Shown one piece after another: positions 1 through 35,342 of a stretch of 35,342 nucleotides of DNA. The DNA comes from a bacterium (GTDB taxonomy: Bacteria; Patescibacteriota; CPR2; UBA1875; JAJYID01), in NCBI GenBank assembly GCA_021787535.1, contig JAJYLR010000005.1:1-35342 (forward strand). Reading direction: 5' to 3'. Each line of letters starts with the position of its first letter. The first letter of the stretch is position 1. The translations under genes and the position numbers were made by a program. The notes beneath the pieces were generated by a model. The model was not told the DNA's origin. It worked only from the letters and a program-made list of their open reading frames with translations, and ran no database searches.

Positions 1-851
1 TCCGGCTCTTCGATGGAAATGTTAGCTAGATCCAGCTTGGCAATTTCACGCATAATGTCATTTAAATGGCCTCTAAAAAGGAAAGTTACAGAGTTATCCG
101 TAATCGACAAATCGTCGACTCCCTTGATGGCGAAATCTTTCTTGTCCGCCTTCATGGCTGTCTCAATCCTGAATCTTTTGGTTTGATTCTCAAGAAGATC
201 GCTGATTTTCTCGGTCTTTATAATCTTGCCTTCTTTGATAATGGCAACTTTATCGCACATTTTCTGGACTTCACTCAAGATGTGGGATGAGAAAAGTATA
301 GTAGCGCCTTTTTCATTTTCTTCCTTTAGCAAATTGAAAAACTTCTGCTGGATGAGAGGATCAAGCCCTCCGGTCGGCTCGTCAAGAATAATAAGTTTCG
401 GCTGATGCAGGAGCCCCTGGATGATACCGACTTTCTTTTTATTACCATATGAGAGATCGTCGATTTTTTTCTTAAGGTCAAGGTCAAGCGTTTCAGCCAA
501 ATCCTGGGTGCGTTTTTCGATCAATTTCTTATCTTTCTTGTAGAAACTGGCCGAGTATTTCAAAAGGTCGATAACCTTCATGCCGTCGTAGTAGAACACC
601 TCCGAAGGCAGATAACCGACTTCCTGCTTGATTTGGGGGCCATACTTTGTGATATCTTTGCCAAATATCGTTGCGCTGCCGCCGGTCGGCTTGATTAAGC
701 CCAAAAGCGTGCGAATGGTAGTCGACTTGCCGGCGCCGTTTGGCCCGATGAAGCCATAAATCTCGCCCTCCTCTACCTTCATATCGACATCAACGATGCC
801 GCGCGCCTTGCCGTAATATTTAGTCAGCTTTCTTGTTTCAATCACATTCAT
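1..851 (-). CDS. ABC-2 type transporter ATP-binding protein, C-terminus cut by window edge
   Basis: The reading frame starts at ATG 849-851 and stays open to base 1, so 283 codons are visible and the C-terminus lies outside. It is the cytoplasmic ATPase of a CcmA/NatA-like ABC-2 transporter. Seen in the translation: a P-loop GPNGAGKST at residues 36-44, a signature-loop variant LSYGNKKKVG near 133, and Walker B LIILDEPTGGLDP near 152-165. The cognate permease is not visible and may follow beyond the edge. A GGGGGTG stretch before the ATG serves as ribosome binding site, and a good promoter lies at 886-914. The first 105 codons are duplicated at 1551-1886 in a degenerate copy. The substrate cannot be told from the ATPase alone. 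Confidence 0.93.
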   Translation of the reverse strand, partial: MNVIETRKLTKYYGKARGIVDVDMKVEEGEIYGFIGPNGAGKSTTIRTLLGLIKPTGGSATIFGKDITKYGPQIKQEVGYLPSEVFYYDGMKVIDLLKYSASFYKKDKKLIEKRTQDLAETLDLDLKKKIDDLSYGNKKKVGIIQGLLHQPKLIILDEPTGGLDPLIQQKFFNLLKEENEKGATILFSSHILSEVQKMCDKVAIIKEGKIIKTEKISDLLENQTKRFRIETAMKADKKDFAIKGVDDLSITDNSVTFLFRGHLNDIMREIAKLDLANISIEEP

Positions 852-885
852 TTTCACCCCCGCATTAGTTAATCCCCTTAAAATA

Positions 886-914
886 ATAATAGTTCCTATA
901 ATAGATATTTTCAA
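886..914 (-). promoter_or_regulatory. sigma70-like promoter of the ABC-2 ATPase gene
   Basis: TTGAAA (909-914), a 17-base spacer and TATTAT (886-891) on the minus strand. This gives a leader of about 28 nt with a G-rich ribosome binding site just before ATG 851. Confidence 0.6.
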
Positions 915-929
915 ATGAAAAAATCCTGA

Positions 930-957
930 TTAACTTTTTCCTTAAATCTGATACGAT
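930..957 (+). promoter_or_regulatory. possible promoter of the pilin-like gene
   Basis: TTAACT (930-935), 16 bases, TACGAT (952-957) on the plus strand. It is followed by an AAGGGGG ribosome binding site directly before ATG 981. Both hexamers are imperfect, so this is tentative. Confidence 0.35.
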
Positions 958-980
958 ATAAATGTAACCATAAGGGGGTT

Positions 981-1511
981 ATGAAAAGAAGAAATAATGT
1001 TATCTACTTGGATCCGAAAAGATATCTTGGGAAACGAGGTTTTACTCTAATTGAAGTTGTAGTGGTAATGGCAATTATAGCCGTTTTAGCGACATTAGTC
1101 GTTGGTGCTATCACCATTGCCAGAACGCAGGCATTAGACACGCGGCTTAGAAATGATGCTCGGACCATAAAAGCGGCGCTAGAAGCTTATTATGCAAAAA
1201 ACAATCATTATGTTAGGTGGTTTACAATGACAAGCGCATATGATGTTGGTTCGCCGAATGCTAATTACGATCCAATTTCTAATCCAAGATTGAGGACTTT
1301 TTTACCTAATAATTTTCCTTGGTATACTCCGGCAGGTTCTGCTAATGCCGATGTTTGCTATTCAACTGTTAACAATGGAGAGAGCTATAAGCTATGGGTC
1401 ATAACGGCGGAGAGAGCGGATAATATCGTGAATACGGATGGCAATTTCACAAAATGCAATGAAGATGACTTAGCTAATGTACCAGCCAATGATAATTACT
1501 CAGCTGATTAG
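981..1511 (+). CDS. type IV pilin-like protein (prepilin N-terminus)
   Basis: This 176-aa protein has a class III prepilin signal. A 20-residue basic leader ends in Gly20, then comes FTLIEVVVVM, with the conserved Glu at mature position 5 and a hydrophobic helix over residues 21-44. PilD-type peptidase would cut after G20 and methylate F21. The C-terminal half is globular with two cysteines, C126 and C159, as in the disulfide loop of many pilins. A strong AAGGGGG ribosome binding site fixes the start. The helix (VVVMAIIAVLATLVVGAI) is the same as in the pilin-like protein at 28073-28561, so the two are paralogs. It is the only confident plus-strand protein gene here and sits between an ABC ATPase gene and its broken duplicate. 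Major pilin versus minor pseudopilin cannot be decided. Confidence 0.9.
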   Translation: MKRRNNVIYLDPKRYLGKRGFTLIEVVVVMAIIAVLATLVVGAITIARTQALDTRLRNDARTIKAALEAYYAKNNHYVRWFTMTSAYDVGSPNANYDPISNPRLRTFLPNNFPWYTPAGSANADVCYSTVNNGESYKLWVITAERADNIVNTDGNFTKCNEDDLANVPANDNYSAD

Positions 1512-1513
1512 TA

Positions 1514-1548
1514 AATATCTGAATGACACGATGTGTCGCAAGGATATT
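1514..1548. other. nested inverted repeat between convergent genes
   Basis: AATATC (1514-1519) pairs with GATATT (1543-1548), enclosing GACAC (1525-1529) and GTGTC (1533-1537). It lies between the convergent ends of the pilin gene and the ABC remnant. It has no T-run on either side, so it is at best a weak terminator. Confidence 0.35.
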
Positions 1549-1550
1549 CG

Positions 1551-1886
1551 CTAAAAATAGACCTGTCCATTTTTATAAAAGCTAGCTGAGTATTTCAAAA
1601 GGTCGATAACCTTCATGCCGTTGTAGTAGAACACCTCCGACGGCAGATATTCGATCTCTTCTTTAATCTCAGAGCCGTATTTTGTGATGTCTTTGCCAAA
1701 AATCGTGGCGCTGCCGCTCGTCGGCTTGATTAAGCCCAAAAGCGTGCGGATGGTAGTCGACTTGCCGGTGCCTTTCGGCCAGATGAAGCCGTAAATCTCG
1801 CCTTCCTCGACCTTCATGTCGACATTAACGATGCCGCGCGCCTTGCCGTAGTATTTAGTCAGCTTTTTCGTTTCGATTATATTCAT
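1551..1886 (-). pseudogene. truncated duplicate of the ABC-2 ATPase N-terminus
   Basis: This copy matches residues 1-105 of the ATPase at 1-851 (92 of 105 residues identical by my count) and then ends after a short unrelated tail, NGQVYF, at a stop. Signature, Walker B and H-loop are all missing. The P-loop GPNGAGKST has become WPKGTGKST, losing the first essential glycine. It therefore cannot be a working ATPase. The start is taken at ATG 1884-1886, aligned with the intact copy; an in-frame GTG lies two codons upstream. A consensus TTGACA lies upstream but no matching -10 was found. Likely the relic of a duplication or rearrangement that also involved the pilin gene. Confidence 0.85.
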
Positions 1887-1955
1887 TTTCACTTCCCTCT
1901 TTAACTCTTTAGTTCTTATGTCAATGCTTTTATGAATCGTAATGACTTTAGAAAA

Positions 1956-2549
1956 TTATTCGATAATTACATTTTTGATTATTGTTTTTTTCCGCCCAAA
2001 ATTATCTAACTCAATTTTTATAATATTGTTGCCTCGAGTATAATATTTTTTTTCATTTTCTGGTATAAAAGATTGATCCATTCGATAATCAAAATAATCA
2101 AAGGTAAAATTACCATCCCTATCTTTATCTGCAAGATGTTCGTTTATTACTATCGTTGTCGTAGTTGGTATAACCTTCCCTTTGAGCGAGAAGTTGGCTG
2201 AAATCTTCTGGCCATTGTGTAGATTCTCGAGTTTAACGGTAGGATCGGTTTGAAATGCAATGATCAAAGATAATGTAAACACAAGCACAAGTATGCAACC
2301 GGCTATAATCTTTGATTTAGTTTGAAAATGGAAGAAACTTTCTGGATTGTCTGCTGTTGTGCGAAGACGCCAATAAAGACCCCAAAATGGCAAAAGTACT
2401 GGAAATGCAATGATGATTATAAGTATTTCAAAAATAGTCCTAAATAAACCCCTAGCCCTTTTCTGATTCTTAACCCGCTTGTCTTCTTTCTGTCTAGTTT
2501 CCCATTCCTCAAACTTATTGGGGTCAAATTCATTACTTTCTATTTCCAT
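1956..2549 (-). CDS. two-helix membrane protein with extracellular Ig-like (glucodextranase-B-like) domain
   Basis: A 197-aa protein with a charged cytoplasmic N-terminus (residues 1-34) and two hydrophobic segments at about 35-60 and 81-99. The C-terminal domain of about 95 residues (DPTVKLENLHNG through TTTTIVINEHLADKDRDGNF to the end) resembles the Ig-like glucodextranase-B-type domains common in Patescibacteria; that family assignment is from memory. The C-terminal domain probably faces outside. No Shine-Dalgarno is visible. A TAAAAT hexamer sits exactly 6 nt before the ATG, suggesting a leaderless mRNA. Specific function unknown. Confidence 0.75.
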   Translation of the reverse strand: MEIESNEFDPNKFEEWETRQKEDKRVKNQKRARGLFRTIFEILIIIIAFPVLLPFWGLYWRLRTTADNPESFFHFQTKSKIIAGCILVLVFTLSLIIAFQTDPTVKLENLHNGQKISANFSLKGKVIPTTTTIVINEHLADKDRDGNFTFDYFDYRMDQSFIPENEKKYYTRGNNIIKIELDNFGRKKTIIKNVIIE

Positions 2550-2555
2550 TAAATA

Positions 2556-2561
2556 ATTTTA
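2556..2561 (-). promoter_or_regulatory. -10-like hexamer for a leaderless transcript (Ig-like membrane protein)
   Basis: TAAAAT on the minus strand ends 6 nt before ATG 2549, placing the expected start of transcription at the A of the ATG. No convincing -35 was found. Confidence 0.4.
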
Positions 2562-2573
2562 ACACAAAAACAT

Positions 2574-2606
2574 AACAAAAATCACCGATTGCTCGGTGAT
2601 TTTTTT
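2574..2606 (-). terminator. Rho-independent terminator of the DUF5667 gene, probably bidirectional
   Basis: Perfect 8-bp stem ATCACCGA / TCGGTGAT (2581-2588 with 2593-2600) and a 4-nt loop. On the minus strand it is followed by TTTTTGTTATG, just after the stop at 2624. On the plus strand it is followed by six T. Confidence 0.8.
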
Positions 2607-2623
2607 AATGAATTGAATTTGTT

Positions 2624-3238
2624 TTACCGCCCGTTTGCACTCCCCGACTGTTCCGGTTTTTCTGAATTTCCCGGCTGTTCCGGTTTCTCCTTTGGTTCTG
2701 ATACCTCCGGTTGCTCTTTTTGATCCTTTTTCTCGCCGCTTATCGCTTCCATGGCATTTTCGTGGCCTTTGGCGCTTTCGTCTATCGCATGCTGAATGGA
2801 ATCTTTAGCCTGTTCCGGGACTTGACTTAAAACCTTCTGCATAGTTGCTTCATGCCTAGCTGTCGCGTCCTGAATCTGCTCAAGTGCATTCGTTTTACCC
2901 TCCGCCTTGGCTTCGGTGGCATCTTGAGTAGCTTCGTCCATGTATTTCTCATATGCTTTCTCGGCAACATCCTCTGCTTTTTGGTCTCCCTTTTCCGCCA
3001 TTTTCTTAGCTTCAGCCAATTTCTCATCGGCAATACTCAATGCTTTCTGCGCTTTGGCATCTTTTGAAAATGTGAAGAACATACTGATAGAATTCATCCA
3101 CTCTTCAAGAAAATAGAACGGGCTGTCCGGTGTCAAGCCGGGATTTGGCAAAGAGTCGCTGCCGGTTGCCGCCAGAGCCACACCAGAAGATAGCGATAGG
3201 ACAAAGATTGCCGCCAAGATCATTGATAATTTTTTCAT
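2624..3238 (-). CDS. secreted DUF5667-like protein
   Basis: A 204-aa protein with a clear signal peptide (residues 1-23, ending GVALA before ATG). It is followed by the LPNPGLTPDSPFYFLEEW segment typical of DUF5667 proteins (recognised from memory). Residues 55-170 are a highly charged, Ala/Lys/Glu-rich helical or coiled-coil region. The last 35 residues are a low-complexity Pro/Glu tail (EKPEQPG, SEKPEQSG) that could interact with the cell wall. The start is supported by AAAGGAGG before the ATG and a strong promoter at 3262-3289. It is transcribed alone, with a terminator behind it. Function is unknown; an extracytoplasmic structural or chaperone-like role is possible. Confidence 0.85.
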   Translation of the reverse strand: MKKLSMILAAIFVLSLSSGVALAATGSDSLPNPGLTPDSPFYFLEEWMNSISMFFTFSKDAKAQKALSIADEKLAEAKKMAEKGDQKAEDVAEKAYEKYMDEATQDATEAKAEGKTNALEQIQDATARHEATMQKVLSQVPEQAKDSIQHAIDESAKGHENAMEAISGEKKDQKEQPEVSEPKEKPEQPGNSEKPEQSGSANGR

Positions 3239-3261
3239 TTTTCCTCCTTTAGTTTGTTTGG

Positions 3262-3289
3262 ATTATAGCATTCATTCTAGAATCTTCAA
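3262..3289 (-). promoter_or_regulatory. promoter of the DUF5667 gene
   Basis: TTGAAG (3284-3289), 16 bases, perfect TATAAT (3262-3267) on the minus strand. The short leader carries AGGAGG. Confidence 0.7.
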
Positions 3290-3334
3290 ACCTAAAATAA
3301 ATAGGAAATCTAAAATGATTTTTACAAAATAAAA

Positions 3335-3355
3335 ATCCACCGGGAAATCGGTGAT
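3335..3355 (-). terminator. terminator of the creatininase-family gene
   Basis: On the minus strand ATCACCG, a 6-nt loop and CGGTGGAT (one bulged G) are followed by TTTTTATTTT. It sits 35 nt after the stop at 3390. Confidence 0.7.
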
Positions 3356-3389
3356 TTCTGTGGTTTGGGATGTCAGAACTGAAATGATG

Positions 3390-4073
3390 TTACTCGCTCT
3401 CAATCCAAGATAGGGCGTTTTTCTTCATACTGTCAAATATCTTTTCTCCCTTTTCCTTGGTGGCAAATGTTGGAAATCCAACTGGCCCATCATAATTGCC
3501 CTTAGTTTTAGGGTTTTTTACATAATCCTCTAACTCATCACTATCAATGTCTAAATCTTTTGCTTTATCCATCTGGACTGATTCAGGCATCAAATACAGC
3601 ATTACTGAGGTTTCACCCTCACAGGCGTGATAAACTCCCCCTTGTTTCTCAAGGATATCCTTAATATTCAAATCATAAAGGCTAATAAGCTTCACGTTTG
3701 AGTCTGACTTCTTAATTGCTTCCAAGTGTTTTGGCTCTCCGTGAGCGCTTAGAGCAAAGAAATTTTTGAAACCTTGCAGCTTCCACCATTCAAGAATTGA
3801 GGCCATATATTCAGTTAGAATATCGCCATCTACATTTGCAGTCCCTGACTTATCTTTATCGACCCAAAAATTTACACCATAGTTTATAGTTGGAGCGACG
3901 AGAATACCCGTTTGCTCAGATAAAAAATCAGCAATTTTTTCAGTGACATATGTATCTGTATTTAGAGGAAGGTGTTTTCCATGTTGTTCACAAGTTCCAA
4001 TAGGAATAATCAGACTATCCTTTTTCTTCAGATAATCTCCGACTTCCTTCCAAGTTAAATCTTCTAATTTCAT
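3390..4073 (-). CDS. creatininase-family metal-dependent amidohydrolase
   Basis: A 227-aa cytoplasmic protein of the creatinine amidohydrolase family, close to the usual length. The N-terminal metal-site motif PIGTCEQHGKHLPLNTDT is present, with E29, H31 and D40 where the family binds Zn/Mn. A second ligand pair is H111/E113 in SAHGEP (VNGHYEN-like in creatininases). The third motif HACEGETSVML lies at 149-159. The catalytic set thus looks complete. Members also include MftE-like peptidases and formamide hydrolases, so the substrate is open. A TAAAAT hexamer lies 6 nt before the ATG and no Shine-Dalgarno is seen. It stands alone between a tRNA cluster and its own terminator. Confidence 0.88.
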   Translation of the reverse strand: MKLEDLTWKEVGDYLKKKDSLIIPIGTCEQHGKHLPLNTDTYVTEKIADFLSEQTGILVAPTINYGVNFWVDKDKSGTANVDGDILTEYMASILEWWKLQGFKNFFALSAHGEPKHLEAIKKSDSNVKLISLYDLNIKDILEKQGGVYHACEGETSVMLYLMPESVQMDKAKDLDIDSDELEDYVKNPKTKGNYDGPVGFPTFATKEKGEKIFDSMKKNALSWIESE

Positions 4074-4079
4074 AGAAAT

Positions 4080-4085
4080 ATTTTA
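4080..4085 (-). promoter_or_regulatory. -10-like hexamer for a leaderless transcript (creatininase-family gene)
   Basis: TAAAAT on the minus strand ends 6 nt before ATG 4073. No clear -35 is present, and the region also serves the end of the tRNA transcript. Confidence 0.4.
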
Positions 4086-4092
4086 ACACAAG

Positions 4093-4115
4093 AAGAGCCT
4101 CAAATGAGGTCTCTT
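4093..4115 (-). terminator. hairpin ending the tRNA transcript
   Basis: AAGAG-CCTCA pairs with TGAGG-CTCTT with one bulged T, 17 nt after the 3' end of tRNA-His. The T-run is poor on the minus strand (CTTCTTGTG) and better on the plus strand. Confidence 0.5.
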
Positions 4116-4131
4116 TTATAATGCTTATCCT

Positions 4132-4207
4132 TGGGGCGATCATCGGGAATTGAACCCGAATCTAGAGGACCACAACCTCTCGTGTTAACCGTTACACTAT
4201 GACCGCC
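4132..4207 (-). tRNA. tRNA-His(GTG)
   Basis: Cloverleaf read on the minus strand. Encoded G-1, acceptor GCGGTCA/TGATCGC, D stem GTGT/ACAC, anticodon arm AGAGG-TTGTGGT-CCTCT with anticodon GTG, T arm TCGGG/CCCGA, discriminator C and encoded CCA. The extra G-1 opposite C73 is the histidine identity element. It is the third and last tRNA of the cluster. Confidence 0.95.
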
Positions 4208-4284
4208 ACGATAATAATTCACAATTTACAATGCACAATTAACAATTATTTTGCGCATTTTGAATTAATAATTGTCAATTATTT

Positions 4285-4362
4285 TGGTACGCCCTGAGGG
4301 ACTCGAACCCCCGACCTTCTGGGCCGAAACCAGACGCTCTAATCCAACTGAGCTAAGGGCGC
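4285..4362 (-). tRNA. tRNA-Arg(TCG)
   Basis: Acceptor GCGCCCT/AGGGCGT (first pair G-U), D arm with AGCTCAGTTGGATTAGAGC, anticodon arm TCTGG-TTTCGGC-CCAGA with anticodon TCG, T arm GGGGGTTCGAGTCCC, discriminator A and encoded CCA. Second gene of the cluster. Confidence 0.94.
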
Positions 4363-4383
4363 ATATAAAATTTCCTAATTTTC

Positions 4384-4458
4384 TGGAGCGGGTAACGGGG
4401 ATCGAACCCGTATCTCCACCTTGGAAGGGTGGCATAATAGCCATTATACTATACCCGC
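4384..4458 (-). tRNA. tRNA-Gly(TCC)
   Basis: Acceptor GCGGGTA/TACCCGC, anticodon arm CCACC-CTTCCAA-GGTGG with anticodon TCC, T arm ACGGGTTCGATCCCCGT, discriminator T and encoded CCA. It is the first gene of the cluster, with its 5' end 11 nt from the TATAAT box. Confidence 0.95.
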
Positions 4459-4468
4459 GAACCCGTAT

Positions 4469-4497
4469 ATTATAGCTGAATATGACCAAAATTTCAA
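4469..4497 (-). promoter_or_regulatory. strong promoter of the tRNA cluster
   Basis: TTGAAA (4492-4497), exactly 17 bases, TATAAT (4469-4474), the best promoter in the window. It would start the Gly-Arg-His tRNA transcript a few nt before tRNA-Gly. Confidence 0.85.
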
Positions 4498-4514
4498 CGA
4501 AATCAATGCGGCTT

Positions 4515-4602
4515 GTCATTTCGGACTTGCCTGCCCGCTTTTGGCTGGGATCCAGAATCTATTTTTATCTATTTAGATAGATTCTGGACAAGCCAGAATG
4601 AC
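4515..4602. repeat. imperfect palindromic dispersed repeat (GTCATT...AATGAC)
   Basis: An 88-bp element with ends GTCATT and AATGAC and a central 11-bp inverted repeat CCAGAATCTAT (4552-4562 / 4577-4587). The right part, ATTCTGG-ACAAG-CCAGAATGAC, recurs at 6134-6157, 6607-6629 and 30490-30512. It lies between the cca stop and the tRNA promoter and may also end the cca transcript. Confidence 0.7.
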
Positions 4603-4609
4603 GAAAAAA

Positions 4610-5917
4610 CTACGCTTTTAATAATTTCTTCACTAGTTCCAGCGCTTCTTTTTTTGTGTGAATTTTCTCCTCCATCTGCGCATGATAGACAACATCTAAA
4701 ATTTTACCGATTTCCGGGCCCTGGCTAATGCCAAACTCGTCCATAATCTCTTTTCCGGTCAAAAGCGTCTCGGGCTTGGGCAAAAGCAGCTCTTTTTTGT
4801 CCATCAATCCTTTAAGCTCGTTATACATACTTAAATCTTTTGGTTTGGTGCCTAAAATGTCAGCGCGTAACAACTCTAGCAGTTCGCCAAAAAGCGGCTG
4901 ATGTATCCAGTGTGCTTGGCGGGTTTTCTTCATTTTATCAAAGCCACCAAACATCATGTGATGGGTGACCAGCCATTTGACATTTACAGTCATTTCGTTT
5001 GAAAAATTGAGCCGTTTGGCAATCTCGCCCGTCATTTCCGCTCCTTTTTCCGCATGACCGTTGAACCGTATGCGATCGTCAACGGAAAATGTTTCCGGTT
5101 TGCCGATGTCGTGCAAGAGTACCGCCCAAGCCAGCTCTTTTGACGGATTTTCCGGCAATGCATCGATGGATTCGAGAGTGTGCTCAAAGACATCTCCCTC
5201 TTTGTGGTATTTTTCCGGTTGCCTGACACCTTTTAGCGCTTCCAATTCCGGCAAAATAATCTTTAAAACATCTGTTTCCGACATTTCCCGGAAAGCCTGC
5301 CCCGGGTTTTTGCCGGTTAAAATCTTGGTTAGCTCTTCCTGAATTCTTTCCGCCGAAACGTTTTGAATTAATCCGGCGTTGTTTTCGATAGCTTCAAATG
5401 TTCCCGGCGCATAATCCAATTCCAATTCATTTTTGAATCTGATAGCCCGAAGCAGGCGCAGATTGTCCTCGACAATCCGCTCATGCGGATCGCCGATAAA
5501 GCGTAAAATTTTTTTCTTTAGATCTTCCTGTCCGCCGACAAAATCTAAAACCTTTTTTGCAACCGGGTCATAAAACATGCCATTGATGGTAAAGTCGCGG
5601 CGCATGGCATCTTCTTTCGGATCGGTGAAGAAGACTGCATCCGGCCGGCGCCCATCGGTGTAGGCAGCATCGCTTCTAAATGTCGCTACCTCAAAGTTAT
5701 GGCCGTTTTTGACGGCCAAGATGACACCAAACTTTTTGCCGATCGGAATGGTATGCTCCAGAATGTCCTCAATTTCCTCTGGCTTTGCCGAGGTAACAAT
5801 GTCGTAATCTTTGGGAGTTTTACCAAGCAAAATATCGCGAACCGAACCGCCGGCAAAGTATGTCTCAAAACCTTTGTCTTTTAAATCCTTAACAATTTCC
5901 AGCGCGGTCTTTTCCAT
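4610..5917 (-). CDS. cca: CCA tRNA nucleotidyltransferase with HD domain
   Basis: A 435-aa enzyme that adds or repairs the 3' CCA of tRNAs. The class II nucleotidyltransferase head shows GGSVRD at 23-28, then LLGKTPKDYDI with the catalytic DxD at 37-39. RRDFTINGMFYDP and the RIVEDNLRLLRAIRF basic segment follow. A C-terminal HD domain has LLHDIGKPETF, and a tail of about 100 residues completes the protein. No Shine-Dalgarno; TATAAT stands 6 nt before the ATG with TTGGTA 17 bases further up, so the mRNA is probably leaderless. It lies directly upstream of three tRNA genes that already encode CCA, which suggests repair or service to other tRNAs. Poly(A) polymerase activity cannot be excluded, but the HD domain favours CCA addition. 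Confidence 0.93.
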   Translation of the reverse strand: MEKTALEIVKDLKDKGFETYFAGGSVRDILLGKTPKDYDIVTSAKPEEIEDILEHTIPIGKKFGVILAVKNGHNFEVATFRSDAAYTDGRRPDAVFFTDPKEDAMRRDFTINGMFYDPVAKKVLDFVGGQEDLKKKILRFIGDPHERIVEDNLRLLRAIRFKNELELDYAPGTFEAIENNAGLIQNVSAERIQEELTKILTGKNPGQAFREMSETDVLKIILPELEALKGVRQPEKYHKEGDVFEHTLESIDALPENPSKELAWAVLLHDIGKPETFSVDDRIRFNGHAEKGAEMTGEIAKRLNFSNEMTVNVKWLVTHHMMFGGFDKMKKTRQAHWIHQPLFGELLELLRADILGTKPKDLSMYNELKGLMDKKELLLPKPETLLTGKEIMDEFGISQGPEIGKILDVVYHAQMEEKIHTKKEALELVKKLLKA

Positions 5918-5923
5918 AAATTC

Positions 5924-5952
5924 ATTATATCAGGAGCCTACCAATGTACCAA
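5924..5952 (-). promoter_or_regulatory. promoter of cca, predicted leaderless
   Basis: TTGGTA (5947-5952), 17 bases, TATAAT (5924-5929), then 6 nt to the ATG. Transcription would begin at or next to the start codon. Confidence 0.6.
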
Positions 5953-6040
5953 TCATACCAATCTTGCCAATTACTCCCGTTAAGTCATCTAATCCCTTTG
6001 AGCTTATTCGCAAGATTGGCACCATTCGTCAATTAGTAGG
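5937..6040. repeat. nested inverted repeat with ACCAAT-like units upstream of cca
   Basis: The outer arms CCTACCAAT (5937-5945) and ATTAGTAGG (6032-6040) pair at 8 of 9 positions. The inner arms CCAATCTTGC (5958-5967) and GCAAGATTGG (6010-6019) pair perfectly. The left arm carries several short TACCAAT-like units and contains the -35 of cca. No gene is seen here. Confidence 0.45.
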
Positions 6041-6080
6041 AGAAAACAGATTCCACGCAAGTACAGACATACCGGTCAAC

Positions 6081-6108
6081 TGGTACACTAGACTAGTCTA
6101 GTGTACCA
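6081..6108. repeat. perfect 28-bp palindrome
   Basis: The half-site TGGTACACTAGACT (6081-6094) is followed immediately by its exact reverse complement, with no loop. No T-run follows on either strand. It lies in the gene-free gap between cca and the DUF763 gene. Confidence 0.85.
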
Positions 6109-6133
6109 AAAGATTAATCACAGGAAGGGGAAA

Positions 6134-6157
6134 GATTCTGGATCACGCCAGAATGAC
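6134..6157. repeat. partial copy of the dispersed repeat
   Basis: GATTCTGG-ATCACG-CCAGAATGAC, the ATTCTGG/CCAGAAT hairpin unit of the family, lies about 55 nt beyond the stop of the DUF763 gene. Confidence 0.65.
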
Positions 6158-6213
6158 TTTTTGATCATTGATGCTTAAAAATTGTTTGGAAATTGTGAAT
6201 TGGAAATTGAAAA

Positions 6214-7461
6214 TTAAGGCGATAGCCGCCTATATATTTTTTCCTTTTCTAAAGGATTAATTTTGGTTTTCTTGACCGCCTCCTGCAGAGTATTTATCGT
6301 TTTATCGTAAGTCTCCTTGTCTACCGGATACGGTGTCGCGTCTTTGCCACCGTGGGCAAAACTGTAGCGAGCCGGATCTTCATAGGAAGCATCAGCACCA
6401 TAAATAATTTCCGAAACGAGCGACAATGCCCGAATAGTTTTCGGCCCCACTCCCTTTGTCGCTACTAAATCTTCGTAGGTTTTCGGCCTCTCGTCGGTTA
6501 GTTTGCCTAAAATTCGTTCCAGATACTTGCTTTTAGAAAAATCCTCGGCCATAACGGGATGGGTTTTAAACTCCTTTCGGGCTAACGAAATTAATGTAAC
6601 TTTCTCGTCATTCTGGCTTGACCAGAATCCTTTCTTTTCTTGATCAGCTGACTGGATTCCCGCCTCCGCGGGAATGACATTGTGGTGAGCGGGAATGACA
6701 GAGGAGGGGCGATAGCTGGTCATACGTGATAAATCTGATGAATGGCGGCGAATGATTTCAATGTCTTTCATTATCGTCTTGTAGTTAGAGTTCACCAGTT
6801 CGGTTGATATCTGGCGGTTTTTGTCTGATTTCTTCGAGGACATATTCAGAGTGTTATTTAGTGTGCTAATTCTTTGAGAAGCGATCCCCTTGTGCGGTTC
6901 GACAATTAAATCTTTGATGTCATCCGAAAACCAATGATAGCGGCGTGCCGTCTGGTCTTTTGCATTCATCCCTTGTTGCACCACCGCCCAAGCGCCGTTG
7001 CGCGAAAAAATGAATGAATGATGGTAGATCTGGTAGCCGTCTTGAATTAAGGAACTGTCGACCTTGGCACTCATCTTGGAGTTATAAACTAAGTTATCAG
7101 TTTTCTCGCCGGGTAATGATAGCCGCTGGCCCCAATCGGTGATTTCATCCGGCGTTTTACGTGAGGTTTTGCCCTTTCCGCCGCAAATAAAGACGCCTAA
7201 GTCCCGCTCCTGTCCGCGAATTGATTCTTTAAGCGCCGCTGTTAATATCGTGGTCAGCCCGCTCGCGTTCCAGTCAAAAGCGAGAACCGTCCCCAAAGAT
7301 TGGAACCAAACCGGGTCGGCCAGACGTTTGACAAACTCGTCCGGTCCGTATTCGGCGATCAAGACTCGGGTCATTTCGTGGCCAAGCGAAACCATCCGCC
7401 TAAAAAGCCACGGCGGACACTTCCCCCAGTCAAGCGTAAATGTAGCAACGCCTCTTCGCAT
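6214..7461 (-). CDS. DUF763 protein with in-frame repeat insertion
   Basis: A 415-aa protein starting MRRGVATFTLDWGKCPPWLFRRM, the hallmark N-terminus of DUF763, a family of unknown function seen in archaea and scattered bacteria. Residues 328-346 (VATKGVGPKTIRALSLVSE) form a helix-hairpin-helix motif, suggesting nucleic-acid binding. Residues about 255-286 (NVIPAEAGIQSADQ...FWSSQNDEK) are encoded by a dispersed palindromic repeat at 6607-6699. They probably form an inserted loop, since removing them brings the length near the roughly 380 aa I recall for the family. The frame is kept, so the protein may still work. No Shine-Dalgarno; TAAAAT stands 6 nt before the ATG. Confidence 0.88.
   Translation of the reverse strand: MRRGVATFTLDWGKCPPWLFRRMVSLGHEMTRVLIAEYGPDEFVKRLADPVWFQSLGTVLAFDWNASGLTTILTAALKESIRGQERDLGVFICGGKGKTSRKTPDEITDWGQRLSLPGEKTDNLVYNSKMSAKVDSSLIQDGYQIYHHSFIFSRNGAWAVVQQGMNAKDQTARRYHWFSDDIKDLIVEPHKGIASQRISTLNNTLNMSSKKSDKNRQISTELVNSNYKTIMKDIEIIRRHSSDLSRMTSYRPSSVIPAHHNVIPAEAGIQSADQEKKGFWSSQNDEKVTLISLARKEFKTHPVMAEDFSKSKYLERILGKLTDERPKTYEDLVATKGVGPKTIRALSLVSEIIYGADASYEDPARYSFAHGGKDATPYPVDKETYDKTINTLQEAVKKTKINPLEKEKIYRRLSP
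6607..6699. repeat. dispersed paired-hairpin repeat inside the DUF763 gene
   Basis: The full element is 6607-6678: GTCATTCTGGCTTGACCAG, AATC, spacer, then GGATTCCCGCC-TCC-GCGGGAATGAC. It has one ATTCTGG/CCAGAAT and one ATTCCCGC/GCGGGAAT hairpin. A further half copy GCGGGAATGAC lies at 6689-6699. The ATTCCC...GGGAAT part resembles the dRS3-type repeats known from Neisseria. It is read through in frame by the host gene. Confidence 0.85.
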
Positions 7462-7467
7462 ACCTAC

Positions 7468-7473
7468 ATTTTA
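7468..7473 (-). promoter_or_regulatory. -10-like hexamer for a leaderless transcript (DUF763 gene)
   Basis: TAAAAT, extended as GATGATAAAAT on the minus strand, ends 6 nt before ATG 7461. A TTGACC lies upstream but at only 13 bases spacing. Confidence 0.45.
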
Positions 7474-7544
7474 TCATCTGAGGCAAGGTCAACTAGTATA
7501 CAGAAAGAAATATCAAAATTCAAAAATCAAATCTCAAAGATATC

Positions 7545-9548
7545 TTATTCATATCGTAGGGCGTTTAGGGCGCTGATTTTAGAAGCGCGCTTTGCCGGGT
7601 AAATACCCGTAATAATGCTCAAAAAAACAGAGAAAGCCAATACAGCGAACAGAAACAGAGGAGGGAAAACAAAAATTTGAATTGGGCTGTTCCCTGTTGT
7701 CTTTGCCAAAGCATAAATGCTAAGGTTAAAAAATTCACCCAAGATATAACTCAAGACCACACCCGTCATGCCTCCGATAAGACCGATAAAAAGAGTGTCA
7801 AGAATAAAAATTCTTTTAATATCTCTGCGGGTCGCGCCCATGGTTTTTAATAAACCGATCTCACGAGTCTTCTCAACCAAAGAAATGGTGAGGGTGTTGA
7901 ACATACCTATACAGGATACGATAATTGCTATTGCCCCAAAGACTATAAGTATAACTCGGAAAATGCTAAAGAATTGGTTTGCCTGGTCAATCGTATCTTT
8001 GATAGAACTGACTTGAAATCCCATATGTTCAATCAAAGATTTAATGCTATCAAGGTTGTTAACGGTAGTAATTTTAACTTCTGCACCGCTAAAATTCACA
8101 ATTCCCATCTTTTCAAGGCTGGTAAGGGGCATATAGATATAAGGTGCATCACCTTCACTGGTTATGCCAACTATCTTAAACTGACCGTTTTTTGACTGAA
8201 AGTTTTCCCCTCCTTTTTCCAAAAGCTCAGGACGAACAATAGCCTGTACTTTAAGGTTCTGGTTCAGCACATCGTTATCTTGATTTATGCCAAGCGCTTT
8301 CAAAGCTGCTGTGTTCACCAGAACTTCCCGGCTTTTGCCGGAAAAATAGTTGCCTGCTGTTAAGCTTGGCCTTTCGATTTCATTTAACGTTTCGCCACTT
8401 CTGCCATAGATTGCCCCGGTAATTTTTTTGCCATGGAAACTAAAATCACCGGCTAAACTGAGTAAAGGATAAACCTTTTCCACCCCAAAAATATTAGATA
8501 TTTTGTCCAAGGTCGGCTGGTCAATGCTGGTTTTCTCTGAACCTCCAACATCGACATTTAAAATCTGTAGGGCGGACATTTTCTGAACTCCTTCTGTTGT
8601 CAGCTTTTGGAAACCATAGCTAAGAGCAATTAGAAAAGAAATAAAACCGATACTTAAAGCCACACCACCAGAAGTCAGTAACGTTCTGGCCTTGTATTTT
8701 TTAAAATTTTTGAATGCAAGGTCTGCTAAGAAAAGCTGTCTTGTCCAGAAAGAACTTGTTCTGCCGCTTTTTCTCAACGCTTGGGGCCGCAAAACATTTT
8801 CTCTAACCCGAACTTGTTTAACTACCCCATCCTCCATTTGAACAAACTTGCTGGCGTATCTTTCATAATCAGGATTATGGGTAACCATAATAGCTGTTTT
8901 ACCGGTTTCCACATTTAGTGTCCGGAGGTCATACATAAGATCCTCAGCAGTCACTGAATCCAAGCTGCCCGTCGGCTCGTCAGCCATAATAATAAGGGGG
9001 TCGGGAACCAAGGCCCTGCCAACAGCAAGCTTTTGTTGCTCCCCGCCGGAAAGTTCAGCCGGATTTTTTCTTGCAAATTGTTCGAATCTAAAAAGATAAA
9101 GCATATTTCGAGCCGCATCCAGCGCTTTGTTTCTTTTCAATCCAGCTATCCTTAAAGGCAATGCTATGTTTTCTAACACATTGAGAGACTTTACCCAATT
9201 TGACTCTTGGTAAACCACCCCAAAGTTTGCACTGCGAAAAGCAGCTCTTTCGTCTTCATTCATGCCATACACGTCCGTTCCGGCAACTAGAACTTGCCCT
9301 TCATCCGGCCTTTCAAGACCAAGTATCGTATTTAAAAGCGTTGTTTTGCCGCAACCGGAAGGGCCAATAATAACTACAAACTCGCCGGGATAAATTTCTA
9401 AATTTACGCCCTTTAAAATATCATTTTTTCTATCACCCGAGAAAAAACTTTTTTTTACTCCTTTAATTTTAAGTAAAGGGGAAATTTCCCGGCTGTTCAT
9501 ATTGTCTGTCATTGATTCCTTTGAGATCAAGTCAAGATTTTTGCTCAT
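7545..9548 (-). CDS. fused MacB-like ABC transporter (ATPase + FtsX-type permease)
   Basis: The start is placed at ATG 9546-9548, which overlaps the UGA of the FN3 gene before it (ATGA) and is preceded by GGAGGAG; in-frame starts further upstream would lie inside that gene. The 667-aa product has an N-terminal LolD/MacB-type ATPase: P-loop GPSGCGKTT 62-70, LSGGE 166-170, Walker B LIIMADEPTG from 185, H-loop H224. One helix (about 293-313), a large extracytoplasmic MacB-like domain, and three C-terminal helices with SCIGMFNTLTISLVEKTREIG follow. MacB-type systems do not transport by a channel but transmit force across the membrane to move or extract large extracytoplasmic substrates. Its permease half is paralogous to 12748-13947; the last 33 bp before the end of both genes are identical. 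Coupling to the FN3 gene suggests a shared job. Confidence 0.92.
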   Translation of the reverse strand: MSKNLDLISKESMTDNMNSREISPLLKIKGVKKSFFSGDRKNDILKGVNLEIYPGEFVVIIGPSGCGKTTLLNTILGLERPDEGQVLVAGTDVYGMNEDERAAFRSANFGVVYQESNWVKSLNVLENIALPLRIAGLKRNKALDAARNMLYLFRFEQFARKNPAELSGGEQQKLAVGRALVPDPLIIMADEPTGSLDSVTAEDLMYDLRTLNVETGKTAIMVTHNPDYERYASKFVQMEDGVVKQVRVRENVLRPQALRKSGRTSSFWTRQLFLADLAFKNFKKYKARTLLTSGGVALSIGFISFLIALSYGFQKLTTEGVQKMSALQILNVDVGGSEKTSIDQPTLDKISNIFGVEKVYPLLSLAGDFSFHGKKITGAIYGRSGETLNEIERPSLTAGNYFSGKSREVLVNTAALKALGINQDNDVLNQNLKVQAIVRPELLEKGGENFQSKNGQFKIVGITSEGDAPYIYMPLTSLEKMGIVNFSGAEVKITTVNNLDSIKSLIEHMGFQVSSIKDTIDQANQFFSIFRVILIVFGAIAIIVSCIGMFNTLTISLVEKTREIGLLKTMGATRRDIKRIFILDTLFIGLIGGMTGVVLSYILGEFFNLSIYALAKTTGNSPIQIFVFPPLFLFAVLAFSVFLSIITGIYPAKRASKISALNALRYE

Positions 9549-12500
9549 TTGACTCCTCCGCCAAAAAGCCATCCTATGCTTGAAAATACCGATTTTAAAA
9601 TTAAATCCAGCACCGAAGGCCGCGCCTGCCCGGTCAGAGCTGAACGTACTTCTGATTTTGCTTCATTTTGCGATGCATCTTTGGTAACAATCCTGAAGTA
9701 ATAAGGAGTCGATGATTTCAAATGGGAAATAATGACAGCATGCGAGGTAACAAGCGACGTATCTTCCTGGGTTGCCAGATTTAAATTCCGGCCATTGCCG
9801 CCTTCCTCATATTCAACTTGAGAAGTGGCAGGTTCATCGGTAGTCCAAGAAACGATAAGCTGCGATTCAGTACTTACTCCATATCCTTCAGATGAATTTT
9901 CCGTTGTGATTTGCGAGATTGCCGGCGGCCTTGTGTCAGCTACGGTAGTAACGTCCTGGCTAACCGGAACGGCTTCGTTGCCAAGCCCGTCTCTTCCCCT
10001 AACCACCACTCTATAACTAGTTTTGTCTTTTAAGCCCGAGAGTATCATCTCATGTTGGGTAATTAACTGGTAATCGGAAACAGTTTGCACGACGCCTGCT
10101 GCATCCTGGTATTGTATCTGGGAAGAAGCAGGAACATTGGTATCCCAGGAAACCCTTAAACCAGAAGATGGCTGATCTGTCACTTGTTCGAATGTAGGAT
10201 TTGAAATTTTGGGAAAAGCAAGCGTTTCAAAAGAATAATCGTCAGACTGGACTAAATTGCCGGCTGAATCGTTTCCGGTGATTTTCAAATGATAGGTGCT
10301 TGAGTTATCAAGGCCGGTTAGGCGAATAGAGTGGCTGGTGCCTCCTCCGGCCGCTAATGTCGCACCATACTCAGTTGTTTTGCCATAATTGACGATAGAA
10401 GCCATGTCTTGCGTAGTCTGCCAGGACACAAGGGCGCTATCAGCATGGATATCGCTGATTTTTAAGTTTGAAATTTCCGCTGACAGAGGAGTGGTAAAAA
10501 CATAATCACCTGCATAATAGTCTTGATCGCTGTATGTTCTTTCCTGATCGAGAGATTGGATTTTATAGTGATAAGAGGCGCCAGGAATCAGACCTTTCAA
10601 AGAAACAGAGTGGTATGTAACCGCATCCTGAGAACCTGCAATTGACCCATAACTGGTATCCGTTCCGTAATCAACCGCAGATGAAGATACTCTGTCGGTT
10701 GACCATGTTATGTTTGCGGTAGTAGCCGATGTTGTCACTGAAGGAGGAGTTACTAAAGAAGGCATGCTCGTATATTTGCCGGTCGGCGTAATCGAAACAA
10801 CATTAGAAGGATCAGAGACATTATTATAGAGACCGCCGATCGTGTCATGTTCAACCGCTTCCACCCTGTAAGAATAATTTACATTTGAACTGCCGACTAT
10901 TTCTGCATAAGCTTGCTGTGTACCATCACTGGTTACACCAACCTGATGCCACGGTCCTCCGTTGTCTGAACGTTCTATTTGATAAAAGCTTACCTGGGTT
11001 CCGCCGGCTTGCGGAGCATCCCATGTTAAAGCTGCCGCCCAGACTCCCTTTGCCCTATTCGACACATCTGAGACCTCAAGCGATTGAGGAGGATTTGGAG
11101 GATTTCCTTTAATAGAAACTTGGATACTGGCAAGTTTCTGGCTGTCACTGGCAGAAGACCCGTGAAAAATCGCTTTCCATTTAAATTTACCCGTACCGCT
11201 GCCATAATTTCCCGTAAATGAAGAGATATTTTGATTAATGACAGAAGCAGTATTTAAATATGTATTGTCGGCTGCAACCGTCCAAGCCGTTCCGTCATAC
11301 CAATACCAAGTAGCTCCGTCATCATTTGACACTTGATAATAAATTGTGCCAGTGGAACCAGTACCCAGGTTTTCCTTAAAACCCATGAGCGTACTATAGT
11401 TTTGGCTTACATTTGGAATGATTGTCGATGTAGGGTAATAATATATGTTTACCCAGTCCGAACCAGCATTCACTGTTTTTAAATTATTTTGATAGCCCCC
11501 CGTATAACAGACGTTGGCACTTGGACAGCTAATCATAAATAAATTGTGCGTTATAGGTACGCTTTGAGCGACCCATGTAACACCACCATTCGTAGTCTTT
11601 AGGATAGTACCGAATTGTCCCACAGCAAAACCGGTATTGTTATTTATAAATTTAATATCATTCAGCCAATAGGAGGCCCCGGATGTTTGCGTATTCCAAT
11701 TTGCTCCGCCATTGATAGTTTGTAAAATTGTACCGGCATCCCCATCAGTATAACAAGTATTGGCATCCGTACAAGCAATACCATAAAGAGCGTTGCTTGT
11801 CCCTGATACTTGGGTATTCCAAGTATTGCCGCCATCGGTGGTTTTTAGTATTGTGCCAGCATCTCCAACTACATAACCAATATTGCCGTTGCCGGGAAAG
11901 TCAATTTCAACCATAAACGATATTGTATTAAAATTTTGAGCAGTCCAGCTGGCACCTCCATTCGTCGTTTGGAAAATAGCGCCTTTGTATGAGTTATTCT
12001 CTCCCGAAGCAAAACAAATATTAGCATCCCTGCAATACATAGAGTATATGAATCCGCTTACCGCACTAGTAGGATTCCAAGTATTGCCGCCATCGGTGGT
12101 TTTAAGGATAATATTATTGCCGCCCGCATAAGCGGTACTGTTATTTAAAAAATAAATACTATATAAAGCTGTCCCTGAATATTGCTGGGTCCAGTGGGCG
12201 CCTCCATCTGCGGTTTTATAAATCTTACCAGTACCAGAACTATCATAACCATCAATATAGCAAGTATTTGCATCAGTACAGTCAATACCATTGATATTAG
12301 CGAGTAAGGCATTATAGTTCCCTGCAGGGTATGCAAGCCCTCCGCTGATAGTTATTTCACTTGAGTTATAAGCATAGTTAGATGCATTATTTAAATCCCA
12401 TTCATAACTGGTGGAAGCTAACGTTCTTTGGGGAGCCATGAAAGAAAACACACTCAAAGAACTAAAGATAATACTTATGATATAAAAAGTCAGAATAGCC

Positions 12501-12679
12501 GCGTGAAAATGGCGACTCAAACGCCGGCTGTGCCATTTCCGGTACCAGGCCAGTTTATGAAGATACATATGCAAAGAAAAGGTTGTATGAAACCTAAGTA
12601 AATTTAAAACCCGCAAGTTGCTAGGATTGCTCAGTTTTTGTTTATTCTCGCGCTTACACTTGCTGATTTGAAACATCAT
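9545..12679 (-). CDS. giant FN3 surface protein D with seven-blade Ycf48-like propeller
   Basis: A 1044-aa surface protein. Residues about 29-57 carry the shared His/Trp motif (RFHTTFSLHMYLH, WYRKWH, HFH). A membrane helix and a TLAS signal-peptidase-like site follow near 80-90. Residues about 118-405 hold seven Ycf48/BNR-like repeats with TxDGGxxW signatures; blades 1, 3, 5 and 7 each contain C-x5-C. A linker domain (ISNDDGATWYWYDGTAW-like), one FN3 domain, and four Ig/FN3 domains of the WSTDR / SWQTT / SWDTNVP / SWTTDEP type come next. The shared tail SVLDLILKS...GWLFGGGVK ends the protein. A TATAAT lies 5 nt before the first ATG, and no Shine-Dalgarno is visible. Its stop overlaps the fused ABC gene. 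A surface adhesin or sheath role is inferred; no catalytic motif was seen. Confidence 0.85.
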   Translation of the reverse strand: MMFQISKCKRENKQKLSNPSNLRVLNLLRFHTTFSLHMYLHKLAWYRKWHSRRLSRHFHAAILTFYIISIIFSSLSVFSFMAPQRTLASTSYEWDLNNASNYAYNSSEITISGGLAYPAGNYNALLANINGIDCTDANTCYIDGYDSSGTGKIYKTADGGAHWTQQYSGTALYSIYFLNNSTAYAGGNNIILKTTDGGNTWNPTSAVSGFIYSMYCRDANICFASGENNSYKGAIFQTTNGGASWTAQNFNTISFMVEIDFPGNGNIGYVVGDAGTILKTTDGGNTWNTQVSGTSNALYGIACTDANTCYTDGDAGTILQTINGGANWNTQTSGASYWLNDIKFINNNTGFAVGQFGTILKTTNGGVTWVAQSVPITHNLFMISCPSANVCYTGGYQNNLKTVNAGSDWVNIYYYPTSTIIPNVSQNYSTLMGFKENLGTGSTGTIYYQVSNDDGATWYWYDGTAWTVAADNTYLNTASVINQNISSFTGNYGSGTGKFKWKAIFHGSSASDSQKLASIQVSIKGNPPNPPQSLEVSDVSNRAKGVWAAALTWDAPQAGGTQVSFYQIERSDNGGPWHQVGVTSDGTQQAYAEIVGSSNVNYSYRVEAVEHDTIGGLYNNVSDPSNVVSITPTGKYTSMPSLVTPPSVTTSATTANITWSTDRVSSSAVDYGTDTSYGSIAGSQDAVTYHSVSLKGLIPGASYHYKIQSLDQERTYSDQDYYAGDYVFTTPLSAEISNLKISDIHADSALVSWQTTQDMASIVNYGKTTEYGATLAAGGGTSHSIRLTGLDNSSTYHLKITGNDSAGNLVQSDDYSFETLAFPKISNPTFEQVTDQPSSGLRVSWDTNVPASSQIQYQDAAGVVQTVSDYQLITQHEMILSGLKDKTSYRVVVRGRDGLGNEAVPVSQDVTTVADTRPPAISQITTENSSEGYGVSTESQLIVSWTTDEPATSQVEYEEGGNGRNLNLATQEDTSLVTSHAVIISHLKSSTPYYFRIVTKDASQNEAKSEVRSALTGQARPSVLDLILKSVFSSIGWLFGGGVK

Positions 12680-12684
12680 AAAAA

Positions 12685-12711
12685 ATTATATCACAATCAT
12701 TATTTTTCCAA
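12685..12711 (-). promoter_or_regulatory. promoter of FN3 gene D, predicted leaderless
   Basis: TTGGAA (12706-12711), 15 bases, TATAAT (12685-12690), then five T and ATGATG. Transcription should start at the first or second ATG. It lies in the 68-nt gap after the permease gene. Confidence 0.5.
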
Positions 12712-12747
12712 CATTAACCAATAAAAGAAGAGTTCTAATTTCTTTTG

Positions 12748-13947
12748 CTATTCGTATCTAAGGGCGTTTAGGGCGCTGATTTTAGAAGCGCGCCTCGAGG
12801 GATAAGCGCCGGTTAAGAAGCTAATAAGTATTGATAATAAAAATGCGACGATAATAAGCTGGATCGGGAAAACGAATAACTGAACCGGAGTATTGCCGGT
12901 GGATTTAGCCAGTGCAAAGATACTGGCATTTAGAAATTCCGCGAGAAGGAAGCTTAAGATCATTCCTACAATACCGCCGATTACTCCGATGAGAAGCGCT
13001 TCGGTAATGAATATTTTTCTGATATCTTTTTTGGTAGTTCCCAAGGACTTCATAATACCTATCTCCCTGGTTTTTTCGATTAACGAGATAGTCAGCGTAT
13101 TGAACATGCCGATACATGACACTATAACGGCGATCAAACCGAAACCAGTTAGAACGATCCTAAAAACGCTGAAAAACTGATTTACTTGATCAACGGTATC
13201 TTTGACCGAACTGACTTTAAAACCCATATGTTCTATCAAAAGTTTAATCTTATCAACGTTATTCTGGCTAGTCACCTTAACCTTTGCTCCACTGTAGTTC
13301 ACTATCCCAAGCGCCTTCAGATTTTCGAGAGGAAGATAGACATACGGCGAGCTGCCTTCTTGCATTACCCCGACTATCCTATATTTTTTTTCTATAGTTT
13401 TGGTAATGCCTTGGCTGCTTCCTAACAATTCCGGCCGAAGTACCATTTTGAGATCAAGGTCATGCCCGAGACTGTCGCCATAGTTTGTAATACCCAGCTT
13501 CTTGACAGCTGTTTCATTAACCAAAATTTCATCTGCATTATCAGAAGAAAGGGTCTTGCCGGCAAGAATTTTTGGCTTTTCGATGTTCAAAACATCTTGG
13601 CTTTTGCCATAAACGATGCCATCAACCTTTGAACCTTGCAGTCCAAGGTTGCCGGCGACATTCACAACCGGGTAAACTTTTTCCACACCAAGAAGATTAG
13701 AAAATTTATTGATTGTATCGTTATTGATACTAACAATCTTAGACTTTCCCGTGTCAACATCTAAGATTTGCAAGGCCTGCATATTTGCTATCTGATCGGT
13801 CGAGACTTTCTGTAGCCCGTAGCCAAGTGATGTAAGAAAGGTGATAAAGCCAATGCTTATTGCTACACCGCCGGCCGTAAGAAAAGTCCTTAGCTTATAT
13901 CTTCTCAGGTTTTTGAAAGCAAGCTTTATGATAAAACGATATTTCAT
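12748..13947 (-). CDS. FtsX/MacB-like ABC permease
   Basis: A 399-aa permease with one N-terminal helix (TAGGVAISIGFITFLTSLGYG, about 24-44), a periplasm-type MacB domain of about 220 residues, and three C-terminal helices. The stretch SCIGMFNTLTISLIEKTREIG and the terminal RRASKISALNALRYE match the fused protein at 7545-9548 closely. Its ATG overlaps the UGA of the ATPase gene by four bases (ATGA), so the two are made together. GAGGGA upstream acts as ribosome binding site. The dimer would couple cytoplasmic ATP use to movement of the extracytoplasmic domain. Given the FN3 genes on both sides, export or release of those proteins is a reasonable guess. LolCE- and FtsX-like functions are alternatives. 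Confidence 0.92.
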   Translation of the reverse strand: MKYRFIIKLAFKNLRRYKLRTFLTAGGVAISIGFITFLTSLGYGLQKVSTDQIANMQALQILDVDTGKSKIVSINNDTINKFSNLLGVEKVYPVVNVAGNLGLQGSKVDGIVYGKSQDVLNIEKPKILAGKTLSSDNADEILVNETAVKKLGITNYGDSLGHDLDLKMVLRPELLGSSQGITKTIEKKYRIVGVMQEGSSPYVYLPLENLKALGIVNYSGAKVKVTSQNNVDKIKLLIEHMGFKVSSVKDTVDQVNQFFSVFRIVLTGFGLIAVIVSCIGMFNTLTISLIEKTREIGIMKSLGTTKKDIRKIFITEALLIGVIGGIVGMILSFLLAEFLNASIFALAKSTGNTPVQLFVFPIQLIIVAFLLSILISFLTGAYPSRRASKISALNALRYE

Positions 13948-14711
13948 TTCGCCAGTCCCTCCTCAGCAAGGTCTATAACCTGTTCTTCTTCCTCTTGGCT
14001 TATAACCGGTTTTTCTCTCTGTTCAATTTTTTTAATCAGACCGTCTTCCATGTAGATAAGCTTCGTGGCATAACGTTCATAATCGGTATTATGAGTAACC
14101 ATAATAATGGTTCGCCTCGACTCGCTGTTTAAGACCTTAAGATCATACATCAGATCTTCAGCGGTAATCGTATCGAGATTGCCGGTTGGTTCATCAGCTA
14201 GAACAATCCAAGGATTAGCGATCAGCGCCCGGCACATTGACAGTTTCTGCTGCTGGCCGCCGGAAAGCTCCATGGGATAATATTTTTCGTACTTATCAAA
14301 CTTAAAAAGATAAAGGATCTCCTTCGCCCTTTTCATAGCAGTATGATGGTGTACTCCAGCAATATTTAAGGGAAAAGCTACGTTTTCTATTACATTAAGA
14401 GATCTGATCCAGTTCGGCTGCTGATACACAACCCCAAACTTTTGGCGCCTGAAGTTTGCCCGGCCATCCTCATCCATAGTGTAAACATCTTTTCCCCGAA
14501 CCAAAACCTGGCCCTCAGTCGGTTCCTCAAGACCTAAGATCGTATTTAAAAGAGTACTTTTGCCACAGCCGGAAGGCCCTAAAATCACTACAAATTCTCC
14601 AAAATCAACTTTAAGATCAATTCCTTTAAGAACCGGTATTTCCTCTTTGCCGACTAAAAAATTCTTTTTTAATTTTCTAACTTCTAGTGTGGCATGTGAT
14701 CCGGATGCCAT
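13944..14711 (-). CDS. LolD/MacB-type ABC ATP-binding protein
   Basis: A 255-aa ATPase. P-loop GPSGCGKST at 45-53, Q-loop region [25 protein letters not shown] signature, [14 protein letters not shown] Walker B and [13 protein letters not shown]-loop are all intact. The C-terminal extension of about 30 residues is acidic. It is the partner of the permease downstream. It has its own SD (GAGGG) and a good promoter at 14763-14790, so the pair can be expressed apart from the long FN3 transcript. The sequence resembles the ATPase half of the fused transporter, including the unusual VYQ[EQ]xNWxxSLNVxEN segment. Confidence 0.94.
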
Positions 14712-14762
14712 TTTTTACCCTCGCTTTTCATTATTTCATCTCTAATCAATGCGACTATAATA

Positions 14763-14790
14763 ATTATAATTGACTTTGAAGATTACACAA
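14763..14790 (-). promoter_or_regulatory. promoter of the ATPase-permease pair
   Basis: TTGTGT (14785-14790), 16 bases, TATAAT (14763-14768) on the minus strand, about 50 nt before the ATG. The gap 14712-14880 further holds an AT-rich tract of TAATGACAAAT-like units and no gene. Confidence 0.6.
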
Positions 14791-14880
14791 CCTTTTCCAA
14801 AACTAAACTCCTACTCTTTTCACATTTGTCATTTAAAATTTTATTTGTCATTAGAAATTGGTTATTAGGCATTTTCATCC

Positions 14881-17800
14881 TTATCCTCCAAAAAGCCAGC
14901 CCAAAGTTGACTCAAAAGATCTTAAAACCAGGTCAAAGATTGAAGACTGGGCTTGTTCGGTCAGAGCGGAGTTTTCGTCGGACTTGGCTTCGTTTTTGGA
15001 AGCATCCTTGGAAACAACCCGGAAGTAATAGGAACTTGAAGGGTCAAGGTCACTGACAACAACTACGTGTGACGTAGTAAGCACCGGATCTTCTTTGGTT
15101 GACATACCATAGACATCGCCGGAGACGCCTTTCGAGTATTCTATCTGGGAAGTGGCTGGCTCGTCTGTATTCCAGGAAACAATCAACTGGGCTTTGGCTT
15201 CTGTACCATATCCGCTGATTGAGGTCTCGGTAGTAATGTCCGAGATAACCGGCGGAGTGGTATCGAAGGCGGTTTTGTATTTTTGAGAGTCAGGGTTGGC
15301 ACTGTTGCCGTATGCGTCTCTGCCACTGACGGAAATGGTGTAATCTGAGTTGTCAGCCAGATGAGGAGTAATGATTTCGTGCTGCAATACTAAATCCGCC
15401 TTTGAAACTTCCTGAGAACCGCCCGGACCATTGTAGAGAACCGTGGAAGTGGTGGGAACATTGGAATCCCATGTTACTTTTAAGCCCGCGTTATTGCCGT
15501 TAAGCTGCTGATATTTGATATTTGAGATCTTTGGGAAAGTGAGAGTATCAAAGTTGTAATCATCTGACTGCATAATATTACCGTCAGTATCAGTGCCGAA
15601 TATCTTGAAATGATAGGTTGAGGAATCTTGAAGATTGGAAAGTTTAACCGTATGAGTGGTGACAGACGAACCGGATGAATCCGAGAGTTCTGAGCCGTAA
15701 GAGTTGGTTTTGCCGTATCTGATGGTTGAGGTAGCACTAGATGTAGTCTTCCAAGTCACGATAGCACTTGAGAGAGTAATATCTGAAATTTTAACGTCAC
15801 TAACTCCGGGGGCCGGTTGGGTAGAAAAGGTTTTGTCAGATGAGAACGCAGAATTGCCGTCGTAATCTTTGAGATCGGCAGAATCAAGAGATTGGACGCG
15901 GTAATGATAGATCGTACCCGGATCCAGGCCATAAAGAGTGACAGAATGAGAAGTGACCGTCTGAAGCGAGCTGTTTTGCATGCCGTAACCCGTATCTTTA
16001 CTATACTCCACCATAGAGTAAGAACTTCTGTCCGTTGACCAGGTAATGGTTGCCGAGGTGGCTGTAGCCGTTACATTCGGTCCGCTTACCATAGTTGGCG
16101 GAGTAATATATTTGCCTGTCGGGGCAAGAGAAACCACGCTTGAAAGAGAAGACTCGGCTCCGGCATTGTCAATGGCAGAAATTCTGTAGTAGTAAGCAGT
16201 ATCTTTGGTTAAGCTGGCCTCGGCATATGCCGGCGTTGAAGCCGTTCCAACCGGCGCCAGTGCCTGCCACTGAGCATCGCTTAAGCCGGCTACCGTTGTT
16301 TCTCGGATGATGTAATGGCCGAAGGTGTTTGCATTATAGTTGTCCGGCGCTTTCCACCCCAGAGCCAGGGCATAATCCGGCTTTTTGCGGTCGGAAACAT
16401 CGGAAATGGTCACCATCTGGGGAGCGTTAGGCGCTGCAGTCGTCACGTTGAAGTCAATCCAGCCGTAGTTTGCATAGTTGATTCTGCTCGGATTATTGTT
16501 ATCATAAGCCACAACATAGAATCTGTTTGTTCCTTGCTGGGTAGCGGCATGAATGGCGCCTGTGGTCAGGACATTGCCGAGATCAGCCGTGTTGTTTGCG
16601 TTCGGAAGATTATTGACGGAGTAGCGATAACCAGCGATCGTATTGCCGCTATGTACAAAAGACGGCGCCGTCCAGGTGAAGGTAAAGCTGTTTACAGTTT
16701 TCTCCTGATTGTCGACGCTTACGTTTTGAGGTTCGCTCGGAGCATCCAGGATGTACTGGTAAGTCACCTGATTTGTAGTTGAGATATTGCCGGCCTTATC
16801 TATCGCCCTTACCTGGAAGACATTGGCTCCATCGGTGTCGCCGTAGAGGCCGCTGACAGAAGTGGCTGTTGTGGATACCCAGCCCGAGACAGAACCTTTT
16901 TTGTATTCGTAATGGTCAAGTTCGCTTCTCTGCCCTGCTGTGCCGCTATCCGTCACTGCCGACCAGTTGAAACTGAAAGGTCCGGCTGACGGCTGGAGCG
17001 TGTTGGCATACAAGCTGGCCGGGGCGGGAGGAGCGCTTGAGTCATATTTGTAAGTTAGGAGAGTAACCGGTGCCGCCACATTCTGAGCATTATCCACGGC
17101 CGAAATGCGAAGATAATATGTTTGACCGTCAGTTAACGTTGGGGCAACCAGGTAATTGTTCACAGTGGCATCAACTGATGTCGGGATGTAATTTTGATCC
17201 GTGGTCAGTTTGGCGTAATATTCCCACACTCCGGAAGCTTCCGTTTCCCCGATTTTGATCGGATCGCTTGGCGGTGTCCAGACAAACTTAGGAGCGCTAT
17301 AGTTATGCCAAAGCTGAGTCGGATCATAGGTCCAGACTGCTCCGCCATCCGACTGATACGCCGTCACCCCGCTTATACCGGGATTATTGGGCGCGCCGGT
17401 ATCTGTAACATAAGTGACTGAGACGTTTGTAATAGTTACCAGAGCAGCGCCGCCAGACACCAGAAATGCCCGCCAGCGGAAGTTTCTGGGATTAGACCCG
17501 CCCGGACGAAAAGAAGCAATATTGGCCGTTACATCGCTCGAAGTATTTGTATTTGATCCCCCGGGATCGTAAGTATCGGGTGTGGCGGCTGTAACCCAAG
17601 CTGAGCCGTTCCATATATACCAGGTTATCCCGTTATCCGGAGAAATTTGAAACCGCACGCTTCCCCCGTTTCCACCGGTAGTAATACTCATAGCCGAGAT
17701 ATAGCTTTCGCTGAGCCCGTTTCCGCTCGCCTGGTTTTGAATGGTGGGATAGTTGTTGTCATAGAAACCTTCACATTGGCTCGCAGTATCCAGGTCTGTC

Positions 17801-19608
17801 ACCGTTACGGGGTTTGTGATGTTTGGGGAATATTCTTCTACAAGTTCAATTCCGGGATAACTAGCTGTTATGTAACCTTTATCTGAAACTGCCGCGCCGC
17901 CGCCACTGCAAGAAGTAGTGTATGTTCCGCCATAAAGAGTACAAATTGTTTGGGCGCTTAGATCTCCCTGATAGATCCTAACATCGCTCATATCTCCCTT
18001 TAGCCAATGCTGGTTCGGACCCCAAGCGCCATAGGATGATCCCAACCAATTTGGATTAGAGTAAGCTCCGCCAAATATCATATTCCCCGTATAGGCCGCT
18101 CCGCTCAAATGATTGGAATTTGTAAGGTCATAAACCTGGCTGGATGGAGTAAGATTATGAGCAGAATTTACTAAAGATCCATCGAAGTAGATACTGCTAT
18201 TGCCTGTGCCATCCCGTTCATAAACAATATAGTGCCAGGCACTGTCAGCACTAAGTGTATTCATTCCAGAATATTGATCAAAGTTATAGCCGTTGCCATC
18301 TCCTTGTCCGGCATGCTCCATAACCCAAAAGCTACCCAAGCTATTATCATAGGAGAGATGTATACCGGTATCATCACCTCCGCCATATTTTGTCAAAAAA
18401 TACTGCCAATCACCTGTTTCCGCGTCAAGCTTGACCCACATTCCATAAGAGTATGCTCCTTGGCCGAAATGCAGCTGGCCGGCATCTGACACAGCCACAT
18501 ACTCGCCCGACCCGTTAAAAGCTCTGGCGCTGTTTGTTTGTCCATACCTATTTGTGCCAGTTATGGCTGTTCCGATTGCCGCGCCATTATCGCTGTAGCC
18601 AGACTGATCATTTACGTTGTTTGTCAGATCCCAGGCGCCCGCAAGCGTTCCGTTAATAAAGACCGACGGCGCAGATGTATAACCGGTTCCTCCGTTTGTA
18701 ACTGTGATGCCTGTCACCGTCCCGCCGGTAACTGCAGCAGTGGCGGCAGCCCCTGTGCCCGGTCCTGAAAATGTAATGGTGGGCGCAGATGTATAACCGG
18801 TTCCTCCGTTTACGATCTGGATGTTGTTTTGGACAACTCCGCCGGAAACCGTTGCCGCAGCTTGAGCACCGCTGCCCGGACTGCCGTTATTAATTTCTTT
18901 GACAAAAATATTAGCCGGATTAGCTGCCGGAAGAGCAGCTAAGTTGTTGCCATAATACATGTAAATAGTTGTGTTCGTGGGAGAGGCCGCGATATCCGTC
19001 TTAACCCACGCTTTGACGGCCGTAGCGCTACATGATTCCACCCAATATGGCAAAGCGGTGTGCCCATCACTGGAAGTAAATCTCAAATCTTTGCAGGTAT
19101 CATCAAGCCTCGGACTATTGCCCGAAAGACTGATATTGACCGGTACTTGATAGCCGGTCTCAGCACTGCCTGAGTTCGAAATTGTCAGGGATTTGCGGTA
19201 ATAGAAGTGGTCGCCTCCCTCGTCTGCAATCCAGTCTGTCCCCGGTGTATGGCCTTTCAGCTGGGCCGAGCCGCTGCCGACTGTGATTTTTGTATTATCG
19301 TAAGAGTAGTCGCCGGGGGTATTAAACGTCCAGCTCTGGTTGGCCGCCAGCGAATTTCCCGGCAAAAGAGAGGCGAGAGAGCCAATCATAGTCGCCAAAA
19401 TATAGACGCCCAAAACGGCAACATGAACATGCTGATGCCATTTGAAACCATGCCACTTGCGGTACCACTTCACCCGATGTAGAAACATATGCATACTAAA
19501 GGTAGTGTGAAACCTCGCCCAGTTCAATGATCTCAATAAAACCTCTGTCTTTGTCCTAACAATCATTCTTTTCATAACCTTTTTCATTTTACCATACACA
19601 TTTGCCAT
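14881..19608 (-). CDS. giant FN3 surface protein C with DUF2341 and LamG-like domains
   Basis: At 1575 aa this is the largest protein here. The His/Trp N-terminal motif ([29 protein letters not shown]) lies at about 31-62, then a helix near 64-84 and a NSLA cleavage-like site. Residues about 137-218 look like DUF2341 ([12 protein letters not shown] ... YMYYGN), often tied to carbohydrate-binding surface proteins. Residues 267-314 hold two GGTGYTSAP repeats. Residues about 323-568 form a LamG/concanavalin-A-like domain ([14 protein letters not shown] ... [11 protein letters not shown]). About eight FN3/Ig-like domains follow, ending with the tail SIFDLVLRS...GWLFGG. Glycan or protein binding is inferred. 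No SD precedes ATG 19608; ATG at residue 12, behind AAAAAGG, is an alternative start. Confidence 0.85.
18668..18811. repeat. 30-bp direct repeats encoding GGTGYTSAP units
   Basis: The same 30 bases occur at 18668-18697 and 18782-18811, 114 bp (38 codons) apart. They encode [10 protein letters not shown] at the junction of the DUF2341 and LamG-like domains of protein C. Confidence 0.8.
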
Positions 19609-19675
19609 TTGAAATTTGAGAGTTTATTGGTCATATAGAACTTGATTAGATATTAAAAATTAGTTATTAGACATG

Positions 19676-19725
19676 CTGGATTCCAGCCGGAGTTTATGCT
19701 GAACTTGATTAAGTGCGGGAATGAC
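19676..19725. repeat. diverged copy of the dispersed repeat
   Basis: CTGGATTCCAG at one end and GCGGGAATGAC at the other, with a 30-bp unrelated middle. It lies in the gap between FN3 genes B and C, next to an AT-rich tract (19609-19675). Confidence 0.5.
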
Positions 19726-19732
19726 AAAGAAG

Positions 19733-22700
19733 CTAGCCCCCGAAAAGCCAACCGAGCGTAGATGAAAATGATTTAAGAATCAGATCGAAAATTGAAGACT
19801 GCGCCTGCGCTGTCAGAGTTGAGTTCTCACTAGAGTTGGCAACATTGCCGGCCTTATCGCTGGAGACGGCTCTGAAATAATAAGAGCTGGATGGGTCAAG
19901 ATCTGAGACAACCACCACGTGGGAAGTCACAAGAGAATGATCGACCTTAGACGAAAGGCCGTAACTATCGCCGGAAACGCCTTTAGCATACTCAATTTGC
20001 GACGTCGATGGCTCATCTGTATTCCAGGAAACGACCATCTGTGCTTTGGCATCGGCGCCAAAACCGCTGATCGATGTCTCTGTTGTTATCTCAGATATCT
20101 CAGGCGGCGTGGTATCAGGGTCGGTTCTGACTTTAATGTTCGCATTCTCGCCTTCATTACCGTAAGCATCTCTGCCGATGGCGGTAATGGCGTAATCAGT
20201 ATCATCGGAGAGATGAGCTACTATAACCTCGTGTTGCAGAACCAGATCTGACTGGGTATTTTCAAGAGTTGTGCCGTTCGGCAGTTCACTATAATCAACC
20301 GTAGATGAGGTCGGTACATTGGAATCCCAAGTTATTTTAAGCGTAGCGATATTGCCCTTGACCTGGTCTGACTTTAGATTTGAAATTTTCGGCATAGTCA
20401 GAGTCGCAAAACTATAATCATCGGAGCTTAGCGAGTTGCCGTCAGTATCGGTTCCGAATATTTTAAAATGATATGTCGACGAATCATTCAAATTGGTAAG
20501 TTTTACCGTATGATTTGTCACGGCTGAACCCGATGGATCGGCATATTCCTGGCCATATGAATTCGTTTTGCCGTAATGCAGATCGGTTGTGGTGCTTGTG
20601 GTGCTCTGCCAGGTGATGACAGCACTGGTCAGGCGGATGTCGGAAATCTTCACGTTAGTCACGCCCGGTGGCGGCTGAGTGGTAAAAGTGTAGTCACCGG
20701 ATACGGCCGTGTCGGCACTATAATCGCGATATTCATCATAAGACTGCTGCCTGAAATGATAAGTCGTACCGGGACTTAAGCCCGATAAAGTCACCGAGTG
20801 GGTCACCACGCTATCAGGAGAACCCATGGACGATCCATAAGCAAAGGTTTGGCCGTATTGAATAAATGAGCTTGACGCCCTATCAGTCGACCATGTAATA
20901 GTCGCTGATGTAGCTGTAACTTTCACAGACGGCGGACGGATATCCGGCGGGGTAGGATATTTCCCCATCGGCTGCTTGGAGACGACATCCGAAGCGGGCG
21001 ATTGGGCTCCGGCATTGTCGGTTGCGATAATACGATAATAATACAACTTTGTATTGTCGAGGCCGGATTCGACAAATACCCTGGTGGATGCCGTGCCTGC
21101 CTGCACCCAATTACTTTGATCGGTAGAGCGCTGGACAATGTAGTGATCGACTGTCCCGCCGCTTGCCGGCGTATTCCAGGAAAGAGCCAGGGCCCACTTC
21201 GGCGGCGATGTGTTGCGGTTTGAAATATCGGAAATTACCGGCGCCGTCGGTACACCCGGCGCCGTAGTCTCGGCATCGAACTGGATAGAGGCAAAGTTCG
21301 CATAGTTGACATTGCCTGTCGTATCGATAGCCACAACATAGAAAGTGTTTAACCCTTGTTGAGTGGCGGCCGGGATGGCTCCCGTTGTAGTCGCTGTCGT
21401 ATAAACGCTGTTTGTAGCCGATGGGGTGACATTGACACTCCAGCGGTAACCGCTAATCCCTGTGTTATAGCTGGCCGGCAGCTGCCAACTGAAGTTAAAG
21501 CTGTTTTGGGTGTTGGTATTGGGGACAACGGCCAGATTTTGGGGAGCCGAAGGCGCGGCCTGGGAATAGTAATAGTTAATGCTTGTATAACCGCTAGCCG
21601 TGTTTCCGGCATTGTCGATCGTTCTTACCTCAAAAATATTGGTGCCGTTCTGGTAGGCCTGGATACCGCTCACGGAGTTGCCTGTCGTAAAGGTCCAGCT
21701 TGCATCAGTATCTCTTTTATACTCGTAACCTTTGATACCGGACTGTGAATCCGTTGCTCCCGACCAGGTGAAATCAAAACTGTTGACACTGCTCCAGCCG
21801 ACCGGATTTCTGTCAATCATAGTAGGGTTGGTGGGCGGTGTGGTATCTGGGGTATACGTAACATAAACCGAGTATTTATTGTTGTTATGGCTAAAGGACG
21901 CCGTACTCGGGGGTGTCCCGGCATAAGTACCCGGCTGGGTATGGCCCTGACTAGCCGCGCCACTATCATAACGTAAACTAGGATAATAAGTGCTGCCATT
22001 ATAATAATACCCGCCGGAAGAAACCATCAGAACATAATCTTGCGGAGTAATATCAGGGCTAGTTGGAAAGGTTGCCGTAATCAAATAGTCTCCTGTATAT
22101 CCGGTCAAAGTAGCAGTATTTGTAACGCCATTTAGGACCAACCCTGAGTCACTATGCCGATAAAGAGAACCTCTTGTAACATAAGAAGAAGATGAGGACT
22201 TTGTATCATCTAGCCAATAGGACATACTGGTACCGGCACCGTAGACGTTTGTGAAGGTAAATTCACTGCCCCTGTCAAGTGCTCCCAGCGAATCGTATGA
22301 TGAGCCCTTGACGGTATAACCGAATGTTGGATCCACAACGACGGGATAAACCGCCTTGTCTAGAAAATCCTGAGGTACGGTTACAGTCAAAAGGCCTTTG
22401 CCTGTATCAACATGCAGATCACCCCAGACTTTATTTCCGCGGGCGTCCGTAACTAAAGGCCGATAGATTTGGAAGGCCTTACCCGTGGCATAGTTTTTGC
22501 CTCCCATGGCTGTGTAATCGCCTTTTTTGCTTTTGTTATAAACCGCATAAGAACCGATAACATTTTCAGGGCGGATTTTGCCCTCAGCCCTTTCTTGAGG
22601 TGTCAAATCCGGCTGGTAAAAGAAATCAAGGTTCTTCGTGTCGATATTAAAGTTAACCTGATTTGTGCGGGGCTTTTTCTTCCAGGTCACATCAAACTCA

Positions 22701-23905
22701 AATTTCTGATCGCCTTTATCGAACTTAGAAAAGTTATCATCGATTCTTTTAGCGGCTTCAGTCCATTTCGTATCCTCCTGAATAGCGCGAAATTTGTTTG
22801 AGCCGGCTTTTTCTAAGTCGGTCAGACCGCTGCCACTAAGATGGGCACCAAACCTTGCCGCAATATTTTGGTTTATTGTGTCAGCTGCTGAGTAATCAAT
22901 GTGAGGATTAATTTCTCTTAATCCCCCAATCGGGAAAAGTACTGTATCTCTTGTTTTTGTCACAAGATTCATATTATTGACTAAATCGGTGCCGACAGGC
23001 GAGTCAAGATAGAGATAATAGCCGACGTAGTCGCCTTCCTGATCGATTCTTCCGAGCTGTTTAATTTTAGTGCCATCATGGTACATAAAAGCCGATTCGG
23101 TCTTAAATACATCGAGGCCATACTCTTTTTTGAGAGTCTCGATGATACTCGACTGAACCGTTTCCAAATATTCGGGATGTTTATCAAGGTTAGGCAGGTA
23201 AATATAGTTGATCATCACATTTGGGGTCGCTAAAATAACCGGACAGGTTTTTCTCTCGGCAGTTTTAAAACGGTAAATCGGCGCCGGCAAGTTGCTTAAG
23301 TTATCCAGATCAGTGGCAGCATTTCTATAACCCCAGAAAATGTAGGCGTTTCGGTCCATATGATAAGTGGCAATCATAGGGCCCGGTTTGTTCTGATGCC
23401 AGTAGTCGGTGAGCGAAGTCGCTTCATCGGGACTGATAGATCCCAAGTGAAGACTACGCATAGTATCCCAGCTGTCTGAGGCAGAGACAGATGAATCGTT
23501 GATTTTGTAGAAGCTTGCGCTTTCGTTGCCGCTATCCCATTTGGTGACCCCATTTTTATCAGTTTTTTGGGCTGATCCAAGATTAGACAAGCCGATTTTC
23601 ATGACCCCTTCATCGCCCCATTTTTTCAGTGTTACTTCGGCTTTGGGAATGATATCATTGTTGATTTCAACTCTGCCATCAGCTCCGACCTTGATAACCT
23701 TTGGCTTTTGGGTGATATAGTCGGTTATCGGAATAATAATCTTTTGCTGAAAAAAGAAGGCGCCCAGAATTATAAAGGGCAGCAAAACCCATAACAAAAC
23801 CATGCTGGCAACAGCAGCCGCTCCATACTGCACACCCCTGTAAAGCTTCGGGTAAGTTTTGTTAATCCGCAGAATTTTTTTTGCGTTTTTTCTCACTCTT
23901 TTCAT
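19733..23905 (-). CDS. giant FN3 surface protein B with N-terminal membrane anchor
   Basis: A 1390-aa protein that differs from its neighbours at the N-terminus. It has a basic start (MKRVRKNAKKILRINK) and a long hydrophobic segment at about 24-52 without an obvious cleavage site, and it lacks the His/Trp motif. Residues about 60-530 form a large domain ending in VYPVVVDPTFGY, a motif I recall from other big Patescibacteria surface proteins. A region of about 150 residues rich in Tyr/Ser follows, then FN3 domains from about 680. The last four match those of A, C and D, and the tail is SIFDLILKS...GWLFGG. It follows gene A after 46 nt with no clear SD, so it may be read from the A transcript. 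Function is inferred only as cell-surface. Confidence 0.85.
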   Translation of the reverse strand: MKRVRKNAKKILRINKTYPKLYRGVQYGAAAVASMVLLWVLLPFIILGAFFFQQKIIIPITDYITQKPKVIKVGADGRVEINNDIIPKAEVTLKKWGDEGVMKIGLSNLGSAQKTDKNGVTKWDSGNESASFYKINDSSVSASDSWDTMRSLHLGSISPDEATSLTDYWHQNKPGPMIATYHMDRNAYIFWGYRNAATDLDNLSNLPAPIYRFKTAERKTCPVILATPNVMINYIYLPNLDKHPEYLETVQSSIIETLKKEYGLDVFKTESAFMYHDGTKIKQLGRIDQEGDYVGYYLYLDSPVGTDLVNNMNLVTKTRDTVLFPIGGLREINPHIDYSAADTINQNIAARFGAHLSGSGLTDLEKAGSNKFRAIQEDTKWTEAAKRIDDNFSKFDKGDQKFEFDVTWKKKPRTNQVNFNIDTKNLDFFYQPDLTPQERAEGKIRPENVIGSYAVYNKSKKGDYTAMGGKNYATGKAFQIYRPLVTDARGNKVWGDLHVDTGKGLLTVTVPQDFLDKAVYPVVVDPTFGYTVKGSSYDSLGALDRGSEFTFTNVYGAGTSMSYWLDDTKSSSSSYVTRGSLYRHSDSGLVLNGVTNTATLTGYTGDYLITATFPTSPDITPQDYVLMVSSGGYYYNGSTYYPSLRYDSGAASQGHTQPGTYAGTPPSTASFSHNNNKYSVYVTYTPDTTPPTNPTMIDRNPVGWSSVNSFDFTWSGATDSQSGIKGYEYKRDTDASWTFTTGNSVSGIQAYQNGTNIFEVRTIDNAGNTASGYTSINYYYSQAAPSAPQNLAVVPNTNTQNSFNFSWQLPASYNTGISGYRWSVNVTPSATNSVYTTATTTGAIPAATQQGLNTFYVVAIDTTGNVNYANFASIQFDAETTAPGVPTAPVISDISNRNTSPPKWALALSWNTPASGGTVDHYIVQRSTDQSNWVQAGTASTRVFVESGLDNTKLYYYRIIATDNAGAQSPASDVVSKQPMGKYPTPPDIRPPSVKVTATSATITWSTDRASSSFIQYGQTFAYGSSMGSPDSVVTHSVTLSGLSPGTTYHFRQQSYDEYRDYSADTAVSGDYTFTTQPPPGVTNVKISDIRLTSAVITWQSTTSTTTDLHYGKTNSYGQEYADPSGSAVTNHTVKLTNLNDSSTYHFKIFGTDTDGNSLSSDDYSFATLTMPKISNLKSDQVKGNIATLKITWDSNVPTSSTVDYSELPNGTTLENTQSDLVLQHEVIVAHLSDDTDYAITAIGRDAYGNEGENANIKVRTDPDTTPPEISEITTETSISGFGADAKAQMVVSWNTDEPSTSQIEYAKGVSGDSYGLSSKVDHSLVTSHVVVVSDLDPSSSYYFRAVSSDKAGNVANSSENSTLTAQAQSSIFDLILKSFSSTLGWLFGG

Positions 23906-23951
23906 TTTTGAAATTTATTCATTAATTTTATTAGTAATTATTCATTGAAAA

Positions 23952-26900
23952 TTATCTGCTGCTTCCTCCAAACATCCAGCCAAGAGTCGATTCAAAAGAT
24001 TTGAGCACCAGATCAAAGACTGAAGATTGGGCTTGTTCAGTCAGAACAGAGTTTGCATCAGATTTAGCTTGATTTTTAGATGCATCCTGCGAAACCACTC
24101 GGAAGTAATATGAACTGGACGGATCTAAATCGCTGATCACTACCACATGAGAAAGACTTAAGCTTGAGTCCATACCCGTAGCCATGGAGTATGTGTCGCC
24201 GGACACGCCTTTCGAATACTCTACCTGTGAAGTAGCCGGCTCATCAGTATTCCAGGAGACAACTATTTGCGCTTTGGCATCGGAGCCAAAACCGCTAATA
24301 GAAGTTTCTGATGTAATCGCCGAAATAGCGGGCGGGGTTGTATCATAGTCGGTTCTAATCTTATATGATAAAGGGGCAACCTCATTGCCGTATTCATCCC
24401 TGCCTTTTACGCTCAAACTATACGCCATATTATCTTTCACATTAGGTACAACTACCTCATGCTTCAAAACAGGCAGTATCTGCGAAACTTCTCCTTGATG
24501 GCCGTTTGTATCAGAGTACTGAACCGTTGAAGTAGTAGGTACATTCGAATCCCAAGTCACTTTCAAAGTAGCAGTGTTTCCGCTTATTTCGTTGACCATC
24601 AAGTTATCTATTTTTGGAAAAGTCAGGGTATCAAAGCTGTAATCGTCTGAATGCATCTGATTGCCGTCTGTGTCGGTTCCAAATATTTTGAAATGATAAG
24701 TCGAGGAGTCGTCAAGGCCGGTCAGTCGGATGGTATGCGTTGTCAGCGCAGATCCTGACGTGTCGGATATTTCCGTACCGTAACCGGTGTTTTTACCATA
24801 CTTAAGCGTGGAGGTGGCGCTCGAGGTCGTCTGCCAGGAAACCGTAGCGTTTGTGAGTCCTATATCTGTTATTTTTACGTCCGAAATGCCGGGAGCCGGC
24901 AAGGTTTTCAAAATCATATCGGGGCCGACCGCCGTAGAAATGTCGTAGTCGCGGGCATCGTCGTAGGACTGCTGCCTGAAATGGTATTCCGTGCCCGGAT
25001 CAAGGCCGGAAATCGTCACGGTGTGGGTAGTAACGCTGTCAGGAGAGCCGTTTGATGACCCATAACCGGTGGTTTTGCCGTATTGAATGAAGGAGCTTGA
25101 AGCCCTGTCGGTAGACCAGGTGATAGTTGCCGATGTTGCTGTCACTGTAAAGTCCGGCGGACGAATATCCGGATGAACAGTGTATTTTCCTGTAGGTCTC
25201 CCTGAAACGGCGTCTGAAGGCACCGACTCGGCAGCCGCATTATCGACGGCTAAAACTCTGTAATAGTAGGTTGTGGCATTATCAAGTTCCGCTTCTGCAA
25301 AGTCGGTGGAAACGGCCGTGCCCGCCTGCGTCCATGTCACCTGGTCCAGCGAGCGCTGGATAATATAGTGATCGACGCTTCCGGTTGACGGAGTATTCCA
25401 AGAGATGGCCAGAGCCCAGTTCGGCGGCGTAGAGTTTCTGTTTGAGATATCGGAAATAAGCAAATTCAGAGGCACGCCCGGTGCCGTAGTATCTGCCTCA
25501 AACTGAATAGAAGTATAGTTGGCATAGTTGACATTGTTTAAAACATCAACCGCCACCACGTAGAAAGTATTGAGTCCTTGCTGGGTCGCAGCAGGAATAG
25601 CGCCGGTCGTGGTATCGGCGATAAAGGTAGTGTTGGACGCCGAAGGCAAGGCATTGACGCTCCAGCGGTAGCCGCTTATCTGGCCCGCGGCAAAACCTGT
25701 CGGAAGCTGCCAGTTGAAGGTGAAACTGTTTAAAGTGCTTGTATTAGGCGTAACCTGCAGGTTTTGAGGCGCAGTAGGCGCATTCTGGGCGTAGTAATAG
25801 TTAATCTGGGTCACAGAGGACTCATTGCCGGCATTATCAAGCGCCTTCACCATGAAAACATTAGTGCCGTTTTGGTAGGCCTGGATAGCGCTCGCAGAAG
25901 CGCTCGCCGTAAATGTCCAACTAGCGTCTGTCTGCCTTTTGTATTCATATCCTTTCAACCCGGAGTCCGCATCCGCCGATACTGACCAGGTAAAACTGAA
26001 ACTATTTGTACTGGTCCAACCGACAGGGTTTCTGTCTATCGAGGAAATGGTAGTAGGCGCCACATTATCAAATTTATAAGTAAAAAGAGTGCTTGTGGAT
26101 GAAACATTACCGTCATTATCCCATGTGGCCAGCCTTAAATAATAGGTTTGGTCGTTTACCAGGGTTATGCCGGCATCACTCGGCTGAAAGTGCTCGTTGC
26201 CAGCCGGTATTCCTCCGCCCGTTGAACAGCCAATATTTGTTGAGAAACAATAACTATACCCCCAAACCCCTGAAGCAGTTTCTCCATTTGCCGTATCCGC
26301 ATTATCGCTTGGCTGCGGCCAGGTGAAATAAGGGTTGGGATTATTGTGCCAATCCCCGGAGTTTATAGACGCACCGCCTTGCTGAGAGAAACCGTTTACA
26401 GAAGCCACATTATTCGGAGGCAGAGTATCTTCGATGGTGACACTGACATTATCCAGCTTGGTTTCCTGATTGCCGTCTGAGTTCAGAAATGCTTTCCATT
26501 TGAAATCATGAGTGCCGGCCCCAAATGTTCCAGTAAATGAAGAAATGTAGCTATTGATGGTTGAAGCTGGGTTTGACTGCGTATAAGTTCCGTTAGCAGC
26601 CGTCCAGGCAGAGCCGTTCCACCAGTACCACGTGATACCGTTGTCATTTGATATTTCATATTGGATATTACCGGTTGATCCGCTACCCCGGGCCTCAGTA
26701 AAACCGGTGATGACATTATATTTATGACTGATATTGGCTGTAACCGTAGGGTTGTCAATAACCGGAGCATTTGAAGACCAGTTTGTACCATCTGTAGTAT
26801 GAACTATGGTACCGCTTGTACCTACCACATAGCCGTTGGTGGCACTTGTAAAGTAAGTAGCATAACGATTTAAAGTTGTACCAGAATTTTGAGCAGACCA

Positions 26901-27917
26901 AGTGGTGCCGTCTGATGTGTGGAAAATAGCACCGCTGTTTCCTACCACATAGCCGTTGGTAGCGCTGGTGAAAGAGATATCCCAGAGAGACTGGGTTATA
27001 CCCGAAGCTTGAGCAGACCAAGTGGTGCCGTCTGATGTGTGGAGAATTGTACCGCTGTTGCCTAGCACGTAACCATTGGTGGCACTAGTGAAAGAGATGC
27101 CTTCAAGGCCTTGGGTTGTACCCGAAGTCTGGGGCGACCAGGTGGTGCCATCTGACGTATGGAGGATGGTACCATTGCCTCCTACCGCATAGCCATTGGT
27201 AGCGCTGGTGAAATAGGTGCGCCAAAGCCATTGGGTTGTACCCGAAGTCTGGGGCGACCAGGTGGTGCCATCTGACGTATGGAGGATGGTGCCGGCGTCT
27301 CCCGTCGCATATCCGTTGGTGGCGCTGGTGAAAAAAACTCCAGCAAGCCATCTGGTTGTACCGGAAGTCTGGGGCGACCAAGTGGTGCCGTCTGATGTGT
27401 GTAGGATGGTGCCATTACCTCCTACTGCATAACCGTTGGTGGCGCTGGTGAAATAGACACCATAAATACTTTGGGTTGTACCGGAAGCTTGAGCAGACCA
27501 AGTGGTGCCGTCTGATGTGTGAAGGATGGTGCCATTACTCCCTAATGCATAGCCGTTGGTGGCACTCTGAAAATAAATCGCAGTTAAAGTATTGGTGTTT
27601 ACCCTATGATCTGTTAGTTCGGCAACGCCTCCTGTGAAATCTATTTTTGAACTATCATAAGTATATTCAGATGCCGTGTTTAAATCCCAGTTGGCGAGAG
27701 AACTGGCCAGAGCGCTTGAAGGGTGAGTTACAGCAAAAAACGATCCGAAAGATGCCATAGCGATAACAAAAATATAGGCGCCCAAAACCGTCGCATGAAT
27801 ATGCTGGTGCCACTTGAAACCATGCCATTTTCTGTACCACTTCAGCTTATGCAGAAACATATGCAAGCTAAAAGTGGTGTGAAATCTTATATGATGCCAC
27901 AACTCTACCGGATCCAT
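23952..27917 (-). CDS. giant FN3 surface protein A with seven near-identical propeller blades
   Basis: A 1321-aa protein. Residues 11-41 carry the His/Trp motif with nine histidines in residues 8-41. A helix at about 44-63 and a SSALAS cleavage-like site follow. Residues about 106-385 are seven Ycf48-like repeats of exactly 40 residues (NGYAVGGNGTILHTSDGTTW type), enough to close a seven-blade propeller. A linker domain (about 386-495), then FN3-like domains at about 496-620, 620-705, 705-805 and 805-907, come next. Four more Ig/FN3 domains run to 1290, and the tail is SVFDLVLKS...GWMFGGSSR. It is first of the giant genes, with its own promoter and a possible operator at 27943-28006. An adhesin-like surface role is inferred; no enzyme motif is visible. 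Confidence 0.87.
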   Translation of the reverse strand: MDPVELWHHIRFHTTFSLHMFLHKLKWYRKWHGFKWHQHIHATVLGAYIFVIAMASFGSFFAVTHPSSALASSLANWDLNTASEYTYDSSKIDFTGGVAELTDHRVNTNTLTAIYFQSATNGYALGSNGTILHTSDGTTWSAQASGTTQSIYGVYFTSATNGYAVGGNGTILHTSDGTTWSPQTSGTTRWLAGVFFTSATNGYATGDAGTILHTSDGTTWSPQTSGTTQWLWRTYFTSATNGYAVGGNGTILHTSDGTTWSPQTSGTTQGLEGISFTSATNGYVLGNSGTILHTSDGTTWSAQASGITQSLWDISFTSATNGYVVGNSGAIFHTSDGTTWSAQNSGTTLNRYATYFTSATNGYVVGTSGTIVHTTDGTNWSSNAPVIDNPTVTANISHKYNVITGFTEARGSGSTGNIQYEISNDNGITWYWWNGSAWTAANGTYTQSNPASTINSYISSFTGTFGAGTHDFKWKAFLNSDGNQETKLDNVSVTIEDTLPPNNVASVNGFSQQGGASINSGDWHNNPNPYFTWPQPSDNADTANGETASGVWGYSYCFSTNIGCSTGGGIPAGNEHFQPSDAGITLVNDQTYYLRLATWDNDGNVSSTSTLFTYKFDNVAPTTISSIDRNPVGWTSTNSFSFTWSVSADADSGLKGYEYKRQTDASWTFTASASASAIQAYQNGTNVFMVKALDNAGNESSVTQINYYYAQNAPTAPQNLQVTPNTSTLNSFTFNWQLPTGFAAGQISGYRWSVNALPSASNTTFIADTTTGAIPAATQQGLNTFYVVAVDVLNNVNYANYTSIQFEADTTAPGVPLNLLISDISNRNSTPPNWALAISWNTPSTGSVDHYIIQRSLDQVTWTQAGTAVSTDFAEAELDNATTYYYRVLAVDNAAAESVPSDAVSGRPTGKYTVHPDIRPPDFTVTATSATITWSTDRASSSFIQYGKTTGYGSSNGSPDSVTTHTVTISGLDPGTEYHFRQQSYDDARDYDISTAVGPDMILKTLPAPGISDVKITDIGLTNATVSWQTTSSATSTLKYGKNTGYGTEISDTSGSALTTHTIRLTGLDDSSTYHFKIFGTDTDGNQMHSDDYSFDTLTFPKIDNLMVNEISGNTATLKVTWDSNVPTTSTVQYSDTNGHQGEVSQILPVLKHEVVVPNVKDNMAYSLSVKGRDEYGNEVAPLSYKIRTDYDTTPPAISAITSETSISGFGSDAKAQIVVSWNTDEPATSQVEYSKGVSGDTYSMATGMDSSLSLSHVVVISDLDPSSSYYFRVVSQDASKNQAKSDANSVLTEQAQSSVFDLVLKSFESTLGWMFGGSSR
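26761..27600. repeat. seven tandem 120-bp repeats encoding propeller blades
   Basis: Units begin every 120 bases from 26761 to 27481. They share, for example, GGTGGTGCCATCTGACGTAT at the same phase at 27141 and 27261. Each encodes one 40-residue blade of protein A; the outermost units are the most diverged. Confidence 0.93.
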
Positions 27918-27942
27918 TTCTTACTTGGGTTTAGATTGTATT

Positions 27943-27975
27943 TATAGTAAATTTGACCCCCTCTGATTTACTATA
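27943..27975. promoter_or_regulatory. inverted repeat at the start of the FN3 gene A transcript (possible operator)
   Basis: The arms TATAGTAAAT (27943-27952) and ATTTACTATA (27966-27975) are perfect, with 13 bases between. The repeat begins at the predicted transcription start, which fits a repressor site or a leader hairpin. Confidence 0.5.
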
Positions 27976-27978
27976 AGA

Positions 27979-28006
27979 ATTATAGCAAATGACCGAGTCT
28001 ATGCAA
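27979..28006 (-). promoter_or_regulatory. promoter of FN3 gene A
   Basis: TTGCAT (28001-28006), 16 bases, TATAAT (27979-27984) on the minus strand, giving a leader of about 55 nt. Confidence 0.65.
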
Positions 28007-28072
28007 AGCAAAAAACGAGATTTTCATACCTTACATAAAGAAGAAAAAAATAAACTTTAAAAAAGTGAGGAT

Positions 28073-28561
28073 TTAAGGGCCAATCACCCAGTCATCAATA
28101 GGAAGCAGCGTATTACAGTTTGCATCGCTTGCATCATAAGGGATCACCATATAATATCCTATACCTGTTTTGCTGTGACCTTGAGCATCTCTTATTGTAA
28201 ATGAATGTTCCCGCCCGTCATAATAGACCCAGCCGCCGCCGCCACAATCAGCTGATGACGCGGGTTTGACCTCTAAAGCAGGTTCCGCATCAGAAAAAAT
28301 GACCCATCCCGTGCCATTCCATGGAGAAATGGAGGTATCTGGATAAGATTTATTATGCGCATACCAGGCCTCAAAACCGGCACGGATATTTTTCACATCT
28401 GACCTGCGCTGGGTATCGGTCTGAATATCTCTAGCCACTTTTATGGCACCGACTACCAGAGTCGCAAGAACGGCAATAATCGCCATAACTACCACAAGCT
28501 CTATCAAAGTGAAGCCGTCTTCTTGGCTCATAATTGAATGCGTTTTTTTATTCTTGCCCAT
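28073..28561 (-). CDS. type IV pilin-like protein at the head of the surface locus
   Basis: A 162-aa prepilin-like protein. The leader ends in Gly16 before FTLIELVVVM, with Glu at mature position 5, and a membrane helix spans 17-40 (VVVMAIIAVLATLVVGAI, shared with 981-1511). The C-terminal domain has two cysteines, C106 and C149, and a GGGGW stretch. Its ATG shares one base with the UAA of the 51-aa ORF before it (TAATG), with AAGG upstream, so the two are translationally coupled. It lies in front of the FN3 gene array on the same strand. Either a surface pilus subunit or a pseudopilin of an export machine; no assembly ATPase or PilD gene is in the window. Confidence 0.9.
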   Translation of the reverse strand: MGKNKKTHSIMSQEDGFTLIELVVVMAIIAVLATLVVGAIKVARDIQTDTQRRSDVKNIRAGFEAWYAHNKSYPDTSISPWNGTGWVIFSDAEPALEVKPASSADCGGGGWVYYDGREHSFTIRDAQGHSKTGIGYYMVIPYDASDANCNTLLPIDDWVIGP

Positions 28562-28716
28562 TATTTTGCCTTGATGATTATATTAGGAGGAGTAAGTTTT
28601 TGTGGTGCATGGTTTTTCTTCAAAACAAGCCAAGCAACAGACGCGATGAACACTGTAGTAAGAGTTATGGCTATTGCCACTTCCACTAAAGTCACTTTCT
28701 TTTTCCATTTGCTCAT
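28561..28716 (-). CDS. 51-aa mini-pilin-like membrane peptide
   Basis: The frame starts at ATG 28714-28716 and encodes MSKWKKK followed by VTLVEVAIAITLTTVFIASV and a short basic tail. The layout is a basic leader, then V-T-L-V-E and a hydrophobic helix. It copies a prepilin N-terminus (FTLIE) with the Glu at position 5, but there is no globular domain. AAGGA lies upstream, a promoter sits at 28742-28770, and the stop overlaps the start of the pilin-like gene. It may be a pilin-helix partner protein, or simply a single-span membrane peptide. It is too short for most gene finders. Confidence 0.7.
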   Translation of the reverse strand: MSKWKKKVTLVEVAIAITLTTVFIASVAWLVLKKNHAPQKLTPPNIIIKAK

Positions 28717-28741
28717 GACGGGTTTTCCTTATCTGAAAACA

Positions 28742-28770
28742 ATTATATATATCTTTAAAGTTTGAAACAA
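28742..28770 (-). promoter_or_regulatory. promoter of the mini-pilin/pilin pair
   Basis: TTGTTT (28765-28770), 17 bases, TATAAT (28742-28747), 25 nt before the ATG of the 51-aa ORF. Confidence 0.5.
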
Positions 28771-28797
28771 CCCCAAAAAACAAATATAAAAAACAAA

Positions 28798-28814
28798 AAA
28801 CGCTTTTGGCGTTT
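28798..28814 (-). terminator. Rho-independent terminator of the RRM gene
   Basis: AAACGC and GCGTTT around a 5-nt loop. The minus strand continues as TTTTTTGTTTTTT, 26 nt after the stop at 28840. It separates the RRM gene from the pilin locus. Confidence 0.75.
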
Positions 28815-28839
28815 CTTGTTTATACCCAACTTTGATAGT

Positions 28840-29115
28840 TTAGTATCTGTTCGGTCTGGGCTCTTTCGGCCTGGACACGTTGACAACGATAGATCGTCCG
28901 TCCACTTCCTTGCCGTTCATCTCAGCAATAGCTTTCTCGGCCATTTTCTCGTCGGCCATGGTTACAAAACCAAAGCCCTTTGATCGGCCGGAGAACTTAT
29001 CTGAGATAACCTTTGCTTCAGTCACTTCGCCAAAACCGGCAAAAAGTTCAGCCAAAGCATCATCGGTAACCGAATAAGGCAGATTGCCTACATAGAGTTT
29101 GTTCTTCTCTTCCAC
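28840..29115 (-). CDS. RRM-domain RNA-binding protein
   Basis: A 91-aa single RNA-recognition-motif protein: RNP2 LYVGNL at 7-12 and RNP1 RSKGFGFV at 44-51, with the aromatic positions for RNA stacking present. A short Arg/Pro tail follows. The start codon is GTG (29113-29115), with GGAG about 9 nt upstream. Small RRM proteins of this type in bacteria are often cold-inducible RNA chaperones. The 128-nt leader with two hairpins before the start (29133-29205) fits post-transcriptional control. It has its own strong promoter and terminator. Confidence 0.93.
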   Translation of the reverse strand: MEEKNKLYVGNLPYSVTDDALAELFAGFGEVTEAKVISDKFSGRSKGFGFVTMADEKMAEKAIAEMNGKEVDGRSIVVNVSRPKEPRPNRY

Positions 29116-29132
29116 TTTTTCTCACTCCGTGA

Positions 29133-29205
29133 TCCCGACCACAAGCGTCGGGACTCTTTTTAAACAATAAAACGGAACCCTTTTCGAAAATCCTCGGGTA
29201 CCGTT
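29133..29205 (-). promoter_or_regulatory. structured 5' leader of the RRM gene
   Basis: Hairpin 1 is TCCCGAC/GTCGGGA (29133-29153), ending about 12 nt before the SD on the mRNA. Hairpin 2 is AACGGTACCC/GGGTTCCGTT (29171-29205), with 9 of 10 pairs. AGGATTTTC occurs twice. Possible thermosensor or autoregulatory leader (inference). Confidence 0.5.
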
Positions 29206-29250
29206 GGAAAATCCTATGGAAACGCGAGCTCTTCTTTTAAGTTCTATCAT

Positions 29251-29279
29251 ATTTTAATATTTTTTCCGAAAAGAGTCAA
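29251..29279 (-). promoter_or_regulatory. promoter of the RRM gene
   Basis: TTGACT (29274-29279), 17 bases, TAAAAT (29251-29256). The -35 overlaps the stop codon of the MGMT-like gene. It predicts a leader of about 128 nt. Confidence 0.7.
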
Positions 29280-29578
29280 TGAGTTCTTTTGCAAAGGCAT
29301 TTTTCAAGGTTCACTCTTCCTTTCAAAAACTCAACGCCTTCTCGAGTTAATTTTTTACTCTGTTCCTTTGCCCCGCCAAAAGCATAGCCGGCCGCCACTT
29401 CACCCTTAGAATTCACAACCCTGTGGCAGGGAATACTCCCCGGATCAGGATTTTTATGCAAAATCCGGCCTACTTGCCGAGGATGAATACCGGCAATTTT
29501 CCCGATTTGGCCATATGTCATTACCTTGCCCCTGGGAATTTGAGAGACATTTTTGTAAACTTTCCCTGATTTGCTCAT
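29276..29578 (-). CDS. MGMT-family O6-alkylguanine DNA alkyltransferase-like protein
   Basis: A 100-aa protein made only of the DNA-binding and active-site domain of O6-methylguanine-DNA methyltransferases. It has VSQIPRGKVMTYGQIG, the helix-turn-helix part HPRQVGRIL, then the acceptor motif PCHRV at 50-54 with the reactive Cys51. Because the Cys is kept it could transfer alkyl groups; alkyltransferase-like proteins usually have Trp there. The N-terminal domain of Ogt/Ada is missing, as in many short homologs. No SD is seen, and TACAAT lies 6 nt before the ATG. Confidence 0.9.
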   Translation of the reverse strand: MSKSGKVYKNVSQIPRGKVMTYGQIGKIAGIHPRQVGRILHKNPDPGSIPCHRVVNSKGEVAAGYAFGGAKEQSKKLTREGVEFLKGRVNLEKCLCKRTH

Positions 29579-29584
29579 AGTTGA

Positions 29585-29590
29585 ATTGTA
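29585..29590 (-). promoter_or_regulatory. -10-like hexamer for a leaderless transcript (MGMT-like gene)
   Basis: TACAAT on the minus strand ends 6 nt before ATG 29578. The -35 region (TTCCAA at 17 bases) is weak. Confidence 0.4.
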
Positions 29591-29618
29591 AAGAAAAGTG
29601 AGAGATGTTGGAAGTGTT

Positions 29619-29640
29619 GGATCGCTTCGCTCAGGGTGAC
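29619..29640. repeat. short repeat-like segment before the DUF72 stop
   Basis: GGATCGCTTCGCTCAGGGTGAC contains GCTTCGC and ends in GTGAC, resembling the ends of the dispersed repeats. The relation is uncertain. Confidence 0.3.
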
Positions 29641-29647
29641 AAATTAT

Positions 29648-30370
29648 TTATTTCTGAAAATTTTCTTTCATCTCCAAAGCATTCTTCACCGCAAAGGCAT
29701 TGGCGTCATTGTTAAAATAGGCAAAGACATTACCCTTTTTCGATAACTTTTCAATTTTCTTCGACCAATCTTTCATCTCCCCAGGCGAATATTTTGATGA
29801 ATAAAGATATTTCCCCCCGTGAAATCTGATGTATGAAAAATCTGCCGTCTGAATTTCTGTTTTTGGGAAATGAGGCGAATCGGCAATTGCCAGGGCCGCA
29901 TTATACGCTCTTAAAATTTTGTAAATCGGTTCGCCAAGCCAGCTTTCATGGCGAAATTCAAAGGCAAACCGACATTTATATATCTTAAGCAGCTTCAAAA
30001 ACCTTTCTAATCGTTTGGGATTCACCTTAAATCCCGGCGGAAACTGCCACAAAACAACCTTTAACTTGCTTCCTAAGCTCTCTGCTCTTTCCATAAATAG
30101 ATTCACCGAATCCTTCTCGACAAGCAGTCTTTTGGTATGAGTAATGTAGCGGCTGCCCTTGACCGAAAAGCTAAAATCACCCGGCGTTTTATCATACCAA
30201 GACGAAAATACCTTTTCGTTCGGCAAACGATAAAAGGAAGAGTTGATCTCAACCGTATTAAAATGTTCAGCATAATAGGCAAGCCAATCCGATTGCTTGA
30301 CGACCTTCGGATAAAACTTCTCCGTCCAATGATGATAAGAAAATCCCGATGTGCCGATAAATATAGCCAT
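29648..30370 (-). CDS. DUF72 (YecE-like) protein
   Basis: A 240-aa protein starting MAIFIGTSGFSYHHW, then FYP and FNTVEINSSFYRLP, the standard DUF72 signature. The family has a TIM-barrel fold with no firmly known reaction. SFSVKGSRYITH, VLWQFPPGF, AFEFRHESW and FSYIRFHG are later conserved blocks. ATG 30368-30370 is preferred; an upstream in-frame TTG (30376) would add two residues. No SD is visible, and TATATT lies 8 nt before the ATG. Dispersed-repeat sequences flank the gene on its 5' side. Confidence 0.9.
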   Translation of the reverse strand: MAIFIGTSGFSYHHWTEKFYPKVVKQSDWLAYYAEHFNTVEINSSFYRLPNEKVFSSWYDKTPGDFSFSVKGSRYITHTKRLLVEKDSVNLFMERAESLGSKLKVVLWQFPPGFKVNPKRLERFLKLLKIYKCRFAFEFRHESWLGEPIYKILRAYNAALAIADSPHFPKTEIQTADFSYIRFHGGKYLYSSKYSPGEMKDWSKKIEKLSKKGNVFAYFNNDANAFAVKNALEMKENFQK

Positions 30371-30453
30371 AGCCAAAGAATATACTTTGGCTGAACTGAA
30401 CGCAATGTAGAATTTTCTACAAAATACCTTGAATTACGAAATAGCCTCTTTCT

Positions 30454-30512
30454 GTCATTCCCGCAAAGGCGGGAATCCAGCCAACCTTTGATTCTGGCCA
30501 AGCCAGAATGAC
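30454..30512. repeat. complete dispersed paired-hairpin repeat
   Basis: GTCATTCCCGC-AAAG-GCGGGAATCC, a short spacer, then GATTCTGGCCAAGCCAGAAT ending in GAC. It is the same two-hairpin element as 6607-6678 in the opposite orientation, 59 bp long, between the GT4 and DUF72 genes. Confidence 0.85.
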
Positions 30513-30551
30513 GCAGAAAGAATGTATTTCGTCATTCAAAGAAACTATATA

Positions 30552-31748
30552 CTAGACTTGAACCGGCGCCTTTGCTCTCTTCTCGGCTATCACCTTCTCA
30601 TAAAGCTCTTCAAACTGTTTTATAGTCACATTTTTGTCATGTCTGGAAATAATTTTCAAACTGTGAGCCGCCATCTCCTTCAGCTTTTCCCTGTCTTCAA
30701 CAATTTTCAACATCTTTTCGGTTAAATCTTTGACCTCTAGTTCAAAAAGATAGCCATTCACACCGTGTTCAACAAGTTCTGGCAGCGCCACGGCATTGAC
30801 GGCTAGTACCGGCAGTCCGCTAGCCATACCCTCCATGACAGCAATACCCTGCAGCTCTGCAGTTCCGGCGCCGATGTACACATCGGCTAATGAATAAATC
30901 TCCCAAAGTTCCTCGTCGCTTATTTTACCGGTAAAGACAACTTCATTTTTAATTTTAAGAAGCCGAGCTAAACGTTTAAACTCTCTTTCAAACTTGCCAT
31001 TACCAACGAGTATCAGCTGGCCCTTCTCTTTCTTTAAAAATTTTGCAAAAGCTTCGAGCACCAGATCCAGATTTTTGTCTTTTTCAATGCGGCCGACTGA
31101 AATAAAGGTGGCGACATCTTTTTTCAGATTATATTTTTTCAACAGCTTTTCACTAACCGGCCTTTTTTTGAATTTATCAAACTCTATGCCGTTTGATATC
31201 ACTGCTGCTTCTTTTTTATAACCAACATTATAGAGCATCTGAACCGCTGCCTTGGAAGGAGCAGTGACATAGTCAAGCTTATTATAGACCTTTAAGAAAT
31301 CTTTCCACATCACCTTCATCATAGTGTCACCGATAAAGCCGGGGACAAATTGGGTTAGATTTTCCGGCATAAAGTGGTTTGTGCCAACTATTGGAATACC
31401 GGCTTTCTTCGCGGCTTTGACACAGGCCTTTCCAACAGAAAAGTGGTTTTGGATATGGATAATATCAGGGTTGAAATCCCCCACAATTTTTTTGACTGCC
31501 GGATTGATATCCGGTTTGGTAATAACCCGAAAATTCGGATGGATCATCTTTGGGGTGGGGAGAGATCTAAGCCGAAAAATAGTAACTCCGCAGTCGTCAA
31601 TCTCGTAATGATCATCAAACTTTACTGCTGGGGCAATGACTCCCACTATATGCCCTTTTTTCGCCAGATTTTGTGCCAATCTTTGCGTAAAAGTCGCACA
31701 GCCATTCAGCCATGGCGAGTACGTTTCATTGGCAAGCAGTATTCTCAT
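30552..31748 (-). CDS. GT4-family glycosyltransferase
   Basis: The start is set at ATG 31746-31748 (MRILLANETYSPW), which overlaps the stop of the DedA gene (ATGA) and has GGAG before it; in-frame ATGs upstream lie inside that gene. The 398-aa product has a GT-B fold. The N-terminal half has NGCATFTQRLAQNLAKKGH, HIQNHFSVG and GTNHFMPEN. The C-terminal half has SVGRIEKDKNLD and a E-x7-E motif (ELQGIAVME) for the sugar nucleotide, then GMASGLPVLAV. The pattern is reminiscent of lipid glycosyltransferases such as diacylglycerol or PI mannosyl/glucosyl transferases, so membrane glycolipid synthesis is likely but unproven. It forms a two-gene operon with DedA. Confidence 0.92.
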   Translation of the reverse strand: MRILLANETYSPWLNGCATFTQRLAQNLAKKGHIVGVIAPAVKFDDHYEIDDCGVTIFRLRSLPTPKMIHPNFRVITKPDINPAVKKIVGDFNPDIIHIQNHFSVGKACVKAAKKAGIPIVGTNHFMPENLTQFVPGFIGDTMMKVMWKDFLKVYNKLDYVTAPSKAAVQMLYNVGYKKEAAVISNGIEFDKFKKRPVSEKLLKKYNLKKDVATFISVGRIEKDKNLDLVLEAFAKFLKKEKGQLILVGNGKFEREFKRLARLLKIKNEVVFTGKISDEELWEIYSLADVYIGAGTAELQGIAVMEGMASGLPVLAVNAVALPELVEHGVNGYLFELEVKDLTEKMLKIVEDREKLKEMAAHSLKIISRHDKNVTIKQFEELYEKVIAEKRAKAPVQV

Positions 31749-32371
31749 TTTTTTCTCCATTTTTTTCTCCACCTCTCTTCTTCTTTACTATCTAGCATAA
31801 TATCACCATTCTTGATTTTAAGAAACCTCCTAATAAGAATAAAGCTTACCTGAGTGATTATAATCAGAAGTCCGATCCCCCCCGCAACAAGTAAAACATT
31901 GTTTACCTTCTCCCATAAACCGCCAAAATAGAAACCTATAAAGACTAAGATAGCGCCTTTAATAAAGGTGGCAACCAAGTCTAAAAATAGAAAGTCACGC
32001 CAACTATATCTGATAACTCCGGCAGCAATCAATATGGGAAAACCGATCACGTGAGTAATTTTTCCAACCATAATCAGTTTTTTACTGTGAGTTTTGAATG
32101 ATTCCTCAAGCCCTTCAACTTCTTGAACTGAGAACTTGAAAATTTTAGCCATCTTAGGAACAATGGCAGCGCCGCCAAAGTAACCAATTGTATAATACAT
32201 CATGTCAGCCAGCCAATCACCGGAAACATGGGCAAGATAACCAATGGTCAAATGAATGTAGTGGACACGAGCCAAAAAGCCGACTATCAAACCAACAGTC
32301 GGTCCCTCAATAAATGAGCCTATAAAAATGGCTATATATTTAAAGTTGATAATTAGGTCATAAATATTCAT
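31745..32371 (-). CDS. DedA/VTT-domain membrane protein
   Basis: A 208-aa integral membrane protein of the DedA (SNARE-associated/VTT) family. It has IAIFIGSFIEGPTVGLIVGFLA, then HVSGDWLADMMYYTIGYFGG, then the KITHVIGFPILIAAGVIRYSWRDFLFLD block with the family's typical G-x-x-R. Two C-terminal helices and a very basic tail (WRKKWRKK) follow. DedA proteins flip or move phospholipids or undecaprenyl phosphate and support envelope homeostasis. Coupling to a GT4 glycosyltransferase suggests a shared role in glycolipid or carrier-lipid handling. Confidence 0.88.
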   Translation of the reverse strand: MNIYDLIINFKYIAIFIGSFIEGPTVGLIVGFLARVHYIHLTIGYLAHVSGDWLADMMYYTIGYFGGAAIVPKMAKIFKFSVQEVEGLEESFKTHSKKLIMVGKITHVIGFPILIAAGVIRYSWRDFLFLDLVATFIKGAILVFIGFYFGGLWEKVNNVLLVAGGIGLLIIITQVSFILIRRFLKIKNGDIMLDSKEEERWRKKWRKK

Positions 32372-32396
32372 CGTATGAGATCAAGTTTAACAATGA

Positions 32397-32564
32397 TTGA
32401 GTAACTTGCCAATAACAACCCATTTGGTCGAGCTGTTTGGACGTTATCTGAACAGCAAGGATGCCTCTATCTTACAGCAATTAGGAAATCTTGCGAAGAA
32501 AGCCAATGAAAGCCTATCCGGCACCCAAAAGGATACCAGCATAAAAATAGACAGATCCATCTAA
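32397..32564 (+). CDS. possible short ORF or gene remnant
   Basis: An open frame of 55 codons from TTG 32397 to TAA 32562-32564, on the opposite strand to its neighbours. It encodes a protein-like sequence (HLVELFGRYLNSKDASILQQ ... NLAKKANESLSG). No SD or promoter is seen and no family was recognised. It may be the tail of a decayed gene. Confidence 0.25.
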   Translation: MSNLPITTHLVELFGRYLNSKDASILQQLGNLAKKANESLSGTQKDTSIKIDRSI

Positions 32565-32592
32565 AAATGTATCAATACCGATCAGAATTCAG

Positions 32593-32757
32593 TTATTTCT
32601 GCCTTAGAATTGCAAACAGCTCTTCTTTTGTCCCGACCTCGCCCCGCTCAAATTCTCTCTCGCTTTGAGCTAGAGCCTTTTGAAGCTCGGGATCATTCTG
32701 CTCGTCCAGGATCTCCAGCAGTTCTTCTTCGTTAATAGTATCTTCATCGTCTTTCAT
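32593..32757 (-). CDS. 54-aa antitoxin-like acidic protein
   Basis: A short frame from ATG 32755-32757 with MKDDEDTINEEELLEILDEQ, then ALAQSEREFERGEVGTKEEL and FAILRQK. The C-terminal pattern (E-x-F-x-x-G-E-V-x-T-x-E-E-L) resembles the toxin-binding tails of RelB/Phd-type antitoxins. A good promoter (TTGATA-16-GATAAT) starts about 9 nt before the ATG. No RelE/ParE-like toxin is found beside it, so it would be an orphan. The assignment is tentative. Confidence 0.5.
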   Translation of the reverse strand: MKDDEDTINEEELLEILDEQNDPELQKALAQSEREFERGEVGTKEELFAILRQK

Positions 32758-32766
32758 GGCGGCTAT

Positions 32767-32794
32767 ATTATCTCACTAATCTGCTATTTATCAA
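32767..32794 (-). promoter_or_regulatory. promoter of the 54-aa antitoxin-like gene
   Basis: TTGATA (32789-32794), 16 bases, GATAAT (32767-32772), only 9 nt before the ATG, so the leader would be very short. Confidence 0.55.
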
Positions 32795-32898
32795 ATTGTT
32801 ACCTGCTTTATGGTTCGTTCGAGCCATTTTTCAGGTATCTGCCTAGAAATTAGTAATACTCTACTAATAAGCTGTTAGATCAGAGTCGCCCATATTAC

Positions 32899-32929
32899 CT
32901 CAAAAACGGCGTGTTCACGCTCTTTTGAG
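32899..32929. other. long hairpin of unknown role
   Basis: CTCAAAA/TTTTGAG (7 bp) encloses GCGTG/CACGC (5 bp) with a 2-nt loop. It lies in the gap 32758-32975, where I see no gene. Confidence 0.5.
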
Positions 32930-32951
32930 ATAAGTCCAACTCATACAAAAA

Positions 32952-32967
32952 TGTACTGATCAGTACA
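32952..32967 (-). terminator. 16-bp palindrome, likely terminator of the RHH gene
   Basis: TGTACTGATCAGTACA is a perfect palindrome 8 nt after the RHH stop, followed on the minus strand by TTTTTGT. It could instead be an operator. Confidence 0.45.
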
Positions 32968-32975
32968 AAAAAGTA

Positions 32976-33221
32976 TTAGTTCTTTCCACTGAGTATTTCA
33001 TCAATTTCTTCATCAGAAAGATCGCTGCAATCCTTTCCCGATATTTCCTCAGCTCGAACCTCGTGAATTTTTCGATTAACTACTTCCATTGTGTAAAGAT
33101 CCAGCATATCTTCGAAAATCTGCTCCCTGGTTTTATTCTCCATCTTTACCAATTTGTCAATCCACTTGATGGTTTTGACAGGTAAAGAGAATGTAATTGT
33201 TGATTTCTTTTTATTTGTCAT
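32976..33221 (-). CDS. ribbon-helix-helix (CopG/MetJ-type) regulator
   Basis: An 81-aa protein. Residues 7-45 (STITFSLPVKTIKWIDKLVK, NKTREQIFEDML) form a ribbon-helix-helix DNA-binding domain. The acidic C-terminal tail (DLSDEEIDEILSGK) is of the sort that antitoxins use to hold a toxin. GAGGAT precedes the ATG. Four copies of a TTCAATATTTT-like motif lie between this gene and the AbiE toxin gene, which points to autoregulation. No toxin follows it directly, so it may regulate itself, the AbiE pair, or be an orphan antitoxin. Confidence 0.82.
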   Translation of the reverse strand: MTNKKKSTITFSLPVKTIKWIDKLVKMENKTREQIFEDMLDLYTMEVVNRKIHEVRAEEISGKDCSDLSDEEIDEILSGKN

Positions 33222-33232
33222 GGTTTTTTATC

Positions 33233-33319
33233 CTCAATATTTTTGGAAGTCAGTGTTCAATATTTTCAGTAGTTATTGTCCAGATTCAATATTTCTTAGC
33301 GATTAATGTTCAATATTTT
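33233..33319. promoter_or_regulatory. four-copy 11-bp motif array upstream of the RHH gene (candidate operator)
   Basis: TTCAATATTTT or a one-base variant starts at 33233 (CTCAATATTTT), 33256, 33285 (TTCAATATTTC) and 33309. The spacings are 23, 29 and 24 bp. The array covers the 5' region of the RHH gene and the end region of the AbiE toxin gene. Confidence 0.65.
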
Positions 33320-33347
33320 ATAGCCTTTCATGGCAAATTCAGGAATT

Positions 33348-34151
33348 CTAAAATAAATCATACTTTCTGAAATCACGGTTTAAACTCCTGATTGTTTCTT
33401 CTAAATGCGGCAGTTCTTTGACCTGATGCTTTAGGCGGCCTTCCCACATCCGTGCATATTTGTCCTTCTTTTCATTCAGGCTCTCCTTTAGCCTGCCCGG
33501 GTCAATATTCTTGAACTCCGCCTTCTCCCGGAACGCATCTGGAATCCTGTGAAAATCAATCTCATTTATTCCAAACAGATAATTCACATCGTAAATATCA
33601 CGCGGTTCGGTCCTGCCGATAATGGCGCAGAGCTTTTCGATCAGGATTTCTTCAAGGGTGTATGTGAGAAGCGTTCGAGCAACGACGTCGCTGTATGGTG
33701 AATGGATCTCTTTGGATGCGATTAGGAAGATCAGTTTCTCCGAGAGAGTGAAATCGACTTTGATATTTCGCGACTCCAGCCTAGCTTGTAGTGGACCAAC
33801 AAAATTGATGTAAGCGGTTAAACTATCAGCCCTCTTCTCAATCTTCTCTTCTGGCACCACAAACTGAAATCCTCGTTCTTTGGCCAATCCGGCCAGAACT
33901 TCGTTTAGCATCTGGAGCAGCTGATCATTTGAGAGCTGCTTCGTGAGCGTGAAATCGAGGTCCTCAGAATATCGATAATCGGGAAAGTAAATTTTCTTGA
34001 GCGCGGTGCCGCCTTTGAAGGCCAAAGAATTTTTGAGGCCTGAATCCGCCAAAGCCAAGAGAATCCAGGTGATGACGTAATCTTTCTCGATGACCTTGTC
34101 ACTCATGCCCTCGCGGAAGGCTAATTTGGAAATCTCTGCCTGTGGGATCAT
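33348..34151 (-). CDS. abiEii: AbiEii-type nucleotidyltransferase toxin
   Basis: A 267-aa DUF1814-type nucleotidyltransferase. FKGGTALKKIYFPDYRYSED holds the active site (GG at 47-48; S62, E63, D64, D66 in RYSEDLDF). LEEILIEKLCAIIGRTEPRD and IYDVNYLF form the later conserved block. In AbiE systems this toxin stops growth (relatives modify tRNA ends or bind GTP), giving abortive phage resistance or plasmid-type stability. Its ATG lies one base after the UAA of the antitoxin gene, so they are co-translated. All catalytic positions look intact. Confidence 0.9.
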   Translation of the reverse strand: MIPQAEISKLAFREGMSDKVIEKDYVITWILLALADSGLKNSLAFKGGTALKKIYFPDYRYSEDLDFTLTKQLSNDQLLQMLNEVLAGLAKERGFQFVVPEEKIEKRADSLTAYINFVGPLQARLESRNIKVDFTLSEKLIFLIASKEIHSPYSDVVARTLLTYTLEEILIEKLCAIIGRTEPRDIYDVNYLFGINEIDFHRIPDAFREKAEFKNIDPGRLKESLNEKKDKYARMWEGRLKHQVKELPHLEETIRSLNRDFRKYDLF

Positions 34152-34152
34152 T

Positions 34153-34998
34153 TTAAGTCTTCGTTATTTCTATTAATTCTTCCGGCTCGATATTGGCTCT
34201 TACTCTCCATGCACTCTTGTATTTGCCGGAGACCGGAAATGATGGGTCAAGAAGCGTATAACTGCTGGTTAGTTCCTGCTTCAAATTTTGCGAGGTCTCT
34301 TCATCGCCAAGAGAATATGTTTCAAGGAGAAAGCCGAGTCTTTTGATGACGCTCTTCTTGCCATATCTCTTCGTATAGTCAACAAGTTTCGAATAATCAA
34401 TATCATTTCGCTTCTTCCAGATTCCTTTTGCCGCTTCGCTAATACCGCCGCACAGATCAGGCCGATCAAGGCAATCAATGATGGTTCTTTCGAGATCACT
34501 GACTTTGACTTGCTGGCTGCTCGTAGCCCAGACATCCTCGATACCCCATAAATCTTTTGGCTTGGTAAAAATGAATTTGAAAGTGGCTCCCAGGATACTC
34601 TTGGGGATCCTTCTAATCGGTGTGCTGATATATACCGTGAGCACCGGTTGCGTCAGCATCTCATGGATATCCAGGGCGCTGTAATGCGAGAGGTAATATG
34701 GTTTGGGCTCGATCAAGTTCTTGGCGATGACAAACCAGTTCTCAGTGTGCTCTCCTGCCTCGCCAGCCTCAAGAGGAATAATCAGGTATTTGCCTTGAAC
34801 TAACCTGATTAGCCATTTCTTATTTACCAGGCCGCTAACCAGTGAATGGACGGCTGGCATTGGGCTGCCGGTCACTGCCTGAGCTTCTTTGATGGTAAAA
34901 ATCAGCTTATTCTGAGATGCCAAAGAAGCCAAAAGTCTTGCCTCAACTTCCCCTAGTGCTTTTGAATATTCGTCCATTAAATCATCTTTTGTGTACAT
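34153..34998 (-). CDS. abiEi: AbiEi-type antitoxin / transcriptional regulator
   Basis: A 281-aa protein with an N-terminal winged-helix region (ALGEVEARLLASLASQNKLI ... GLVNKKWLIRLVQGKYLI). The AbiEi C-terminal domain follows (KPYYLSHYSALDIHEM, VSDLERTIIDCLDRPDLCGG). In type IV AbiE systems it represses the operon and counters the toxin without binding it. It precedes the toxin gene with a 1-nt gap. AAGG lies upstream of ATG 34998 and a possible promoter is at 35019-35047. Confidence 0.9.
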   Translation of the reverse strand: MYTKDDLMDEYSKALGEVEARLLASLASQNKLIFTIKEAQAVTGSPMPAVHSLVSGLVNKKWLIRLVQGKYLIIPLEAGEAGEHTENWFVIAKNLIEPKPYYLSHYSALDIHEMLTQPVLTVYISTPIRRIPKSILGATFKFIFTKPKDLWGIEDVWATSSQQVKVSDLERTIIDCLDRPDLCGGISEAAKGIWKKRNDIDYSKLVDYTKRYGKKSVIKRLGFLLETYSLGDEETSQNLKQELTSSYTLLDPSFPVSGKYKSAWRVRANIEPEELIEITKT

Positions 34999-35342
34999 AT
35001 TCTGCCTTTACAAGACAGATTGTATACATAAAACATAATTCCTGCAAGAGTTTTTTTCGCTGCTGTCTTCTTTAGGGCGTGAAAATAATCGTAAGTAGAG
35101 TATTATCGTGGAACGAATAAGACAGACTAATACAACGGTTTTAGTGGAGCTGTCTTTCTTATAACCAGAAAGTGAGTAAATATGGACACTTTCTGGCAAC
35201 AATTGAGACATGGTATCAGGATGAGAACGGTCTTAGAAAATCCACCAAATTGCACTGAAAGTTCGCATCCTGTCAGCTGTTTACGATATTTTGAAAATTT
35301 CTTGGCTTACTTAAAGCAAAAAATTGGTTGACATTTTGGTCG
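34999..35342. other. gene-free end region with an inverted repeat
   Basis: No convincing gene is seen in these 344 bases. They hold the AbiE promoter region and a perfect 10-bp inverted repeat, CCAGAAAGTG / CACTTTCTGG (35165-35174 / 35187-35196). A short plus-strand frame of 36 codons (35221-35331) has no SD. Confidence 0.5.
35019..35047 (-). promoter_or_regulatory. possible promoter of the AbiE operon
   Basis: TTGCAG (35042-35047), 17 bases, TACAAT (35019-35024), overlapping an ATGTATACAT-like palindrome that could be an AbiEi site. Confidence 0.4.

Follow-up and report, generated by a model that had tools for sequence, protein, structure and literature searches.

Related propeller systems

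The closest solved structures to the protein described here belong to Ycf48 (PDB 2xbg and 5ojr; Pfam PF14870), a seven-bladed propeller that binds D1 through a patch of six arginines (PMC10403576). Propellers of a second kind, the highly repetitive ones, have a median internal amino-acid identity above 60% and blades that are closer to each other than to blades outside the protein, as set out in a survey of such proteins (Pereira and Lupas 2022, PMC9218822). In the HET-E protein of Podospora anserina, the codons under positive selection map to two places on top of the propeller, the D-A loop and the B-C turn, where they form pairs round a residue that is fixed (PMC1805685). Seven-bladed propellers are also found in PilX2 and PilY1 on the type IV pili of Saccharibacteria, and for PilX2 a role as a host-binding head has been proposed (PMC12206443). 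The Patescibacteria in cultivation live as episymbionts, and the means by which ultrasmall episymbiotic bacteria recognize and hold their hosts are largely unknown (PMC12206443).

We analyzed a window of 35,342 bases, which is an entire contig of a 945-kb genome (97% complete, seven contigs). Ribosomal protein uL30 was absent from this genome and from 20 of the 20 relatives searched, and was present in 13 of 14 control genomes. A missing uL30, together with a small genome, is a mark of Patescibacteria (CPR). The subject of this study, protein P, is by our inference a secreted or cell-surface protein of this bacterium. We think it probable, with some reserve, that P is a surface protein whose closed seven-blade head was made by single-blade amplification, and that this head, with its varied top face, acts as a multivalent binding head on a swappable chassis.

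Protein P and its repeat array

The repeat array forms only the N-terminal head of P, which is a longer protein with a signal peptide and an FN3 stalk. Pfam matches were PSII_BNR (PF14870) at 93.4 bits, against a gathering cut-off of 27, and fn3 at 75 bits. The features of the gene are as follows, with unit limits given in the phase of strand A.

23952..27917, minus strand: protein P, 1,321 aa (open reading frame and Pfam), with signal peptide/TM, predicted seven-bladed Asp-box propeller, beta-rich linker domain, FN3 stalk and conserved C-terminus
27717..27803, minus strand: hydrophobic signal-peptide/TM segment, aa 39-67 (Kyte-Doolittle up to 1.99), followed by an AxA-like SALAS site (cleavage site placed by eye)
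27468..27587, minus strand: blade unit 1 (aa 111-150)
27348..27467, minus strand: blade unit 2
27228..27347, minus strand: blade unit 3, with a 60-nt exact tract common with unit 4
27108..27227, minus strand: blade unit 4, with a 60-nt exact tract common with unit 3
26988..27107, minus strand: blade unit 5
26868..26987, minus strand: blade unit 6
26748..26867, minus strand: blade unit 7, the most diverged, its end merging into the next domain
26430..26765, minus strand: beta-rich domain after the propeller, common to protein D and many relatives
24048..25550, minus strand: FN3-type stalk region (Pfam; limits approximate)
23955..24050, minus strand: conserved C-terminal element of P

Seven consecutive in-frame units of 120 nt (40 codons) each, with zero indels, span positions 26748-27587 on the minus strand, confirming the seven phased 120-bp repeats of the initial annotation, whose limits of 26761-27600 describe the same array in another phase. 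Tandem Repeats Finder (TRF) scored the array at 631-763, and it was the only strong array in the window. The same annotation had called the DNA of the units near-identical, which is too strong because pairs of units are 59-82% identical (71-98 of 120 nt) and exact identity extends over 60 nt at most, between units 3 and 4. At the protein level, unit pairs share 19-34 of 40 residues (48-85%), mean amino-acid identity within the array is 0.73, and unit 7 is the outlier. Since no exact repeat exceeds 60 nt, a collapsed short-read assembly at this array is unlikely. A higher TRF score at period 240 raised the idea that two blades (240 nt) had been the unit of amplification, which we rejected on finding that the units group as 1/5/6 and 2/3/4, with no alternation.

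Predicted fold and blade number

An AlphaFold model of the propeller, computed from an alignment of seven natural sequences, comprised seven units of three or four strands each, with pLDDT of about 87-97 over the ring and pTM of 0.79. Foldseek returned the Ycf48 structures 5ojr and 2xbg as the best PDB matches of this model (E about 1e-12, TM 0.67-0.74), with the designed seven-bladed WRAP-T 7bie lower in the list (TM 0.84 by target), and a phmmer search of P against the PDB found Ycf48 chains only (E about 1e-14). The profile score of P clears the PF14870 gathering cut-off, and the predicted model matches structures that are closed rings of seven blades. The head of P is thus predicted to be a closed seven-bladed Asp-box ring with the Ycf48 fold; the aligned model and its Foldseek matches support the complete Ycf48-like propeller that had been proposed at the outset. 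The N-terminal strand, a possible ring closer, has pLDDT below 50 in the aligned model. In each unit, DSSP places strand A at positions 1-6, B at 12-16, C at 21-24 and D near 31-34. The Asp-box of P reads TSDGTTW or TTDGTNW, one residue shorter than SxDxGxTW, and most relatives have TTDGGxxW or similar. A single-sequence AlphaFold run (mean pLDDT 57) gave no propeller, and Foldseek matched its model to beta-solenoids with E above 0.01; this fold was dropped as a no-alignment artefact because the aligned model gave a propeller.

P shares with Ycf48 the seven-bladed fold and a sequence match at the level of the family; it differs in its symmetric blades and in having no photosystem context. That the head might be a chaperone-like assembly factor as Ycf48 is, binding a nascent membrane-protein partner, would fit with Ycf48 being the closest solved structure. 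This possibility is very remote, however, given that P scores 83.8 bits against the Ycf48 equivalog model NF010237, far under its cut-off of 326, that a six-arginine D1-binding patch is impossible in a propeller with three Arg and no Lys, and that the stalk and chassis of P are unlike Ycf48. By these scores and residue counts, P is not a Ycf48 orthologue. A search for literature on Ycf48-like proteins in Patescibacteria returned none in the library covered.

Blades were counted in relatives with a blade profile iterated from P. Among repetitive arrays, the profile found 7 blades in P, 7 in genome G002, 14 in G003, 7 in one protein of G036 and 7+7 in a second, 14 in G188, 14+7 in G347 and 7+7 in G373. 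The differentiated propeller of protein D also has seven blades, as do most relatives on viral contigs, several of which are interrupted by a long insertion behind blade five. Lower counts came from a few relatives that are divergent or truncated, and in these proteins detection is poor. The recurrence of 7, 7+7 and 14 in distant relatives supports seven as a ring constraint, the number being held by ring closure, and with it the earlier argument that seven is the number needed to close the ring.

Ten viral stretches from IMG/VR (L055-L064) carry Ycf48-like propellers, mostly with seven detected blades. A peptide-pattern search of viral contigs found no close relative, and among the genome contigs searched there was one distant relative, from Stahlbacteria.

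Age and origin of the array

Among the blade sequences compared, the nearest neighbour of a blade lay within its own array for 7 of 7 blades in P, 6 of 6 in G002 and 13 of 13 in G188, versus 0 of 6 in D, and in a tree every D blade paired with the same-numbered blade of the D orthologue in G006. That the blades of P are closest to each other, and those of D to their counterparts in the orthologue, shows that P is the product of a separate, array-specific amplification, and the contrast between P and D that had been drawn from the window itself is borne out.

In these respects P is a young propeller of a known kind. As in the young Asp-Box propellers described in the survey (PMC9218822), its blades are more than 60% identical and mutually closest, and their number is the value preferred in the lineage. 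P differs from the near-identical cases given there in being older at silent sites, and it is set in the FN3-stalk surface chassis of a Patescibacterium.

The amplification had been described as recent, and the synonymous comparison gives this no support. Between units 1-6 of P the mean silent divergence (pS) is 0.55; when only fixed residues are counted it is 0.54, where saturation would give 0.82. The pS between D and its G006 orthologue, which belongs to another genus, is 0.125, about one quarter of the value between blades of P. The young case is the array of G002, with DNA identity of 86-97% and a pS of 0.16. An array that was recently amplified or is under active gene conversion, with unit numbers varying between strains as at a contingency-like locus, would be expected to show some of what we found: blades that cluster by array, the identical tract that units 3 and 4 share, and a low P value (0.006, in one register) from a Sawyer-type test of silent codons. 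Yet the same test gave P = 0.09 in another register and P = 0.18 for the longest run, the mean silent divergence of P is about two thirds of saturation and far from the between-genus value of D, and the repetitive relatives have unit numbers of seven or its multiples. We regard this explanation as improbable. Of the gene conversion that had been suggested together with recency, a faint indication persists in the first register, which the second register and the longest run do not bear out.

In the G002 array (L039, 7600-8215), five blades have almost the same DNA over their second half (about 65 nt, codons 19-40), and the first halves form two silent haplotypes, which suggests half-blade conversion or shuffling in that array. 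Together, the young array of G002, the array of P and the old ring of D make a natural series that gives a view of a closed repeat fold amplifying and differentiating.

Variation on the top face

More than half (56%) of the non-synonymous differences between the blades of P fall in 7 of the 40 codons: two that end the D-A loop, three that open strand A, and a pair in the B-C loop. The same seven codons hold 74% of such differences in G002, 39% in G003 and 41% in G188, and this placing ranks first among all rotations in each of the four arrays tested (P, G002, G003 and G188). The top-face positions were picked after viewing P and G002; the rotation test is fresh for G003 and G188, and a comparison of six arrays is fresh for G003, G188 and G036. 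Averaged over the six arrays, the within-array amino-acid difference is 0.91, 0.81, 0.91 and 0.76 at positions -1, 2, 17 and 18, and 0.22, 0.16 and 0.19 at the neighbouring positions 1, 16 and 19. By the DSSP strand limits, the D-A loop contains variable positions 39-40 and the B-C loop 17-18, and the A-B and C-D loops are less variable than these. Arrays of Patescibacteria that were amplified independently have their blade differences concentrated on one face, at the D-A and B-C loops. Variation of blade faces from strain to strain had been put forward as possible; no close strain carries P, and it is within the array that the variation is seen to lie on one face. In G036 (L043, L044), the B-C loops of several blades bear insertions that differ in length and sequence (e.g., DCGVSCTGNTP, GGSSRLPVTG and GGTYPTPGDAD), again on the top face.

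In G002, dN/dS is 1.77 at top-face codons versus 0.12 elsewhere, with equal dS, and ten top-face amino-acid changes were observed against 5.6 expected if neutral (Poisson P = 0.056, borderline). In P itself, dS is saturated at the top-face codons. Relaxed constraint could yield much of this pattern because the top-face loops are the least constrained part of a propeller, and P might then be an ordinary young propeller, amplified from a single blade, with its core under purifying selection, neutral drift in permissive loops, and a ring that is a mere spacer on a long surface protein. Consistent with this account are the high synonymous and low non-synonymous divergence of the core, the borderline excess in G002, and the wide occurrence of young propellers, of which Asp-box proteins make up about 5% (PMC9218822). 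It is harder to square with the fact that variability peaks at the same four positions in six arrays, beside residues that are nearly fixed, and that the A-B and C-D loops vary less; the dN/dS contrast in G002 and the length insertions in the B-C loops of G036 also weigh against it. We consider drift in permissive loops a doubtful explanation, and we infer that selection rather than loose constraint lies behind the change at the top face.

The WD40 repeats of HET-E, HET-D and HNWD resemble P in keeping the blade core conserved and in varying at pairs of positions, next to fixed residues, in the D-A loop and B-C turn of the top face. P differs from them in being an Asp-box protein, bacterial and probably extracellular, with a unit number of seven; repeat exchange is undemonstrated in its array, and positive selection is borderline, as judged from G002. 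The likeness of the top face of P to that of HET-E is close, and the selection acting on it is putative. Young propellers being already known, the chief interest of P is its repeatedly varied top face, which suggests a surface recognition head.

Heads and chassis

Three further genes of the window encode proteins related to P outside the propeller, and transporter genes adjoin them.

9545..12679, minus strand: protein D, same chassis, with an old, differentiated seven-bladed propeller (about 11450-12292)
14881..19608, minus strand: protein B, same chassis, with a DUF2341 head
19733..23905, minus strand: protein C, same FN3 stalk and C-terminus, with a different head
12748..14711, minus strand: LolCDE/MacB-type ABC permease and ATPase adjoining the chassis genes, syntenic in relatives

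All four proteins (P, C, B and D) end in the conserved C-terminal element, which has no further full-length match in the genome; its near-identical sequence, SSxFDLVLKSFxSTLGWxFGG, is possibly a C-terminal anchor or sorting element. P, B and D also have in common an N-terminal signal region rich in His (RFHTTFSLHMxLHKxKWYRKWH). The site beside the OGT and DUF72 genes is occupied, in G006 and G002, by a DUF2341 chassis protein, which in G006 also has a LamG-type lectin fold, and D plus its ABC genes are conserved in G006. The DUF2341 chassis protein at this syntenic site argues that P is an extra paralogue with a swapped head. P resembles PilX2 and PilY1 in being a seven-bladed propeller in a Patescibacterium, proposed as a host-binding head, but those proteins have RCC1-type blades on a minor pilin whereas P has its own FN3 chassis.

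LolCDE/MacB-type ABC transporters lie between the chassis genes at 7545-9572 and 12748-14711; relatives have them in synteny, with 74-97% identity in G006, and they may serve export or insertion of the chassis proteins. On contig 53 of G002 (L040/L116, 1-850), the syntenic chassis protein has DUF2341 and, after it, the first part of another repeat (NWNRIASSADGTKLAAVVNGGQIYTSTDSGATWTARAPSQ), within which the contig ends; the assembly probably broke at a further young propeller. The chassis cluster is flanked by two proteins that resemble pseudopilins and carry N-methylation motifs (981-1511 and 28073-28561). At 33348-34998, a nucleotidyltransferase/AbiEi-like pair, recognized by eye from the translations, resembles an AbiE-type toxin-antitoxin or defence module.

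Proposed role

In the arrangement that we propose, an N-terminal hydrophobic signal would be followed by the closed seven-bladed Asp-box head and then by the FN3 stalk. A single blade would have been amplified within this lineage to give the ring, whose closure would hold the count at seven. Purifying selection would keep the blade core, and divergence of the D-A and B-C loops of the top face would leave seven similar, non-identical putative binding positions round one face. This face may bind a ligand on another cell or in a matrix, as an adhesin or recognition head. Heads would be exchanged on the shared chassis, on which P and D carry propellers, B carries DUF2341, and a relative carries DUF2341 with a LamG-type lectin fold.

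A wider generalization, which we offer tentatively and think rather unlikely to hold in full, is that Patescibacteria repeatedly amplify one Asp-box blade to seven (or twice seven), with the core fixed, diversifying selection on the D-A and B-C loops, and heads swapped on a signal-peptide/FN3 chassis. In such proteins bacteria would have an extracellular counterpart to the variable HET-E/HNWD propellers of fungi, drawn from a different propeller lineage. If this is true, such heads could set which host cell an episymbiont binds. Rings whose core is fixed and whose face varies, separately amplified in several lineages on an interchangeable surface chassis, provide named genes and residues for tests of host recognition.
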